From Salinibacterium sp. NG253 (lineage in GTDB: Bacteria; Actinomycetota; Actinomycetes; Actinomycetales; Microbacteriaceae), in contig NZ_JADYWF010000001.1 of assembly GCF_015864945.1 (NCBI RefSeq), positions 1,612,378 through 1,676,377 of the forward strand: DNA of 64,000 nucleotides, in the 5' to 3' direction. Under the pieces are notes generated by a model. It did not search any database. It was not told the DNA's origin and saw nothing but the letters and a program-made list of their open reading frames with translations. Position 1 is the first letter of the stretch. Every line of letters begins with the position of its first letter. Shown here piece after piece: positions 1 through 64,000 of this stretch. Both the position numbers and the translations under genes were made by a program.

Positions 1-60
1 GAGAGCGCGAGCAGTGCAGTCAGGGCAATTGCGGCCGTAGCCGAGGAACGAATTTTCATC
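1..60 (-). CDS. Secreted protein or lipoprotein, N-terminal fragment cut by the window edge
   Basis: An ATG at 58-60 on the minus strand opens a frame that runs off the left edge. The 19 visible residues begin MKIRSSATAAIALTALLAL, a basic start followed by a hydrophobic Ala/Leu stretch, which is a classic Sec signal peptide. The mature part is outside the window, so no function can be read. It lies 88 bp downstream of the DUF6153-like gene on the same strand and may be co-transcribed with it. In other actinobacteria DUF6153 genes often neighbour DUF305-type secreted proteins, so that is a guess only. Confidence 0.5.
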
Positions 61-148
61 TCTCAAGTTCTCCAAATTAGTCATTAAAGGCGCGCGACCA
101 GAACGGTCCCGCGTATGGCGCGTCGAAACGAAATCGACAGTGCGCCTC

Positions 149-637
149 CTAGGTGCGACTAATGCAGAGAGCTAGGAGATCAGGATGCGGCGGCGGCACC
201 ACACGCGCCCATCGCGGAGACTGCGCCGGAGCGATCAACCGCTGCTCAAGGTATTGACCCCATCCCCGCACCAGTCTGGGCGAGGCAAGGAGGAGCGAAA
301 CGGTGAGGAGGGCGAGCACGCACCACATGAGAGCCATGGATGCGTCGCCACCACACCCCGAGCAGTCGACTGCGCTGAGCGCTGGGGTAATCAACGTAGC
401 TTCCTCGACGGTGGCGCTCCCCATCGACATGGTGGCCGCCATCGCCGACTCAGAATGCGAGGTGGACGACACGAGTGAGTGCATCGCCACAATGCCCGTG
501 ATGAGTGCCAGCGCGAGGCAGGCCATCGCAACAAACTGCCACGACGCTCGCAGTATGCGCGAAAAGGAGTTGCTCACGCGCTGTGCGGGCGCAGCGTCAA
601 CGCGACGCTGAACCCTATCCGCGCTGAGTGGTGTCAT
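149..637 (-). CDS. DUF6153-like small membrane protein
   Basis: A 162-residue protein with a basic N-terminus, a first membrane segment at about residues 35-55, a Met/Ser-rich extracytoplasmic stretch, a CSGCGG motif at about residue 92-97 and a second membrane segment at about 102-120, followed by an arginine/proline-rich tail. This arrangement resembles actinobacterial DUF6153 proteins. The Cys pair and Met-rich loop could bind a metal such as copper, which is inference. The ATG at 635-637 has only a weak purine-rich stretch upstream. The reading frame is intact and has the G+C content of its neighbours. No reaction or partner is known to me. Confidence 0.6.
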   Translation of the reverse strand: MTPLSADRVQRRVDAAPAQRVSNSFSRILRASWQFVAMACLALALITGIVAMHSLVSSTSHSESAMAATMSMGSATVEEATLITPALSAVDCSGCGGDASMALMWCVLALLTVSLLLASPRLVRGWGQYLEQRLIAPAQSPRWARVVPPPHPDLLALCISRT

Positions 638-735
638 TGCTCTTACTCTTCTGAAGGTGTGAGTTTCCGGCTGCCCTCCGCCGATTCTTGTCCATCTGCC
701 TGTGCGACTCCCGAGACACTATCGGCGCGCGGCAG

Positions 736-1284
736 TCACTCTCGCACCCAGACTCCATCGACCAGGCGATAGATAATCCGATGGTGTTTTCGGTCAGTGG
801 ATCCCTGCCAGAACTCGACGTGCTCAGCCTTCAGCCGCCACAGAACCCAGCCGTCTGGGTCAGCATTCTCCCGCGCTGCAGCATCTCGCAATGCAAAGTC
901 AGCTTCGCTATCGGCTCGGCTTGCTTCAAGCACCGGGCCTCTTACCCGAACGGCGCGCACAAGCGGTTGCCACCAGAAGTTGAGCGCTGCGGCCGGATGC
1001 GCGGCAAGCTGCACCCCTTTGGCGCTGGCTCGGGGGCCAGCGAACGCCCACCCCCGATCATCCACATCTTTGACGATGAGGGTTCTTGCATCGGGAGTGC
1101 CCTCAGCATCGACGGTGGCGAGAGTCATCGCCAGTGGTTCCGCAACAGACGCTTCAAGCGCAGCCTCAAGCCATTCATAGAAGAGCGTCACCGGGTCTGC
1201 GGGAAGCGCAGCGTTGTTGAGGGCGGGGCTTGTGCCCACAAGTGTTGGAATCGCCCTCAGCTTCGCGGCGGTGTCGCTCGTCAT
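736..1284 (-). CDS. Pyridoxamine 5'-phosphate oxidase family protein (PdxH/PhzG-like)
   Basis: 182 residues, shorter than typical PdxH (about 210-230). It keeps the family blocks: RTLIVKDVDDRGWAF near 67-81 (FMN site), ASAKG and an AALNFWW strand (86-105), the RAVRVRGPV strand (110-118, RQVRVEG in classical enzymes) and the C-terminal VEFWQGSTDRKHHRI block (157-170) that binds FMN and pyridoxal phosphate. The family oxidises pyridoxine or pyridoxamine 5'-phosphate to PLP with FMN, or related substrates in PhzG. It begins 19 nt after the stop of the PLP-dependent aminotransferase, so supplying its cofactor is an attractive but unproven role. The start is the ATG at 1282-1284. Confidence 0.75.
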   Translation of the reverse strand: MTSDTAAKLRAIPTLVGTSPALNNAALPADPVTLFYEWLEAALEASVAEPLAMTLATVDAEGTPDARTLIVKDVDDRGWAFAGPRASAKGVQLAAHPAAALNFWWQPLVRAVRVRGPVLEASRADSEADFALRDAAARENADPDGWVLWRLKAEHVEFWQGSTDRKHHRIIYRLVDGVWVRE

Positions 1285-1303
1285 GACACCAGAGTGCCAC
1301 GTT

Positions 1304-2629
1304 TCACGCCAGTTCGGCCGTCAGCACCGCATCGTAGATCTCCATCGCCTCAGCGATTTCGGCGGGCGTGACAACGCACGGGGGCAGAACGTGGATGCGG
1401 TTCTCCGACACGAAGGGCAGCAGCCCGCGCTCCACAAGGCCAGCCCGAATGCGTCCCATCGTTGCGGCCGGCACGGGTTCACGGGTCGCCCGGTCGGTGA
1501 CGAGTTCGAGGGCCCAGAACACTCCGCGGCCACGCACTTCGCCAATGGCCTCATGCCGTTCGGCAAGAGCCTCAAGCGCCGGGCCAATGTGGTTCTCCCC
1601 GATGTCGCGCACGTGCTCGAGCACGCCCTCCGACGCAATGGTGTCGAGCGAGGCCACAATCGTGGCAGCAGCAAGCGGATGCCCCGAATACGTCAACCCG
1701 CCGGGGAACACCCGGTCGTTGAAGTGCGCCGCAATCGGGTCGTCGATGATCACACCGCCGATGGGAACGTAGCCCGAGTTCACTCCTTTCGCGAAGGTGA
1801 TGAGGTCGGGTCGCGCATCGAAGGCGTCGAACGCGAACCACTCACCGGTGCGCCCGAAACCACACATTACTTCGTCGAAGATCAGCAGGATGCCGTGCTG
1901 GTCACACAGTTCGCGCACGCCGGCAAGGTAGCCGGGCGGCGGCAGCATGATGCCCGGAGTTCCCGGCACGGGTTCGAGCAGCACTGCGGCAATAGTCTCT
2001 GCGCCCTCCGCTTGGATCACGCGCCGCAAATGCTGCAGCGCACGCTCGCTCTCTTGCTCTGGCGTCGTTGCCCAAAACTCGGAGCGATACAGGTAAGGGC
2101 CGAAGAAGTGCACGTGGCCGCGCGCGAACTCGTTCGGGATGCGGCGCGGGTCACCGGTGGCGACGATGCTGCTGCCGGTGTTGCCGTGATACGAACGGTA
2201 CGCCGAGAGAATTTTGTCGCGTCCGGTGTAGAGCCGCGCCATCCGCATCGCATTCTCGTTCGCGTCAGAGCCACCATTCGTGAAAAATACGCGGTTAAAT
2301 CCCTCGGGCGCGATCGCCGCCAATCGCTTCGCCGCTTCGCCCCGCGTGATGTTGGCCGTGGGCGGGGAGATTGTTGCGAGCAGCTGAGACTGCACCCGAA
2401 TTGCCTCAAGCAGGGCCGGATGCTGGTGCCCCAAATTCACATTGACGTGCTGGCTAGAAAAGTCGAGATATTCGTTTCCGGCGTGATCCCACACGCGGGT
2501 GCCGAGCCCACTCTTGATGCTCACGGCCGACACATGGGCGGGAGTCTGCGCCGACCACGAATGAAAGATGTGCGCCTGATCGAGCTCGAGCGCGTAGGCA
2601 TCGAGGTCGGGGGTGTTCTGCTCGGTCAT
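1304..2629 (-). CDS. Class III PLP-dependent aminotransferase (omega-amino acid type)
   Basis: 441 residues from the ATG at 2627-2629, which has an AAAGG ribosome site; the longer reading frame upstream has no conserved sequence. Fold-type I class III landmarks are present: NGGSDANE (118-125) for phosphate binding, YHG (147-149), FDEVMCGFGRTG (251-262) with the pyridine-binding Asp252, and the PLP lysine K281 in FAKGVNSG. Such enzymes move the amino group of omega-amino acids to pyruvate or 2-oxoglutarate. Placed behind a dihydropyrimidinase and a carbamoyl amidohydrolase, beta-alanine or 3-aminoisobutyrate is the likely substrate, giving malonic semialdehyde (inference from context). Confidence 0.85.
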   Translation of the reverse strand: MTEQNTPDLDAYALELDQAHIFHSWSAQTPAHVSAVSIKSGLGTRVWDHAGNEYLDFSSQHVNVNLGHQHPALLEAIRVQSQLLATISPPTANITRGEAAKRLAAIAPEGFNRVFFTNGGSDANENAMRMARLYTGRDKILSAYRSYHGNTGSSIVATGDPRRIPNEFARGHVHFFGPYLYRSEFWATTPEQESERALQHLRRVIQAEGAETIAAVLLEPVPGTPGIMLPPPGYLAGVRELCDQHGILLIFDEVMCGFGRTGEWFAFDAFDARPDLITFAKGVNSGYVPIGGVIIDDPIAAHFNDRVFPGGLTYSGHPLAAATIVASLDTIASEGVLEHVRDIGENHIGPALEALAERHEAIGEVRGRGVFWALELVTDRATREPVPAATMGRIRAGLVERGLLPFVSENRIHVLPPCVVTPAEIAEAMEIYDAVLTAELA

Positions 2630-2710
2630 GGCGCGAGGCCTTTCGATCCGGGGTGGCAAGGAGATGGTGAGAAGGTGGTGCGGGGCGCTGGTGTGACGCC
2701 GTGAACGCAA

Positions 2711-2746
2711 CGAATGCCGCCCTCACCAGAGTAAGGGCGGCATCCG
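2711..2746 (-). terminator. Intercistronic hairpin / terminator after the ABC substrate-binding gene
   Basis: Arms 2711-2723 and 2734-2746 pair over 13 bp with one mismatch and a 10-nt loop. It lies between the stop of the substrate-binding protein gene (2768) and the aminotransferase start (2629). No U-tract follows, as is common in actinobacteria. It may terminate part of the transcripts or protect the upstream mRNA. Its core CGGATGCCGC recurs in other hairpins of this window. Confidence 0.6.
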
Positions 2747-2767
2747 ACTAGCGGTTATTCAGTGTGA

Positions 2768-3913
2768 CTAGTTGCCGCCCTCGAGGAGGGTGACGTCGAT
2801 CGGTGCGAAGCTGGAACCGGTGGTGTCAACACCTTCGGCTTCGAGCTCTTCAAGTGCCTGCATGATCCAGTCGTTCGACCATGCTGTTGCCGGCGGTGCC
2901 GTGGTGATGGGGCTTGCGCCCGTCTCGTTGACGGCGCTGATGGCGCCTTCAACGGTGCGGTCCCACGCGGCTTCATCGATGACGCCGATGCCGTTCTCGG
3001 CCGGCCAGATCAGCTTGTTGGTCTCGTTGACCATCCACAGTTCGTGGCTGGGGCCCCAACCGGAACCAGCAGCGACGGTGCCTTCGGCAGCATCTTCGGG
3101 GTTCTCAGCAGCGAAGATCCAGCCCTTGACTACAGCCTTAAGGAAGGCGACCGTGGTCTCCTGGTAGTCCTCGTCACTGTCGAGACGCTCGGTGTCAGCC
3201 CAGATTGCATCCTGGAGCATGGCGCCAACGGTGTCTTCGTAGCTGATGACGTTGAAGTCTTCAGGCTGGTACAGCTCTCCGGTGTCGGGGTCGGTCGACT
3301 CGAGCAGCTGAGCGTACTCGTTGTACGTCATGGCCTGCGCGGCGTCGATGTCGCCCTGCAGGAAGGCGTTCATGTTGAAGTCCTGCGTGATGATCTGCAC
3401 GGTCGAGGAGTCGAGTCCTTCAGCAGCCATTGCTGCGAAGATCTCCCACTCGTTTCCGAAGCCCCACGAGCCAATCTTCTTGCCCTCGAAGTCAGCGACG
3501 GAGTCAATGCCCGAGTCAGCCCATGACACCTGAAGGGTGCCCGACTTTTGGAAGATCTGTGCGATGTCGGTGAGGTTAGCGCCCTGCTCGATGGAGCCGA
3601 GAACCTTGGGAACCCACGCTACGGCGTAGTCAACGTCGCCGTTGGCGAGAGCGTCTTGCGGAACGATGTCGCCACCCGACGGGATGATTTCGACGCTGAG
3701 GCCTTCTTCTTCAAAGTAGCCCTGATCGACTGCGGCGAAGTAACCAGCGAACTGGCCCTGTGGCAGCCACTGGAGCTGGAGCTTGATTTCGGTGAGTTCG
3801 TCAGCTGATCCGCTGTCTCCCTCATCGGTTGTGGTGGAGCATGCTGCGAGGAGGACCGCTGCCGTTACGGCGAACGCTCCAGCCGCGAGTGCGCGGCGTT
3901 TGGTGAACTTCAT
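2768..3913 (-). CDS. ABC transporter substrate-binding lipoprotein, NMT1/THI5-like
   Basis: 381 residues from the ATG at 3911-3913, preceded by GGAAGG. The signal peptide ends in a lipobox, LLAAC, with lipidated Cys25. The mature part begins with the family hallmark: a beta strand, then LQLQWLPQGQFAGYFAAVDQ and GYFEEEGLSVEI, as in NMT1/THI5 proteins that bind pyrimidine precursors, riboflavin-like compounds or alkanesulfonates. A GG-P-like phosphate/pyrimidine loop (PSGGDIVPQ) follows. It is encoded downstream of its two permeases and ATPase in one operon with dihydropyrimidinase, so a pyrimidine base or dihydropyrimidine is the most likely ligand (inference). Outer face of the membrane. Confidence 0.85.
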   Translation of the reverse strand: MKFTKRRALAAGAFAVTAAVLLAACSTTTDEGDSGSADELTEIKLQLQWLPQGQFAGYFAAVDQGYFEEEGLSVEIIPSGGDIVPQDALANGDVDYAVAWVPKVLGSIEQGANLTDIAQIFQKSGTLQVSWADSGIDSVADFEGKKIGSWGFGNEWEIFAAMAAEGLDSSTVQIITQDFNMNAFLQGDIDAAQAMTYNEYAQLLESTDPDTGELYQPEDFNVISYEDTVGAMLQDAIWADTERLDSDEDYQETTVAFLKAVVKGWIFAAENPEDAAEGTVAAGSGWGPSHELWMVNETNKLIWPAENGIGVIDEAAWDRTVEGAISAVNETGASPITTAPPATAWSNDWIMQALEELEAEGVDTTGSSFAPIDVTLLEGGN

Positions 3914-4003
3914 GTCAGACCTTCCAGATTCACGGTGCAAGTGGATACTGCTGGTAGAGCTGGTGGAGCGGTTATCTCCTTCCCTGTTCTGCGCGGGGTG
4001 CTG

Positions 4004-4849
4004 TCATCGGGAGCCCCCGGTCGGTACACGGCGCAGCACTAGTCGTTCGAGTGCGAGCGTCGCGAGGTAGAAGAGCAGACCGAGTGCGATGGATGCCCCG
4101 ACATAGGCCCAGGCGCGGGAATACGCGCTTGAGGCTGCCGAGGTCGCAATCAGACTGCCGAGGCCGCCGCGTGGTCCACCGAAGTATTCCGCCACGAGAG
4201 CGGAGATAACGGCGAGCGACGAAGCGATACGGATGCCAGTGAGAATAAAGGGGCGGGCTGTCGGCAGGGTGAGCGAGCGCAACATCTGCCCGGAGCTTGC
4301 CGCGTAGGCCTTCATCAGGTCACGGTGCACTGGCCGCGTTTGGCGGAACCCGCGCAGGGTGTTGATGAAGATGGGAACGAACGACGCGATCGCGGCAATC
4401 GCTTGGCGACCGAACTGGCTGTCAGCTCCAAACATGGAGTTGAGCACAGGGGCGAGAGCCACGATCGGAACAACCGCGAGCGCGGCAATGATCGGTGCAC
4501 TCATCTGGTCGGCGATGCGCCACCGTGCGGCGACCGCCGCGAGAACGATCCCGAGCAGCGAACCGACGAGCAAACCCAGGAGGCTGTTCGTGCCGGTGAG
4601 CACCGTTGCCGAGACGACGGCTGGCCAGTATGCGACCAGTTCCGCCATGATCGAAGTCGGGCTCGGCAGCAGGTAGTCGGAGACGCCACCGACGGTGACG
4701 AGAAACTGCCAGATGGCGAGCACGATGATTCCGAGCGTGACGGGCGCGACCACGCGAAGGATCGACTCCGTTCTCGGGCTCCAGCCCTTGGTGCGCGTGG
4801 CACCGGTTCCGGCACCGATGATCGCGTTCGCGGTCGTGTTTGTCGTCAT
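4004..4849 (-). CDS. ABC transporter permease (SsuC/ThiX-like)
   Basis: 281 residues with about six hydrophobic segments. The cytoplasmic EAA-type loop is visible as the stretch from LMKAYAASSGQMLRSLTLP to ARPFILTGIRIA (about residues 185-215), which docks onto the ATPase. It belongs to the BPD_transp_1 family of nitrate/sulfonate/pyrimidine importers. The ATG at 4847-4849 overlaps the stop of the ATPase gene by 4 bp (ATGA), so translation is coupled. With the second permease it should form a heterodimeric channel. Confidence 0.85.
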   Translation of the reverse strand: MTTNTTANAIIGAGTGATRTKGWSPRTESILRVVAPVTLGIIVLAIWQFLVTVGGVSDYLLPSPTSIMAELVAYWPAVVSATVLTGTNSLLGLLVGSLLGIVLAAVAARWRIADQMSAPIIAALAVVPIVALAPVLNSMFGADSQFGRQAIAAIASFVPIFINTLRGFRQTRPVHRDLMKAYAASSGQMLRSLTLPTARPFILTGIRIASSLAVISALVAEYFGGPRGGLGSLIATSAASSAYSRAWAYVGASIALGLLFYLATLALERLVLRRVPTGGSR

Positions 4850-5739
4850 CGAGTGTCCACTCCCCGGGCGGCGCGCGGTGCGGGGTTTTCCGCATCCGAG
4901 GCTCCGCCGTGCAGTGCTTCACGCACTTCGGTCACCATCTCGAAGAACGAGGATGCTTCGCGCAGGTCGTCGTCGCGTTCTTCGCGGCCGTCAGCAGCAT
5001 CCAATCGCATCGGGATGATGTCGCTGATGCGACCTGGGCGCGGCGACATGACCACAACGCGGTCGGAGAGGAACACGGCTTCAGGAATCGAGTGGGTCAC
5101 GAACACGACGGCAGCTCCGGTGTCGGCGGCGATGCGCACGAGGTCGGTCTGCATCTTCTCTCGCGTCATCTCGTCGAGGGCGCCGAATGGTTCATCCATC
5201 AGCAACAGTCGCGGCTGTTCCGCGAGCGAGCGGGCAATCGCCACACGCTGCTGCATTCCGCCCGACAGCTGGTCGGGAAAACGATCAGCGAATTCGGTGA
5301 GGCCGACCATCTCGAGCAGGTCAGCAACGCGAGTGCGCCGAGCAGCGGATGCCACCCCGTGCAGTTCAAGCGGAAGCGCAACGTTCGCGGCTACCGTGCG
5401 CCACGGTAAAAGCCCGGCCTGCTGAAAAGCGATGCCGTAGTCCTGGTCGAGGCGAGCCTGCGTTGCGGTCTTACCGAACACGGTCAGTTCGCCCGAGGTC
5501 GGAACATCGAGGTCAGCAATGAGCCTCATGAGGGTTGACTTGCCACAGCCCGACGGCCCGATGAGCGAGACGAATTCGCCGGCCTCAACAGTGAGGTCGA
5601 TTCCTTCGAGCGCGTGAACGACGCCCGAGGCGGTCTGGAACTGCTTGTTGAGTCCGCGAACTTCCACGGCGGCTTCGGCGCCAGCCGCGCCGGTCATCGT
5701 TTCAGCGGCGGGAGTGGTGGTCGGGATCTGGTCGCTCAT
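4846..5739 (-). CDS. ABC transporter ATP-binding protein (SsuB/ThiZ/TauB-like)
   Basis: 297 residues from the ATG at 5737-5739. Walker [10 protein letters not shown] at 61-69, Q-loop at IAFQQAG (103-109), signature LSGGMQQR at 158-165, Walker B LLLMDEP at 178-184, D-loop SALDE-like GALDE (186-190) and the switch His in FVTHS. The 'AGLLPWRTV' sequence after the Q-loop is typical of the nitrate/taurine/sulfonate importer subfamily. It overlaps the preceding permease gene and the following permease gene by 4 bp each, so the three are translated as a unit. It powers import from the cytoplasmic face. Confidence 0.9.
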   Translation of the reverse strand: MSDQIPTTTPAAETMTGAAGAEAAVEVRGLNKQFQTASGVVHALEGIDLTVEAGEFVSLIGPSGCGKSTLMRLIADLDVPTSGELTVFGKTATQARLDQDYGIAFQQAGLLPWRTVAANVALPLELHGVASAARRTRVADLLEMVGLTEFADRFPDQLSGGMQQRVAIARSLAEQPRLLLMDEPFGALDEMTREKMQTDLVRIAADTGAAVVFVTHSIPEAVFLSDRVVVMSPRPGRISDIIPMRLDAADGREERDDDLREASSFFEMVTEVREALHGGASDAENPAPRAARGVDTR

Positions 5740-6689
5740 GCGGCCTCCTCGGTTCGTCTGTAGTCCTTGAGAATGATGCCGAGCAGTGCAACGGAACCGG
5801 CGGCCACAAGGCCGAGCACGATTGCGCCGAAGATGGGGCCCCACGCCTTCGAGGGGTCGCCCGATGCTTGACCGGCAAATTGAATGAGTAGGCGTCCGAT
5901 GCCGCCTTGAAGTCCGGTCGATACTTCCGCGACAACCGCGCCGATGACAGCGTTCGCTGCTCCGAGTCGCAGCGCAGGCAGAAGGTACGGAACGGCTGCG
6001 GGCAAGCGCAGTCGCACGAGCGTCGGCCAGTAGCCGGCGGCATACGTGTCGAAGAGCTCAACGTGGATGCGGTCGGGAGACTGCAGCCCCTTGAGCGCGC
6101 CAACGGTGATGGGGAAGAACGCCAGATAGCTCGCAATGAGCGCCACCGACATCCAGTCTTGCCATTCGAAGGAACCGATCTCGACTCGCGAGCCCCAGCT
6201 TTTGACGATGGGCGCGAAGGCGATGAGCGGCACGGTTTGGCTGATGACGATCCAGGGAAGCAGACCGAATTCGGCGAGACGCCAGCGTTGCATAAGGAGC
6301 GCGAAGGCGACTCCCACAATTACGCCAACGGCCCAGCCTGCGGCAGCGATCCCGAGCGTCATGAGCGCGGCAAGCGCCACGACGGCCCAGAGGGGAAGCG
6401 CACCATCTGCTCGCGTGACGGGCTCCGCGAGTCGCGTCATCATGTCCCACAGGTGAGGCATGGCGAGGTCGGTGGTGCGCGGAAGCACTCGAAGTTCGCC
6501 AATGAGCACGCCGTTGTCGGGGCCGAAGAACTTGTAGCCCTCCCAGATGAGTGCGATGAGCGCTACGCCAGCGATGCCCCAGAGAAAGCCGCCGAGCAGC
6601 CGAGTGCGCGCGGGGTTAGCCACCGCACCCGACTGATTCGCAGGGCGGACGGCAACCTCCCCACGCTGATCGTTTCGGGTTGCCGTCAT
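5736..6689 (-). CDS. ABC transporter permease (second subunit)
   Basis: 317 residues with a 30-residue polar N-terminus, then about six hydrophobic segments and an EAA-like loop at about 220-250 (FDTYAAGYWPTLVRLRLP). Between the first and second membrane segments it has an extra loop of about 40 residues (GELRVLPRTTDLAMPHLWDMM) that the paired permease lacks. BPD_transp_1 family. It starts 4 nt after the LLM oxidoreductase stop and ends in a 4-bp overlap with the ATPase gene. It probably forms the membrane channel together with the 4004-4849 product. Confidence 0.85.
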   Translation of the reverse strand: MTATRNDQRGEVAVRPANQSGAVANPARTRLLGGFLWGIAGVALIALIWEGYKFFGPDNGVLIGELRVLPRTTDLAMPHLWDMMTRLAEPVTRADGALPLWAVVALAALMTLGIAAAGWAVGVIVGVAFALLMQRWRLAEFGLLPWIVISQTVPLIAFAPIVKSWGSRVEIGSFEWQDWMSVALIASYLAFFPITVGALKGLQSPDRIHVELFDTYAAGYWPTLVRLRLPAAVPYLLPALRLGAANAVIGAVVAEVSTGLQGGIGRLLIQFAGQASGDPSKAWGPIFGAIVLGLVAAGSVALLGIILKDYRRTEEAA

Positions 6690-6693
6690 CGGG

Positions 6694-7710
6694 TTAGGCC
6701 TTCGCCGTCACTGTTTCGGTGAGGGCCGGGATTACCGTCTCGCCGTAGACCCGCATGGTCTCTTCTTTGTTGTCGTGCTGCAGGTAGCCGGCGAACTGAT
6801 CGACACCGAGTTCGCGCAACTTCTCGAGCTTCTCGATGTGCTCCTCGGCGGTTCCCATGACGCAGAACCGGTCGACGATCTCGTCGGGCACAAACGCCGC
6901 GTGCGTATTGCCCGCTTGGCCGTGCTGGTTGTAGTCGTAGCCTTCACGCTTTTCGATGTAGTCGGTGAGCGCCTTCGGCACGTCTCCGTCAGAGCCGTAC
7001 TTCTTCACGATGTCGGCGACGTGGTTTCCCACCATGCCTCCGAACCAGCGGCACTGGTCGCGCATGTGCTCCCAGTCATCACCGATGTACATCGGCGCGG
7101 CAACACAGAACTTGATCGACATCGGGTCGCGACCGACAGCCTCAGCGGCGTCGCGCACCTTCTTGATCATCCAGGCGGCAATATCGAGGTCAGCGAGCTG
7201 CAGGATAAAGCCGTCTCCGACTTCACCGGTGAGCTTGAGCGCGAGCGGGCCATAGGCCGCAACCCACATCTCGAGTTCAGAACCCTTGCTCCACGGCAGC
7301 TGCAACTGTGCTCCGCCGTATTCGACCGAACGCGAGTTAGCGAGTTCACGGATGACGTGAATCGACTCCCGCAGATCCTTCAGCGTTGTGGGCTTGCCGT
7401 TGGTCACGCGCACAGCCGAGTCGCCGCGGCCGATGCCACAGACGGTGCGGTTGCCGTACATCTCGTTGAGGGTGGCATATGTGGATGCCGTGACAGTCCA
7501 GTCGCGCGTGGCCGGGTTCGTCACCATCGGTCCGACGATAACCTTGCGGGTCTCGGCCAGAATCTGGCTGTAAATCACATAGGGCTCTTGCCACAGGATG
7601 TGTGAATCAAAGGTCCAGACATAGGTGAAGCCATGCGCCTCTGCAAGCTTCGCTAGTTGAACGGTTCGTGCTGACGGCGGGTTGGTCTGAAGTACTGCTC
7701 CGAAGTCCAT
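6694..7710 (-). CDS. LLM-class flavin/F420-dependent oxidoreductase (TIGR03842-like)
   Basis: 338 residues. I chose the ATG at 7708-7710 because GAGGAG lies 4 nt upstream; an in-frame ATG 12 bp earlier has no such site. The fold is the luciferase-like TIM barrel: MDFGAVLQTNPPSARTVQLAKLAE, FTYVWTFDSH, the GPMVTNPATRDWTVTAS strand and GIGRGDSA. It resembles the CPS_4043 family that is often found beside dihydropyrimidinase genes. LLM enzymes reduce or oxygenate substrates with F420 or FMNH2. Here it sits between dihydropyrimidinase and the importer, in the place where a dihydropyrimidine dehydrogenase would be expected, so it may act on the pyrimidine ring (inference). Cofactor cannot be decided by eye. 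Confidence 0.8.
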   Translation of the reverse strand: MDFGAVLQTNPPSARTVQLAKLAEAHGFTYVWTFDSHILWQEPYVIYSQILAETRKVIVGPMVTNPATRDWTVTASTYATLNEMYGNRTVCGIGRGDSAVRVTNGKPTTLKDLRESIHVIRELANSRSVEYGGAQLQLPWSKGSELEMWVAAYGPLALKLTGEVGDGFILQLADLDIAAWMIKKVRDAAEAVGRDPMSIKFCVAAPMYIGDDWEHMRDQCRWFGGMVGNHVADIVKKYGSDGDVPKALTDYIEKREGYDYNQHGQAGNTHAAFVPDEIVDRFCVMGTAEEHIEKLEKLRELGVDQFAGYLQHDNKEETMRVYGETVIPALTETVTAKA

Positions 7711-7745
7711 GGGGCTCCTCATTCGTGGTGGAAAGTCGTTTAAAG

Positions 7746-7781
7746 TGCAGCATCCGCTGGTGGTAGCCAGCGGATGCTGCA
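7746..7781 (-). terminator. Strong intercistronic hairpin between dihydropyrimidinase and LLM genes
   Basis: Perfect 15-bp arms (7746-7760 and 7767-7781) with a 6-nt loop. It starts 11 nt after the dihydropyrimidinase stop. A stem this strong could terminate a share of transcripts or stabilise the upstream two-gene mRNA, which would give unequal expression within the operon. The core again contains CGGATGC. Confidence 0.65.
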
Positions 7782-7791
7782 GCGAAACCGT

Positions 7792-9255
7792 TTAGGTCAG
7801 GTACTGAGTGAGGCCGCGCTTCATGAAGCGACCGTCGCCCTTGGAACCGATGTACTGGTCATCATCGACGATGACCTTGCCACGGGAAATAACGGTGTCA
7901 ACGTGACCATCGATCTCGAAGCCCTCCCAGGCCGCGTGGTCCATGTTCATGTGGTGCTTCTTGCCCGTGGGGTTGCCGTTCTCATCAATCGGCATACCGA
8001 TCGAGGTGTGCCCCTGGGGGTCGTACACCACGATGTCGGCGTCGGCGCCTGGCTGAATGACACCCTTGCGGCCGTACACACCAAACATGCGTGCGGGGGT
8101 GGTGCTCGTAAGCTCAACCCAACGCTCGAGCGTGATCTCGCCGGTGACAACACCTTGATACATGAGGTCCATGCGGTGCTCGACGGTGCCGATTCCGTTC
8201 GGAATCTTGCGGAAGTCGCCGAGTCCCAGCTCTTTCTGGTCCTTCATGCAGAACGGGCAGTGGTCGGTGGAGACCATCTGAACATCGTTCGTGCGCAGCG
8301 ACTGCCACATGGCATCCTGGTGACCCTCTTCGCGTGAGCGAATCGGAGTCGAGCACACCCACTTGGCGCCTTCGAAGTGACCGTACTGCTCGCTCTGAGC
8401 ACCGAGTTGTTCTTCGAGGCTCAAGTAGAGGTACTGCGGGCACGTCTCTGCGAAGACATTCTGACCACGGTCGCGAGCGCCGGCGATCTGTTCGACCGCT
8501 TGCTTCGCACTCACGTGAACGATGTAGAGCGGAGCACCGGTGAGCTTCGCGAGCATGATCGCTCGGTGAGTGGCTTCCTCTTCCATCTCCCAGGCACGAG
8601 CAACACCGTGATAGTACGGGTCGGTCTTGCCCTGCTCTACGAGTTGCTCGGCGAGAACGTCAATGACCGGCCCATTCTCGGCGTGCATCATCGTCATCAA
8701 GCCGGTGTCGCGAGACACCTGCATTGCCTTGAGGATCTGTGCGTCATCCGAGTAAAAAACGCCCGGGTACGCCATGAACATCTTGAAGCTCGTGATGCCC
8801 TCGTCTGGCAGCTTCTCCATCGCCTTCAGTGACTCTGGCGTAACGTCACCAACAATCTGGTGAAAGCCATAGTCGATGGCGCAGTTGCCCGACGCCTTGC
8901 CGTGCCAGGCAGCAAGCGAATCTTGGATGCGCTCGCCATAGGTCTGCACGGCGAAGTCGATGATCGAGGTCGTGCCGCCCCACGCCGCGGCGCGAGTGCC
9001 CGTCTCGAAAGTATCGATTGCCGCGGTGCCGCCGAAGGGCAGCTCCATGTGCGTGTGGGCGTCGATGCCACCGGGAATGACGTACTTTCCCGTGGCATCA
9101 ATGACCTTGTCGACGGATGCCGCAATGTCGGTTCCGAAAAGCGTGCTGCCGGGTGACAGCACTGCCTTGATTACTTCGCCGTCGATCAGAACGTCTGCTG
9201 GGGCTCGCCCCGTTGAGCTGACGACCGTACCGCCGGAAATGAGAGTGGTGGCCAT
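7792..9255 (-). CDS. hydA: Dihydropyrimidinase / D-hydantoinase
   Basis: 487 residues, the usual length for the cyclic amidohydrolase family. All metal ligands are visible: H67 and H69 in GGIDAHTHM, the carboxylated lysine K158 in SFKMFMAYPG, H191 in MMHAEN, H247 in YIVHVSA, and D331 in STDHCPF. The enzyme opens 5,6-dihydrouracil or dihydrothymine to N-carbamoyl-beta-amino acids; relatives open hydantoins. The ATG at 9253-9255 has GAGGAG upstream. It follows the carbamoyl amidohydrolase gene by 73 nt, and the two would catalyse consecutive steps in the cytoplasm. Confidence 0.92.
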   Translation of the reverse strand: MATTLISGGTVVSSTGRAPADVLIDGEVIKAVLSPGSTLFGTDIAASVDKVIDATGKYVIPGGIDAHTHMELPFGGTAAIDTFETGTRAAAWGGTTSIIDFAVQTYGERIQDSLAAWHGKASGNCAIDYGFHQIVGDVTPESLKAMEKLPDEGITSFKMFMAYPGVFYSDDAQILKAMQVSRDTGLMTMMHAENGPVIDVLAEQLVEQGKTDPYYHGVARAWEMEEEATHRAIMLAKLTGAPLYIVHVSAKQAVEQIAGARDRGQNVFAETCPQYLYLSLEEQLGAQSEQYGHFEGAKWVCSTPIRSREEGHQDAMWQSLRTNDVQMVSTDHCPFCMKDQKELGLGDFRKIPNGIGTVEHRMDLMYQGVVTGEITLERWVELTSTTPARMFGVYGRKGVIQPGADADIVVYDPQGHTSIGMPIDENGNPTGKKHHMNMDHAAWEGFEIDGHVDTVISRGKVIVDDDQYIGSKGDGRFMKRGLTQYLT

Positions 9256-9290
9256 GATTCGCTCCTCTGCGATGTCGTGTGCCTACTGTT

Positions 9291-9315
9291 CCCCAGGCGC
9301 CAAAACAACCTGGGG
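9291..9315 (-). terminator. Intercistronic hairpin between amidohydrolase and dihydropyrimidinase genes
   Basis: Arms CCCCAGG (9291-9297) and CCTGGGG (9309-9315) pair perfectly around an 11-nt loop. It lies 14 nt after the amidohydrolase stop and 36 nt before the dihydropyrimidinase start. Weak as a terminator; more likely an mRNA-stability or attenuation element. Confidence 0.4.
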
Positions 9316-9328
9316 TTGAAGTTATGGC

Positions 9329-10174
9329 TTATTTAGGGATCGACAGGTACGCGTCGGGGCGACGGTCACGGTAGAACTGCCAGTCATCGCGCATTTCCTG
9401 CACGAGGTCCATGTCGAGATCGCGAATCATGATCTCTTCATCGGTGCCTGAGCCACGTTCGCCCACGAAGTTTCCGCGGGGGTCGATGACCTGGCTGGTG
9501 CCATAGAAGTCAACGGCTTCGTCGCCGTACTCGTTGTCTTCGAGGCCGACACGGTTGGGCTGAAGTACGAAGTAGCCGTTGGCCACTGCTGCTGCTGGGC
9601 CTTCGACCTCCCAGAGACGGTTGGAGAGGCCGGGCTTCGTGGCGTTCGGGTTGAAGACGATTTCGGCGCCGTTCAAGCCCAGTTCGCGCCATCCTTCGGG
9701 GAAGTGGCGGTCGTAACAAATGTGAACGCCCACCTTGCCGACGGCGGTGTTGAACATCGGGAAGCCCAAGTTGCCGGGCGTGAAGTAGAACTTCTCCCAG
9801 AACTTGTCGAGGTGAGGGATGTGGTGCTTGCGGTACGAACCGAGGTTCGTACCATCCGAATCAACAACGACGGCGGTGTTGTAATACACACCCGTCATCG
9901 CTTCTTCATAGATCGGCAGAATCATGACCATGTCGAGCTCTTTAGCCAGGGCCTGGAAGCGCGTAACGATCGGGCCATCAACAGGCTCGGCGTAACGGTA
10001 ATACTTCTTGTCCTGAGTGATCCCAAAATACGGACCGTAGAAAAGCTCTTGGAAGCAGATGATCTGGGCGCCTTGCGCCTTCGCATCCCGAGCGAACTGC
10101 TCGTGCTTGTCGAGCATCGACTCTTTGTCGCCCGTCCAAGTGGTCTGTGTGATTGCTGCGCGAACTGTCGTCAT
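9329..10174 (-). CDS. Nitrilase-superfamily N-carbamoyl-beta-amino acid amidohydrolase (beta-ureidopropionase-like)
   Basis: 281 residues, single carbon-nitrogen hydrolase domain. The Glu-Lys-Cys triad is clear: E43 in CFQELFYGPYFG, K116 in SYRKHHIPH and C153 in VHICYDRHFPEG. This subgroup includes N-carbamoyl-beta-alanine and N-carbamoylputrescine amidases, which release ammonia and CO2 from a ureido group. As the first gene of the operon, with a strong AGGAGG site before the ATG at 10172-10174, it would act directly after dihydropyrimidinase and hand beta-alanine or 3-aminoisobutyrate to the class III aminotransferase. Confidence 0.85.
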   Translation of the reverse strand: MTTVRAAITQTTWTGDKESMLDKHEQFARDAKAQGAQIICFQELFYGPYFGITQDKKYYRYAEPVDGPIVTRFQALAKELDMVMILPIYEEAMTGVYYNTAVVVDSDGTNLGSYRKHHIPHLDKFWEKFYFTPGNLGFPMFNTAVGKVGVHICYDRHFPEGWRELGLNGAEIVFNPNATKPGLSNRLWEVEGPAAAVANGYFVLQPNRVGLEDNEYGDEAVDFYGTSQVIDPRGNFVGERGSGTDEEIMIRDLDMDLVQEMRDDWQFYRDRRPDAYLSIPK

Positions 10175-10370
10175 GGTGCCTCCTGCGTTATTCGGCGTCG
10201 TTGCCTGCGGCGATAAACCGAGAAAATGACGCGCGAACGGGAACTATCCCCGTGCCCTTATTCTCTAGGTTCATCGTTTCAATCGTGTTGTGCTTGTGTG
10301 ACGGTGTGGTTACTCATCATGTCCCTGTCGAGAGCAAGAGGCAATGCTCATTTGTGCTGATGAGACCATG

Positions 10371-10394
10371 TTGCACAAAATTGTCTATGCAATT
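10371..10394. promoter_or_regulatory. Overlapping inverted repeats upstream of the pyrimidine-type operon
   Basis: The 241-bp gap 10175-10415 separates the operon start (10174) from the stop of the DUF2071 gene. It is A+T richer than the genes and holds TTGCA-N12-TGCAA (10371-10392) interleaved with AATTG-N6-CAATT (10379-10394). These could be a repressor site for the operon. No regulator gene for it is present nearby, and I could not fix a promoter with confidence. Confidence 0.3.
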
Positions 10395-10415
10395 CCACAT
10401 TATTTCTGCAAATAC

Positions 10416-11201
10416 CTACGCAGAAGGCGCGGATGTCCAGATTGCACTCGGTCGAGGCTGGCGCGCAAGGGCCGGCTGACGGGGTGCCGCAAACACCGTC
10501 GTAACATCGCTCGCGTACATCACCGAGTCGGGAACGCGATCGGCTAGACCCTCAAACCCCGCAGCGGCGAGCAAACCGTCATCGAGGTAGACCAATTCGG
10601 CCGGTTGCAACGGCCACGGTTCATGGTGGTTGCGAGAGTAGATCGTGCGTCCACGATGAGTTTCGTGAAACCCCCACCGCGCGGTCAAGAACGTTGCCAG
10701 AGGGTCCGCCGCGAGTGCGACGCTCGCCGCCGGGTCAGCTACCGGTTTCACAATGATGTGGGATGCCGCATCCGGTCTTCCGTGACGTTTCGTTTTGTAG
10801 GCAATCTGTCCGTCTCGCTGCCCGATCTTCATCGATGCCCACTGGTACGGCAGGCCAAAAGCTAGCCGCGCGGTGAGCACTGGAATCAGGTGCGACGCCT
10901 CGAGGGAAAGGAAGACCACTCCGCGTCGCCCGTGGGCATCAACGGAGTAGAGGCGCACGTTGACTTCGGGAAAGTCGCCGAGCCACGGGATGCGGGGCCC
11001 GCCAAAGAATGAACTTTGCGACATTTGAAAGGCGATGAGCCCCACCCACGTGCTGCCGTTGAGCGTGTCGGGACGGCATCCCTCCGGCAGCAGCGGAGCC
11101 ACGATGGCCGGATCAACTTTCCAGTGCAGGAACGTGACTTCGCTCCAGCGCTGCCGCAAGATGGGGGAACCGCCGAGTGGTGGAGCTTCACGGATCATCA
11201 T
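10416..11201 (-). CDS. DUF2071 family protein (YqjF-like)
   Basis: 261 residues matching the DUF2071 pattern: an N-terminal RQRWSEVTFLHWKVDPAIV block, LLPEGCRPDTLNGSTWVGLI (about 36-57), then FPEVNVRLYSVDAHGRRGVVFLSLEA (about 77-102), and a C-terminal block with PAELVYLDDGLLAAAG and VMYASDV. The family has an acetoacetate decarboxylase-like fold; its biochemical role is unknown to me. It starts 13 nt after the hspR stop, with two consecutive ATG codons at 11196-11201, so it probably rides on the heat-shock operon. The last about 20 residues are Arg/Pro/Ala rich and not conserved. Confidence 0.75.
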   Translation of the reverse strand: MMIREAPPLGGSPILRQRWSEVTFLHWKVDPAIVAPLLPEGCRPDTLNGSTWVGLIAFQMSQSSFFGGPRIPWLGDFPEVNVRLYSVDAHGRRGVVFLSLEASHLIPVLTARLAFGLPYQWASMKIGQRDGQIAYKTKRHGRPDAASHIIVKPVADPAASVALAADPLATFLTARWGFHETHRGRTIYSRNHHEPWPLQPAELVYLDDGLLAAAGFEGLADRVPDSVMYASDVTTVFAAPRQPALARQPRPSAIWTSAPSA

Positions 11202-11214
11202 CGGATGCTCACGA

Positions 11215-11649
11215 TCACCGCGGAAGTTGGTTATCGCGCCGCAGGAAAGGGCGCCACAGTTCGACCTGGTCGGCGCGTTCGGCGCGGGTTCCCGCTTTGA
11301 GCGAGATCACCTCGCCAGCAGAACCGGCAGCGAAGACGCGGCGGCCGGGCTTCGAAAGGAGTTCATCAGCAAGCGCCGCTTCGAGTTCACGAACGCGCGT
11401 GCTGAGTTCTGTTACTTGATTCTCAAGATCGAGGATTCGTTTGATGCCTTCAAGGTTGAGACCTTCAGCGCTGAGGGCTGCGATCTCGCGCAACTGCATC
11501 ACGTCGCGCATGGAGTAGCGCCGCGAACGACCGCTGGTTCTCGTGGGAGACACGAGACCCAGACGGTCGTACTGTCGCAGCGTTTGCGGATGCATGCCCG
11601 CCAGCTCCGCCGCAACGGCGATAGCAAAGGCGGGGCTCAGCTCATCCAT
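11215..11649 (-). CDS. hspR: HspR, MerR-family heat-shock repressor
   Basis: 144 residues. The MerR-type winged helix spans about 7-78: AFAIAVAAELAGMHPQTLRQ, YDRLGLVSPTRTSGRSRRYS, then DVMQLREIAALSAEGLNLEG and a coiled-coil ENQVTELSTRVRELEAAL (80-95). HspR binds HAIR inverted repeats with DnaK as co-repressor and silences the dnaK operon. Two HAIR boxes stand before dnaK in this window (15237-15257 and 15300-15320), which supports an autoregulatory loop. It begins 5 nt after the dnaJ stop, as the fourth gene of the operon. The C-terminal 45 residues are an arginine-rich extension of unknown role. Confidence 0.92.
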   Translation of the reverse strand: MDELSPAFAIAVAAELAGMHPQTLRQYDRLGLVSPTRTSGRSRRYSMRDVMQLREIAALSAEGLNLEGIKRILDLENQVTELSTRVRELEAALADELLSKPGRRVFAAGSAGEVISLKAGTRAERADQVELWRPFLRRDNQLPR

Positions 11650-11654
11650 GACTA

Positions 11655-12665
11655 TTAGCTCCTGGCTCTAGCAATCAGATCGTCCCGCGGGTTTTCTGCG
11701 GGCATCGCTTCAGCAAAGGCCTTGAGGTGCTTGAGAGCGGCATCCGGAACGTGACTAGGCACGGCCACTTGCACTTCGGCAAGCAGGTCTCCAGTTGCCT
11801 TCGTCGTAGCGACCCCGCGACCTTTTACGCGCAATACTCGCCCGCTCGGGGTTCCCGGCGCAACTTTCAGTTTCACCGGTGCACCGCTCAGAGTCGGCAC
11901 CTCAATAGTGGCGCCGAGCACAGCTTCTGCAAACGTCACGGGCACGACAACCCGAAGGTTGTTGCCGTCACGTTCGAAGACCGGATGCTTGCGCACCGCG
12001 ACTGTGAGCACCAGGTCGCCAGCGGGTCCACCATTGGGGCTCGCCTCGCCTTTGCCCTTGAGGCGGATCTTCTGACCGTCGCTGACTCCCGCAGGAATCT
12101 TGACGTTCATCGGACGACCGCCGGCCGGCTGGAGCTTGATCGTTTCGCCGTTAATCGCGGTAGCAAAATCTAGCGTCGTATTTGCTGCCAGATCGCGGCC
12201 CTTTGCGGGGCCGCCACGGAATCCGGGGCCACCACCAGGACCGGCTTGACCGCCGAACATGCCACCGAGAAGGTCTTCGAAGCTCGCGCCTGACTGACCT
12301 CCCCCATAGCCCTGACCGCCGCCATAACTTTGCCCGCCATAACTCTGGCCACCGCCGAACATGCCACCAAAGACATCCTCGAAGCCGCCAGCCTGACCGC
12401 CTTGGCCGCCCGCTTGGAAGCGAGCGCCCGAGCCCATGGCACGAACCTGATCGTATTCTTTGCGCGTTTCAGGATCAGAAAGCACGGAGTGCGCTTCACT
12501 AATTTCTTTGAAGCGCTCTTCGGCTTTCGGATCTCCCGGGTTCGAATCCGGGTGAAACTGACGCGCGAGTTTGCGATAGGTCTTTTTCAACTCGGCCTCG
12601 GAGATATCTTTCGACACTCCAAGCACCTTGTAGAAGTCCTTATCGAACCAATCTTGGCTAGCCAC
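11655..12665 (-). CDS. dnaJ: DnaJ-type co-chaperone without zinc finger (DnaJ1/CbpA-like)
   Basis: 336 residues. J-domain at 10-75 with the HPD motif at 38-40, which stimulates DnaK ATPase. A Gly/Phe-rich linker (about 80-150) has repeated GGQSYGG-type units. Two C-terminal beta-domains (about 160-320) bind substrates and contain the usual VKIPAGVSDGQKIRLKGKG and LKVAPGTPSGRVLRVKGRG strands. No CxxCxGxG zinc repeats are present, so this is the type II DnaJ typical of actinobacterial hspR operons. It starts 17 nt after grpE and acts with DnaK and GrpE in the cytoplasm. Confidence 0.93.
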   Translation of the reverse strand: MASQDWFDKDFYKVLGVSKDISEAELKKTYRKLARQFHPDSNPGDPKAEERFKEISEAHSVLSDPETRKEYDQVRAMGSGARFQAGGQGGQAGGFEDVFGGMFGGGQSYGGQSYGGGQGYGGGQSGASFEDLLGGMFGGQAGPGGGPGFRGGPAKGRDLAANTTLDFATAINGETIKLQPAGGRPMNVKIPAGVSDGQKIRLKGKGEASPNGGPAGDLVLTVAVRKHPVFERDGNNLRVVVPVTFAEAVLGATIEVPTLSGAPVKLKVAPGTPSGRVLRVKGRGVATTKATGDLLAEVQVAVPSHVPDAALKHLKAFAEAMPAENPRDDLIARARS

Positions 12666-12682
12666 TACCCGCCACCCCCGAC

Positions 12683-13333
12683 CTAATCAGTGGGGCCGGA
12701 GACAGCAACCTTCGCGGCACGAACAACGCGCTCACCAAGAATGTAGCCCGGCTCAACGACATCAGCGATCGTGTTCTCGGTCGCCTCAGGATCGTTCAAA
12801 TGAACAACAGCCTCGTGGAACGCAGGATCAAAGACTTCGCCCTTCTCGCCGATCTTGCGCAAGCCGAACCGCTCAAAACTTGAGTTGATTTTCTGCGCAA
12901 CAAGAGCGATGGGAGTGCCTTCGAGAATGTCGCCGTGCTTCTCGGCACGATCGAGATCATCGAGAGCAGGCAGCAATGAGCGGATGACGTCGGCGATGAC
13001 AGCTTCGCGGTTCGCTACTCGATCCCGCTCAACGCGAGTTCGGAAGTTCACCAACTCAGCCTGAGCACGCAACATCTGATCGCGCATCTCAGCGACGAGG
13101 TCCCGACTAGCTTCCTCAAGAAGACGCTGGTCTTCTTCACTCAACTCATCGGGGGCCTTCGTAGCGTCCGCAGCAGGCTCCTTGTCAGAGGAAGGCTGCC
13201 CCTCGGCTGCTGCAGATTGCTCTGCAGCAGCCGAGTCGGCCGCACTCACGTCGCCGGTTTCCGGATCAACACGACTGTCGTCGTGAGTCACCGGATCCTG
13301 GTTATCGTCGTGGTCCTTGTTTTTGTCAGGCAT
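12683..13333 (-). CDS. grpE: GrpE nucleotide-exchange factor
   Basis: 216 residues with a long acidic, Ala/Ser-rich unordered N-terminus (1-75), a coiled-coil helix (about 80-125; LRAQAELVNFRTRVERDR) and the beta-rich head with GEVFDPAFHEAVVHLND and PGYILGERVVRAAKVAVS (about 165-212). GrpE dimers release ADP from DnaK. Its ATG at 13331-13333 directly abuts the TAG stop of dnaK, so translation is probably coupled. Order and spacing are those of the actinobacterial dnaK operon. Confidence 0.95.
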   Translation of the reverse strand: MPDKNKDHDDNQDPVTHDDSRVDPETGDVSAADSAAAEQSAAAEGQPSSDKEPAADATKAPDELSEEDQRLLEEASRDLVAEMRDQMLRAQAELVNFRTRVERDRVANREAVIADVIRSLLPALDDLDRAEKHGDILEGTPIALVAQKINSSFERFGLRKIGEKGEVFDPAFHEAVVHLNDPEATENTIADVVEPGYILGERVVRAAKVAVSGPTD

Positions 13334-15202
13334 CTACTTCTTGTCCGTGTCAGCTTCGTCTTCGTCAACAACTTCAGCGTCGACGATGTCTTCGTCAGAG
13401 CTTTCATCAGCGGTCGCGGTGTCGCCCTCTGCAGCGGCCTCAGGGTTTTCTTCCTGGTGCTTGTAGATTGCTTCGCCCAGCTTCTGCTGGCTCTCGGTGA
13501 GCTTGTCGAACGCGGTCTTGACCTCTGCTTCGTCGTCACCGGCGAGCGCAGTGTTAAGCGCGTCAACATCAGCCTGAACCTCGGTCTTCACATCTTCCGG
13601 CAGCTTCTCAGCGTTGTCGGTGATGAGCTTTCCGGTGGAGTACGCGAGCTGCTCAGCGTTGTTGCGAACCTCGGCTGCCTCACGGCGAGCCTTGTCTTCT
13701 GCAGCGTGCTCTTCGCCTTCGCGAACCATGCGCTCGATGTCTTCCTTCGACAGGCTTGAACCACCCGTGATGACCATCGACTGCTCCTTGCCAGTGCCCT
13801 TGTCCTTGGCGGACACGTGCACGATGCCGTTAGCGTCGATGTCGAAGGTGACCTCAACCTGCGGGATGCCACGAGGCGCCGGCGCGATGCCAGTGAGCTC
13901 GAACGTTCCGAGGTTCTTGTTGTCGCGAGTGAACTCACGCTCACCCTGGAAGACCTGAATCGACACGGAAGGCTGGTTGTCATCCGCCGTGGTGAAAGTC
14001 TCGCTGCGCTTGGTCGGGATTGCGGTGTTGCGGTCGATGAGCTTGGTCATCATGCCGCCCTTGGTCTCGATACCGAGGCTCAGCGGGGTGACGTCAATGA
14101 GCAGAACGTCCTTGCGCTCGCCCTTCAGCACGCCAGCCTGGAGTGCAGCACCAACGGCTACGACCTCATCAGGGTTGACGCCCTTGTTCGGTTCCTTACC
14201 ACCGGTGAGCTTCTTGACGAGCTCAACGACGGCGGGCATACGAGTCGATCCACCCACGAGTACCACGTGTGAAACGTCGCTCAGCTTGACGCCGGCTTCC
14301 TTGATGACATCGTTGAAGGGCTTCTTGACACGCTCGAGGAGGTCTGCGGTCAGTTCTTCGAACTTGGCGCGCGAGAGAGTCTCGTCGAGGTTGGCCGGAC
14401 CGTTCTCGGTGAGCGAGAGGTACGGAAGCTGGATGCTTGCCGTCATCTGCGACGAGAGTTCCTTCTTGGCCTGCTCGGCAGCTTCCTTGAGGCGCTGCTT
14501 CGCGATCTTGTCGCCTGAGACGTCAACACCGGTCGAGTCCTTGAAGCGCTGGATCAGGTAGTCGACGACGCGGGCATCCCAGTCGTCACCACCGAGGCGG
14601 TTGTCGCCCGAGGTCGACTTGACCTGGATGGTGGAGAAGTCGTCGTCTTTGCCCACTTCGAGCAGGGAAACGTCGAACGTTCCACCACCGAGGTCGAAGA
14701 CCAGAATGAGTTCGTCTTCCTTGCCCTTGTCTAGGCCGTACGCGAGTGCAGCAGCGGTGGGCTCGTTGATGATGCGCAAGACGTTGAGGCCCGCGATCTC
14801 ACCGGCTTCCTTCGTTGCCTGACGCTCAGCGTCGTTGAAGTAAGCGGGAACGGTGATTACTGCGTCAGTGACGTCTTCACCCAGGTACTGTTCGGCATCG
14901 CGCTTGAGCTTGGCAAGCGTACGAGCGGAAATTTCCTGCGGGGTGTACTTTTTGTCGTCGATCTTGACGGTCCAGTCAGTACCGATGTGGCGCTTGACGG
15001 ATGCGATAGTGCGATCGACGTTAGTGACGGCCTGGCGCTTAGCGGTTTCACCAACGAGGACTTCGCCATCCTTGGTGAATGCGACGACGGAAGGCGTGGT
15101 GCGCATTCCTTCGGCGTTTGCAATGACGGTGGGTTCTCCACCTTCGAGTACGGCAACTACCGAGTTGGTTGTTCCGAGGTCAATACCTACTGCTCGAGCC
15201 AT
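13334..15202 (-). CDS. dnaK: Molecular chaperone DnaK (Hsp70)
   Basis: 622 residues, full length for actinobacterial DnaK. It begins [20 protein letters not shown], has the phosphate-2 region [15 protein letters not shown], the adenosine motif [11 protein letters not shown] and the inter-domain linker [15 protein letters not shown]. The substrate domain contains [21 protein letters not shown]-like sequence, and the acidic tail is rich in Glu/Asp. The Gram-positive-type deletion of about 23 residues in the N-terminal domain is consistent with the sequence TVDAE-free loop around residues 80-100. The ATG at 15200-15202 has AAGGAGT 8 nt upstream. Two HspR boxes and a promoter precede it. Confidence 0.97.
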
Positions 15203-15236
15203 GTGCTCTTACTCCTTAAGTCTCGTGAAGCACGAA

Positions 15237-15257
15237 CTTGAGTCGCGCTGTATCAAG
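15237..15257 (-). promoter_or_regulatory. HAIR operator 2 (imperfect HspR site)
   Basis: CTTGAGT-N7-TATCAAG, five of seven positions right in the second arm relative to the HAIR consensus CTTGAGT-N7-ACTCAAG. It overlaps the edge of the proposed dnaK -10 element, where a bound repressor would block RNA polymerase. Confidence 0.6.
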
Positions 15258-15284
15258 TTTGCTCCTGCGTGCGTCGAGAGTCAA
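15256..15284 (-). promoter_or_regulatory. Proposed dnaK operon promoter
   Basis: Minus-strand -35 TTGACT (15279-15284), a 17-bp spacer and -10 CAAACT (15256-15261). It sits between the two HAIR operators, about 55 bp upstream of the dnaK ATG. The -10 is a weak match, so the assignment rests on the -35, the spacing and the flanking HspR sites. Confidence 0.5.
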
Positions 15285-15299
15285 GCCGAATAGCTGAAA

Positions 15300-15320
15300 G
15301 TTGAGTGGGAGTGACTCAAG
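15300..15320 (-). promoter_or_regulatory. HAIR operator 1 (near-perfect HspR site)
   Basis: GTTGAGT-N7-ACTCAAG: thirteen of the fourteen arm positions match the HspR-associated inverted repeat, with the correct 7-bp spacer. It is centred about 26 bp upstream of the proposed -35. Together with hspR in the same operon this is strong evidence for HspR autoregulation. Confidence 0.85.
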
Positions 15321-15388
15321 GTAGGGCTGGCGCTCCTCTCGTTTACGGCGCAGACGCAGAGCCCAAAGTCACACGATTAAACGCAAAT

Positions 15389-15437
15389 GGCGCGGTGAGC
15401 ATGCACAGGGCCCGACACCCCACACGCTCACCGCGCC
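15389..15437 (-). terminator. Terminator hairpin of giant surface-protein gene 1
   Basis: Perfect 12-bp arms (15389-15400 GGCGCGGTGAGC and 15426-15437 GCTCACCGCGCC) around a 25-nt loop, 16 nt after the stop of the 15453-22703 gene. A related hairpin with the same CGCGGTGAG core follows giant gene 2. The stem is symmetric and could work on either strand. Confidence 0.7.
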
Positions 15438-15452
15438 AACTCGCTGGTGTTG

Positions 15453-18400
15453 CTACTTGCTCGCTATTTGCGGCTGCTTTTCTCCGCCACGCACCCGACG
15501 TGCCGGCAAGAGAAGGAACAGTCCGCCGAGCAGGAGCAGTCCTGCGAGCGATCCCCCTAACGCGATGTTCGAACCCGTGAAGGCGAGCATCAACGTTGTG
15601 AGTCCCTGGATGACCGAGCGTGTGCCAAAGGCAGGCAGCTCGACCGTTGAAGTAGTTCCTGTTGACGGGCGGTAATCAGCCGAGACTGAATCCAAGTCGA
15701 CAGTTGCCGTGTAGGTTCCAGCGGGCAGCGTGGTGAGTTCCCACGCACCGTTCGCGTCAGTGACGACCGTGACCGTTACCGGACCGTTCGGGCCATCCCA
15801 GACCACGTTGACGGTGGCATTCGGGATGCCCTTGTCTCCGCTGTCACGAACGCCATTGCCATTCGGGTCATCGAACACCACTCCGTTGAGCGTTGCGCTA
15901 CCGACCACGATGAAGTCAACGTCGAGACGAGTCTCGCCCGCGGTGAGTTCCGTCGTGGTTTCGAAAAGCACATCGCCGTCGAGGTCCGAGCTCGGCACAA
16001 AACCTTCGGTTAGCGTCGTCGCGTCATAGGAGACCTTAACTTCGCCAGCGGGCAGTCCCTCAACGAGGTAGTTGCCGTTCTCATCGGTCGTGGTTGTCAC
16101 GATGATGTCGTCTTCGTTGCCGAAGATTCCGTCGAAGCCGGGGCTCGTGACGGTCATCACGATGCCCGGAAGACCAGGCTCGTTCGTGCCCTGAACTCCG
16201 TCGTTGTCGACGTCGAGCCACAACAGGTCGCCGACTCCTGCGTCTCCGCGGTAACCGAAGTCCTGAATGAGGTTCTCTTCGCCGCCGTCGAGCGTGAGCT
16301 CGGACTGGTCGTCAGCTCCACCATCGGGGTCGATCGTGGACGTCAGGCCTGCAGGCAGCCCCGCAAGCTCCACCGTGAAGAGTCCCGAAGGAAGGTCTTC
16401 GAAGAGGTAGTTGCCGCTGGCATCCGTCGTTGTGGTGGAAACCACGTCGTCGGCGTTGCCGAGCACTCCGTCGAGGCCAGCCCAGGTGAGCGTGACGCCT
16501 ACCTCGGCGATGCCGGACTCAGTGTCGTCAAGGATGCCGTCACCGTTCTGGTCGAGCCAGACGGTGTCGCCAATCTTGCCGGTACCGACGTAACCGAAGT
16601 CGATGTTGTCGAGATCGGTCGCTGCAGGCAGCGAGACCGCAGTGGTGGAGTTCGGGCCAACGCCGGAGGCAACCGTGGTCGCCGTCGGCTGGTTGGGGCC
16701 AGCATCCGCATCGAACGTCGGGGTTACGCCAGAAGGCAGCGTCGTCGTGTCGACCGTGGCGGTGTAGTTGCCCTCGGGCAGACTGTCGAAGAGGTACTCG
16801 CCGTTGGAGTCGGTGATTTCGACGAACGTGACGTCATCGCCGCCACCCGCTACGCCATCCGGGCCGAACCAGACGAGGGTTACCTCAGCGTCAGGCAGGC
16901 CAGGCTCGCCAGCATCCTTGACGCCATCCTTGTTGAGGTCGAGCCACACCGTATCGGAGATGCTCGAGTCTCCGGCGTAGCCGAAGTCCTGGTTGAGGTC
17001 AGAGCCAACCAGCGTTACCGCAGACTCTTCGTCGGGCGACGTGGTTCCGCTGTCGTTGTCGAAGGTCGGGCTGAAGCCAGCAGGCACGCCACTGACAACC
17101 TCGACGATGAAGTTTCCGTCGGGGATCTCAGTGACAGTCCAGTCACCGTTGCTGTCTGTCGTTGCCTCGAACTCGATGTCACCAGCAGCGCCGGAGCCGC
17201 CAAGAACACCATCGGTACCGAGGTAGGTGACGAGAATCTTCACGCCAGGCAACCCGGGCTCGTTGCTGTCTTGCACGCCATCCTTGTTGCGGTCCCACCA
17301 GACGCGGTCTCCGATAACGGAGGTCACGTCGTAGCCGAAGTCAACATTGGTGACGGCGTCGCCAACCTCGAGCGTTACAGGCGCCTCGGAGTCGTTGTCG
17401 CCATCGAGATCGAAGCTGTTCGTTGCACCGGCAGGCAGGCCACCGGTTACCGCGACCGAGAAGTTGCCCGGGAGCAGGTTCGGGAAGCTGTACAGGCCGT
17501 CGCCGTCGGTTGTCGTAGTGAAGACTCCGTCGTCACCGCCGCCAAGAACACCGTCTTCGCCAAACCAGGTCAGTTCAACCTGCGCGCCGAAGATTCCGGG
17601 CTCAGTGCCATCTTGCACACCATCACCATTGCGGTCGATCCACACGAAGTCACCGATGGATGCCGTACCGGCGTAGCCAAAGTCCTGGTCGACACGGTCC
17701 TGGCCGGCCGTCAATGACGTGGTCGAGCTCGTGCTCGTTCCACCATTGGGGTCGGAGACGACGGCGTAGCCGGCAGGCAGGTCGCTCACCGTGACGGTGT
17801 ACGGGCCAGCAGGAAGCAGGCCAACCGTGTACTTGCCATCGGCATCCGTCGACGTCGTGTACGTGATGTTGTCGTCGGTCGTGGAAAGGTCGCCATCGAG
17901 GCCACCGAAAACAACCGTGACGGTTGCGCCGGGCAGGCCGGGCTCGTTCGCGTCTTGAACGCCATCCTTGTCTTGGTCGAACCAGACGTAGTCACCGATC
18001 GAGCCGGTTCCCGTGTAGCCGAAGTCGACATCGCGCTTCTTGGCATTCTCCGCAAGGGTTCCCTGCCACACGCCGTTGGGCGTTGCGGTGGTGCCGTCGA
18101 GGTCGAAGCTCGGAGTCATTCCGGCGGGAAGCGTTGAGGCATCCACCGTTACCCGGTAGAGACCACCAGGAAGCTGGTTGACCAGGTACAGACCGTTTTC
18201 ATCGGTCGTGGTCATGAATGTCTCATCGTCAGCTGTGCCGAAAACTCCGTCAGCACCGAGGTAAACAACAGTCACTCCGACACCCTCAAGAACGGGCTCC
18301 GTGGCATCCTGCACGCCGTCGTTGTTGACGTCGAACCAGATGTAGTCGCCGATCGAGGCAAGGTCGAGCTCGACGCTCACGACATCCGGGGTCACGTTGT

Positions 18401-21400
18401 CGTAATCCTTGTAGTCGATGCCAGAGACCTGATCAGCAGGGGTCACACCGAAGTAGTGGGGCACGTCAGCCGTGTTGATGACTTCCTGCGACGCCACGAT
18501 CTCGCTCGTCTCGTCGACTATCGGCATCGTGACCGTGTACTTGATTGTCACGGACGCGCCGGCCGCAATCGGGCCAGCGATAGTCCAGCCGAGCGTTCCG
18601 TCTGACGGGTCACTGTCGGTCGGGGAAACTCCCCCAACACCAGCGGAGGTGAAGTTAGTGACGCGAGCGTCAGGGGTATCCGTGACCGTCACGTCATACG
18701 CAGGCGAGTTTCCGGTGTTCGTTACGACGATCGTGTATTCGAGGGGCTCACCGGGCTTCGCGCGGCGAGTATCAGTGTCGCCAACCTGGCCAGCAACATC
18801 CTTGTCGATCGTCAATCGCGGTTCGATAACCGAAACGTTTGCGGTCGACGGCGTTCCCACCTTGTCGAAGTCGCCGGGTGCCGGCACCGTGGTGGGGGTT
18901 CCCGTGATGGTGTCGGTGTTGTTCCAGTACGGGCGAACCGTGTTGACGAGGGAGTTTCCGGATGCCGCAGCGGTAGTCACGATGCCCGTGTAGGTGATCG
19001 TGACGGTGCGAGCTTCCGTCGCGGCGGGGTCGATGTCGCCGATGAAGTAGCCAATGGTGCGGTCGGTCGTGGTCGGTGATCCGATCAGCGTTGCCTCAGC
19101 AGCACACGGGGTGCCGTTCTGGTCACAGGTCGAGTCAAGGAACTGGCCGAAGCGCACGTTGGCGGGCATCGTGTCGATGATGGTTGCATCGTACGCAACA
19201 ACATCCTTCGGGATCGTCACGTCGACGGTGTAGGTGATGACCTCGCCGATCGTGCGGGTTCCCGGCGATGCGGTCTTGCTGACGCCCAGTTCAGGTGCGC
19301 GCAGCGTGAGGTCGTCGTTTGCCTGGTATCCATTAGCTTCGGTGCCAAGCGGCGAGAGAGCGGTGCGCTCGTTGGCGTTTCCCCCAGCGATTGACGTCGT
19401 GATGGCGTCGACCGTATTGACGATAGTTGCGCCGCTCAAGAGCGGGTCGACAACGCGAACGCTGTACGTCAGGTCGGGGCCTGCGCCGGGCGCAATCGAT
19501 GCGACCGTGAACGTGATCGTGCGGGCGCTGTTATCCCACACGCCGCCACCCGGCAGAGTTTGGTTACTGGTGACGGGGACGTTACTGGCATCGACCGGCT
19601 GGACAGTGTTCGGCACGTGGTCGACAACAGTCGTGTCGTGCGCCGTCGATACGTTGCTGCCGCTCGCGTTGCGCAATTCGAGCGTGTACGTCACGATCTG
19701 TCCGGCTTCTACCTGTCCAGAAACAGCGTTGCTTTTCTTGGTGAGGTTGATGTCTGGCTCGACGATGCGCGTAGTAGTCGTGTTGCTGTTTTGAGAGTCA
19801 GCGACGCCGTTTACTCGCTCCCAGGCGAGCGTTGCACGGTTCGTGAGGCCGTTGCCGCGCGTGGGTCCCGCAATGTCGAGAACGCGAACAGTGATGGTGA
19901 GCACGACTTGGTCGTCACCGCTGTTGGCAGGGTTGACGTAGTTGGCGCCGATGAGGGCACGCACGGTCTGGCCGCTTACCGCCGCGTTTTGCGCCGCCGC
20001 ACCGTTGACGGTGAATGTGGGCGTTCCCACGATCGCGAAACGACTGTTGATCACATCCGTGACCGTCGGGTTCACGTAGACGCTTGAGCCCTCAGGGATC
20101 GTCGTCGTCACGGTGTAGGTCACGGTCTCGCCGATCGTGGCCTGCGTTGAAGCGTTGTTGCCGGTCTCCGTGATCGACGTCGCAGCAGTCTTGACGAGGG
20201 TGGGTCGGCGCAGGTTGGTGGTGGCTGTGTCCTTTGCCTCGACGCTGTTCGCGTCATCCTCAAGCGTGGGGTCAATGTTGTTGACCGGGACGTAGACCTG
20301 CGGGTCACCCGTGTTCGTGATGGCTTCGTAGTTGCGAACACCGGCGGTGTTGAGGAACGTGTCGCCGGCCGAGGAATCTAGCGGAGTGATGACGTCATAC
20401 GTCACCGTGTAGGAGTCGCCAGCATCCAGTGAAGGAATCGTCCACTCGATGGAGCGCGGGAGTAGCGGGTCACTGCCACAGACACCCGCATCGCTGATGT
20501 TCTCGATATCCGAACATTCCAAGAGGCTTGGGAGGTTGTCACGGATGGAGACATTTTCGGAATCCTGGCTGCCGCTATTGGTGACGACAACCGCGTAGGT
20601 CACGCGATCCGTCGCCTGCACTGTAAGCGTGTCGAGCGGGGCATTGGCGACGGCAACAGTGTTGAGGTGCGTGATGCCCTTGCTGAGCGTAACGATCGGC
20701 TTCTCAACAAGAGTGTCGGCCTGATCGCGTAGCTGGAAGACGTTTCCTGCGCTGTTCTCGTAGGTCATCTTCATGATGTTGGCGGTGATGTCACCGTCGG
20801 TGATTGCAGCCGGGTCAGAGATAACGGCCGTCACGAGCACTTGGAAGACCGCTGCGGCATCTACATCGCCGACGTTCCAGGTCAAGAGGGGGTCTCCCGC
20901 GACGTTGGCGAAGGTGACGCCATCGGTGTCACTGACCGTGCTGGCTGCGGTGTACTCGAAGCTTTCGTAGGTGAAGCCTGCGGGCAGGAAGTCGTTGACG
21001 GTGTTGTCGAGCGTGTCGAGGTTGCCGGGAAAGGTCACGGTCAGTTCGTAGCAGACGCGGTCGCCCGGGTGGAACGGTCCCGTCACGGTGTCGCTGAAGC
21101 TGAGGCCGGTTGCATCGGTGCACGTCGTGTCGATCAACGCGGGTTCGGCGACCTTCTTGTCGATCTCGATGCCGCGAGCAGTCTGACCGGCGCTCGAGCC
21201 GTCCACGACGGGCAACTCGGAAGTGGTGCCGTCGTTCGAGGTGATGATCATCGCGGTGGCGCCGAGCTCAACAGTGTTGGTCCACGAGTCATTCGAGCTG
21301 ACCGGGCCGCCGCCGTTGCGATAGTCGTCGCGCGTCAGCGTCGTCACGGTGATATCCCCAGATTCGGATGCCGCGGCGAACGCGTCGGCGTCCCACGAAA

Positions 21401-22703
21401 CGGTGATCGTGCCGTCGGCGTTCGTGACGACAGACTCGGGCGTGAGCGAGCTCGAGACGTAGTCGAGGCCATCCGGAATCGTGTCCGTGACAGTGATGAT
21501 GCTGGTCGAGAGCGCGTACTCCGACGACTGGAACGAGAGCGTCCAGATCGTCGTAGCGCCCTGAGAGATGGATGTCTCGTCAGCACTCTTCTGAATAGCG
21601 ACGTCTTCAGCGGCAATCGTTGCCGAGGCGTCATCCGTGTAAACGCTGCCGTTGTAGGTGCCGGTTGCTACCGCATAGTTGGTGAGCGCCTGCTCATCTT
21701 CGGTGAGGTCACCCGTGTTGTTGTCGAGGTTCGCTGTGGCTTCACCATCGATGTCGACGTTCTCGCGCAGCGGGATAGCGGCGGCATATTTGATCGTGAG
21801 AGTGTCGCCGGCAGCAATCGTGCCGAGCGAGGTCCAGTCGACCTTCGTGTAGACGTCGCTGGGAAGCGGGCCGCTGCCGTCGGGGTCGAGCGTGACGGTT
21901 TCGGACGTCGGCACGAATCCTGCGCAGTCCACGGTCGCGGGAAGCGGGGTGTCATCGATGCGGCCCGAGCCCGGGTACTCCTCGGTGTCGACGGCGCTGT
22001 TGTCCTGGTTGCTGCAACCGAGGAACTCAAGGCCAGCAGGCAAGTAGTCAGTGACGGAGAAATTCGTGGAGTCGTTGACGCTGTTGTTCGTGATGGTCAG
22101 GGTGTAAACGGTCTTGTTGTCATGTACACCACGCTGCAGTTCGCCCTCGGTGCTGGGCTCGATCTTGTCGAGTACGAAGGGAACGAGGAGAGTAGTCGAC
22201 TCGTCGGTGTCCCACCCGGTGCGGGTGCTCGTGATGACGTCGCCGGTGTTCGCGTTGAACTTCACAAGCACGCGAGGGTTGGAGTTGACGAACGCTTCTG
22301 CCGTGTTCGTGAAGCTGTCATCTACGTCGTATGTGGCGGTGTCGTAAGAGAACGAATAGGTGAGCGGCACGACGACACCCGACGAGAGGTCTGCCACATT
22401 GTTCCAGATGAGCTTGGTCGCGCCGCCCGCCAGCGCAATGGTCTCGCTCACCGGGTAGGTGGAGTCTTCGAGCGTCGCCCCTGCAGGCAACACATCGGTG
22501 AATGTGAGGTTGTAGGCGTTGTTCCCCGAGGTTTGTTGCGCGGAGAGCGTCACCGACACGTCACTGCCGTAAAGCGTCGATGCGCTCACCTGACGAGTGA
22601 GTTCGACATCCGGGGTCCCTGCGGCTGTCGCCGCTGAGGTCGGGATAGTGAGTCCCGTCACAATCAGGGCAAGGACGAGCAATGGGCGCAGCAAAAACTT
22701 CAC
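15453..22703 (-). CDS. Giant cell-wall-anchored protein 1: DUF11-like plus SdrD-B-like repeats, LAFTG sorting signal
   Basis: 2,416 residues from a GTG start (22701-22703). Signal peptide at about 1-27 (LLRPLLVLALIVTGLTIPTS). Residues about 30-1440 consist of tandem DUF11-like beta domains, recognisable by VTYTVTTTIPEGS and YTIVVTNTGNSPAYDVTVTD-type strands. Eight SdrD-B-like repeats start near 1449, 1568, 1683, 1798, 1917, 2044, 2158 and 2273; each begins like SIGDYVWFDQDKDGVQDANE, with calcium-binding DxDxDG loops. LAFTG at 2373-2377, a hydrophobic segment and an Arg/Lys tail form a sortase signal. Such proteins are extended stalks at the cell surface; adhesion, S-layer or matrix roles are possible, but the ligand is unknown. 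The tandem paralogue lies directly upstream. Confidence 0.88.
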   Translation of the reverse strand: MKFLLRPLLVLALIVTGLTIPTSAATAAGTPDVELTRQVSASTLYGSDVSVTLSAQQTSGNNAYNLTFTDVLPAGATLEDSTYPVSETIALAGGATKLIWNNVADLSSGVVVPLTYSFSYDTATYDVDDSFTNTAEAFVNSNPRVLVKFNANTGDVITSTRTGWDTDESTTLLVPFVLDKIEPSTEGELQRGVHDNKTVYTLTITNNSVNDSTNFSVTDYLPAGLEFLGCSNQDNSAVDTEEYPGSGRIDDTPLPATVDCAGFVPTSETVTLDPDGSGPLPSDVYTKVDWTSLGTIAAGDTLTIKYAAAIPLRENVDIDGEATANLDNNTGDLTEDEQALTNYAVATGTYNGSVYTDDASATIAAEDVAIQKSADETSISQGATTIWTLSFQSSEYALSTSIITVTDTIPDGLDYVSSSLTPESVVTNADGTITVSWDADAFAAASESGDITVTTLTRDDYRNGGGPVSSNDSWTNTVELGATAMIITSNDGTTSELPVVDGSSAGQTARGIEIDKKVAEPALIDTTCTDATGLSFSDTVTGPFHPGDRVCYELTVTFPGNLDTLDNTVNDFLPAGFTYESFEYTAASTVSDTDGVTFANVAGDPLLTWNVGDVDAAAVFQVLVTAVISDPAAITDGDITANIMKMTYENSAGNVFQLRDQADTLVEKPIVTLSKGITHLNTVAVANAPLDTLTVQATDRVTYAVVVTNSGSQDSENVSIRDNLPSLLECSDIENISDAGVCGSDPLLPRSIEWTIPSLDAGDSYTVTYDVITPLDSSAGDTFLNTAGVRNYEAITNTGDPQVYVPVNNIDPTLEDDANSVEAKDTATTNLRRPTLVKTAATSITETGNNASTQATIGETVTYTVTTTIPEGSSVYVNPTVTDVINSRFAIVGTPTFTVNGAAAQNAAVSGQTVRALIGANYVNPANSGDDQVVLTITVRVLDIAGPTRGNGLTNRATLAWERVNGVADSQNSNTTTTRIVEPDINLTKKSNAVSGQVEAGQIVTYTLELRNASGSNVSTAHDTTVVDHVPNTVQPVDASNVPVTSNQTLPGGGVWDNSARTITFTVASIAPGAGPDLTYSVRVVDPLLSGATIVNTVDAITTSIAGGNANERTALSPLGTEANGYQANDDLTLRAPELGVSKTASPGTRTIGEVITYTVDVTIPKDVVAYDATIIDTMPANVRFGQFLDSTCDQNGTPCAAEATLIGSPTTTDRTIGYFIGDIDPAATEARTVTITYTGIVTTAAASGNSLVNTVRPYWNNTDTITGTPTTVPAPGDFDKVGTPSTANVSVIEPRLTIDKDVAGQVGDTDTRRAKPGEPLEYTIVVTNTGNSPAYDVTVTDTPDARVTNFTSAGVGGVSPTDSDPSDGTLGWTIAGPIAAGASVTIKYTVTMPIVDETSEIVASQEVINTADVPHYFGVTPADQVSGIDYKDYDNVTPDVVSVELDLASIGDYIWFDVNNDGVQDATEPVLEGVGVTVVYLGADGVFGTADDETFMTTTDENGLYLVNQLPGGLYRVTVDASTLPAGMTPSFDLDGTTATPNGVWQGTLAENAKKRDVDFGYTGTGSIGDYVWFDQDKDGVQDANEPGLPGATVTVVFGGLDGDLSTTDDNITYTTSTDADGKYTVGLLPAGPYTVTVSDLPAGYAVVSDPNGGTSTSSTTSLTAGQDRVDQDFGYAGTASIGDFVWIDRNGDGVQDGTEPGIFGAQVELTWFGEDGVLGGGDDGVFTTTTDGDGLYSFPNLLPGNFSVAVTGGLPAGATNSFDLDGDNDSEAPVTLEVGDAVTNVDFGYDVTSVIGDRVWWDRNKDGVQDSNEPGLPGVKILVTYLGTDGVLGGSGAAGDIEFEATTDSNGDWTVTEIPDGNFIVEVVSGVPAGFSPTFDNDSGTTSPDEESAVTLVGSDLNQDFGYAGDSSISDTVWLDLNKDGVKDAGEPGLPDAEVTLVWFGPDGVAGGGDDVTFVEITDSNGEYLFDSLPEGNYTATVDTTTLPSGVTPTFDADAGPNQPTATTVASGVGPNSTTAVSLPAATDLDNIDFGYVGTGKIGDTVWLDQNGDGILDDTESGIAEVGVTLTWAGLDGVLGNADDVVSTTTTDASGNYLFEDLPSGLFTVELAGLPAGLTSTIDPDGGADDQSELTLDGGEENLIQDFGYRGDAGVGDLLWLDVDNDGVQGTNEPGLPGIVMTVTSPGFDGIFGNEDDIIVTTTTDENGNYLVEGLPAGEVKVSYDATTLTEGFVPSSDLDGDVLFETTTELTAGETRLDVDFIVVGSATLNGVVFDDPNGNGVRDSGDKGIPNATVNVVWDGPNGPVTVTVVTDANGAWELTTLPAGTYTATVDLDSVSADYRPSTGTTSTVELPAFGTRSVIQGLTTLMLAFTGSNIALGGSLAGLLLLGGLFLLLPARRVRGGEKQPQIASK

Positions 22704-22729
22704 GGGTAAGGCCTTAAGGATTGACCTAG

Positions 22730-22756
22730 GGCCTACCTAATATCGGGAAGTAGGCC
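22730..22756 (-). promoter_or_regulatory. Inverted repeat in the leader of giant gene 1
   Basis: GGCCTAC (22730-22736) and GTAGGCC (22750-22756) pair around a 13-nt spacer, 27 nt before the GTG start. It could be an operator or a leader hairpin. The 328-bp gap 22704-23031 holds this, the hairpin at 22865-22914, the gene 2 terminator at 22968-23013 and two copies of CCGATATT (minus strand, near 22738-22745 and 22804-22811); I could not fix a promoter. Confidence 0.3.
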
Positions 22757-22864
22757 GTAGATAACTCGGGTGGTGTCGGGTTGGTTCGTTCCAGACGAGC
22801 GAAATATCGGGTGCCCGTCAGGTAAACCGATTTCAAGCCTAAACGAGACCTAGTCCTCCCAATA

Positions 22865-22914
22865 GCCCACAAAAAGGGGTACACAGAAGCGTCTACGTCC
22901 CCCTCTTTGTGGGC
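22865..22914. terminator. Second hairpin between the giant genes
   Basis: GCCCACAAA (22865-22873) pairs perfectly with TTTGTGGGC (22906-22914); with one bulge the stem extends inward over the AAGGGG/CCCC tract. It lies about 118 nt after the gene 2 stop and 160 nt before the gene 1 start. It may be a back-up terminator for gene 2 or a structured leader of gene 1. Confidence 0.45.
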
Positions 22915-22967
22915 CCTATAGAGGACAAGGCCAAACTAACGCCCAGCTACCCCACCACAACGACAAA

Positions 22968-23013
22968 CGCGGTGAGTGCGAACAGAACCATGTGGCCCCG
23001 CGCACTCACCGCG
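22968..23013 (-). terminator. Terminator hairpin of giant surface-protein gene 2
   Basis: Perfect 13-bp arms (22968-22980 and 23001-23013) around a 20-nt loop, 19 nt after the gene 2 stop. Arm sequence CGCGGTGAGTGCG shares CGCGGTGAG with the terminator after giant gene 1 at the same relative position. Confidence 0.7.
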
Positions 23014-23031
23014 CCTATCGTGCAATCGCTA

Positions 23032-26000
23032 CTACTTGCCTGTTGTCAACGCCCGTGTCTCTCTGCCGCCAGCACGAGCTCGCGTCACAACGAGCAGAAG
23101 CCCGGCAAGCAACAGAAGCACCGCAAGCCCACCGCCCCAGGCGATATTGGTGCCGGTGAACGCGAGCAGCATCGTCGTGAGCCCCTGAATGACGGAGCGC
23201 GAACCAAAGGCCGGCAACTCTACCGTCGACGACGTTCCCGTAGTCGGCCGGTAGTCAGGATCAACTGTGTCGAGGTCGACTGTTGCCGTGTAGGTTCCCG
23301 CCGGCAGGTTCGTGAGGATCCACTCGCCATTTGCGTCGGTGATGACCGTGATCGTGACGGGACCGTTCGGTCCAGCCCAGACCACATCAACCGTGGCATC
23401 CGGAATGCCTGCTTCTCCACTGTCACGGATGCCGTCCCCATCAGGATCATCGAAGACAACACCGGTGAGAGTGGCACTGCCGATCACGACGAAGTCAACA
23501 TCATCACGGGTCTCGCCCGCGGTGAGAGTGGTCGTCGTTTCGAACAGGTCGCCACCGTCGAGGTCAGCGTTGGGCACATAGCCCGCAGGCAGCGTCGTCG
23601 GATCATAGGAAACCTGCACCTCGCCGGCCGGTAGCCCCTCTTCGAGGTAGTTACCGTTCTCATCCGTCGTGGTCGTGATGACGATGTCGTCGTCGGTGCC
23701 AAAGATGCCGTCCGCACCGGGGGTCGTGACGGTAATCACGATTCCCTCAAGACCAGGCTCGTTCGTTCCTTGCACCCCATCGTTGTCCACATCGAGCCAG
23801 AGCAGGTCGCCAACGCCAGCGTCACCGGCGTAGCCGAAGTCCTGCTCGAGGTTCTCTTCACTCGCGGAGAGGATGAGCTGCGATGCGTTGTCGAATCCGC
23901 CGTCGGGGTCCGCCGTCGGGACGATTCCCGCGGGCAGGTTGGCCAACTCGACCGTGAACAGCCCCTCGGGGAGATCCTCAAAGAGGTAGTTGCCGTCGGC
24001 ATCTGTTGTCGTGGTCGAGACCACATCATCAGCGTTGCCGAGGATGCCATCAAGGCCAGCCCACGTGAGCGTGACGTCGACCTCGGGGATTCCCGCTTCG
24101 CCGTCATCGACAACACCATCGCCGTTTTGATCGAGCCACACGGTGTCACCGATCGAACCGGTTGCCGCATAACCGAAGTCGATGTTCTCGAGATCGGTTC
24201 CGGCCGGAAGCGCTACGGCTGTCGTGGAGTCCGCGTCGACACCAGAGGCTGGCGTGCCTGGCGTCGGTTGGTTCGTGCCAGCATCAGCGTCAAACGTCGG
24301 CAGGAGGCCCGCCGGCAGAGTCGCCGTGTCGACAGTCACCGTGTAGTTGCCCTCGGGCAGACCATCGAAGAGGTACTCACCGTTGGCGTCTGTCGTTTCG
24401 ACGAACGTGACGTCATCGCCGCCACCTGCTGCGCCATCCGGCCCGAACCAGACCAATGTCACGTCGACGTTCGGCAGACCGGGCTCACCCGAGTCTTGGA
24501 CGCCATCGTTGTTGAGGTCGAGCCAGACAGTGTCAGAGATGCTGGAATCTCCCGTGTAACCGAAGTCTTGATTGAGATCGGAGCCATCAAGAGTGGTCGC
24601 CGAGTTGTCGTCAAGACCGATAGTTCCGCTGTCGTCGTCATAGGTCTGCTCAAACCCAGAAGGAACGCCACCGACAACCTCGACGAGGTACTCGCCGTCA
24701 GGAATGTTGATGACAATCCAGTCGCCCTCAGCATCAGTCTGAGCGGTGTACACCACGTCGGCGTCCACACCAGTTCCGCCGGCAACGCCGTCAGCACCAA
24801 AGTACGTTACCCGGATGTCGACGCCGCTCAGTCCAGGCTCATCCAGATCCTGAACACCATCAGCATCGACATCCCACCACACTCGATCCCCAATAACGGA
24901 ATCTGCGAAGTAACCAAAGTCAACATCGTCGATTGCCTCGCCGAGGGCAAGCGTCACCGGAGTCTGCGAGTCATTGTTGCCATCGAGATCGAAGCTATTC
25001 ACTACGCCGTCGGGCAACCCACCCAGAATCTGGACCGAGTATTCGCCGGGCAATAGGTTGGGGAAGAGGTAGGCACCCGAGGCGTCAGTCGTGGTGAGGA
25101 ACACACCGTCATCTCCGCCGCCAGCAACGCCATCTTCACCAAACCACGTCAACTGAACCTGAGCGCCGTTGATTCCGCGCTCGGTCGGGTCCTGAACGCC
25201 ATCGTTGTTGCGATCAAGCCACACGTAGTCACCGATGGATGCCGTGCCGTTGTACCCGAAGTCCTGATCGGTGCGGTTCTGGCCCGCCGTCAAAGACGTC
25301 GTGGATGTCGAACTCGTTCCACCGTTCGGATCAGAAACCACCACATATCCCGCGGGCAAGTCAGTCACGGTCACGGTGTACGGGCCAGCAGGCAGATCGC
25401 TCACCGTGTATTGCCCGTTGCCATCCGTCGAGGTCGTGAACGTGATGTTGTCCGCCGCGGTCGCGAGGTCACCATCGAGGCCGCCGGAGACGACCGTGAC
25501 GGTCGCGCCGGGGAGGCCTGGCTCATTCGCATCTTGAACGCCGTCAATGTTCTGGTCGAACCAGATGTAGTCACCGATCGAACCGGTGCCGGTGTAACCG
25601 AAGTCGACGTCACGCTTGTCCGCATCCTCAGCGAGCGTGCCTTGCCACACACCGTTGGGCGTTACAGAGCCGCCGTCAAGATCGTAGCTCGGCGTCATGC
25701 CAGCGGGGAGAGTGGATGCATCCACCGTCACCCGGTAAGTTCCGCCGGGAAGGTTTTCGACCACGTACTCGCCAAGAGAGTCGGTAGCGGTAGTGAAGGT
25801 CTCGTCGTCGGCAGTACCGAAGATGCCGTCGGCACCGAGGTAGACGACAGTCACTCCAACGCCTTCGAGGAGAGGCTCGCCAGCATCTTGCACGCCGTCG
25901 TTGTTGACGTCGTACCAGATGTAGTCACCGATCGAGGCGAGGTCGAGTTCGACGCTCACGACATCTTCGGTCACATCGTCGTAGTCGTTGTACTCGATGA

Positions 26001-29000
26001 GAGGATCACGGTCAGCGGCCGGAACTCCAAAGTACTGCGGCACATCTGCGGTGTTGACGACCTCAGCTGAAGCCGCGTTCTCGTCCGCCACGCTGACAAG
26101 CGGCATCGTCACGGAGTACGTGATGGTGACAGAGTCGCCGACTGCGAGCGGGCCCGCAATCGTCCAACCCAAGGTGCCATCGGAGGGGTCAGAGTCAGTG
26201 TTCGTGACACCGGCTGGGTCTGTACTGGTGAACGCGGTAACGCGGTCATCGGGAGTGTCTGTCACCGTGATGTCGTAGGCGGGTGAGGTACCCGTGTTGG
26301 TCACGATGATCGTGTAGTCGAGAGGTTCGCCTGGCTCGGCCCGTCGCGCGTCCGGTCCAGTGAGCGGGCCGTCAACGTTCTTGTCAATCGTGAGAGTCGG
26401 CTCGACAACCGCAGTGTTCGCGGTCGACGGCGTTCCCACAGCATCAAAGTCATCCGGATCTGGCACCGTTGTCGGGGTACCCGCGATGAGGTTGGTGTCG
26501 TTCCAGTAAGGCCGCGCGGTGTTGACGAGCGTGCTGCCGTCTGTAGCAGCCGTTGTCACGATACCCGTGTAGCGGAACGTGATGACCCGATCTTCTGCCG
26601 CAGCAGGATCAAAGTCGCCAAGGAAGAAACCGATGGTGCGGTCGGTCGCTGTTGGCGCACCGATAACCTCGGTGGTTGCCGCACAGGGGGCACCTTCTTG
26701 GTCACACACAGAGTCGAGGAACTCCCCGAAACGAACGTTGGCTGGCATCGTGTCGATGATCGTGGTGTCGTCGGCCACAACGCTCTTCGGGATCGTCACC
26801 TCAACCGTGTAGGTGACAACCTCACCAATCGTGCGCGTTGCTGGGGTCGCCGTCTTGGCGACGCCGACTCCAGGGGTCTGGAGGGTCACCATGCTGGAGT
26901 CTTGGTAGCCCCCAGCTTCAGTGCCGAGCACTGAATCAGAGGTGCGTTCGTCAGGATCAGTGCCGGCGATCGACGTTGTCGTGGCATCCACGGTGTTCAC
27001 GATGGTGGTACCGCCGCGCAGTGGGTCATCGACGATGACGGTGTAGGTGAAGTCGGGGCCGGCGCCGGGAGCGATGCTCGCGACGGTGAAAGTGATGGTG
27101 CGGGCACTTTCGTTCCACTCGCCACCACCCGGAAGGGTCTGGTCGCCGCTGACGGGGTCACCGGCGGCATCGACGGGCTGGACCGTATCCGGCAGCGTGT
27201 CAACAACGAGCGAGTCGTGGGCGGTAGAGACATTCGCAGCGCCGCTGTTGCGCAACTCGAGCGTGTACTCGACGAGTTGGCCAGCGACCACTTCGGCGGC
27301 GACAGCATTACTGCTCTTCTGGATGTCGATATCGGGTTCGACGATGGTCGTCGTGACGCTGTCGCTCACCCCAGAGTCGCTAACGCCGTCAACGTGATCC
27401 CACGTGAAGGTCGCGTTGTTCGACACGGTTTCGCCGCGAACTGGACCATCAGCGTCAAGGACACGCACCACGATAGTGAGCACGATGAGGTCATCTCCGC
27501 TGTTTGCCACGTTCTCATACGTCGCCCCCAAGGGCGCCGTTACTAACTGGCCACTGACATCAGCATCCTGCGGAGCTCCTCCGTCGACAGTGAACGTCGG
27601 TGTTCCGACAATGGCGAGATCGTCGCTGATGATGTCGGTCACTGCGGGGCTATTAAAGGCGCTCGTGCCTTCAGGGATCGTGGTGGTCACGGTGTAGGTG
27701 ATGAGTTCACCGATCGTGGCTTCAGTTCCGGCATTATTTCCGGATTCGTCAATCGAAGTGGTAGCCGCCTTAACTACGGTCGGGCTGTCGATATTCGCGC
27801 TAGCGGTGTCTTTCGCCTCAATGCTGTTGGCGTCATCTTCCAATGTGGGGTCGATGTTGTTCTCGGGAACATAGAGCTGCGGATCGCCGTTGTTCGTGTC
27901 TCCTTCGTAGGAGCGAACACCAGCGGTATTGACGAACTCATCCCCTAGAGAGGAATCGGCCGGGGTAACCACGTCGTAGGTCACCGTATAGCTGTCTCCC
28001 GCTGCCAGCGGTCCAGGGATTGTCCACTCAATGGAATCCACTCCTCCGGATGTCGCGCAGGCGCCGCTATCACTGATCAATTCAATATCGGAGCACTCGA
28101 GCAGACTGGGAAGGTTGTCCCGAATCGAAATATTGTCTGCGTCTTGGAGACCGCTGTTGGTCACCACGATCGAGTAAGTCAGACGATCGGTCGCCTGTAC
28201 CGTGATCGTGTCGACCGGAGCACCAGCAATAGGGTCATTATTGAGCTCCGTGATGCCCTTGGCCAGACTCACGGTCGGCTTTTCGAGCTCTGTATCCGCT
28301 TGATCACGCAATTGGAATACATCACCAGCAGTGTTTTCGTAGGTCATTTTCATGATGTTCGCGACGATCGAACCATCGGTGACCGCAGCAGGATCGGAGA
28401 TTCTGGCCGCGACAAGAACTTGGAATTCGGCTGCCGCATCCACTTGGCCAATGTCCCACGTGAGCAGAGGTGAGTCGGTCTCGTTGGAGAAAGCGACGCC
28501 GTCCGCCGCGGTGATGCTGCTGTTGCCGGTGTACTCGAACGATTCATAGGTGAAACCGGCAGGAAGGAAGTCGGCGACACTGGTTTCGAGGGTGTCCAAG
28601 ATTCCCGGGAAATCAACGGTCAGTTCGTAGCAGACCAGATCGCCAGGATGGAACGGACCGGTGACGGTTTCGCTGAACACTAAGCCCGTTTCGGCACCAC
28701 AAGTTGTAGCGATATCTGCTGGCTGAGCGACGCGCTTGTTGATGCTGATGCCTTGCGCTGTTTGGCCGGCACCCGATGCGTCGACAATGGGAAGCTCTGC
28801 AGTGCTTCCATCGCTCGCGGTGATAATTTCAGCCGTCGCGTCGAGGGTGACCGTGTTGGTCCACGAATCATTCGAGCTCACGGGGCCGCCACCATTGCGG
28901 TACTCGGTGCGCGTCATCGTGGTCACAGTAATCGTTGCCGATGCGGATGCCGCCGCAAACGCTGCTGCGTTCCAGGACACCGTAATTGTGCCGTCGGCAT

Positions 29001-30288
29001 TGGTCACGACAGATTCGGGCGTGAGCGAGCTTGTGACGTAGTCGAGGCCGTCGGGGATGGTGTCGATCACGCTGATGATGCTCGTTGACTGGGCATATTC
29101 GGAGGACTGGTAGTCGAGCGACCACACGCTCGTCTCGCCTTGCGCAATCGACTCCAAATCGACGGACTTTTGAATCGCAACGTCTTCGGCAGTCACCGTC
29201 GCGGTGTCTGAATCCGTATAGACCGTTGAGTTGTATGTTCCGGTGGCCTCTGCGTAGTTGATGAGCTCTTGCTCGTCTTCGGTCAGGTCTCCCGTGTTGT
29301 TATCGAGATTCGCGGTGGCGTTTCCCGCGGCTGCAACGTTCTCCCGCAGCGGAATCGCGGCGGCATAGTCGATCGTGAGCGTTGCTCCAGCAGCAATCGT
29401 GCCGAGAGAGGTCCATTCCACCTTCGTATAGACATCGTTGAGGAGCGGCCCGGCACCATCGGGGTCGATAGTCACCGTGGATGCAGTAGGTACGAAGCCA
29501 TTGCAATTCACATCCGCCGGAAAGAGGGTGTCGTCGATGCGTCCTGATCCGGGGTACTCCTCAGTACCGGCGGCGCTGTTGTCTTGCGTTGCGCAGCCAA
29601 GGAACTCAAGCCCGGCCGGCAGGTAGTCAACGATGGAGAAGCCGGTGCTGTCGTTAACACTGTTGTTCGTTATTTCCAGCGTGTAGACGGTCTTGTAATC
29701 GTGAACACCACGGCGCAGTTCACCTTCTGTGCTCGGTTCGCTCTTGGCGAGCTCAAAGGGGATCAGCGTGGTCGTGGACTCCGCGGTGTCCCACCCGGTG
29801 CGGGTGGCGTTGATGACATTGCCGTTAGCAGCGTTGAATTCGACCACAACACGTGGGTTTGAGTTAACGAACGCTTCAGCGGTGCTCGTGAAGGAGTCAT
29901 CCACGTCGTAAGTAGCGGTGTCGTAAGAGAATGAGTACGTCAGCGGCACGACGATACCCGCAGACAGGTCAGCCACGTTGTTCCAGATGAGCTTCGTCGC
30001 TCCGCCGGGGAGGGCAATCTGTTGGCTAACGGGAGAGCTCGAATCGGTGAGCGTTGCGCCAGGAGGCAATACGTCGGTGAATGTCAAGTTATAGGCGTTA
30101 ATGGCGGGCACCGAGGATTGCTGCGCCGACAGCGTCACGGAAACGTCACTGCCGTAGAGCGTAGAAGCGCTGACCTCGCGATCGAGCTGCACGTCAGGGT
30201 CACCCGCCGCGGTGGCGATGGACGCAGGGACGGTGATGCTCGCCGCAATCAGAGCGGCAACGAGCAGAGAGCGCAGGAGAAGCTTCAC
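23032..30288 (-). CDS. Giant cell-wall-anchored protein 2: DUF11-like plus SdrD-B-like repeats, LAFTG sorting signal
   Basis: 2,418 residues from a GTG start (30286-30288) with AAGG 8 nt upstream. It mirrors the neighbouring paralogue: signal peptide ending near residue 27 (PASIATAAG), about 1,400 residues of DUF11-like domains, eight SdrD-B-like repeats (SIGDYIWYDVNNDGVQD is the first, TLTGVVFDDPDGDGIRD the last), then LAFTG at 2375-2379, a Leu/Val-rich membrane segment and an Arg-rich tail. The C-terminal SdrD-B part is the best conserved between the two copies, the sorting-signal flank and some loops the least. Acidic overall, fitting calcium binding and an extracellular site. It probably has its own promoter (30446-30473). 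Whether the two proteins pair or replace each other is unknown. Confidence 0.88.
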   Translation of the reverse strand: MKLLLRSLLVAALIAASITVPASIATAAGDPDVQLDREVSASTLYGSDVSVTLSAQQSSVPAINAYNLTFTDVLPPGATLTDSSSPVSQQIALPGGATKLIWNNVADLSAGIVVPLTYSFSYDTATYDVDDSFTSTAEAFVNSNPRVVVEFNAANGNVINATRTGWDTAESTTTLIPFELAKSEPSTEGELRRGVHDYKTVYTLEITNNSVNDSTGFSIVDYLPAGLEFLGCATQDNSAAGTEEYPGSGRIDDTLFPADVNCNGFVPTASTVTIDPDGAGPLLNDVYTKVEWTSLGTIAAGATLTIDYAAAIPLRENVAAAGNATANLDNNTGDLTEDEQELINYAEATGTYNSTVYTDSDTATVTAEDVAIQKSVDLESIAQGETSVWSLDYQSSEYAQSTSIISVIDTIPDGLDYVTSSLTPESVVTNADGTITVSWNAAAFAAASASATITVTTMTRTEYRNGGGPVSSNDSWTNTVTLDATAEIITASDGSTAELPIVDASGAGQTAQGISINKRVAQPADIATTCGAETGLVFSETVTGPFHPGDLVCYELTVDFPGILDTLETSVADFLPAGFTYESFEYTGNSSITAADGVAFSNETDSPLLTWDIGQVDAAAEFQVLVAARISDPAAVTDGSIVANIMKMTYENTAGDVFQLRDQADTELEKPTVSLAKGITELNNDPIAGAPVDTITVQATDRLTYSIVVTNSGLQDADNISIRDNLPSLLECSDIELISDSGACATSGGVDSIEWTIPGPLAAGDSYTVTYDVVTPADSSLGDEFVNTAGVRSYEGDTNNGDPQLYVPENNIDPTLEDDANSIEAKDTASANIDSPTVVKAATTSIDESGNNAGTEATIGELITYTVTTTIPEGTSAFNSPAVTDIISDDLAIVGTPTFTVDGGAPQDADVSGQLVTAPLGATYENVANSGDDLIVLTIVVRVLDADGPVRGETVSNNATFTWDHVDGVSDSGVSDSVTTTIVEPDIDIQKSSNAVAAEVVAGQLVEYTLELRNSGAANVSTAHDSLVVDTLPDTVQPVDAAGDPVSGDQTLPGGGEWNESARTITFTVASIAPGAGPDFTYTVIVDDPLRGGTTIVNTVDATTTSIAGTDPDERTSDSVLGTEAGGYQDSSMVTLQTPGVGVAKTATPATRTIGEVVTYTVEVTIPKSVVADDTTIIDTMPANVRFGEFLDSVCDQEGAPCAATTEVIGAPTATDRTIGFFLGDFDPAAAEDRVITFRYTGIVTTAATDGSTLVNTARPYWNDTNLIAGTPTTVPDPDDFDAVGTPSTANTAVVEPTLTIDKNVDGPLTGPDARRAEPGEPLDYTIIVTNTGTSPAYDITVTDTPDDRVTAFTSTDPAGVTNTDSDPSDGTLGWTIAGPLAVGDSVTITYSVTMPLVSVADENAASAEVVNTADVPQYFGVPAADRDPLIEYNDYDDVTEDVVSVELDLASIGDYIWYDVNNDGVQDAGEPLLEGVGVTVVYLGADGIFGTADDETFTTATDSLGEYVVENLPGGTYRVTVDASTLPAGMTPSYDLDGGSVTPNGVWQGTLAEDADKRDVDFGYTGTGSIGDYIWFDQNIDGVQDANEPGLPGATVTVVSGGLDGDLATAADNITFTTSTDGNGQYTVSDLPAGPYTVTVTDLPAGYVVVSDPNGGTSSTSTTSLTAGQNRTDQDFGYNGTASIGDYVWLDRNNDGVQDPTERGINGAQVQLTWFGEDGVAGGGDDGVFLTTTDASGAYLFPNLLPGEYSVQILGGLPDGVVNSFDLDGNNDSQTPVTLALGEAIDDVDFGYFADSVIGDRVWWDVDADGVQDLDEPGLSGVDIRVTYFGADGVAGGTGVDADVVYTAQTDAEGDWIVINIPDGEYLVEVVGGVPSGFEQTYDDDSGTIGLDDNSATTLDGSDLNQDFGYTGDSSISDTVWLDLNNDGVQDSGEPGLPNVDVTLVWFGPDGAAGGGDDVTFVETTDANGEYLFDGLPEGNYTVTVDTATLPAGLLPTFDADAGTNQPTPGTPASGVDADSTTAVALPAGTDLENIDFGYAATGSIGDTVWLDQNGDGVVDDGEAGIPEVDVTLTWAGLDGILGNADDVVSTTTTDADGNYLFEDLPEGLFTVELANLPAGIVPTADPDGGFDNASQLILSASEENLEQDFGYAGDAGVGDLLWLDVDNDGVQGTNEPGLEGIVITVTTPGADGIFGTDDDIVITTTTDENGNYLEEGLPAGEVQVSYDPTTLPAGYVPNADLDGGDLFETTTTLTAGETRDDVDFVVIGSATLTGVVFDDPDGDGIRDSGEAGIPDATVDVVWAGPNGPVTITVITDANGEWILTNLPAGTYTATVDLDTVDPDYRPTTGTSSTVELPAFGSRSVIQGLTTMLLAFTGTNIAWGGGLAVLLLLAGLLLVVTRARAGGRETRALTTGK

Positions 30289-30445
30289 AAAAATGGCCTT
30301 ACAGTGTGGGTGCGTTGGTCAACGAGCTCGAACGGATCCATCGTCGTCAGGTGGTCAATGCGGACAAGCAGCTATCGGGGCGTTTCGGCGCACGACAACG
30401 CGTGCATCCGAAGCGCCGAGACCACTCGTATTCCAGTCGGTGCGA

Positions 30446-30473
30446 GGTATACGGGAAGGTCTACTAGACTCAA
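30446..30473 (-). promoter_or_regulatory. Possible promoter of giant gene 2
   Basis: Minus-strand -35 TTGAGT (30468-30473), 16-bp spacer, -10 TATACC (30446-30451), giving a leader of about 150 nt. A small palindrome GTCTA-C-TAGAC overlaps the region just downstream of the -35. The 499-bp gap 30289-30787 contains no gene that I can support; it holds this element and the start region of the divergent MFS gene. Confidence 0.4.
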
Positions 30474-30775
30474 ACGTACCCCGGATTGTCCCCTCACGCC
30501 TAGACAATTCCGAATCTAACGAATCCGAAGTTCATCGCGACGAGTGAGCAATTCGCCAGAATCCTAGGATCATTTCTCAGCTTCTTTTGTCAGTTTCCAC
30601 TTCCATGGGACCTTCTGTCACTCAACCGCAGCCGCCGCCCACGCTGCAACAGCGCACACCGGGGTACACCACACAGAGCCGCAAGTGGTCTAGTTTTCGA
30701 GAGCGTTGTCACCGCAATATTGGGGACCCAACACGCGAGTCGCAGCATCAGCGCCAATTGTTTACCGCGCACCAC

Positions 30776-30787
30776 TAGCCTGTTCGC
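30776..30787 (+). promoter_or_regulatory. Possible -10 of a leaderless transcript for the MFS gene
   Basis: TAGCCT (30776-30781) ends 6 nt before the ATG at 30788, and there is no ribosome site in between. This is the layout of leaderless actinobacterial mRNAs. No good -35 is visible. Confidence 0.35.
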
Positions 30788-32245
30788 ATGACGGACAAGA
30801 CTCCCGACAACGACGTCCCTAGCGTTCCCGCTGTTCCTCGCGTGTCGAATACGCGAGCCATTGGCACGGTAGGTCAGGGAATCCTCGCTGATTCTCCGAT
30901 CCCCAAGAGCCGCGTGCGCGCGTGGGCGCTCTGGGATTGGGGCTCCGCCGCGTTCAACGCGGTCGTCACCACGTTCGTTTTCAGCACCTACCTGGCGAGT
31001 GGTCTATTCATCGATCCCGAGATCGTTGCCGCAGCAGCCGATGACGACAAGAACCCGGCGCTCGTCCTTGCCAAAGCAAACAACACGACTATCATCTCGG
31101 GGGCACTCACGATTGCCGGCTTCCTCGTCGCCGTCCTCGCTCCCATTTTGGGGCAACGATCGGATGGTTCTGGTCGCCGAAAATTGTGGCTTGCTATTAA
31201 TACAGGCCTCGTTGTGGTCGCAATGGGTGCCATGTTCTTCGTGGTGCCGGTGCCGTCGTACATCTATCTCGGCGCAGCACTCCTCGCCGCCGGCAATATC
31301 TTCTTCGAGTTTGCGAGCGTCAACTACAACGCGATGCTCGTGCAAGTGTCCACCCCTAAGACAGTGGGCCGCGTCTCTGGGTTCGGTTGGGGGCTCGGCT
31401 ACATCGGCGGAATCGTGCTGCTGATCATCCTGCTCGTGCTGTTTATTCAGAACTTTGGAAGCGAGACCGGTAACGGTCTGCTCAATGTGCCCTTCGGCGC
31501 TGATGGCGGTGCGCTCGATGTGCGGTACGCCGTGCTTGCCTCCGCGGTGTGGTTCGCGATCTTCGCCATCCCCGTGCTGATTGCAGTGCCCGAGATTCCT
31601 GCTGGCGCCCGCGAGAACCGCGTGAGCTTCTTCGGCAGCTACGCCAAGCTCTTTGGCACCATCAAGACCCTCGCAAAGAAGAGCCCGCAGGTTCTCATGT
31701 TCTTGCTCGCGAGCGCGGTGTTCCGTGATGGTCTCGCCGCCGTCTTCACGTTCGGCGCGATCATTGCGGCGCAGGTGTTTGGCTTCAGCCCGAGCGAGGT
31801 CATCTACTTCGCCGTCGCCGCCAACCTCGTGGCCGGCATCGGAACGTTTGTTGGCGGATGGCTCGACGACAAGCTCGGGGCCAAGAATGTGATCATCGGC
31901 TCCCTCATCGGCCTCGTACTCGCCGGCCTCGCCGTGCTCTTCGTCGGCGATGCCCAAACCGGGTTCTGGATCGCTGGCCTCTTCCTGACGCTGTTCGTAG
32001 GACCGGTGCAGGCGGCAAGCCGCAGCTTCCTCGCTCGCGTTACTCCAGTCGGCCGCGAGGGCGAAATCTTCGGCCTCTACGCCACGACTGGCCGCGCCGT
32101 GAGCTTTCTCGCCCCTGGACTTTTCACGCTCTTCGTCGCCATGACCGGCGACACCCGCTACGGCATCATCGGAATCGTGATCGTGCTGCTTGCTGGTCTC
32201 GTGCTGATGCTGCCGGTGAAGGCCAAGCAGTCAGTCATCGACTAG
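30788..32245 (+). CDS. UMF1-type MFS transporter
   Basis: 485 residues with a polar, Pro/Val-rich N-terminus (1-45) and about 12 hydrophobic segments. The first one opens with SRVRAWALWDWGSAAFNAVVTTFVFSTYL, the signature of the UMF1/ATG22-like MFS family. LGQRSDGSGRRK (about 117-128) is the loop 2-3 MFS motif, and GWLDDKLGAKNV (about 357-368) its second-half equivalent. UMF1 proteins are thought to export amino acids or other small molecules; the substrate is not deducible. It is divergent from the giant gene pair, and the next gene follows after 59 nt on the same strand. Confidence 0.85.
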   Translation: MTDKTPDNDVPSVPAVPRVSNTRAIGTVGQGILADSPIPKSRVRAWALWDWGSAAFNAVVTTFVFSTYLASGLFIDPEIVAAAADDDKNPALVLAKANNTTIISGALTIAGFLVAVLAPILGQRSDGSGRRKLWLAINTGLVVVAMGAMFFVVPVPSYIYLGAALLAAGNIFFEFASVNYNAMLVQVSTPKTVGRVSGFGWGLGYIGGIVLLIILLVLFIQNFGSETGNGLLNVPFGADGGALDVRYAVLASAVWFAIFAIPVLIAVPEIPAGARENRVSFFGSYAKLFGTIKTLAKKSPQVLMFLLASAVFRDGLAAVFTFGAIIAAQVFGFSPSEVIYFAVAANLVAGIGTFVGGWLDDKLGAKNVIIGSLIGLVLAGLAVLFVGDAQTGFWIAGLFLTLFVGPVQAASRSFLARVTPVGREGEIFGLYATTGRAVSFLAPGLFTLFVAMTGDTRYGIIGIVIVLLAGLVLMLPVKAKQSVID

Positions 32246-32304
32246 TTCGGGTAGAGTCCGAAATTCACTGGTGCCAAACAGCCCACTAGAGGGATGCTTG
32301 GCTC

Positions 32305-33108
32305 ATGACTGAAATCGCCCCCAGCTCCCCCGCCGCCCGCGCCGAACTTCTGCGCTCACTCCACATCCCTGGCACGCCCCTGATCGTCTCCAACGTGTGG
32401 GATGCCATCACCGCCCGCGTAGTTGCCGAGGCTCCCGGCGTTCGCGCCCTTGCCACCGCAAGCCATGCCGTGAGTTTCGCCCGCGGAGTTTCCGACGGCG
32501 AAGGCCTCACCGTTGATCAGGCCATCGAGGCGGCATCCATTATCTGTACTGCCGTCGAAATCCCCGTCTCGGTTGACTTCGAAAAGGGCTACTCGCCGGA
32601 TGCCGCCGGCGTGCAAGCAAACGTCGAACGATTGATCGCGGCTGGCGCTGCTGGGCTGAACATCGAAGACAGCTCGGGCCCAGCCAAGGCTCCGCTGTTC
32701 GACCTCGATCACGCAGCGGCTCGGGTTGCCGCAGCCCGCGCGGCTGGCGACGCTACCGGTGTGCCCATCGCGATCAACGCCCGCGTTGATGTGTTGGCCG
32801 GTGGCGGCGAATGGGATGACATGGTCGCCCGCGCAAACACCTACCTTGCCGCTGGCGCCGACTGCATTTTCGTTCTCGGCCTCACTAACGAGCAAATGGT
32901 CGCCCAGGCGATCGCTCAGATCGATGGGCCCATTTCGGTGATTGGCGGAACAGGATATGTGCCGCTGAAGACTCTCGCCGAGCTCGGCGTAGCTCGCGTG
33001 AGCTTTGGACCGCGCACGCTCGGTCTCACCCTGTCTCACCTGCAGCAGGCGGCTACCCAGCTCACTGCTCTGGGCGACTACCCCGAAGAACTCGGTTTCG
33101 TCTACTAA
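32305..33108 (+). CDS. PEP mutase / isocitrate lyase-family enzyme
   Basis: 267 residues forming one TIM barrel of the PEP-mutase/2-methylisocitrate lyase superfamily (phosphoenolpyruvate phosphomutase-like). Visible motifs are VSNVWDAITARV (28-39), the Mg-binding region VSVDFEKGY (89-96, D91 and E93), LNIEDSSG (118-125) and INARVDVL. The lyase loop KKCGH is absent, so it is probably not an isocitrate lyase; oxaloacetate decarboxylase, carboxyvinyl-carboxyphosphonate-type or C-C lyase activity remain possible. It is followed after 28 nt by a MarR-like gene, which may regulate it or the following rhamnose genes. Confidence 0.75.
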   Translation: MTEIAPSSPAARAELLRSLHIPGTPLIVSNVWDAITARVVAEAPGVRALATASHAVSFARGVSDGEGLTVDQAIEAASIICTAVEIPVSVDFEKGYSPDAAGVQANVERLIAAGAAGLNIEDSSGPAKAPLFDLDHAAARVAAARAAGDATGVPIAINARVDVLAGGGEWDDMVARANTYLAAGADCIFVLGLTNEQMVAQAIAQIDGPISVIGGTGYVPLKTLAELGVARVSFGPRTLGLTLSHLQQAATQLTALGDYPEELGFVY

Positions 33109-33136
33109 TTCGCGACACGAGGAGTACTGTCGGATT

Positions 33137-33586
33137 ATGGACACGCAACAACCCATCAGTTACTGGGTGAAGCTCGTCGATCGCATCATTGATGAGCTCT
33201 TCGCCACCACCCTCGAAGAGCACGGAATTACCCGCCGCCAATGGCAACTGCTCACTGTGCTGTCGAAAGGCGCTGCCGGTGTCGAGCTTCTCGACATCGA
33301 AATCGCGCCGTTCTTAGACCGCGCGAACGGCGCTGTGCCCCCCACGCAGGGGTTGCACACCACGTCGCTCGAATCGCTCAATGAACTTGTCGAGAGCGAG
33401 TGGCTCACGACCGACGGCGCGCTGTTTGAACTCACCGATCGCGGCCGCGTTGTTGTCGACCGCCTCACCGTCGTGATCGCCGCGGGCCGCCAGAAGGCGA
33501 CTGAAGGCGTCACCCCTGAGCAATACGAGACCACAGTCACAGTGCTTGAGACCATGGCCAAAAACCTCACCGTTCAGAGCCAGTAG
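33137..33586 (+). CDS. MarR-like winged-helix transcriptional regulator
   Basis: 149 residues from the ATG at 33137, 28 nt after the preceding stop. The pattern is that of MarR dimers: an N-terminal dimerisation helix ([20 protein letters not shown]), then [13 protein letters not shown], a recognition-helix region ([20 protein letters not shown]), the wing around [15 protein letters not shown] (about 93-107), and a C-terminal helix. The wing is typical, but the recognition helix is atypical, so the family call is moderate. Its target is unknown; the closest candidate sites are its own operon and the hairpin at 33609-33633. Confidence 0.65.
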
Positions 33587-33608
33587 GGCAGCGGACCAAT
33601 CCTGTAAA

Positions 33609-33633
33609 GCGCTAGGCGATGTACAGCTAGCGC
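33609..33633. promoter_or_regulatory. Inverted repeat between the MarR-like gene and rmlA
   Basis: GCGCTA (33609-33614) and TAGCGC (33628-33633) around 13 nt. It starts 22 nt after the MarR-like stop and 14 nt before the rmlA ATG. It may be a small terminator or an operator; the AATACT hexamer at 33636-33641 ends 6 nt before the ATG and could be the -10 of a leaderless rmlA transcript. Confidence 0.35.
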
Positions 33634-33647
33634 ACAATACTGGGTTC

Positions 33648-35521
<1,874 letters not shown>

Positions 35522-35523
35522 CG

Positions 35524-36912
35524 ATGCCCCACGTTACAGAGACCCCTATCCCCGGACTGCTGCTGCTAGAGCTGGCGGTGCACGGCGACAATCGTGGCTG
35601 GTTCAAAGAGAACTGGCAGCGCGAAAAAATGACCGCTGCTGGGCTTCCTGACTTTGGCCCAGTGCAACACAACATCTCCTTCAACGGCGACATCGGTACG
35701 ACTCGTGGCATCCACGCTGAACCGTGGGACAAACTCGTGTCGGTTGCCACAGGGCGCATCTTTGGAGCTTGGGTCGACCTCCGTGCTGGAGCCACGTTCG
35801 GCACAGTGTTCACCGCGGAGCTCGACGCGGCACGCGCCATCTACATTCCCCGCGGCGTCGGCAATGCCTACCAAACACTCGAGCCTGACACCGCCTATAG
35901 CTACCTCGTCAACGAGCACTGGAGCTCCAGCGCCAGCTACACCTTCCTCAACCTTGCCGACGAGAGCGTTGCCATCGACTGGCCGATCCCCCTGCAGGAT
36001 GCCGAACTCAGCGACAAGGACCGGGCGCATCCGCGGCTCACGGCGGTAACCCCCCTCGCTCGTCGCAGAACACTGATACTTGGAGCGGCGGGCCAGCTGG
36101 GCACGGCACTCCGCGAAACGATACCGACAGCCGAGTTTGCGACTCGTGACCACATTGACCTCAGCGACAGCGGATGCTTCGACCACATCCATTGGCCCGA
36201 CTACCACGTCGTAATCAACGCCGCCGCGTATACCGCAGTGGATGCCGCAGAAACGGCACAAGGTCGTGCCGCAGCATGGGCTATCAACGTGACCGCCACG
36301 GCAGCCCTTGCTCGCATTGCGACGGAGCATCGCCTGACCCTCATCCACATCTCCAGCGACTACGTCTTCGATGGCACAACCGCACCGCACCCGGAGACCG
36401 AGCCGGCATCACCGCTTAGCGTTTATGGGCAGACGAAGGCAGCGGCAGACGCCATCGTCTCGACCGTGCCGCGGCACTACATCGTGCGCACCAGTTGGGT
36501 CATCGGCGAAGGAGCCAACTTCGTGCGCACCATGGCTTCCCTTGCCGAGCGCGGCAGCTCTCCGTCCGTGGTCCACGACCAGGTCGGGCGGCTCACTTTT
36601 GCGAGTGATCTCGCAGCGGGCATCCGCCATCTGATTGCCACTCGCGCAGCGTTTGGAACCTACAACGTGACCAATGCGGGCCAGCCACAATCGTGGGCCG
36701 CCCTAGCTCAACGGATCTTCGAGTTGACCGGCCACGACGCAGCTCGCGTGACGGGCATCGACACGGCCGAGTATTTCGCCACAGCTCAGGGCGCTCCTCG
36801 ACCGCTCAATAGCGTGCTCGACCTCACCAAGATTGAGGCCACCGGCTTCAGGGCGCGGGATGCTGATGTGGCGCTCAGAGAATATCTGGGCCGTGGTGAT
36901 GTGCGGGATTAG
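35524..36912 (+). CDS. Fused dTDP-4-keto-rhamnose 3,5-epimerase / dTDP-rhamnose synthase (RmlC-RmlD)
   Basis: 462 residues, two enzymes in one chain. Residues 1-175 form the RmlC cupin: GDNRGWFKE, TRGIHAEPWDK with catalytic H64, PRGVGNAYQTLEPDTAYSYL and the ELSDKDRAHPRL block. Residues 182-462 form the RmlD SDR: GAAGQLG (187-193), INAAAYTAVDAAE, ISSDYVFDG (276-284) and Y301-GQT-K305. The start ATG at 35524 is 2 nt after rmlB; an upstream in-frame ATG lies inside rmlB. The fusion is known from corynebacteria and related actinobacteria and channels the last two steps to dTDP-L-rhamnose, needed for wall or surface glycans. Confidence 0.92.
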   Translation: MPHVTETPIPGLLLLELAVHGDNRGWFKENWQREKMTAAGLPDFGPVQHNISFNGDIGTTRGIHAEPWDKLVSVATGRIFGAWVDLRAGATFGTVFTAELDAARAIYIPRGVGNAYQTLEPDTAYSYLVNEHWSSSASYTFLNLADESVAIDWPIPLQDAELSDKDRAHPRLTAVTPLARRRTLILGAAGQLGTALRETIPTAEFATRDHIDLSDSGCFDHIHWPDYHVVINAAAYTAVDAAETAQGRAAAWAINVTATAALARIATEHRLTLIHISSDYVFDGTTAPHPETEPASPLSVYGQTKAAADAIVSTVPRHYIVRTSWVIGEGANFVRTMASLAERGSSPSVVHDQVGRLTFASDLAAGIRHLIATRAAFGTYNVTNAGQPQSWAALAQRIFELTGHDAARVTGIDTAEYFATAQGAPRPLNSVLDLTKIEATGFRARDADVALREYLGRGDVRD

Positions 36913-36938
36913 AGCTTCAGCGCTGCGATAACCAGTAG

Positions 36939-37796
36939 CTAGCGGATGAACGCCCACCAGATGAGCAGCATCGTCACGAAGAATCCGGTGATGAAATTGA
37001 GGGCCAAGAAGTTCTTCCAGCCTCGGTTTGCTGACTCGGCTGTGGCATCCGTGATGTTCCAGAATGGCGCGCACATCGCCGCATAGGGCAGCACCAGAAT
37101 GGCGGCGAGTGGGCCCGGCCACGCCGAGAACAGCAGCAGGATGCCGCCGGCTAGGTACGCGATCACGGCGAAGCGAGTGGTGGCTCGCGCCCCAATCACG
37201 GTCGCGATGGACGAGATGGCTGCGGCACGATCGGCGAGCACATCTTGCACGGCGCCGAAGGCGTGCGAGGCGATGCCCCACAGGAAGAACGCGCCAAGCA
37301 CGGCCCACAGTTGAGGTGTGAAAACCGCGCCGGCAAGCACGAGCGCGTAGATCGCGGGCGACACAAAGTGCGTGCTCGAGGTGAGGGAGTCGAGGAACGG
37401 GCGCTCCTTGAAGCGCAAGCCTTTGGCTGAGTAGGCCACGACGGCAAACATGCTGATGAGCAGCACAAGCCACGAGAGTGGGTTACCGACGATCACGAGA
37501 TAAATCAGGAACGGGATGGTCGTGACGGCGGCGGCGATGAGCGTTGGCCGGTGCATCCGCGGGTCGAGAAGCGCCCCTTCAACCCCGCCCTTGCGCGGGT
37601 TGCGCAGGTCGGACTCGTAGTCGAACACGTCGTTGATGCCGTACATCGCCAAGTTGTAGGGCACGAGGAAGAAGATCGTGCCGAGCACGAAGGTGAGATC
37701 GATCGCGCCGGTGGTGAGGTAGTACGCGGCCGCAAACGGGAACGCCGTATTGACCCAACTGAGCGGACGCGAGGAGAGGAACAGATCCTTAAGCAT
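36939..37796 (-). CDS. crtEb: Lycopene elongase / UbiA-type prenyltransferase (CrtEb)
   Basis: 285 residues with about eight hydrophobic segments. The Asp-rich UbiA motif NDVFDYESD (about 54-62) binds the prenyl diphosphate through Mg; the second motif is DVLADRAA (about 184-191). The ATG at 37794-37796 overlaps crtYf by 8 bp. In C50 carotenoid makers CrtEb adds two dimethylallyl units to lycopene to give flavuxanthin-type products in the membrane. Its position directly after crtYe-crtYf supports this over a ubiquinone or chlorophyll role. It is the last gene of the operon and converges with rmlCD. Confidence 0.88.
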   Translation of the reverse strand: MLKDLFLSSRPLSWVNTAFPFAAAYYLTTGAIDLTFVLGTIFFLVPYNLAMYGINDVFDYESDLRNPRKGGVEGALLDPRMHRPTLIAAAVTTIPFLIYLVIVGNPLSWLVLLISMFAVVAYSAKGLRFKERPFLDSLTSSTHFVSPAIYALVLAGAVFTPQLWAVLGAFFLWGIASHAFGAVQDVLADRAAAISSIATVIGARATTRFAVIAYLAGGILLLFSAWPGPLAAILVLPYAAMCAPFWNITDATAESANRGWKNFLALNFITGFFVTMLLIWWAFIR

Positions 37797-38100
37797 GGGA
37801 GTCCTTTCGGCGAGAACCCAGCAGCGTCCACAGGCACGGCAGCGCCACGACAGCCGCGACCGCGTAGGCGAAGTCTTCGAGCGGGGCGACTCCAATGAAG
37901 GCGCCGCTGATGGCATCCGCGCTGTAACCGACGAGGCCGACGGAGATCATCACGTTGTCGAAGACCGCCGTCATCACGAGCAAGATGCCCATCGTGATCG
38001 CGATGGCGCGCCACTGCGGCGAGCGCCGCCGCACTACAACAGCAATCACGAGCGCCGCGACGAGAGCCAAGAACACGGCATTGAGTAGCCAGTACGTCAT
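37789..38100 (-). CDS. crtYf: Carotenoid cyclase subunit CrtYf
   Basis: 103 residues with three hydrophobic segments and the cyclase motif PLEDFAY (about 71-77). This is one half of the heterodimeric lycopene cyclase of actinobacteria. It overlaps crtYe by 4 bp (stop/start) and crtEb by 8 bp, so the three are co-translated. With CrtYe it closes the end rings of the C50 carotenoid. Ring type (beta or epsilon) cannot be told from sequence by eye. Confidence 0.85.
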   Translation of the reverse strand: MTYWLLNAVFLALVAALVIAVVVRRRSPQWRAIAITMGILLVMTAVFDNVMISVGLVGYSADAISGAFIGVAPLEDFAYAVAAVVALPCLWTLLGSRRKDSHA

Positions 38101-38429
38101 GCTGCGCTCCCCTCGGTAGCCGCCGAGCGCTCGCGAGTGAGGGCGCCGTAGACGTTCATCGTGAGATAGCAGAGCAGGGTGAGAAAGAAGACTTCTTCGA
38201 GGGGAACCTCCGGTGCCACCAACAGTCCGGTCATGAACTCGGTCTCGCCGCGGAAGAAGATGCCGAGGCCGACACCGAGAAGATCCCAGACGAGAAAGAA
38301 GAGCACGCCGACCGGCAGCACGATGCGGGCGCGCCGGGCATCCCGCCAGAAGAACAGCGAAAAGCGTCGATCGAGCACGACCATTCCCGTGAGGGAAATC
38401 AGCAGAGCAAGAAGGTAGAGAACGATCAC
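38097..38429 (-). CDS. crtYe: Carotenoid cyclase subunit CrtYe
   Basis: 110 residues, GTG start at 38427-38429 overlapping the crtI stop by 4 bp. Three hydrophobic segments and the conserved block FRGETEFMTGLL, APEVPLEEVFFL (about 60-83) with the PxEE motif shared by all CrtYcd-type cyclases. It acts as a heterodimer with CrtYf in the cytoplasmic membrane. Confidence 0.87.
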   Translation of the reverse strand: MIVLYLLALLISLTGMVVLDRRFSLFFWRDARRARIVLPVGVLFFLVWDLLGVGLGIFFRGETEFMTGLLVAPEVPLEEVFFLTLLCYLTMNVYGALTRERSAATEGSAA

Positions 38430-40015
38430 GGCCAGGGCCTCGGTTGAGGTGCGACCACGGGCGTCAACGGCTCAGCGAGCGGGCCAGCAGAGGTATCGCC
38501 GCGCAGGCGCTTCACGAGCACTTCGGCACTAATCAGACACATGGGAAGGCCGATGCCCGGGATGGTCGAGCCACCCACGTAGTAGAGGCCCTTGACCTTT
38601 TTGCTCACATTGCCGGCGCGGAAGAACGCGCTCTGCTTGAGGGTGTGAGCCGGCCCCAGTGCGGTGCCGCGCCACGCGTTGAGGTCATCGGCGAAGTCGC
38701 CAGGGCCTACCGTGCGGCGCACCGTGATGCGGTCGGCGAGGTCGGGGATGCCGGTCCACTCGCTGATCTGCGAGATCACCGAGTCGGCGAGCTTCTCGAT
38801 GCGCGCATCGCCAGCTCCGGCGCCTGCGAGTTGACCGTGGCCAATGGCGGGGTCGGCCGGAATCGGCACGAGCACAAACACATTCTCGTATCCCTCGGGT
38901 GCCACATGCGGGTCAACGCCACTGGGCTTGCAAATGTAGAGCGATGCCGGCTCGGGCACCTTCGGTTCGTTGCCAAAGATGGCCTCGAAGCCCTGTTGCC
39001 AGTCCTTCATGAACAGCAGCGTGTGGTGCTCGAGCTCGGGCAGTTCGCCCTTCACACCCAAGTACAACAGCAGCGCGCTGGGGCCGGGAACCTTCTTCTC
39101 CCAGTACTCAGCGGAATAGGTTTGCTCGCTTGACTCCAGCATGGTGGTTTCCGTGTGGTGGAGGTCGGCAGCAGAAACCACGGTGTCGGCGTTGATGGTG
39201 TGACGCTTGCCCGCGGCATCCGTGTACTCAACACCTGTTGCAACGCCATCGACTGTCACGATGCGCGTGACCTTCGAACCGGTGCGGATGTCGACGCCAG
39301 CAGCCCGCGCGATGTCAGCGATGCTTTCAATCACCCGGGTGAAGCCGCCCATCGGGTAAAGCACACCATCCGAGAGATCGAGGTGGCTCATGAGGTGGTA
39401 CATGCTCGGGGTGAGGTACGGCGAGGAGCCGAGAAAGACGGCCGGGTAGCCGAGCACTTTGCGCAGACGATCGTCTTTGACGGTGCGAGCAACCAAACTC
39501 GAGAGCGGTTCGATAAGCAAGCGGATGAAGCGGGCCGCCTTAGCGAGCACCTCTTTCGTTGCGCTCGTGCGCAGATCAGCGAAGCTCGTGTAGAGAAAGT
39601 ACTTCTTCGCGAGCTCGTAGGTGTCTTTGGCCGAGACGAGGTACTTGCGCATGCGGGCACCCGAACCCGGCTCGATGCTCTCGAATAGCGCGAGGTTCTC
39701 TTCGAGCTCGGTTGAAATGTCGAGCGCTTCTTTCTCTCCCTCAAAATAAACCCGGTAACCAGGGTCGAGGGTGACGAGCGAAAGCTGCTCGGCGGCACTC
39801 GTGCCCATGAGTTTGTAGAAGTGATCGAACACCTCAGGCATCAAATACCACGACGGCCCGGTGTCGAAACGGAACCCTTCGTGCTCCCACAGCCCCGCGC
39901 GGCCACCCACCTCAGGGCGGCCCTCGAGCAGCGTGACCGAATGCCCCTCCTTAGCCAGCAGTGCCGCACTCGCGAGCCCGGCAATACCGCCACCAATTAC
40001 TACAACGTCACTCAT
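38426..40015 (-). CDS. crtI: Phytoene desaturase (CrtI)
   Basis: 529 residues. The N-terminal FAD motif is VVVIGGGIAGLASAALL (about 4-20), followed by the LEGRPEVGGRAG stretch; the C-terminal FAD-binding block is YYVGGSTIPGIGLPMCLISA (about 483-502). It introduces four double bases into phytoene to give lycopene and works at the membrane. The start overlaps crtB by 4 bp and the stop overlaps crtYe by 4 bp. Length and motifs are those of bacterial four-step desaturases. Confidence 0.94.
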   Translation of the reverse strand: MSDVVVIGGGIAGLASAALLAKEGHSVTLLEGRPEVGGRAGLWEHEGFRFDTGPSWYLMPEVFDHFYKLMGTSAAEQLSLVTLDPGYRVYFEGEKEALDISTELEENLALFESIEPGSGARMRKYLVSAKDTYELAKKYFLYTSFADLRTSATKEVLAKAARFIRLLIEPLSSLVARTVKDDRLRKVLGYPAVFLGSSPYLTPSMYHLMSHLDLSDGVLYPMGGFTRVIESIADIARAAGVDIRTGSKVTRIVTVDGVATGVEYTDAAGKRHTINADTVVSAADLHHTETTMLESSEQTYSAEYWEKKVPGPSALLLYLGVKGELPELEHHTLLFMKDWQQGFEAIFGNEPKVPEPASLYICKPSGVDPHVAPEGYENVFVLVPIPADPAIGHGQLAGAGAGDARIEKLADSVISQISEWTGIPDLADRITVRRTVGPGDFADDLNAWRGTALGPAHTLKQSAFFRAGNVSKKVKGLYYVGGSTIPGIGLPMCLISAEVLVKRLRGDTSAGPLAEPLTPVVAPQPRPWP

Positions 40016-40878
40016 GGTCGAGGAGTCACTCCTATCGCGGCCGCCGCAGCCAACCGCAGTTTCACAACATCTGGAACCCGCACCCGGGTCTTCACCAATT
40101 CGCTCGCCGGAGTTGCCCGGATGCGCTTGGAAAGTTGGGCAAAGAGAGAGTGCGCGAGCGCAACCGCTTTTTTGCTGCTCGCCGGCAGCTCGGCACCAAT
40201 GGCGGCATCCCGCAGATCAGCATCGAGATCATCAAGCAGTCGGATCTTTTCGGCTTCGGTGAACGAGGCAACATCGATGCCCGGAAAGTAGCTGCGGCCG
40301 AGCGTCTCAAAATCGTCGGCGAGGTCACGCAAGAAGTTGACCTTTTGGAAGGCTGCGCCGAGCGCTTGTGCACCGCGCTCGAACTTGGCTCGCTGCTCGT
40401 CGCTGACATCGTGGCCGTGCAGGAAGGCACACAGGCACATAAGACCGACAACTTCAGCGGAGCCGTAGACGTAGCGATCAAAGCTGGCCTGGTCGTGCTC
40501 TTTCTGGTTGAGATCCATGCGCATCGACTCGAAGAAGGGAGCCGTGAGCTCTGCACCAAACGACACCTCGCGCGCGGTGAGCGCGAAGGCATGAACGACG
40601 AGGTTCGAGCTGAAGCCGCTCGCGATCGCGTTCTCGGTTTCTTTCTCAAGTTCGTTCAACTGACGGCCCGTCGCGATCACGTCGAGACCGGCTTCTTCGG
40701 CTCCGCCGTCAACGATTTCGTCGGCCACCCGCACGAGAGCGTAAATGTTCTCGACATGCTGGCGAACATCCGTGCCGAGAAGGCGAGATGCCGCAGAAAA
40801 CGACGTGGAATAGCTGCGAATGACGATGCTGGCCGCATCTTCGGCGACACGGTCATACAGCTTCAGACGTGAGCTCAC
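40012..40878 (-). CDS. crtB: Phytoene synthase (CrtB)
   Basis: 288 residues from a GTG start (40876-40878). The first Asp-rich motif is DEIVD (53-57) in YALVRVADEIVDG, the second DLADD in KVNFLRDLADDFETLGRSYF (about 182-205). Squalene/phytoene synthase family. It condenses two geranylgeranyl diphosphates to phytoene. It is the first gene of the carotenoid operon here; the usual crtE gene for geranylgeranyl diphosphate synthase is not adjacent. It is divergent from idi, with 106 bp between the starts. Confidence 0.93.
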   Translation of the reverse strand: MSSRLKLYDRVAEDAASIVIRSYSTSFSAASRLLGTDVRQHVENIYALVRVADEIVDGGAEEAGLDVIATGRQLNELEKETENAIASGFSSNLVVHAFALTAREVSFGAELTAPFFESMRMDLNQKEHDQASFDRYVYGSAEVVGLMCLCAFLHGHDVSDEQRAKFERGAQALGAAFQKVNFLRDLADDFETLGRSYFPGIDVASFTEAEKIRLLDDLDADLRDAAIGAELPASSKKAVALAHSLFAQLSKRIRATPASELVKTRVRVPDVVKLRLAAAAAIGVTPRP

Positions 40879-40984
40879 GCGCGCCCACCCTCAGCATGTT
40901 CAGGCACATTAGTTAGGCTGAGTGCAGGCCGACACATGGGGTGCGGCATTTCGATTCGTTCCACCTAGGCAGACTATCGCGATC

Positions 40985-41515
40985 ATGAGTGAAATCCCCG
41001 AGCAGGTTGTACTTCTCTCCGAGTCCGGCGAACACATTGGTGTTGCCGACAAGGCCCTCGTTCACACGACCGACACCGCCCTGCACCTCGCGTTCTCGTG
41101 CCACGTCTACAACGCCGACGGCAAGGTGCTCGTCACCCGTCGCGCGCTCTCGAAACTCACCTGGCCCGGTGTCTGGACGAACTCGTTCTGCGGCCATCCG
41201 GCCCCCGGTGAAGATATGGCTGTTGCGATCATCCGCCGGGCCAAGTACGAGCTCGGAATTACCGTCAGCGATGTGCAACTCGTGCTGCCCGATTTTCGTT
41301 ACCGCGCCGTTGACTCCTCCGGCATCGTCGAGAATGAGATCTGCCCTGTCTACCGTGCAGTGACGACGGATGCCGCAGCCCCTAACCCGGCAGAGGTCGA
41401 CGAGTTCGACTGGGTTGACCCCGAGTCGCTGCACAGCGCCGTGGCCGCAACTCCATTCGCGTTTAGCCCGTGGCTCGGCTGGCAGTTGGAGCAACTCGAC
41501 GCTCAGCGCGACTAG
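40985..41515 (+). CDS. idi: Isopentenyl-diphosphate delta-isomerase, type I
   Basis: 176 residues; the ATG at 40985 matches the family N-terminus, and GACTAT 7 nt upstream suggests a leaderless transcript. Catalytic Cys69 lies in NSFCGHP and Glu116 in GIVENEICPVY. RRALSKLTWPGVWTN and IIRRAKYELGI are nearly as in E. coli Idi. It interconverts IPP and DMAPP, feeding both GGPP synthesis and the C5 units used by CrtEb. Its stop shares 4 bp with the convergent lipoprotein gene. Confidence 0.94.
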   Translation: MSEIPEQVVLLSESGEHIGVADKALVHTTDTALHLAFSCHVYNADGKVLVTRRALSKLTWPGVWTNSFCGHPAPGEDMAVAIIRRAKYELGITVSDVQLVLPDFRYRAVDSSGIVENEICPVYRAVTTDAAAPNPAEVDEFDWVDPESLHSAVAATPFAFSPWLGWQLEQLDAQRD

Positions 41516-42180
41516 TAGCCGCGAGTGGGGTTGAGCGTGCGTACTTCGTCGAGCATCGCGTTGACGACACGCAAGCTACGCTCGGGTTCGTTCAGTTGGG
41601 CGAATAGCCAGAGGTCATCGACCAGAGCGATCGTCGGGTAGTCGTAGCCGTCAGAGGTCTCTTCTTGCAGCACGTAGGTTTCTACCTCGCCGTTGGGCGT
41701 GCTCTCGTAACCCGCGGCCGCAATCTGGGCTTGGAACGCCTCAGCATCGACGCTCGACGTATCAGCGACCATGATCGTAAAGAACGAGTGGAAGTTGTCG
41801 GAGTAGCCCCAGAGGCACTGATCGCGTTGCGCGACCGTGTCGAGGATGGGATCGAAGCCTTGAGCGTGAAGCGCCCACGGCATTTCCTCCGGCCCCTGAT
41901 CGCCCTCAGTTGGAAGCAGTTCGCCTCGGTCGCCTAAGTATTCCAGCGCGATGCTTTCGGGCAACATCTGCTCGCAATTTGGCACGACGAGCGGCTCTGC
42001 CACCGGCGCTGCCGTTGGTTCAACCGGACTAGCGGTTGGCTGGCCTGAAGCGTCAGCACCGTCTACCGGAAGGGTGCAACCGGTCAATGAAATTGCAACC
42101 ATAGCCGCGGATGCTGCAGCAAGAATACGACGAGTAGAGGGTCGCGCTGAGGGGGTTCCTGAGCCCACAAATGTTTTCAT
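41512..42180 (-). CDS. Uncharacterised lipoprotein
   Basis: 222 residues. A basic N-terminus, hydrophobic stretch and lipobox ISLTGC (Cys35) indicate export and lipid anchoring. A Pro/Thr/Ala-rich linker (40-65) leads to a globular domain that contains three cysteines (CEQMLPESIALEYLG, QRDQCLWGY) and a C-terminal helix-strand pattern. Similar actinobacterial proteins have no assigned function that I know of. It converges with idi; the two TAG stops share the palindrome CTAG at 41512-41515. Downstream of dcd by 89 nt on the same strand. Confidence 0.75.
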   Translation of the reverse strand: MKTFVGSGTPSARPSTRRILAAASAAMVAISLTGCTLPVDGADASGQPTASPVEPTAAPVAEPLVVPNCEQMLPESIALEYLGDRGELLPTEGDQGPEEMPWALHAQGFDPILDTVAQRDQCLWGYSDNFHSFFTIMVADTSSVDAEAFQAQIAAAGYESTPNGEVETYVLQEETSDGYDYPTIALVDDLWLFAQLNEPERSLRVVNAMLDEVRTLNPTRGY

Positions 42181-42269
42181 GAACGCAACATTATGCGAGA
42201 GTGAGGATTAAACAACTATGAGAGTCCGAATCGTGATCTAACGTTCACTCACGCGTCACCAGAACAGGT

Positions 42270-42875
42270 TTAGCCCCCGAGCGAACCCGCATCATTCGCC
42301 CGCACATCGGTGCGGTGAAAGTTCTGGAAGCTGCGGCTGGCCGTTGGACCACGCTGGCCCTGGTAGCGCGAACCGTACTGACCCGAACCGTAGGGCGACT
42401 CCACGGGGGAGGTGGTTTTGATGAAGCACAGCTGCCCAATTTTCATGCCGGGCCAGAGCTTGATGGGCAAGGTTGCAACATTGCTGAGCTCGAGAGTGAC
42501 GTGACCCGAGAAGCCAGGATCAACGAAGCCGGCAGTGGAGTGCGTGAGCAGACCGAGGCGCCCCAGCGAGCTCTTGCCCTCGAGGCGAGCGGCAACGTCA
42601 TCGGGCAAAGTGACGAGTTCGAAAGTGGAACCGAGCACAAACTCACCGGGGTGAAGGATGAACGGCTGGTCAGCATCCACCTCCATGAGGTGAGTGAGAT
42701 CAGGCTGATCAACCGCCGGGTCAATGAACGGGTATTTGTGGTTATCGAAGAGGCGGAAGAAGCGGTCGAGCCGCACATCAACACTCGACGGTTGCACCAT
42801 GTCGAGATCGAGAGGGTCAAGGCCGATGCGGCCAGAGGCGAGTTCGGCCCGGATGTCGCGATCACTGAGAAGCAT
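42270..42875 (-). CDS. dcd: dCTP deaminase (Dcd), possibly bifunctional dUTP-forming/hydrolysing type
   Basis: 201 residues, trimeric dUTPase-like fold. Motifs: [12 protein letters not shown] start, [11 protein letters not shown] (27-37), the catalytic block [11 protein letters not shown] (about 106-116), [16 protein letters not shown] with the catalytic Glu, and the C-terminal [13 protein letters not shown] tail that closes over the nucleotide. Actinobacterial members often convert dCTP to dUMP in one protein; the sequence alone does not decide this. ATG at 42873-42875. Confidence 0.93.
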
Positions 42876-42941
42876 GGCCTAAGACTAACGAAATCCCGGC
42901 CGCGTAGCGCTCAAATGAGCAAATCTGGGGAGCCGCGAAAG

Positions 42942-43391
42942 CTACGGCAGCCGCGCGGGAGCGAGCAACGCGATGCGCGACGCTGCGACATCCGCTGCCG
43001 TCTTCTCGATGAGCTCGTCGAGACTTTCGTAGCGGAACATCCCCCGCAACCAGGCGTGCACCGTGAACTCGACCTCGGCGTCATAGAGGTCCCCGTCGAA
43101 ATCATGAATAAAGGCTTCGACTCGACGCTCGGTCACGTCGTCAAAAGTGGGGTTGTCACCGATGCTGATGGTCGCGCCATGACGGGTGGCAGCCGGCGGG
43201 AAGGTCACCCAGCACGCGTACACACCGTCGACCGGCAACGCGTGGTGGTCGGTGACAGCAATATTCGCGGTGGGAAAACCCAGCTCGCGGCCACGCTTGT
43301 CGCCATGCACGACGGTGCCGCGAAAACTCAGCGTGGGCGGATGCTCCATTAGGTCAACGCAATCGGTGCTCGGGCCACGCTCGTTAGCCAT
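42942..43391 (-). CDS. Stand-alone riboflavin kinase (flavokinase) domain protein
   Basis: 149 residues consisting only of the flavokinase fold: LSFRGTVVHGDKRGRELGFPTANI (about 22-45; the GxPTAN motif binds ATP-Mg), GVYACWVTF, SIGDNPTF and the VEAFIHDFDGDLYD block (about 101-114). The FAD-synthetase half found in ordinary RibF is missing. It starts 33 nt after the flavin reductase gene. The ATG at 43389-43391 has no good ribosome site; a second ATG at 43347-43349 is an alternative start. It should turn riboflavin into FMN, probably for the flavin reductase/monooxygenase pair. Confidence 0.8.
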   Translation of the reverse strand: MANERGPSTDCVDLMEHPPTLSFRGTVVHGDKRGRELGFPTANIAVTDHHALPVDGVYACWVTFPPAATRHGATISIGDNPTFDDVTERRVEAFIHDFDGDLYDAEVEFTVHAWLRGMFRYESLDELIEKTAADVAASRIALLAPARLP

Positions 43392-43424
43392 GGTGCGCAC
43401 CCGTGAAGCACGCACGCCCGCCGC

Positions 43425-43919
43425 CTACAGCCCGCGGAACTGGCTGAGGTGAAAGACAAGAGGAGTGACTTCGGGGAACGCTTCAGAGTGGATGACTTCG
43501 AGAGTCACAATCTCGTGGTCACCGCCGTCAAAGCTGTTACGAATCTCGCACTCGAGCCACAAAGCGGCACCATCCATGTGGATGGCTCCCCCTTCGGTCG
43601 CGCGCCAGGCAACGTCGGCGAAACGGTCACCCGTGCGGGAAGCGAGGCTGCGGGCGGTGCTTTCCTGATCGGCGCCAAGAACGCTGAGCCCGATGCGGGT
43701 GGCGCGCGCGAGCACGGGCCACGTAGCGGAGGTGCGCGCGGGGCACACAGCTACGAGCGGTGGGTCGAGGGAAACGGACGTGAAGGAGTTGACGGCGATG
43801 CCGGTTGGGGTGCCATCGACGACAGCGGCGAGCGCGACGACGCCGGTGGGAAAGAGCGAGAGTGCTCGGCGAAGAGCAACCTGCGGGGGAACTTCTTCCG
43901 CGGTGGTCTCATGCGACAT
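43425..43919 (-). CDS. Flavin reductase (HpaC/RutF-like, FMN-binding split barrel)
   Basis: 164 residues. FPTGVVALAAVVDGTPTGIA (about 23-42), VNSFTSVSLDPPLVAVCPA (43-61), SVLG and GDRFADVAW are the usual landmarks of the two-component monooxygenase reductases. It reduces FMN with NAD(P)H and passes FMNH2 by diffusion to an oxygenase. The ATG at 43917-43919 has AAAGGAG 7 nt upstream. It is divergent from the PadR gene and close to an NtaA-type monooxygenase gene, its most likely partner. Confidence 0.85.
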   Translation of the reverse strand: MSHETTAEEVPPQVALRRALSLFPTGVVALAAVVDGTPTGIAVNSFTSVSLDPPLVAVCPARTSATWPVLARATRIGLSVLGADQESTARSLASRTGDRFADVAWRATEGGAIHMDGAALWLECEIRNSFDGGDHEIVTLEVIHSEAFPEVTPLVFHLSQFRGL

Positions 43920-43935
43920 GGGCGGACTCCTTTGC

Positions 43936-44008
43936 TTGAAATGTTCAACCAGCGACTGCTAGTCAAGTTTGAACATGTGACTACATGTTAGTCATTTTTG
44001 ATCATGTA
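43936..44008. promoter_or_regulatory. Cluster of palindromes in the flavin reductase / PadR intergenic region
   Basis: Three elements in the 141-bp divergent gap: TTGAA-ATG-TTCAA (43936-43948), a perfect AACATGT-GACT-ACATGTT (43972-43989) and TTGATCATGTA (43998-44008). The ATGT/ACAT pattern is that of PadR operators. TCAAGTTTGAACA (43963-43975) and TTGATCATGTA recur upstream of the importer operon at 49025-49055. TACCAT (44048-44053) 7 nt before the PadR ATG may be a leaderless -10. Confidence 0.6.
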
Positions 44009-44060
44009 AACAACAGACTTTCTCCCCTGCACGCCGACCGCTTGGCCTACCATTGGGGGC

Positions 44061-44660
44061 ATGTCGACTACAACTCGCCTCGTCGTACTGGGAGCTGTGA
44101 ACCAGTTCCAACCAGTTCACGGCTACTTTCTGCGCCGTGAACTGATGACCTGGCACATCGACGAATGGGCCAACATTCAGCCCGGCTCGATCTACAACGC
44201 CCTGCGGTCGCTCACGAACGATGGCTATCTCGCCGAGAACGGCACCGAGTCTGCCGGCAACCGCCCCGAGCGCACGACCTACCGCATGACCGAAGCCGGC
44301 GAAGTCGAATTGCTCCGGATGCTGCGCGACGCCCTCTGGACAGTCGAAGTCTTCGACACCAAGCCCGTCATGGTGCTCACCTCGTTCATGTACGCCCTGC
44401 AGCGCGAAGAAGTGCTCGCCGGACTCGAACACCGCGTCACCGAAATCGACGCCCGCATCGCCAGCAACGCGTACCACATTGGTGATGTTGCAACCTCGAC
44501 CTCGACTCCCGCCTACGTGCGCGAAATCTTCGAACTGGCAACCTCTCGCTTGCGCGGAGAACAGCAGTGGGCTCGAGACGTGATCGGCCGCATCCGCTCT
44601 GGCGATTACGTCTTTGCCGGAGAAGATGGCGACCGTCCCGCTCGCCGCGCTACGAGCTAG
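44061..44660 (+). CDS. PadR-family transcriptional regulator
   Basis: 199 residues. N-terminal winged helix (1-80): LVVLGAVNQFQPVHGYFLRR, NIQPGSIYNALRSLTNDGYL with the recognition helix, and the wing ERTTYRMTEAGEVEL. The C-terminal helices (about 95-180) are the Vir_act_alpha_C-type dimerisation domain. PadR proteins are mostly repressors released by small, often aromatic, ligands. Divergence from the flavin reductase gene and the palindromes between them point to control of that operon and, through shared sites, of the importer/monooxygenase operon. Its stop shares CTAG with the convergent monooxygenase gene. Confidence 0.88.
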   Translation: MSTTTRLVVLGAVNQFQPVHGYFLRRELMTWHIDEWANIQPGSIYNALRSLTNDGYLAENGTESAGNRPERTTYRMTEAGEVELLRMLRDALWTVEVFDTKPVMVLTSFMYALQREEVLAGLEHRVTEIDARIASNAYHIGDVATSTSTPAYVREIFELATSRLRGEQQWARDVIGRIRSGDYVFAGEDGDRPARRATS

Positions 44661-46024
44661 TTCTTCGCTTCAACCGCGGCCGTCGCCCGGTAGGCCGCAC
44701 CAGGGTGGTCGTCACGCAAGATCGAATCGTCGGTGCCGAGCAAACGCTCGCGCAGAGTCGAAGCGTCGTAGCCTTCGCCCGCAACTCCCCGCTCGCGCAG
44801 AATCGGCAGCACCTTCTCGATGAACTCGACGGTTGAGCTCGGCTGAATCATCGGCGTCAACAAGAAGCCATCGAGGTCGGCGCCCTCAGCGAGAGCGATC
44901 ATCTCGTCTGCGATCTGCTCAGCCGTGCCCACGAAGGGCTTGCTGCGCACACCATTGCCATGCCACTGCGCCAGGACATCGCCAACCGTCTGGTCGCCGA
45001 AGCGGGTGATCTGGGTCTGCGAAAGCTCAGTGTGCAGCTCCTTCATCGGCGTTGCCGGGTCGAAGGACGAGAGATCGAGGCCCGTGAACCAGGCGTAGGA
45101 GGCGACGGCCACGTCGGGGCTCTCGGCATCCAGCACCGCTTGCAGCTTGGCCTTGGCTTCGTCAGCGGTGTCGCCGATGACGCACGTGAAGGCCGACATG
45201 ATCTTGACCGAGTCGGCGGCGCGACCGTTCTTGACGGCCTCTTCACGAATGGAGGCGACCTGCTCGGCCACCTTCTCGACGGCTCCACCACCGAGGAAGA
45301 CAGCTTCACCGTGCTTGCCGCCGAACTCGCGGCCGCGCGGTGAGGTGCCCGCTTGGAAGAGCACCGGGGTGCCCTGCGGTGAGTACGAGGAGTTTCCATA
45401 ACCGTGCGATTTAAAGTACGGACCATCGTGCTCGATGCGGTGAACCTTGGCCGGGTCAGCAAAGCGACCATTCTTGTCACGCTCGAGCGCGTCACGCTCC
45501 CAGGCGCCCTCCCACAGCTTGTAGACGACTTCCATAAAGTCATCGGCCATGTCGTACCGCTCGTCGTGCGCGACCATCGGAACGCCAAAGGCCTGCGATG
45601 CCGTCTCGGCGGTTCCCGTCGTCACGACGTTCCACCCGATGCGCCCGCCCGAGAGGTGGTCGAGGCTCGCAATGCGGCGGGCAAAAGCGTAGGGCTGTTC
45701 AAGAAGAGTGGATCCCGTGAGCACGAGTCCGAGATTCGTGGTCGTCGAGATGAGAGCAGCAGCCAGAATCGCCGGATCGAGGCGCGGCAGGTCGAGGCCC
45801 TCGACCGAGCAGATCTCGGGACGCTCGCCGTTGACGTCAGCCCAGCCCCACGCATCCGCCAAAAACATGAAGTCGAAGCCGGCTTCTTCGCAGATGGTGG
45901 TGATTTCACGCCAGTAGTCGAGGCGGTCGAACATGTCGCGCTTGTTGTCGGGGTGACGCCAGGTGGACGTGCCCGAGTCGTTGGCTTGGGGGTTTTCGAA
46001 TAGACCGAAGCGAAGCTTCTTCAT
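44657..46024 (-). CDS. FMNH2-dependent monooxygenase of the NtaA/SnaA/DszA (LLM) family
   Basis: 455 residues, about the usual length of the family. It begins MKKLRFGLFENPQAN and has FDFMFLADAWGW, the TNLGLVLTGSTLLEQPYAFAR region, SGGRIGWNVVTTG (about 125-137, family signature WNVVT) and GTPVLFQAGTSPRGREFGGKH (about 218-238). These enzymes use FMNH2 from a separate reductase to attack nitrilotriacetate, dibenzothiophene sulfone, alkyl sulfides and similar compounds. The ATG at 46022-46024 has AAAGGA upstream. As the last gene of an importer operon, it probably oxidises the imported compound; the substrate is unknown. Confidence 0.88.
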   Translation of the reverse strand: MKKLRFGLFENPQANDSGTSTWRHPDNKRDMFDRLDYWREITTICEEAGFDFMFLADAWGWADVNGERPEICSVEGLDLPRLDPAILAAALISTTTNLGLVLTGSTLLEQPYAFARRIASLDHLSGGRIGWNVVTTGTAETASQAFGVPMVAHDERYDMADDFMEVVYKLWEGAWERDALERDKNGRFADPAKVHRIEHDGPYFKSHGYGNSSYSPQGTPVLFQAGTSPRGREFGGKHGEAVFLGGGAVEKVAEQVASIREEAVKNGRAADSVKIMSAFTCVIGDTADEAKAKLQAVLDAESPDVAVASYAWFTGLDLSSFDPATPMKELHTELSQTQITRFGDQTVGDVLAQWHGNGVRSKPFVGTAEQIADEMIALAEGADLDGFLLTPMIQPSSTVEFIEKVLPILRERGVAGEGYDASTLRERLLGTDDSILRDDHPGAAYRATAAVEAKN

Positions 46025-46111
46025 GGTGAATCCTTTCGTGGTGGTGAAAAAAGTCAGGTACAGCTGAAAAAAGTCAAAGTTGTAGCGGGAAAAGGTGGGG
46101 GGAGCCGAAAA

Positions 46112-46969
46112 CTACCGGCCGACGGCGGCTCCGTCGCTCCACCACAGCACTCGTTTGCGCACGAGAGCGAGCAGTGAAATGAGCACGACACCCATGAAGC
46201 AGAGCAGCGCGATGCTGGCCCACGTGACGGGCAAGTTGGCTTGGGCTGCGGCGATCGTCACGAGGGATCCGAGCCCTGCCTGCTGGCCGGCCGCAACGAA
46301 CTCGGCAACAGCCGCGCCGACAATCGCCAGCGGAAGCGCGATACGCAGTCCCGCAAAGACGTAGGGCATCGACCCGGTGAAACGCAGGTCGCGGAAGATC
46401 TCCCAGCGGCTGGCATGCAGTGTCTTCATCACATCGAGAGCGCGATCATCCACATCTCGCAGCCCGGCAAGGGAGTTCACGAGCATCGGGAAGAACACGA
46501 CCAGCGCGGTCACGATGAACTTGGGCGTCATGCCGAAGCCGAACGCTACGACAAGCGCGGGAGCGATGGCCACGATCGGAGTCACCATCACGACAACGAC
46601 GAGCGGCATAACCGCGCGTTCCATGACCTGAAACTCGGCCATGATGATCGCCAAGATGAACCCGGCGATGATGCCCGAGCTCGCACCGACGAGAACTTCT
46701 AGCCCCGTCACGAGCATGTTCGCCCAGTACGTATCGGCATCTTTGATGAGGCTCACCCACACCTGGTCGATGGTCGGAATCACGTACGGGTTCGCGATCG
46801 CGGTGATCTGCCAGAGGGCTGCCGCAATCACAAAGGTGATGACGGCGGGAGCCCAGTTGGTCCAGCGTAAGTTCTGTTTGAACTTGGCCGAGGCCAGCGG
46901 TGAGAAGCGGCGGCCGGTCGCACTTGTCGCCGACTGAACGGCCAGCGCTGATGTGTCGGTTGTTGACAT
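46112..46969 (-). CDS. ABC transporter permease (SsuC/TauC-like)
   Basis: 285 residues from the ATG at 46967-46969, which has GAGGAACG upstream; a GTG 30 bp earlier is also possible. About six membrane segments. The EAA-type loop reads DVMKTLHASRWEIFRDLRF (about 182-200). The sequence PIVAIAPALVVAFGFGMTPK before it is typical of the nitrate/sulfonate/pyrimidine importer permeases. Single permease gene, so presumably a homodimer. Follows the ATPase gene by 22 nt. Confidence 0.87.
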   Translation of the reverse strand: MSTTDTSALAVQSATSATGRRFSPLASAKFKQNLRWTNWAPAVITFVIAAALWQITAIANPYVIPTIDQVWVSLIKDADTYWANMLVTGLEVLVGASSGIIAGFILAIIMAEFQVMERAVMPLVVVVMVTPIVAIAPALVVAFGFGMTPKFIVTALVVFFPMLVNSLAGLRDVDDRALDVMKTLHASRWEIFRDLRFTGSMPYVFAGLRIALPLAIVGAAVAEFVAAGQQAGLGSLVTIAAAQANLPVTWASIALLCFMGVVLISLLALVRKRVLWWSDGAAVGR

Positions 46970-46991
46970 GCGTTCCTCGTTCCTGCGTGAC

Positions 46992-47792
46992 TTAGGCACT
47001 CTTTTGTCCCATCACTTCGCGCAGTGTTTCGCGCACGTGGCCTTCAAGATCACGGAACTCGTCGGTCGCGTACACGTCGATCGTGCGGGGGCGTGGCAAA
47101 GGAACATCGATGACTTCCGCGATGTGGCCAGGATGCGCCCCCATCACCACGATGCGGTCAGAGAGCATGATCGCCTCGGGCACCGAGTGAGTCACAAACA
47201 TGACGGCCTTGCGGTTGGACTGCCAGAAATCGAGCAACCCCAAACGTTGAGCGTCACGGTTCATCTCGTCGAGCGCCGAGAAGGGCTCGTCCATGAGCAA
47301 CACACTCGGGTCGAACACAAACGCGCGGGCAATAGCGACGCGCTGCTGCATCCCACCCGAAAGCTGACCCGGATACTTGTCGAGCGCAGCACCCAACCCG
47401 AATGACTCCAGAATCTCGCGAGGGTCGCGCAGGTTGCGGTTCGCATTCGCTTTCGGGTTCACCCTCATAGGGAGGCGCACATTGTCGAGCACCGTGCGCC
47501 ACGGGAGCAGCGCTGGAGACTGAGGAACAAGACCGATCATCTTGTTCTTCGTCGCGGCTTTCACCGTCATCCCGTCAACCATGACGGTGCCACTGTCGGC
47601 GTCGATGAGGCCAGCGACCGTCTTGAGCAGTGTCGACTTGCCGCACCCGCTTGGTCCGATCACCGAAACGAACTCGCCCATCTTGATCGAGAGGCTCACG
47701 TGGTTGAGCACGAGCGTGCGCGCCCCCTCGGGGCCGAAGCTCTTAGAGACGTTCTCGATATGAACGCCCGCGTGTGGCTGTGCGGTTTCCAC
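46992..47792 (-). CDS. ABC transporter ATP-binding protein (SsuB/TauB-like)
   Basis: 266 residues, GTG start at 47790-47792. Walker [10 protein letters not shown] (about 46-54), Q-loop [15 protein letters not shown], signature LSGGMQQRV (about 145-153), Walker [15 protein letters not shown] and switch His in FVTHSVPEA. It energises the importer formed with the 46112-46969 permease and the 47866-48969 binding protein. Confidence 0.92.
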
Positions 47793-47815
47793 AGTTACTC
47801 CCTGAGTTATGAAGC

Positions 47816-47850
47816 CGGATGCCGCACCGGGTGGGTTGGTGCGGCATCCG
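47816..47850 (-). terminator. Intercistronic hairpin after the importer's binding-protein gene
   Basis: Perfect 13-bp arms (47816-47828 CGGATGCCGCACC and 47838-47850) around a 9-nt loop, 15 nt after the stop of the binding-protein gene and 23 nt before the ATPase start. It probably raises the ratio of binding-protein mRNA to the rest. Core CGGATGCCGC as at 2711-2746. Confidence 0.65.
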
Positions 47851-47865
47851 AGCGGGGTGGTCGGG

Positions 47866-48969
47866 TTAGTTGCCCGGCCAGATCAGTTCGCCGTCTGCAT
47901 AGAGATCAGCGACGAGCGTTTCATCCATCATGTCGGTGATAGCGGGAAGAGTGTCGACGTTGCCGAACTCTTTGACGAGTTCGTATTCGGCGGCCCAGTC
48001 AGCAGCAGTCTGGGTTCCGGGGAGCCCACTGTTGCTGTCCTTGACCCACTGAGATTCCACATTCCAGGTGCGTTCGAGCTGATCGCGCGGGAAGGCAGAT
48101 CCTTGACCGTTGTCTTCGGCGAGCTGGGCGATCATGTCGATGCACTCGTCGGAGCTGTCGAGGCAGAACTGCAAGGCGTGCAGCGATGCGCGCATGAAGT
48201 CAGCGGCGACTTCGCGGTTCTCGGCGAGAAACTCGGAGTTGACCTCCATGACGTTGTAGGTGCCTTCAACACCCACGTCAGAGGGAAAGAACTCGGTGAA
48301 CGGCAGCCCCTGAGCGCGAAGGTTCTCGGGCTGGTTTGAGGCGTAGCCGACTATGGCATCGACCTGGCCGCGGGTGACGACGGTGGGGTCGTAGTTGGTC
48401 ATCTTAATTAGTTCGACCTTGCTGACATCGACGTCAGCGGCATCCAACATGGCGGAGGCGATCGGAGTGAGGTTGATGAAGTAGCCGAGCGAACCACCTT
48501 CAAGATCCTTGAGGCTCGTGATCTTCTCGTTGGCGAAGATCGAGAACGGCGGGGTGTTGCCGTAGGTCGCAACCGCGGTGAGGTTCTTGCTGTTGGCGGC
48601 GGCAAGCATGACATCGGATGCCGAACCGAGTGCGGTGAACTCAGCCTGGCCCGAGGAAACGAGCTGCTGCCCGTTCGCTCCGGAGGCATTGATCTCTACG
48701 TCGAGGCACAGGTCCTTGAAGTAGCCGAGTTCTTCGGCGAGGAATACGTCAAGCTGGCCGGCGCTGGCCGAGTATCCGTAGCCGGAGATGTAGGTGATGG
48801 TGCCCACCGCGGCGTTGCGGTCGCAGGCTTCCTGAGAGATCAGGAGGTCGCCGGCGTCGGGCGTGGATTCTTCTGCGGGGGCTGTGCAGGCGGAGAGCGA
48901 GAGTGCTGTTACCAAGAGCGATGCGATGCCGAGGCCTCGCAGTTTCTTGGAATCAAGAGGTGTAATCAC
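47866..48969 (-). CDS. ABC transporter substrate-binding lipoprotein (NMT1/SsuA-like)
   Basis: 367 residues from a GTG start (48967-48969); the ribosome site is weak. Lipobox LSLSAC with Cys28. Mature part: GTITYISGYGYSASAGQLDVFLAEELGYF, SSGQAEFTALGSASDVMLAAANSKNL and TRGQVDAIVGYASNQPE are the lobes of an NMT1/sulfonate-type binding protein. Four further cysteines (CLDVEI, CLDSSDECID) may form disulfides. It is the first gene of the importer-monooxygenase operon and defines its substrate, which cannot be deduced. Promoter-region elements match those near padR. Confidence 0.87.
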   Translation of the reverse strand: MITPLDSKKLRGLGIASLLVTALSLSACTAPAEESTPDAGDLLISQEACDRNAAVGTITYISGYGYSASAGQLDVFLAEELGYFKDLCLDVEINASGANGQQLVSSGQAEFTALGSASDVMLAAANSKNLTAVATYGNTPPFSIFANEKITSLKDLEGGSLGYFINLTPIASAMLDAADVDVSKVELIKMTNYDPTVVTRGQVDAIVGYASNQPENLRAQGLPFTEFFPSDVGVEGTYNVMEVNSEFLAENREVAADFMRASLHALQFCLDSSDECIDMIAQLAEDNGQGSAFPRDQLERTWNVESQWVKDSNSGLPGTQTAADWAAEYELVKEFGNVDTLPAITDMMDETLVADLYADGELIWPGN

Positions 48970-49024
48970 TTGGATCCAGGTTCCTTCCTAGGCCGTATCC
49001 GTCATTGGATGGCTAGACAAAACG

Positions 49025-49055
49025 TACATGATCAAGATTGACTGTGCAAACTTGA
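49025..49055 (-). promoter_or_regulatory. Elements shared with the PadR/flavin-reductase intergenic region
   Basis: On the minus strand TTGATCATGTA (49025-49035) is identical to 43998-44008, and TCAAGTTTGCACA (49043-49055) differs in one base from 43963-43975. They also form ATCAAG-N14-CTTGAT (49031-49056). They lie 56-86 nt upstream of the binding-protein start, where a promoter operator is expected. The 292-bp gap 48970-49261 otherwise holds only the terminator at 49199-49238. Confidence 0.55.
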
Positions 49056-49198
49056 TTTACGGTCGTTTTGGTTGCCACCACACGCTGGCCAGGTGCAATG
49101 ACCCTCGCGCTTCGGGTAGACAAGTCGTGCACCCAAAGGAACGCGGAGGGTTGCTACTGACGTTAGCGGAGGGAGCGCGAAACGGGCGGTTAACGACG

Positions 49199-49238
49199 AG
49201 CGCGTGGGAGGCAGCTTCGCAGCCGTCTCCCACGCGCT
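49199..49238 (-). terminator. Terminator of the quinone oxidoreductase operon
   Basis: Perfect 12-bp arms AGCGCGTGGGAG (49199-49210) and CTCCCACGCGCT (49227-49238), 16-nt loop, 23 nt after the stop at 49262. No U-tract. Confidence 0.75.
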
Positions 49239-49261
49239 GCGCGAGAAAGCAGGATCGAGCG

Positions 49262-50323
49262 TTAGCCGTGGTCGGCCAACGACTCGTCGACAATGAGCAG
49301 AGTCTTGCCTGGAGCAGCCTCTCGGCTCAGTTGCAGACGGTGGGCTTCCGCGACCTCCCTGATGTGAAGTCGGTCGCCGATTTGGGTGCGAATTGCCCCG
49401 CCTGCGACAAGCGGCCACACGTGTTCGAGCACGCTCGCCACAATTTCTGACTTGGAACCTGCCCCGTGAAGCGGTCGGGCGCGGAGGGTGGTTGCCGTCA
49501 CGGTTCCTCGCTTACGCATGAGCGACCCCAGATTCACTTCGGCCGCTACCCCGCTTTGCGAACCAATGATCGTCAAGCGCCCCGCGGTGGAAAGGGCATC
49601 GACATTTCGTTGCAGGTAGTCGGCACCGACAACATCCAGGATCAAGTCCGCGCCGACGTCAGATCGGTCGCCGCGCAACGACTCATCGCGAACGACCTCG
49701 ACAAAGTCTTCCGACCGGTAGTCGACAACTACCGCGGCGCCCAACTCACGGCAGAGCGCAGCCCCTAGCGTTGATCCGACGGTCGTGACGACTCGGCAGC
49801 CCAAAGCAGTCATGAGTTGGATCGCAAACGTTCCAATTCCGCCAGCGCCACCGTGAAGAAGCACAACTGCACCCTCCTGCGGGCGAGTGGGCATACCCAG
49901 ATTCGACCACACCGTGCACGCAACTTCGGGAAGCGTGGCTGCCTCAAGCAAGCCGACGCCATCGGGGATGGGGAGAAGCTGTTCGTGAGGAACTGCAACA
50001 AATTCTGCGTAGCCGCCGCCCGACAGGAGCGCGCACACCCGATCGCCAACCGCCCAACCTCCGACTGACGACCCGACGGCTTCAATTACTCCTGAGCACT
50101 CGAGCCCAAGAATCTCGGAAGCTCCTGCAGGTGGCGGGTATCGCCCCTCCCGCTGGCTTGAATCGGCGCGATTGAACGCCGTCGCTGCGACGCGCACGAG
50201 CACCTCGCCGTCAGCAATTTGCGGGCGTTCAGCTGTGCCCCATGTCAGCGTCTCCGGCCCGCCGGGCATCGACTGCACTACTGCTTTCATCGCTGCCGCG
50301 TCACTCTCTACCGAATTGCTCAC
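49262..50323 (-). CDS. Zinc-independent quinone oxidoreductase / NAD(P)H-dependent alcohol dehydrogenase-like (MDR family)
   Basis: 353 residues from a GTG at 50321-50323 that overlaps the stop of the TPP enzyme by 4 bp; the internal ATG at 50288-50290 (MKAVVQSMPGG) is an alternative. N-terminal GroES-like domain (FNRADSSQREGRYPPPAGAS, LGLECSGVI) and a Rossmann domain with HGGAGGIGTFAIQL. This pattern is that of the PIG3/QOR group, which reduces quinones or enones with NADPH. No zinc-binding Cys cluster. Coupled translation suggests it acts with the TPP enzyme, perhaps on an enone or ketone intermediate. Confidence 0.82.
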   Translation of the reverse strand: MSNSVESDAAAMKAVVQSMPGGPETLTWGTAERPQIADGEVLVRVAATAFNRADSSQREGRYPPPAGASEILGLECSGVIEAVGSSVGGWAVGDRVCALLSGGGYAEFVAVPHEQLLPIPDGVGLLEAATLPEVACTVWSNLGMPTRPQEGAVVLLHGGAGGIGTFAIQLMTALGCRVVTTVGSTLGAALCRELGAAVVVDYRSEDFVEVVRDESLRGDRSDVGADLILDVVGADYLQRNVDALSTAGRLTIIGSQSGVAAEVNLGSLMRKRGTVTATTLRARPLHGAGSKSEIVASVLEHVWPLVAGGAIRTQIGDRLHIREVAEAHRLQLSREAAPGKTLLIVDESLADHG

Positions 50324-52038
50324 TTGGCCCCATTCTTTGGCAGCACTTCTGCACGTGCTTCCCATCCGGTAATGGGCGGGAATGCATCTTCATCAACAAT
50401 CACTTCAATGAGAGTGACGGCGTCGCTGCCGATTGCCTCTGCGAGCGCTGGCTGCAATTCCTCAAGACTGCTGACCCGGACTCCGCGAGCTCCCGCCGCG
50501 CGAGCAATGGCCGCGTGATCGACATCCGTGAATTTTACGGCGGTCGTGTACTCCGAGAATTGCACAAGCTCAGAGTGCTTCTGAAACCCCAGGATGCTGT
50601 TGTTGAGAAGCACGATCGTGAGCGGCACATTCATCCGGACAGCTGTCTCGAGCTCCTGCCACACGTGCCCGAAGCCGCCATCACCGGTGATGCAGACAAC
50701 GTCGCTTTCGGGACTGGCGACCTTCGCGCCCAATGCCATCGGAACACCCCAGCCCAATCCCGCCATGCCTCGCGGGTACACAAACTGCTGTCCCGGGCGG
50801 CGAGCGGTGATGTAGTTGGCGAGCCAAATCGTGGAGTAGCTCGCGTCTGCGACAACAATGGTGTCCTTGTCGATGAGATCGTCGATTTCACGCATCACAC
50901 GCTCGGGGCGAATGGGAGTGCTTTCGAGATCAACAAGCTCCGCAAACTGAGCGCGGTGGGCGTCACGGGCAGCGATGACATCAGCTTCCAGACTCGCGCG
51001 GTGCGCCTGGCGGTTCTCCACTCCGCGACGCGTCATTGCCTCGGCAAGGTCGTCCAGCGCGGCACGCGCATCGCCGACGAGACGCAGCGCTTCGTAGTTG
51101 CGCCCAATTTCTGCGCCGTCAAGATCAATGTGGATGACCTGTGCGTCAGCTGGAATGATGCTCCAGCCGTCGGTCCCGTTCTCATTAGTGCGATTGCCCA
51201 CGAGCAAGACAACATCGGCGCGATCGAGAAGTGGCTGCATAAACGCGGTGCTGCTTCGCGCGCCCATTACGTTCCCCACAACGCCGAGTGAGAGTGGGTG
51301 GCGTTCGTCCACAGCACCCTTGCCCATGTTGGTTGTAGCCACAGCGAGCGATGCATTCTCCTGCAACCGTGCAAGCGACTCGGCGGCCACCGAGCGGTTA
51401 ACACCGCCGCCGGCAATGACGACGGGATACTTGGCATCAACCAGTAGTTCGGCAGCACGTTCGAGCTGCTGAGCATCCGGCCGCGGACGATCCAGCGGGA
51501 AGGTTCCGAGGGCGCTCACTCGCCGACGCTTCGGTTCGATCGCGGGTTTCAACATGGAGTCTTTGGGCAAGAGCAAGACGACGGGCCCGGGCTTGCCGGA
51601 CGTCGCAATACTGATCGCCATATCGACGTAGTCGTCGACCCGGGCCGGATCTTCGATATGCCGGGTCCATTTGCTGCACCCCGAGAAGAGTTCGTGGTGG
51701 TCTATTTCTTGGAAGGCGTTGCGGTCGCGGGTGGGCGTCGGTACATCTTGAACGATCGCGAGTAGCGGTACAGAACACAGCATCGCTTCTGTGAGCGGCG
51801 GCACAAGCAGCGTCGCTGCGGGGCCGTTCTGTGCCCCGACCACACCAATGCGGTTACTGATGCGCGCGTAGCCATCCGCCATCGCACCGCCAGCGTTCTC
51901 GGTGCGATATACAACCTGTCGAATTCCTGCACGTTCGGCAGCAAGAAAGAACGCGGAAGGCAAACTTTGGCCAAAGGTCTCGGTTATGCCGTGACGCACT
52001 AGCGCGTCAACAACTGCTTCGACTACGGTTTTACTCAT
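50320..52038 (-). CDS. Thiamine diphosphate-dependent enzyme (acetolactate synthase/benzoylformate decarboxylase superfamily)
   Basis: 572 residues, three-domain POX fold. Catalytic Glu47 in YRTENAGGAMADGYAR activates the cofactor; the Mg/TPP motif is GDGGFG at 452-457 with NN at 479-480. The FAD-binding pattern of true acetolactate synthase is not evident in the middle domain. Members include decarboxylases of 2-oxo acids, carboligases and the 1,2-diketone hydrolase. In this neighbourhood a C-C lyase or decarboxylase in a ketone/2-oxo acid pathway is plausible. ATG at 52036-52038 with GGAG upstream; a LysR-type palindrome precedes it. Confidence 0.85.
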   Translation of the reverse strand: MSKTVVEAVVDALVRHGITETFGQSLPSAFFLAAERAGIRQVVYRTENAGGAMADGYARISNRIGVVGAQNGPAATLLVPPLTEAMLCSVPLLAIVQDVPTPTRDRNAFQEIDHHELFSGCSKWTRHIEDPARVDDYVDMAISIATSGKPGPVVLLLPKDSMLKPAIEPKRRRVSALGTFPLDRPRPDAQQLERAAELLVDAKYPVVIAGGGVNRSVAAESLARLQENASLAVATTNMGKGAVDERHPLSLGVVGNVMGARSSTAFMQPLLDRADVVLLVGNRTNENGTDGWSIIPADAQVIHIDLDGAEIGRNYEALRLVGDARAALDDLAEAMTRRGVENRQAHRASLEADVIAARDAHRAQFAELVDLESTPIRPERVMREIDDLIDKDTIVVADASYSTIWLANYITARRPGQQFVYPRGMAGLGWGVPMALGAKVASPESDVVCITGDGGFGHVWQELETAVRMNVPLTIVLLNNSILGFQKHSELVQFSEYTTAVKFTDVDHAAIARAAGARGVRVSSLEELQPALAEAIGSDAVTLIEVIVDEDAFPPITGWEARAEVLPKNGAK

Positions 52039-52102
52039 TTTTGTGTCTCCTCGGTGGCGCGGTTCGTGTAAAGCTGCACAGTCTGCGCAGTAGCGAGATA
52101 GC

Positions 52103-52123
52103 GCTTTTAGCCATGCTAAAAGC
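52103..52123. promoter_or_regulatory. Perfect palindrome between LysR gene and TPP-enzyme gene (probable LysR site)
   Basis: GCTTTTAGC (52103-52111) and GCTAAAAGC (52115-52123) separated by 3 bp. It contains the T-N11-A box of LysR regulators (TTAGCATGGCTAA on the minus strand). It lies 65 nt upstream of the TPP-enzyme start and 50 nt after the lysR stop. An A+T-rich hairpin terminator is the other reading, but the flanks hold no U-tract. Confidence 0.55.
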
Positions 52124-52172
52124 CCTGAAGAGTAAGCGATATGGGGCGTAACTTATGGCCCGATCAGCACTT

Positions 52173-53087
52173 TCAATGGCCCGGTGGCCCTGCGGCGCCC
52201 ACCGCATTTTGTTGCTGGATAGAGGCCACCAAGTTCGCCGCGAGCGCGCCGGCGCGCCCTTTGCCATTCGCCGACCACGCAACGCCCCAGACGCTCATAG
52301 GAGGTTGAGGCGCAATAGGGATCATGACGACGCCCCCGGGGAGGGAGTGCTCCAGCTCCGCATGGGCCAGAGCAAACCCATCGCCGTGCATTACCGACTC
52401 CATGCGATGGCCAAAATCTGGCTGCGAAGCCCCCAAGTTCAATGTCCCACCTTGCCTCACATCGCCCACCACAGAGTCGAAATTTCCGGCAGCGTCACCG
52501 CGCGACCAGTGAATGAGATTTTCGTGAGCAAGCTCCACGCGACTCACGGAGTGACGGCCCGCGAGAGGGTGATTCGCCCCCACAACCGCGCGCTGTTCGT
52601 CGGCACCGAGTTCATAGGTTTCGAGCCCGTCGCTATCAGCCAGCGGCAGCCGAACGAAAACGACATCTGCATCTCCAGCCCGTACATCTTCGATAGCGCC
52701 CGCGGTCCACGTCGTCTGGGCAGTGACCTCAACATGCGGGAATAGATCCCGAAAGCGCGCGACGAGAGGGAACGTTCTTTCTGCGGCGATTGACCGCGAG
52801 TACCTCAACCGAAGAGTGCCTGAAGCGTGGGTTCCTTCTGGCGAGACCTTCTGGACGGTCTCATCAACGAGTTCGAGAATGTTCAGCGCGCCCTCGTAGA
52901 GACGAAGACCCGAAGCCGTTGGCTCTACTGTGGGTGTGCGCACAATGAGCTCAGCGTTTAGCGCGTCTTCTAGCTGCTTGATCTGTTGCGAGAGTGCAGG
53001 CTGTGAGACAAAGAGCCTTTTGGCCGCTCGACCGAAATGTCGCTCCTCAACGAGGGCAACAAAACACTGCAAACGCCAGAAATTCAT
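52173..53087 (-). CDS. LysR-family transcriptional regulator
   Basis: 304 residues. The N-terminal winged helix (1-60) reads MNFWRLQCFVALVEERHFGR, then AAKRLFVSQPALSQQIKQLE, the recognition helix, and LIVRTPTVEPTASG. The effector domain (about 90-295) has the usual two lobes (LRLRYSRSIAAERTFPLV, GDADVVFVRLP). It reads into the TPP-enzyme/quinone oxidoreductase genes after 134 nt and is preceded by the YciI-like gene after 15 nt. Same-strand placement is unusual for LysR genes, which are mostly divergent from their targets. Confidence 0.9.
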   Translation of the reverse strand: MNFWRLQCFVALVEERHFGRAAKRLFVSQPALSQQIKQLEDALNAELIVRTPTVEPTASGLRLYEGALNILELVDETVQKVSPEGTHASGTLRLRYSRSIAAERTFPLVARFRDLFPHVEVTAQTTWTAGAIEDVRAGDADVVFVRLPLADSDGLETYELGADEQRAVVGANHPLAGRHSVSRVELAHENLIHWSRGDAAGNFDSVVGDVRQGGTLNLGASQPDFGHRMESVMHGDGFALAHAELEHSLPGGVVMIPIAPQPPMSVWGVAWSANGKGRAGALAANLVASIQQQNAVGAAGPPGH

Positions 53088-53102
53088 TAGCGCGACGGTG
53101 CT

Positions 53103-53399
53103 CTAGACGAAGCTTTTGCCATCGAGAAACGCTTTTCTCCATGGCTCAATCGAAACCTCGCGGAACAACTCGACTTCCGAAAAGGGGTCGGCATCGATAT
53201 AGGCTTTCGCCTCCGCGTAGCTTTCAACATCAAGAAGGTAGATTCCTCCCGTCGGCTTGCCATCTGTCTCGCTGAGCTTCGCACCACACGCCAAGAGCTT
53301 CGCCTTCGTGGCCTCGAGGTAGTCGAGGTGACGACGGCGGTGTTCCGTTCTCAAGTCTTCGGATCCTGCTTTGTCGAATGTTTGGATGAAGTATGGCAC
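53103..53399 (-). CDS. YciI-like protein
   Basis: 98 residues, GTG start at 53397-53399. It has the YCII domain: MPYFIQTFDKAG, RRRHLDYLEATKAKLLACGA with the conserved His, GGIYLLDVESYAEAKAYIDADPF (about 51-73) and a terminal EPWRKAF. YciI-like proteins have a ferredoxin-like fold and include muconolactone isomerase-like and dehydrochlorinase enzymes. In a catabolic cluster it may isomerise a lactone intermediate or serve as an accessory; no reaction is proven. 63 nt downstream of the BVMO gene. Confidence 0.8.
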   Translation of the reverse strand: MPYFIQTFDKAGSEDLRTEHRRRHLDYLEATKAKLLACGAKLSETDGKPTGGIYLLDVESYAEAKAYIDADPFSEVELFREVSIEPWRKAFLDGKSFV

Positions 53400-53462
53400 T
53401 GTTTCTCTTTTCTTCTTGTCGTCACATTAACGAGTGATCGCGGGCGGTCTAGCCCTGTTCGC

Positions 53463-54986
53463 CTAGGCGAGGACCTTCTCTGCCGGAGCCCTGATCTCGT
53501 AGCCTGCAGAGTTGAAGATTCCGTTGTTCTCACGGAATCGACTCATGAAGTCGGGCCAAATTGTGGTCAGGCGGCCGTTGCGCTGATCGACATACCAGCT
53601 CTTGCATCCGCCATCCACCCACACTGTGCCTTGAGCTTTTTCGTTGACCATGTCGGCAAAACCGTCTTCTGCGTCGCGAGAGATCTCGATGCGTGTGGAA
53701 CCAGTCGCCTCAAGGTGCTCGAGCGCTCCCAAGATGTAGTTGATCTGGCATTCGATGACGAAGATGATCGAGCCTGCTCCGAGGCCGGAGTTGGGTCCGT
53801 TCATGATGAAAAGGTTGGGAAACCCGTTGACTGTGCTGCAGGCGTAGGCCTGCTCTCCACCTGACCAGCGATCAGCGAGGGACTCACCCTCGACCCCGTG
53901 AATGAGATAGGAGATGGGAAGATCGCTGGCCTCGAAACCCGTGCTCACGATCAACACGTCGAGTTCATGAGCCGTTCCGTCTTTCATGATCACAGAATTA
54001 CCCGAGATGCTGGCAATTCCGGTGGTCTCCAGCACCACGTTTTCCCGCTCGAAGGTGGGGTAGTACGTGTTTGAGATAAGGATGCGCTTGCATCCGATCG
54101 CGTAATCAGGAGTCAACCGCTCACGCAATTCGACGTTAGAAATCTGGTTCTCAAGGTGCCCCAGGGCCAGACCTGTGACCTTATTGATGAACGCCTCGAT
54201 ACCTCGACGCTGCGGGAAGCGAGCCTCGTTGGCCCAAAACAGCTCTCGACGGAGGTCTTTCGCGGTCTCGGGGAGGCGAGCGAACATGTTTTGCTCTGCT
54301 GGCGAGTATTCGCGGTCCATTCGCGGTACGACATACGGGGCCGATCGCTGGAAGACAGTCAACGTGCCCGCCTGCTGTGCCAGCTGCGGGATGATCTGGA
54401 TCGCGGAGGCACCGGTGCCAATGACACCTATTCGCTTTCCCGCGAGGTCAACATCGTGGTCCCAGCGCGCCGAATGAAACTTCTCGCCCTCGAATTCTTC
54501 GATGCCAGCGATGTCGGGGTACTTCGGGTCAGAGAGATGACCCGCTGCGGTGATAAACACACGCGCGGCATAGTGCCCGCTCGTAGTCGTGATCAACCAC
54601 TCATGGGAATCTTCATTCCACTCAGCCCGCACAACTTCGCTGTTAAACCGAAGATGCTGTTCGATTCCCTCTTGCGAGGAACAGTTCTTCAAGTATTCAA
54701 GGATCTCAGGTTGCTCTGCGTAGACCCTCGACCACTCCGGATTCGGCTTGAACGAGTAAGAGTACAAATGCGATTGGATGTCGCACGCCGCGCCCGGGTA
54801 GTGATTGTCGCGCCAGGTGCCACCCAAGGCCGACTCGCGCTCGAGCACGACGAAGGAATCTTGGCCTGAACGCTTAAGCTGCATGGCCATACCGAGGCCT
54901 GAAAAGCCCGAGCCCACGATCGCAACATCGACTCGCTGCACGTCGGTGTTAATCTGCGGTTCGTTCATTGTTGAAGAATGTGTCAT
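53463..54986 (-). CDS. FAD/NADPH Baeyer-Villiger-type monooxygenase
   Basis: 507 residues. First Rossmann motif GSGFSG (25-30), then LERESALGGTWRDNHYPGAACDI (48-70), which includes the GGTW block of class B flavoprotein monooxygenases. The BVMO fingerprint FxGxxxHxxxW is present as FEGEKFHSARW (165-175), and a second Rossmann motif GVIGTGASA at 187-195. It would insert oxygen next to a ketone, making an ester or lactone. ATG at 54984-54986 with AAAGGA 8 nt upstream. It is followed by YciI and lysR, and preceded by an alpha/beta hydrolase that could open the lactone. Confidence 0.9.
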   Translation of the reverse strand: MTHSSTMNEPQINTDVQRVDVAIVGSGFSGLGMAMQLKRSGQDSFVVLERESALGGTWRDNHYPGAACDIQSHLYSYSFKPNPEWSRVYAEQPEILEYLKNCSSQEGIEQHLRFNSEVVRAEWNEDSHEWLITTTSGHYAARVFITAAGHLSDPKYPDIAGIEEFEGEKFHSARWDHDVDLAGKRIGVIGTGASAIQIIPQLAQQAGTLTVFQRSAPYVVPRMDREYSPAEQNMFARLPETAKDLRRELFWANEARFPQRRGIEAFINKVTGLALGHLENQISNVELRERLTPDYAIGCKRILISNTYYPTFERENVVLETTGIASISGNSVIMKDGTAHELDVLIVSTGFEASDLPISYLIHGVEGESLADRWSGGEQAYACSTVNGFPNLFIMNGPNSGLGAGSIIFVIECQINYILGALEHLEATGSTRIEISRDAEDGFADMVNEKAQGTVWVDGGCKSWYVDQRNGRLTTIWPDFMSRFRENNGIFNSAGYEIRAPAEKVLA

Positions 54987-55007
54987 GGCAGTTCCTTTCT
55001 CAGGAGA

Positions 55008-55853
55008 TCAAGCGTCAGTTTTGGCGAGAATGCCGCCCGCAGGATGAGCGTGCGGTTCGGCGACAAAGGTGTCGATTAGAACAAAGAGTTCAGCGGGCCT
55101 CTCGTTGACCACCGCATGACCGGCCTGAACCTCGGCGTAACGCGCATCCGGGATCGCTCCAAAAATCTCGCGACTGTGACGGATGTTGACCATCTGATCG
55201 TGGATGCAACCGATCACTAGCGTCGGTGCTGAAATCGTCATGACTTCGGCCTCGATGTCAATCGAGCGATTAAGCTCCATCACTCGCGGCGACATGCTCG
55301 CGGCGCGCACCTTCGCCACGATCTCGGCGTAGTCGTATTCGGTGCGGCTCGTCAGGTACGCCGCGCTATAGCTCGCGTACAACACGAAGTCCGGCAGTGC
55401 GGGCGAGCCTGCGTCATGGAGTTCTTTCCAGATTCCATTGCGCAGCAGCTGGTGACGATCAGTTTTCATCCAGCCGGCGATCAGCACGAGCGCGGCAACC
55501 GTTTCGGGGTGGCGCGCGGCGAGCGCTTCGGCTACGACTGCGCCGAGCGAGTATCCGACCAGCGCAACGGGGCGCCCTGGTGCGCGATCTTCGATGACCG
55601 CGAGCGCCTGAGCGACGTAGTGCTCCAAGGTGAGTTCAACTTCTTCTGGCGGCAATACGAAGTCAAACGTGATTACGCGCCGGGTGAACGCGAGCATGGG
55701 GAACAGCGCCCAGAAGTTGCGCTCGGCCGGGCCACCGCTGCCGTGAAGAAGAACGACGGGCGGCTCATCGTGGCCGACTCCGCTGTCGTAATACGGAACC
55801 ATGACGCCATCTACATCGATGACGCCCTCGGTGAGGTGGGGATAGAGAGCCAA
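55008..55853 (-). CDS. Alpha/beta hydrolase
   Basis: 281 residues. I chose the TTG at 55851-55853 because GAGGAACG precedes it and MALYPHLTEG fits the alignment region. Oxyanion motif LHGSGG (36-41), nucleophile Ser102 in VGYSLGA, acid Asp219 in CIHDQ and His246 in QAGHAV. Sequence resembles hydrolases of meta-cleavage products or lactones. Located 21 nt before the BVMO gene, so ester or lactone hydrolysis in the same pathway is likely. It follows the tetR gene by 48 nt. Confidence 0.85.
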   Translation of the reverse strand: MALYPHLTEGVIDVDGVMVPYYDSGVGHDEPPVVLLHGSGGPAERNFWALFPMLAFTRRVITFDFVLPPEEVELTLEHYVAQALAVIEDRAPGRPVALVGYSLGAVVAEALAARHPETVAALVLIAGWMKTDRHQLLRNGIWKELHDAGSPALPDFVLYASYSAAYLTSRTEYDYAEIVAKVRAASMSPRVMELNRSIDIEAEVMTISAPTLVIGCIHDQMVNIRHSREIFGAIPDARYAEVQAGHAVVNERPAELFVLIDTFVAEPHAHPAGGILAKTDA

Positions 55854-55901
55854 CGTTCCTCTGCTTTCGTGTGAAGTGCTGCGTGTAATGGACGAGAGTG
55901 T

Positions 55902-56591
55902 CTAAAGTGGCGGTTCGATCACCAGTGGGTCGAGTTGCGCATTGAGGCGAGCGTGTACCCGCTGCCAGATGGTGCTCGGCTCAAAGCCTCGAGTTGGCGT
56001 GCGATCGACCTCGTGGATGAAGATGCCGTGACAGTTCTGCGCAACGCTGAGAGCGTCAACGCGCGAAAGTAGCGCCCCTGCGGCTTGCCCCTCGGCAAGG
56101 ATTGACCGCACGCGCTCGATGAGACGGTCACCCTGGGCAATAGTGCGGGCACGACCTGCGCTAGTCATGTCGAAACCTTGACGCAGGTAAAGCGCAGCGT
56201 TCGCGGGATCTTGCAGATAAAACGCTGCACGACCCTCATAGAAACTCCGCACTCGAGCGCAGTACCACTCCCCTGCACCTTCGGCGCCGACTGCTTCAGT
56301 CGCCAAGTCGTCGGCGCTCTGGAGTTCATCGAGGAGCGCATCCATGCGGTCGCCGTATGCAAGCGTCAGGAGCTCGTCTTTTGAACCAACGTAGCGAAAG
56401 AGTGTTGCTTCGCCGATGCCAGCGTGCTGTGCGACTTCGCGCGTTGTGATCTCGCTGAATGGCTTGCGCGCAAGAAGGTCTACGGCCGCCGCTCGGATGC
56501 GTCGGGTGACCTCACGCTTGGACTGCTCGCGAAGGCCCAACGGTGCGGATGCTTCTGCCGCAACTACCGGCTGAGAAACTTCTTCGTTCAT
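55902..56591 (-). CDS. TetR-family transcriptional regulator
   Basis: 229 residues from the ATG at 56589-56591, with GGAGG 6 nt upstream; longer in-frame starts run through the operator. The HTH lies at about 25-70: SKREVTRRIRAAAVDLLARKP, then ITTREVAQHAGIGEATLFRYVGSKDELLTLAYG. The C-terminal ligand domain is not recognisable. A perfect palindrome (56638-56653) stands 47 nt upstream, between this gene and the SDR gene. It is probably the repressor of the BVMO/hydrolase genes downstream and of the divergent SDR gene. Confidence 0.9.
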   Translation of the reverse strand: MNEEVSQPVVAAEASAPLGLREQSKREVTRRIRAAAVDLLARKPFSEITTREVAQHAGIGEATLFRYVGSKDELLTLAYGDRMDALLDELQSADDLATEAVGAEGAGEWYCARVRSFYEGRAAFYLQDPANAALYLRQGFDMTSAGRARTIAQGDRLIERVRSILAEGQAAGALLSRVDALSVAQNCHGIFIHEVDRTPTRGFEPSTIWQRVHARLNAQLDPLVIEPPL

Positions 56592-56637
56592 CAGTGCCTC
56601 CGTAAAGAACCAGGAATGATTGTCGTTCACCCGATAC

Positions 56638-56653
56638 TGATAGTACACTATCA
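56638..56653. promoter_or_regulatory. Probable TetR operator
   Basis: TGATAGT-AC-ACTATCA is a perfect 16-bp palindrome in the tetR/SDR divergent gap (206 bp), with the dimensions and TGATAGTxx symmetry seen in many TetR-family operators. It lies 47 nt before the tetR ATG and 145 nt before the SDR ATG. Confidence 0.75.
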
Positions 56654-56797
56654 AAGCGGAGTGCACTCTCATAATATTTCGAACAACGAAACCGCCTCGC
56701 GTTTAAGCGCCCGCGCGGGAGAGTCGCTCCCTAAGCTGAGCACGGCCGGCATCCGTGCTTACGCTCCGCGAACACATATCAAAGAGGAGAGTGTGCA

Positions 56798-57496
56798 ATG
56801 TCAGAACGAGTACTCATTACAGGCGGCGCCGGCGGGATTGGTGTCGCGATCGCGGCGCGAGCAATCGAGGAAGGCTACGAGCCGGTCGTGATCGACCGAG
56901 TCGGCTCCGGCATCATCGCCGACCTTTCTGACCCTGTCGAAACAGCAGAGGCTCTTCAAGAAGCACTCCGCGGAGGCCCCATCACCCGCCTCGTCAACAA
57001 CGTGGGCATGATCAAAGTGTCCCGCCTCGAAGACTTGAGTCTTGAAGAACTCGAAATGACCTGGGCCGTCAACACCCGCACCGCGGTACAGTGTGCGCAA
57101 GCCGTGCTCCCCAGCATGAAGGAAGCCAACTTCGGCCGCATCGTCAACATCTCATCGCGTGCCGCGCTCGGCAAAGAAGGCCGCTCGGCGTACGCCGCAA
57201 GCAAGGCCGCGCTTATGGGGCTCACCCGCACATGGTCGCTCGAACTCGGAGTACATGGGGTAACCGTCAATACGCTGGGACCGGGCCCGATTCGCACCCC
57301 AATGTTTGAAGCGGCAAACCCTCCGGGGGAACCCGCGACCGAAGCGATCATCAACGGCATCCCCATGAAACGCATGGGAGAGCCCGAAGACATCGCCCAC
57401 AGCGTTGCCTACTTCCTTGACGCCCGCACGGGTTTCGTCACAGGCCAGACCCTTTTCGTCTGCGGCGGAAAGAGCGTCGGCCAGGTCGGTATGTAA
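56798..57496 (+). CDS. Short-chain dehydrogenase/reductase
   Basis: 232 residues, classical SDR. Cofactor motif GGAGGIG (9-15), NNVG (67-70), catalytic Ser119, Tyr132 and Lys136 (YAASK), and PGPIRTPM (about 167-174). The short first beta-alpha units and VIDRVGSG suggest NAD(H) preference. It would oxidise an alcohol to a ketone or the reverse. The AGGAGAG site ends 7 nt before the ATG. Divergent from tetR, with a terminator shared with the convergent cyclase-family gene. Confidence 0.9.
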   Translation: MSERVLITGGAGGIGVAIAARAIEEGYEPVVIDRVGSGIIADLSDPVETAEALQEALRGGPITRLVNNVGMIKVSRLEDLSLEELEMTWAVNTRTAVQCAQAVLPSMKEANFGRIVNISSRAALGKEGRSAYAASKAALMGLTRTWSLELGVHGVTVNTLGPGPIRTPMFEAANPPGEPATEAIINGIPMKRMGEPEDIAHSVAYFLDARTGFVTGQTLFVCGGKSVGQVGM

Positions 57497-57530
57497 CCCA
57501 GGCGCCCGTCGCCTCCGCCACCAACGATCG

Positions 57531-57572
57531 GAACGCCCGCCCCGAGCACACAAGATCTCGGAGCGGGCGTTC
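57531..57572. terminator. Bidirectional terminator between SDR and cyclase-family genes
   Basis: Arms 57531-57546 and 57557-57572 pair over 16 bp with one mismatch and a 10-nt loop. It lies 35 nt after the SDR stop and 12 nt after the convergent cyclase-family stop, so it serves both. Confidence 0.85.
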
Positions 57573-57583
57573 TCGTTAATGCC

Positions 57584-58642
57584 TTAGACGGTCGCGACCG
57601 GAGTAACCGGTGATCCGACCGCGCCACTCAGCATCAACGGCGGCGCGGTGAGAAGAAAGCTCGTGCGCTTATTTTCGCGCAACCAGTGAGCCAATGGCGT
57701 CAATCGCCAGAGTTCGCCCAGATGAACCCCCAGCTTGAACAAGCAGTGCTCATGCAACGGCAGTATCGAAGCTGAATGCTCAGTGCGAACGCCGGGGTAG
57801 TTCTCAACCGCATAGTTATCGGCCGCAATAGCAACGATTCCGGAGTCGGTGATCCACTGCAGAAGTTGCTGATCCGTGCCGTCGAGCACAGCTCCGCGTC
57901 GCGCGAGCTCCTCGGGGTCAGGATCGCCACCGCTTTCCATGATGTATTCCACGAAACCAGTGTGGACGAGCACCATATCGCCCGGCTCAATCACAATGTC
58001 GTCGGTCTCGAGCACATGGCGCCACTGCTCAAATCCAATGACCTGACGCTCCAGGCCAAAGTGCGCCGCGAGGTCCACCAGGACTGCGCGCCCCTGCACT
58101 CCCGTTTGCGCCATATTCTCAATGCCGAGAGCGTGTGCGTGAGCTGTTTCTTCGACAGCCGCTCCTTGGCGCAGCCCCGACTCCGCAACATCGCTGGTGC
58201 CCGCAATATCGGTACCGGCACGATAGCCGTTGTAATAAACCGGAACCGGGGATCCGCTTCCATCAACGTCAAACTTCGAACCAGCATGAGCGAAGGAATC
58301 CCACTGGGTGGAGTACTGAAGGTAAATGACCGCGAGGTCATCAGAAAGAACATCGGTGCGTCCGGGATCGAGGGCGCCCAGATCTACGTTGTAGTTCACG
58401 ATGGTGTCCGTGCGCTGTGTGGGGCGGATGACGGGCGGATGCCGCGCCGCGTTCAAGAGCGACACCTTGGGGTAGTCGAGCGGCATACTGAGCGAGAAGG
58501 TCTCCCCCGCGGTCACGGTGCGGACTCCTCGAAGCGTCGTTTCAGCCGAGAGCATGTTGAGCCTCCCCCGTTGGTCGTCAGCGCCCCAGTCTCCCCACGT
58601 GGATCCGCTCGGGCGATTAGTCCATCTCTTCTGTTCGGCCAC
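57584..58642 (-). CDS. Cyclase-family metal-dependent hydrolase (kynurenine formamidase-like)
   Basis: 352 residues, GTG start at 58640-58642. Matches the Cyclase (PF04199) family: LSMPLDYPKV at 51-60, and the metal motif in the variant form STQWDSFAH (111-119) where relatives have HxGTHxDxPxH; NYAVENYP and LPLHEHCLF lie near 260-300. Family members hydrolyse amides or lactones (isatin hydrolase, kynurenine formamidase). The longer N-terminus and Gln in the first metal position are typical of a distinct subgroup. It probably hydrolyses an ester, amide or lactone in this catabolic island. Confidence 0.82.
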   Translation of the reverse strand: MAEQKRWTNRPSGSTWGDWGADDQRGRLNMLSAETTLRGVRTVTAGETFSLSMPLDYPKVSLLNAARHPPVIRPTQRTDTIVNYNVDLGALDPGRTDVLSDDLAVIYLQYSTQWDSFAHAGSKFDVDGSGSPVPVYYNGYRAGTDIAGTSDVAESGLRQGAAVEETAHAHALGIENMAQTGVQGRAVLVDLAAHFGLERQVIGFEQWRHVLETDDIVIEPGDMVLVHTGFVEYIMESGGDPDPEELARRGAVLDGTDQQLLQWITDSGIVAIAADNYAVENYPGVRTEHSASILPLHEHCLFKLGVHLGELWRLTPLAHWLRENKRTSFLLTAPPLMLSGAVGSPVTPVATV

Positions 58643-58734
58643 GATGCCTCGCCTTTCTCTCGTTGTGCTCTCGTTCCATGACAGTGTGCGTCAACGCGCT
58701 CACTGCAGCGAAACACCGCTGCCGTGAGCGCACT

Positions 58735-58776
58735 ACGCCGTGCCGCCCCAAGCTGATGCTTGAGACGGCACGGCGT
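58735..58776 (-). terminator. Terminator after the Liv-type binding-protein gene
   Basis: Perfect 11-bp arms ACGCCGTGCCG (58735-58745) and CGGCACGGCGT (58766-58776), with an inner AGC/GCT pair in the 20-nt loop. It begins 18 nt after the stop at 58795. Confidence 0.75.
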
Positions 58777-58794
58777 TGATAGTGCGGCTAATTC

Positions 58795-60075
58795 TTACTG
58801 CTCGCCCCAGCCCGGGAGCGGTACCAAGGCAGGCTCAGCGAATGCGTTCTCCTCCGGGAAGACTACGTATGCTTCCCCGTCTTGCCACTGGTTCACGCTG
58901 TAGCTGAACATTTCGTTCTGGCCGGTCTCATCGAACTTAACGCCGTCGCTGTTCAACAAGCTTCCTTCAGGCAACTCGAATGTTGAAGCAGCTGCGATGA
59001 AAGCAGCAGCGGTCGGCTCGTCTGCCTCGCGCAGAATCTGGAACGCGGTCCAGACCCCATCGAATCCCATTACCGCGTGAGCACCGGCCGCGTGGCCGTA
59101 CTCCGCTTCGTAGCGTTCGTAGAATTCCGCAGCCTTCTCGCGAGTCTCTTCGCTCAGAGCATTTTCGTTAACGCTAGCGGTCGGTCCAATGCTGAACACT
59201 CCGTTAGCGTCGTTTCCCATGGCCTCGAGCCACGGAAGGTCGTTGTGCGCTCCACCGGTGCCGATGACAGCTTCAGGCTGGAAGCCCGATGCCTTCATAG
59301 CGCGACCCAAGGCGACAGCATCCACGGGGTACGAGGCCGCCATCAGAATGTCGGGCGCTGCGTCCTTGATAGTAAGGGCGATCGGCGCGAAGTCAGTGGT
59401 GTCTCCCGCGTAGGAGGTGCTGAAGGCCAGAGGCGGCAGACCCTCGGCCTCGAGAGCGGCTTCGATTCCCGCGGCGATGTCATTACCGTAGGAACTGTCA
59501 AGCCCTGCGAAGCCAATCGACAGCGACTTCGGGTCGACACCCAGCTGCTCAGCGACCACCTCGACAGCAACAGCAACAGCTGTAGCGCCCTGTCCAGCCG
59601 CGTGGCCGTTGACGCGGTAGATACCCGCGAAGCCCTGGTTGGTAACTTCCATCGACTGCGCCGCGACCTCAACGAGCACTCCGCCTGCACGGGAGATCAC
59701 TGGAGCGGATGCCAACGCAATTGCGGAACCGTAAGAACCGACTGCGATATCAATATCAAGGTTCACCAACCGTTCGGCGCCCTGACGAGAAGCGTCAGCA
59801 TCTGATGCGTCAATCTTCTCCCATTCGACCATCTTGTCGTGGATACCGCCGTCGTCGTTGATCATCTGACGGGCGATCTCGGTTCCCTGAAACATCTCAG
59901 TTCCGAGTGAAGCGAGCGCTCCTGTTTGAGGGAAAAGGCTTCCGATCGTGAGGGTGTCTTCGTCTGAGCCTGATCCAGAACCGCCGCCAGAACAAGCCGA
60001 AGCGGTCAGCGCGATTGCCGTGACGATCGCGAATGCTTTGGCCACGGTCTTGCCGCGCCGTTGCGAGTGTGCCAT
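58795..60075 (-). CDS. Branched-chain amino acid-type ABC transporter substrate-binding lipoprotein (LivJ/K-like)
   Basis: 426 residues. The lipobox LTASAC puts the lipidated Cys at 28, followed by a Gly/Ser linker. Peripla_BP_6 fold: LTIGSLFPQTGALASLGTEMFQG, ARQMINDDGGI, then YGSAIALASAPVISRAGGVLVE and AGDTTDFAPIALTIKDAAPD (about 207-226). These proteins bind amino acids, amides, urea, benzoate-like acids and other compounds. ATG at 60073-60075 with AAGGAGA upstream. It is the last gene of the liv-type operon, so it is downstream of its own transporter. Confidence 0.9.
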   Translation of the reverse strand: MAHSQRRGKTVAKAFAIVTAIALTASACSGGGSGSGSDEDTLTIGSLFPQTGALASLGTEMFQGTEIARQMINDDGGIHDKMVEWEKIDASDADASRQGAERLVNLDIDIAVGSYGSAIALASAPVISRAGGVLVEVAAQSMEVTNQGFAGIYRVNGHAAGQGATAVAVAVEVVAEQLGVDPKSLSIGFAGLDSSYGNDIAAGIEAALEAEGLPPLAFSTSYAGDTTDFAPIALTIKDAAPDILMAASYPVDAVALGRAMKASGFQPEAVIGTGGAHNDLPWLEAMGNDANGVFSIGPTASVNENALSEETREKAAEFYERYEAEYGHAAGAHAVMGFDGVWTAFQILREADEPTAAAFIAAASTFELPEGSLLNSDGVKFDETGQNEMFSYSVNQWQDGEAYVVFPEENAFAEPALVPLPGWGEQ

Positions 60076-60124
60076 GTCTCTCCTTGGTTAGTTTGCTGCT
60101 GTGATGTGAGGTGGAGCTGTTGCA

Positions 60125-60142
60125 CGGATGCGGCTGCATCCG
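60125..60142 (-). terminator. Intercistronic CGGATGC hairpin between the LivF-like and binding-protein genes
   Basis: CGGATGC (60125-60131) and GCATCCG (60136-60142) around a 4-nt loop, 15 nt after the livF-like stop. Too short to be a strong terminator; it matches the recurrent intercistronic element of this window. Confidence 0.5.
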
Positions 60143-60156
60143 GCGGACGTTGCGTT

Positions 60157-60861
60157 TTAGATACCGAGATATGCGCGTTGCAATTCGGCGTTCTCCCGAA
60201 GCTCACTCGCTGGGCCGCTCAGCGTGACCCGCCCACGTTCGAGAACGTAGGCGTGGTCGGCGATGGCCAACGACTGAACCATGTTCTGTTCAACGAGAAG
60301 CACGGTCACTCCCGTGTCCCGAATCTTCTGAACGACACGGAAGACATCCGCAATAATCTGCGGCGCGAGACCTAGCGACGGCTCGTCGAGAAGAACGAGA
60401 CGAGGCTTCGACATGAGTGCTCGAGCGATCGCGCACTGCTGCTGCTCGCCACCGCTCATCAAGCCCGCAAATTGTTTACGACGCTCCTTCAGAATCGGGA
60501 ACAGCTCAAACGCTTCATCGAGCAACTCCCGAATCTGTGGTCGAGAGGTTCGCGGACGAGTGCCGAGAATGAGGTTTTCTTCGACCGACATCCGCGGGAA
60601 CAATCGTCGCCCTTCCGGCGAGTGGGCGAGCCCCTTACTGATGATCTCGAAGCTCGGGCGGTTGGTAATGTCGTGGCCATCGAACTCGATGGTTCCCGCC
60701 GACACCTTCTCAAGCCCAGACACAGCTTTCAATGTCGTTGATTTACCGGCGCCGTTAGCGCCCAACAGGGCCACAATCTGCCCGGTGCCCACTTCGATAG
60801 ACACATCGTTGAGCACTTGCGCGCCATCGTATGAGAGTGAAATTCCCTTAACACTAAGCAT
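60157..60861 (-). CDS. livF: Branched-chain-type ABC transporter ATP-binding protein (LivF-like)
   Basis: 234 residues from the ATG at 60859-60861, overlapping the livG-like stop by 8 bp. Walker A LGANGAGKST (33-42), signature MSGGEQQQ, Walker B LVLLDEPSLGLAPQI (about 157-171) and LLVEQN. The 'PEGRRLFPRMSVEENL' block is typical of LivF. It pairs with the LivG-like ATPase. Confidence 0.93.
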   Translation of the reverse strand: MLSVKGISLSYDGAQVLNDVSIEVGTGQIVALLGANGAGKSTTLKAVSGLEKVSAGTIEFDGHDITNRPSFEIISKGLAHSPEGRRLFPRMSVEENLILGTRPRTSRPQIRELLDEAFELFPILKERRKQFAGLMSGGEQQQCAIARALMSKPRLVLLDEPSLGLAPQIIADVFRVVQKIRDTGVTVLLVEQNMVQSLAIADHAYVLERGRVTLSGPASELRENAELQRAYLGI

Positions 60862-61579
60862 TGGATGCCTCGCTTCCCAGATACGCCTCGATAACGCCCG
60901 GGTCTTGAGCAACCTCGGTGGGAGTTCCTTCGGCCAGGTTCCGACCTCGGTTAATAACGACGATGTGGTCGGAGACGCTCATCACCGCTTCCATGTGGTG
61001 TTCGACGAGCAGCACTGCGATTCCACGCTCAGGGAGCTTGCGAATGAACTCGACCATGATATTGACCTCGCTCGGGCCTAGGCCGCCCATAACCTCGTCG
61101 AGCAAAACCACGTTGGGGCCCGTCGACAGTACGCGTGCCACCTCAACAATCTTGCGGGTTCCGATCGAAAGCGACGTCGCACTCTGGTCGCGGTACTCGC
61201 CGAGATCGAGCTCTTCAATGAGCGCATCCGCTTCCTTCTTCGCTTGGCGAACGGAGGAAGTGCGGTTGAGCGCACCCACGACGATATTGTCGCGAACCGA
61301 GAGCGACGGCAATCCACGTACTCGCTGGAAGGTGCGAGCCAGCCCCATGTTGCAGAGCTTCTCGGGAAGCATCGAAGTGACATTACGACCGTCGTAGACG
61401 ACCGCCCCACTATCCGGGCGCATAAAGCCCGAGATGACGTTGAAGATAGTTGTCTTGCCCGCACCATTGGGCCCGATCACGCTCGTGACGTGACCAGCCT
61501 GCGCCTCCAGCGACAGGTTGTCGAGAATCTTGAGCCCACCGCGAGCCAAGTTGATGTTTTGAACGCTGAGGATGCTCAC
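60854..61579 (-). CDS. livG: Branched-chain-type ABC transporter ATP-binding protein (LivG-like)
   Basis: 241 residues, GTG start at 61577-61579 overlapping the livM-like stop by 4 bp. Walker A IGPNGAGKTT (36-45), then FNVISGFMRPDSG and LARTFQRVRGLPSLSV. The signature region is SLSIGTRKIVEVARVL, a variant without the classical SGG, followed by Walker B VVLLDEVMGGLGP (about 155-167) and LLVEHHM. The degenerate signature is usual in LivG proteins. Confidence 0.92.
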   Translation of the reverse strand: MSILSVQNINLARGGLKILDNLSLEAQAGHVTSVIGPNGAGKTTIFNVISGFMRPDSGAVVYDGRNVTSMLPEKLCNMGLARTFQRVRGLPSLSVRDNIVVGALNRTSSVRQAKKEADALIEELDLGEYRDQSATSLSIGTRKIVEVARVLSTGPNVVLLDEVMGGLGPSEVNIMVEFIRKLPERGIAVLLVEHHMEAVMSVSDHIVVINRGRNLAEGTPTEVAQDPGVIEAYLGSEASNA

Positions 61580-62637
61580 TTGTTCACCTCTGTCGTGCTT
61601 CGAGTCGAGCCGCTGCTGTCGTGGTCGCCGGGAGGCGGAGCGGACTCCGCGCGGTGCCGGGGCGGCAGTCGACTAGCAATCCAGTTGCGAGCTCGTTGAA
61701 GCGGCGGAAGCTTTCCCAACCCGATGAGCCCGTTGGGCAGCACCAGGATCGATAGCAACAAGAGGCCGCCATAGAACGCGTTCGAGAGGCCCGGAATATC
61801 GGCACCGATCACGGTGATGAGCTGCTGCTTGAGGAGAGTGATGAGGAACGCACCGACGAGAGGGCCGAAAACGCCAGCCATCCCACCGATGATCGCCATC
61901 AATGCCGGCTGAAGGCTTACCGCAACCGCGGCCGTGTTTCCCGGAGTGATATAGAGCGTGTAATGCGCAAACACCGCTCCCGCCAGGCCCGAGAAGAAAC
62001 CACTCATCATGACCGCGATGAGCTTGGTGCGCAGCGCCGAGACTCCCATGGAGCGTGCGGTCACTTCGTCCTCGCGCAGCGCCCGCATCTGGAAGCCAAG
62101 CTTGGAGTCGATCACGATGATCGCAGTCAATGTCGTGATGATGTAGAGGCCCAACGCCAGGTAGAGGTACGAGGTCTTCTCCTGGAAGATCAAGTCCATC
62201 GGGCTGTTAGCGAAGGGCAAGCTGATTCCCTCGTCACCTCCCGTTACGCTGCCGAAGTTGGTGAGCAGAATCGTGACGATCACGGTGAAGGCGAGCGTTG
62301 CCAAGGCGAAGTAGTGACCTCGCAGCCTGAGAGACATCGCGCCGATCAGCAGTGCCGCCAGAGTGGCAAAGACCGCGGCGAGCAGCACGCCCACGAGCGT
62401 GGGAACCCCGAAGTACTCTCTCAACAGCACAGGCGTGTACGCACCGACGGCGAACAAACCACCGTGGCCGAGGGAGAAGAGTCCCGTCATGCCGCCCGCA
62501 AAGTTCCACGCGGTAGCGAACCCCGCGAAGATGAGCGCCAGAATAACCGTGTCGATAAAGAAGCGGTTGTCTGAGGTGAGAGCGATGAGGATCGCGGCCG
62601 CTGAGACCGCAGCAAGAATAATGAGTCGATTTTTCAT
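61576..62637 (-). CDS. livM: Branched-chain-type ABC transporter permease (LivM-like)
   Basis: 353 residues with 9-10 hydrophobic segments and an Arg/Pro-rich C-terminal tail of about 40 residues. LivM motifs: GFATAWNFAGGMTGLFSLGHGGL (about 39-61), GAMSLRLRGHYFALATLAF, and the EAA-like DEVTARSMGVSALRTKL. It begins 2 nt after the livH-like stop. Confidence 0.92.
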   Translation of the reverse strand: MKNRLIILAAVSAAAILIALTSDNRFFIDTVILALIFAGFATAWNFAGGMTGLFSLGHGGLFAVGAYTPVLLREYFGVPTLVGVLLAAVFATLAALLIGAMSLRLRGHYFALATLAFTVIVTILLTNFGSVTGGDEGISLPFANSPMDLIFQEKTSYLYLALGLYIITTLTAIIVIDSKLGFQMRALREDEVTARSMGVSALRTKLIAVMMSGFFSGLAGAVFAHYTLYITPGNTAAVAVSLQPALMAIIGGMAGVFGPLVGAFLITLLKQQLITVIGADIPGLSNAFYGGLLLLSILVLPNGLIGLGKLPPLQRARNWIASRLPPRHRAESAPPPGDHDSSGSTRSTTEVNK

Positions 62638-62639
62638 GA

Positions 62640-63524
62640 CTATTCGTGCCCTCCTACGAGTGCGCTGTCCCCCGACTTACGCCCGAACAATCCCTGCGGA
62701 CGCAGGAGTAGTACGAGTACGAAAATCACGAAGATTGACGCTTGCTGCCACTGGGTTCCGATGTAGACACCGGTGAAGGCTTGAACAAGACCGATCGAGA
62801 GCCCCCCGACGAGCGCTCCGGGAACGGAGCCGAAGCCGCCCAACACAACAATCACGAAACTAATCAGTGTGAAAGTGGTGCCGCTATAGGCGTTCGCGAT
62901 CTGCGAGGGAACGACGAGGCCGCCGGCGATGACCGCGAACACAACACCCACCGTAAAGATGATCACGTAGGCGCGGCCGGGACGAATGCCGACGACTCGC
63001 GCAGCGTAGGTGTCTTGAGCCACGGCACGAATCTCGCGGCCCTGACGAGTCTTGTTCAGCCAGAACCAGATCCCAATCACCAAGGCGATTCCGACAACAA
63101 ACGCGATGAGCTTGGCAGCCTCGACGTCAGTGCCGAAAATGTTGACGCGCGAGGAAGCAAGAGGATCATCGAGGGCGATGTACTTGGTGCCGAAGATCAT
63201 CGTTGCGATGGACTGCAGCAGAATGCTGAGGCCGAAGGTGGCGAACACCTGAACGTAGAGCGACTTGCCCAACGTCTGTTTGATGATGACGAAGTGGATG
63301 ACGACGCCCATCACAATGCCCGCGATCGCTACCAGCAAAACGGCAACGTAGGGGCTCACGCCCAGAGAGATAGACACCGTGGCCGTGCCGAGCATACCCA
63401 GCATCATGAACTCGCCGTGCGCGAAGTTCGTAATATCCATGATCCCGAAAATGAGAGTCAAACCAACCGCGACGAGAGACAGCACGCCGCCCGCGAGAAG
63501 GCCGTAGATGATTACATCAAGCAT
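62640..63524 (-). CDS. livH: Branched-chain-type ABC transporter permease (LivH-like)
   Basis: 294 residues, about eight membrane segments. LivH motifs: MLDVIIYGLLAGGVLSLVAV, DITNFAHGEFMMLGMLG (about 30-46), AVAQDTYAARVVGIRPGRAY and GGFGSVPGALVGGLSIGL. The ATG at 63522-63524 has a GGAG upstream. First gene of the operon, divergent from the partial LysR gene. Confidence 0.93.
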   Translation of the reverse strand: MLDVIIYGLLAGGVLSLVAVGLTLIFGIMDITNFAHGEFMMLGMLGTATVSISLGVSPYVAVLLVAIAGIVMGVVIHFVIIKQTLGKSLYVQVFATFGLSILLQSIATMIFGTKYIALDDPLASSRVNIFGTDVEAAKLIAFVVGIALVIGIWFWLNKTRQGREIRAVAQDTYAARVVGIRPGRAYVIIFTVGVVFAVIAGGLVVPSQIANAYSGTTFTLISFVIVVLGGFGSVPGALVGGLSIGLVQAFTGVYIGTQWQQASIFVIFVLVLLLRPQGLFGRKSGDSALVGGHE

Positions 63525-63676
63525 TCGGCCGCTCCAAACTTCTCTTCATTGAGACACTCTCCGTATGTGTGTGACTTGAGATACCCGACAAAATCTTTGA
63601 GCTTCTCAATCCTCACAATTAGCTTCTTTGCTAGCGCCAACATTCGCAGGCACCGCAGTAGGATTCAACCGTAGAG

Positions 63677-63695
63677 TGCACAGACCGCATGTGCA
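63677..63695. promoter_or_regulatory. Inverted repeat in the livH/lysR divergent gap
   Basis: TGCACA-N7-TGTGCA (63677-63695) lies 26 nt before the LysR ATG and about 150 nt before livH. Position and size suit an autoregulatory LysR-type site. The 196-bp gap otherwise shows no clear gene; the ribosome site AGGGAGGA precedes the LysR start. Confidence 0.45.
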
Positions 63696-63720
63696 TAAAC
63701 GCACAGGGAGGAAACGCTGG

Positions 63721-64000
63721 ATGATCGGTCAATCGACGCCCAAGGCTGACGACCTCATGGTCTTGCTCACTGTCGCGCGCCTCGGAAAGTTCAAAGCAGC
63801 GGCCAATGTCTTGAACACCACCCACACGACGGTCTCGCGGCGCATTAGCGAACTCGACAAGGCCCTGGGCGGCCGCACCCTCGTTCGCGGCCCTCAAGGA
63901 TGGGAGCTCACCCCACTCGGCGCCACGGCGCTCCGGATCGCTGAAGAAATCGAGCGGAGCCTGAGCCACCTGGCCGACTACACCGACGAAACTCCCGGGT
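63721..64000 (+). CDS. LysR-family regulator, N-terminal part cut by the window edge
   Basis: The ATG at 63721, with AGGGAGGA 9 nt upstream, opens a frame that runs to the edge (93 residues visible). It reads like a LysR winged helix: LLTVARLGKFKAAANVLNTT, then HTTVSRRISELDKALGGRTL with the recognition helix, and a region of ELTPLGATALRIAEEIE. The effector domain is outside. Divergent from the liv-type operon, it is the natural candidate for its regulator. In the classical LysR pattern the residues after the HTH contain VRG instead of the usual F-R, a small deviation. Confidence 0.85.
   Translation, partial: MIGQSTPKADDLMVLLTVARLGKFKAAANVLNTTHTTVSRRISELDKALGGRTLVRGPQGWELTPLGATALRIAEEIERSLSHLADYTDETPG

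Follow-up and report, generated by a model that had tools for sequence, protein, structure and literature searches.

The closest described systems degrade riboflavin: the rca riboflavin-catabolic cluster of Microbacterium maritypicum is reportedly the subject of Xu 2016, and Kanazawa 2018 is said to treat a riboflavin monooxygenase cluster of Devosia riboflavina. Excerpts of PMC12934955 name both species as riboflavin degraders and cite Kanazawa 2018; excerpts of PMC12746152 describe the M. maritypicum cluster and present the full riboflavin breakdown pathway as reconstituted no earlier than 2025. Lumichrome production in a Microbacterium is described as inducible, and the mechanism of lyase induction was treated as still to be worked out (PMC5399262).

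We analysed a 64,000-nt stretch of the Salinibacterium sp. NG253 genome (the window), in which a riboflavin kinase, a flavin reductase and the oxygenase RcaE are clustered with a PadR-family gene (Table 1). Pfam and NCBIfam searches agree with the module proposed in a preliminary description of this DNA, i.e. kinase, reductase, PadR, NtaA/DszA-type monooxygenase (assigned to the NtaA/DmoA family) and importer (46112-48969). Because RcaE matches riboflavin lyase and the gene order is kept in relatives, the locus, as judged from its sequence, is the known rca cluster, here carried by a Salinibacterium-like actinobacterium and joined by an importer predicted to take up riboflavin; the padR gene is probably rcaC, to go by gene order. 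The kind of gene set is thus already known, and the operator and importer assignments are new, with an earlier mention of the operator in Xu 2016 or Kanazawa 2018 being possible. We consider it highly probable that the rca cluster serves riboflavin import and cleavage and that PadR represses it through a 16-bp repeat until a flavin releases the repressor.

Table 1. Genes, operators and candidate promoter elements of the cluster (window positions)
Feature	Positions	Strand	Remarks
Riboflavin kinase, stand-alone, rcaA-like (FMN supply)	42942..43415	-	Pfam Flavokinase 122 bits
Flavin reductase, rcaB-like (provides reduced FMN)	43425..43919	-	Pfam Flavin_Reduct 121 bits
Operator O1, TAGTCAAGTTTGAACA	43960..43975	+	2 mismatches to TAGTCAA-NN-TTGACTA; reductase/kinase candidate -10 lies 9 nt upstream
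Candidate -10 TAACAT, reductase/kinase promoter	43985..43990	-	pattern kept upstream of O1
Operator O2, TAGTCATTTTTGATCA	43989..44004	+	3 mismatches; inside promoter spacer; conservation below O1
Candidate -35 TTGTTT, reductase/kinase promoter	44008..44013	-	
PadR-family regulator	44061..44660	+	PF03551 49 bits, cut-off 27; fold match
Riboflavin lyase / FMN-dependent riboflavin monooxygenase RcaE (by orthology)	44657..46024	-	PDB 5w48 825 bits over 1-449; NCBIfam TIGR03860 429 bits
ABC importer permease	46112..46999	-	Pfam BPD_transp_1
ABC importer ATPase	46992..47792	-	Pfam ABC_tran
Substrate-binding protein (SBP), NMT1/THI5 type, predicted riboflavin binder	47866..48969	-	Pfam NMT1 118 bits
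Candidate -10 TACGTT, importer-lyase promoter	49021..49026	-	hexamer varies among genera
Operator O3, CAGTCAATCTTGATCA	49029..49044	-	3 mismatches; fills -35/-10 spacer of candidate importer-lyase promoter
Candidate -35 TTGCAC, importer-lyase promoter	49044..49049	-	within the second 13-mer of the preliminary description

The oxygenase, its substrate and the importer

The best solved match of RcaE is riboflavin lyase 5w48 (825 bits; 449 of 455 residues, aligned without a gap), whereas the next PDB chain reaches 324 bits. Across 299 family genomes a clear gap separates RcaE orthologues, at least 68% identical, from the remaining matches, at most 45% identical; RcaE is thereby a full-length orthologue of the solved lyase, distinct from other NtaA/DmoA oxygenases. 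As this orthology indicates, the substrate of RcaE is riboflavin, in place of the unknown compound of the preliminary description, and the aromatic, sulfonated and amino-polycarboxylate candidates put forward there become unlikely. That the oxygenase nonetheless acts on an aminopolycarboxylate, a sulfonate or an aromatic, as NtaA, DszA and EDTA monooxygenases do, with the flavin genes as mere helpers, would fit its membership of the NtaA/DmoA family (TIGR03860), several solved relatives of which use such compounds; we regard this as very improbable, given that those relatives score far below the lyase (DszA 228, nitrilotriacetate monooxygenase 202 and EDTA monooxygenase 177 bits) and that a riboflavin kinase adjoins the oxygenase gene in 40 of 44 loci.

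With riboflavin as the substrate, the cluster probably takes up vitamin B2 and splits it into lumichrome and ribose. The SBP-dependent ABC importer would take in riboflavin, the kinase would convert part of it to FMN, and the reductase would reduce the FMN; RcaE, with reduced FMN and O2, would then cut the ribityl chain from a second riboflavin, a reaction that is published for orthologues and yields lumichrome and ribose. The genome encodes two flavokinase domains, the second inside a 332-aa open frame.

Riboflavin is the predicted cargo of the importer. The nearest solved chains of the SBP are thiamin pyrimidine or thiamin binders, or Thi5, and the NMT1/THI5-type SBP stands with a matching permease. 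The RibXY riboflavin transporter likewise combines a COG0715-type binding protein with a nitrate/sulfonate/taurine-type permease, but its orthologues were called via an FMN riboswitch (excerpts of PMC4418817), and the window importer, which in contrast to RibXY has its own ATPase and a PadR-linked operator, lacks one: Rfam gave no FMN riboswitch match in the window or in 20 related-SBP loci (two with the same gene). Riboswitch control was rejected on these grounds, and the importer, having no riboswitch, does not carry this mark of a flavin carrier. A close SBP orthologue and RcaE do co-occur, in the same 11 family genomes (of the 299 compared for RcaE).

Conservation of the cluster among relatives

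Of 45 related loci, 44 keep the order SBP-ATPase-permease-RcaE, among them those of M. maritypicum and D. riboflavina; the permease and the ATPase are each present in 44 of 45. Among the 44 syntenic loci, which include many close relatives (21-22 Microbacterium, 8 Devosia), the flavin reductase occurs in 43, PadR also in 43, with two phyla represented, and a riboflavin kinase match above 60 bits in 40; two of the four loci without a kinase (L019 and L041) end at contig ends.

RcaE, PadR, reductase and kinase have identical order and orientation in the M. maritypicum cluster, and there too the importer lies on the other side. The differences are that a ribokinase stands between RcaE and PadR in M. 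maritypicum and that its operators are perfect palindromes, whereas the three of the window depart from the consensus at 2, 3 and 3 positions. The D. riboflavina cluster is alike in gene set and operators, with a ribokinase downstream of the kinase; this species is an Alphaproteobacterium, and its RcaE clusters among actinobacterial RcaE.

A 16-bp inverted repeat and the PadR regulator

The preliminary description held that two sequence words are shared by the padR and importer regions. Both are found where it placed them: TTGATCATGTA at 43998-44008 (+) and 49025-49035 (-), and the 13-mer as TCAAGTTTGAACA (43963-43975) and TCAAGTTTGCACA (49043-49055, minus strand), with no further exact match in the window. 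Frequent occurrence in the genome, which was to count against the idea, does not apply to exact copies of TTGATCATGTA (two in 2,973,865 bases). Looser copies of either word are not rare: the first has 21 at up to 2 mismatches vs. 7.1 expected from shuffles, and the second 14 at up to 3 vs. 19.3 expected from shuffles. The idea of a common control element stands, but its boundaries were wrong: what relatives conserve, in place of the two words, is a 16-bp inverted repeat, TAGTCAA-NN-TTGACTA. TTGATCATGTA corresponds to the right half and edge of this repeat, TCAAGTTTGAACA at 43963 is part of a further copy, and TCAAGTTTGCACA at 49043 is mostly a candidate -35 region; because its two copies serve different roles, TCAAGTTTG(A/C)ACA was rejected as a single shared operator. 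The perfect palindrome AACATGT-GACT-ACATGTT is likewise present, at 43972-43989 (the sole window match at up to 3 mismatches, where 1.1 are expected), where it overlaps the O1 edge and the candidate -10 box. It was rejected as an operator: none of the 43 relatives' regions has an intact copy, and it recurs with at most 1 mismatch in L001 and L002 and at most 3 also in L004.

With up to 3 mismatches allowed, the repeat precedes padR in 41 of 43 loci and the SBP gene in 43 of 44 (0.2 each in shuffles), counts that are not independent, since the consensus was derived from the same loci and many of these are closely related. By genus, it is found in padR-side regions of 8 of 8 and SBP-side regions of 7 of 8. 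The local form AGTCANNNTTGANCA has exactly three exact sites in the 2.97-Mb genome, all in this cluster; five further complete genomes together hold 11 distinct sites within 1 mismatch, 10 of which sit in the rca cluster; and 10 of 11 rca-linked SBP loci carry the operator (at most 3 mismatches) vs. 0 of 19 paralogous SBP loci.

The repeat overlaps the candidate promoters of both the importer-lyase and the reductase-kinase operons. Directly upstream of O1, 39 of 42 regions show the pattern TTGnnn-16..18-TAnnnT (mean of shuffles 0.7), and TTG occupies the importer-lyase -35 offset in 37 of 44 promoters; a strict sigma-70 scan of the region returned no promoter. As TTGACT resembles a -35 element, part of the operator conservation may reflect the core promoter.

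We propose that PadR binds the repeat, which overlaps both candidate promoters and also lies upstream of padR, and would thereby repress both operons; riboflavin or a derived flavin would bind PadR and release the DNA. The earlier suggestion of a single local regulon of importer, kinase, reductase and oxygenase beside padR, with common control sequences that are rare genome-wide, is supported. The operator is assigned to PadR from proximity and conservation, and another regulator could bind it. In L031 and L042 the reductase-kinase genes adjoin the importer, and the interval up to the SBP gene holds two sites (at most 3 mismatches), which favours the operator assignment to these operons. In both loci padR is apart from the reductase genes with no operator at that tolerance, as might also be seen if both promoters obeyed another regulator and the neighbouring PadR controlled something else. 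We judge this unlikely, as 43 of 44 loci, from two phyla, include PadR and operator and cluster co-occur in whole genomes.

Control by PadR would have a functional parallel in LmrR of Lactococcus lactis, a PadR-family repressor whose binding to its promoters weakens once it has taken up riboflavin (Kd 0.26 uM; excerpts of PMC4534193). LmrR is shorter than the window PadR and has a multidrug role. Its operator also differs from TAGTCAA-NN-TTGACTA, and published PadR sites are typically of the ATGT/ACAT type, unlike this repeat. Rv1176c, VanR and PadR fit the model of the window PadR better than LmrR does, so LmrR was rejected as the nearest structural relative and the comparison is functional only; given also the greater length of the window PadR, the LmrR pocket need not apply. 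Somewhat short of an even chance, in our estimate, is a further proposal: that this PadR serves specifically to sense riboflavin, its LmrR-like ligand response having become a specific catabolic switch, and that it recognises TAGTCAA-NN-TTGACTA, moved with its operators between Actinobacteria and Devosiaceae, and controls both uptake and cleavage. If so, lumichrome release would track outside vitamin B2. The papers retrieved on PadR with riboflavin and lumichrome, and on Salinibacterium with riboflavin, do not deal with this cluster, to judge from their titles and abstract openings. Conservation of a 16-bp operator in two phyla, together with an adjacent candidate repressor and a candidate importer, opens the induction question to ordinary DNA-binding and reporter assays.

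The fate of lumichrome and ribose

As LumK and LumL are TPP enzymes, we considered the genes at 49262-52038, a TPP enzyme and a quinone reductase, as lumichrome-degrading genes near the cluster and rejected them: they match acetolactate-synthase-like and PIG3 families, and no matches above 60 bits to them occur in L001-L044, i.e. they are not linked to the cluster. Operator, SBP and RcaE taken together could mark lumichrome producers, relevant as possible signal makers.

A lumichrome signal, or the denial of riboflavin to competitors, might be the purpose of the cluster rather than ribose feeding. The authors of PMC12746152 suggest in their Discussion that lumichrome acts as a signal, since no strain known to them combines the lyase with lumichrome-degrading genes. 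Moreover, the window cluster contains no ribokinase, the overlap of RcaE and padR leaving no room for one at the M. maritypicum position, and 14 of 44 related loci likewise yielded none (two of these, L014 and L041, end at contig ends). We nevertheless rate such a purpose as less likely than not: the other 30 of the 44 loci do include a ribokinase, and the genome studied here has a ribokinase-like gene at another location.

Riboflavin as the predicted substrate

The preliminary description took the compound handled by this cluster to be unknown; judged from sequence, the substrate is riboflavin: the oxygenase aligns without gaps to the riboflavin lyase structure 5w48 (825 bits, residues 1–449 of 455), against 324 bits for the next-best solved chain, an alkane monooxygenase, and 228, 202 and 177 bits for DszA, nitrilotriacetate monooxygenase and EDTA monooxygenase, respectively. 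Matches to the oxygenase at E 1e-100 or better occur in 37 of 299 family genomes; a protein at least 68% identical to this riboflavin lyase (RcaE) orthologue occurs in 11 of the 299, the remaining listed matches reaching at most 45%. The window protein is 99% identical to the lyases of three Salinibacterium records. RcaE is patchy in the genus, with orthologues in three of six same-genus genomes listed, its own included. As described in PMC12746152, a five-gene set of Microbacterium maritypicum G10 that includes RcaE converts riboflavin to lumichrome and ribose; Devosia riboflavina does likewise, and the cleavage requires oxygen (PMC12934955). The cluster is a known kind of catabolic cluster (rca) in a new host.

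The gene arrangement points to two minus-strand operons, SBP-ATPase-permease-oxygenase (SBP being the substrate-binding protein of the importer) and reductase-kinase. Between them lies padR on the plus strand, reading away from the reductase and towards the oxygenase.

Features of the riboflavin cluster and its predicted operators
Feature	Coordinates	Strand	Basis
Riboflavin kinase	42942-43415	minus	domain/family profile matches
Flavin reductase	43425-43919	minus	domain/family profile matches
O1	43960-43975		2 mismatches to TAGTCAA-NN-TTGACTA
O2	43989-44004		3 mismatches to TAGTCAA-NN-TTGACTA
PadR	44061-44660	plus	domain/family profile matches
NtaA/DmoA-family FMN monooxygenase (RcaE)	44657-46024	minus	domain/family profile matches
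Permease, ATPase, NMT1/THI5-type binding protein	46112-48969	minus	domain/family profile matches
O3	49029-49044		3 mismatches to TAGTCAA-NN-TTGACTA

The 2016 work of Xu reportedly calls the kinase rcaA, the reductase rcaB and the ribokinase rcaD; provided that these names hold, gene order in M. maritypicum (L022) would make PadR rcaC.

Among 45 related loci, SBP, ATPase, permease and RcaE occur together in 44, the exception (L045) being a 32% paralogue. PadR and the reductase are present in 43 of the 44 syntenic loci, the other (L041) being interrupted by a contig end. A kinase above 60 bits is found in 40 of 44; it was not detected in L015 and L038, nor in L019 and L041, both of which end at a contig edge. 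With a single ribokinase as query, ribokinase was found in 30 of 44 loci, 27 of which have it between RcaE and padR; in the window these two genes overlap, leaving no room for one. A ribokinase-like gene elsewhere in the 2.97-Mb genome scores 293 bits, below the cut-off of 299.65. The Pelagibacterium lentulum module (L034), unlike Devosia loci, has ribokinase in the Microbacterium position. The second flavokinase domain of the genome sits in a 332-aa frame, consistent with the usual RibF, and lumazine synthase is present; therefore, the genome probably makes its own riboflavin.

A predicted operator shared by both regulatory regions

The proposal of one regulon was well founded: across relatives, both regulatory regions share a 16-bp inverted repeat, TAGTCAA-NN-TTGACTA, the predicted PadR operator. 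Within three mismatches it is present in 41 of 43 padR-side and 43 of 44 SBP upstream regions (0.2 each when shuffled), and within two in 40 of 43 and 38 of 44, counts drawn from non-independent loci with a consensus derived from these very regions. At three mismatches it was not found on the padR side in L031 and L042, or on the SBP side in L038. By genus, padR-side sites occur in all eight and SBP-side sites in seven. The form common to O1, O2 and O3, AGTCANNNTTGANCA, matches the genome exactly at three places only, all in this cluster; allowing one mismatch adds 44 sites, compared with 19 when the pattern is reversed as a control. The rca cluster holds 10 of the 11 distinct sites that match TAGTCAANNTTGANTA with at most one mismatch in five other whole genomes; the reverse of that pattern, as control, has three matches per strand in D. 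riboflavina and one in the genome of L006. The operator (within three mismatches) accompanies 10 of 11 rca-linked SBP loci versus 0 of 19 paralogous ones. The roles given to PadR and to the importer are predictions.

A common element exists as first described, redrawn as this repeat in place of the words originally given: TTGATCATGTA comprises the right half-site of O2 and O3 together with adjoining bases, and is exact on both sides only in L001–L003 among relatives; TCAAGTTTGAACA sits within O1; and TCAAGTTTGCACA spans the importer promoter's candidate −35 and stops at the operator. The palindrome AACATGT-GACT-ACATGTT is not supported as an operator, being intact in 0 of 43 relatives; it overlaps the O1 edge and a candidate −10, TAACAT.

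The end of a TTGnnn-16..18-TAnnnT pair lies a short way ahead of O1 in 39 of 42 regions (not in L020, L034 or L043), against 0.7 regions when the 50 upstream bases are shuffled, with the allowed distance chosen after the first result was seen. At the importer, TTG lies five bases ahead of the operator in 37 of 44, so O3 would fill the −35/−10 spacer; the −10 is variable. Because a strict sigma-70 search of this stretch returned no promoter, the promoters remain candidates. In L031 and L042, the reductase/kinase genes diverge from the SBP gene with two operator sites between (L031: 2 and 3 mismatches; L042: 1 and 2), and the lone padR has none within three mismatches; the operator therefore tracks the catabolic genes.

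Predicted uptake and history of the module

SBPs of at least 659 bits and RcaE orthologues occur in exactly the same 11 family genomes (299 and 298 genomes sampled), the next SBPs reaching at most 292 bits; among 396 phylum genomes, a close SBP is found only in the genome that holds the window, one other having a 39% match. The nearest solved chains are thiamin-pyrimidine or thiamin binders, or Thi5 (the SBP structure was modelled with only moderate confidence, mean pLDDT 73.8), and riboflavin is the cargo of RibXY transporters, whose SBP and permease are of the same type (PMC4418817). Given this co-occurrence and these relatives, the predicted importer likely takes up riboflavin. An Rfam scan of the window found no FMN riboswitch. 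In another family member (L103, ~428-3740), a 39%-identical SBP and an apparent permease precede a luciferase-like monooxygenase that resembles RutA on visual inspection; this may be a sister module for the uptake and oxygenation of a different heterocycle.

In the RcaE tree, eight Devosia sequences and that of Pelagibacterium lentulum nest among Salinibacterium and Ruicaihuangia sequences in one supported group (98/94), and the loci of these Devosiaceae bear the same operators, which suggests that the whole regulated module was transferred between Actinobacteria and Devosiaceae, in a direction left unsure by midpoint rooting on a tree whose outgroup is very long.

Just upstream of the importer (49262-53087, minus) lie a LysR regulator, an acetolactate-synthase-like TPP enzyme and a PIG3-type quinone reductase, the latter two genes overlapping; none has a match above 60 bits in relatives' rca loci. 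Elsewhere in the window, tandem giant proteins (15453-22703 and 23032-30288, minus; 2416 and 2418 aa, 74% mutual identity) carry DUF11 and SdrD_B repeats and are probably located at the cell surface, and a probable carotenoid cluster (38426-41515) consists of genes for a phytoene-desaturase-like oxidoreductase and a squalene/phytoene synthase together with a NUDIX gene that perhaps encodes isopentenyl-diphosphate isomerase.
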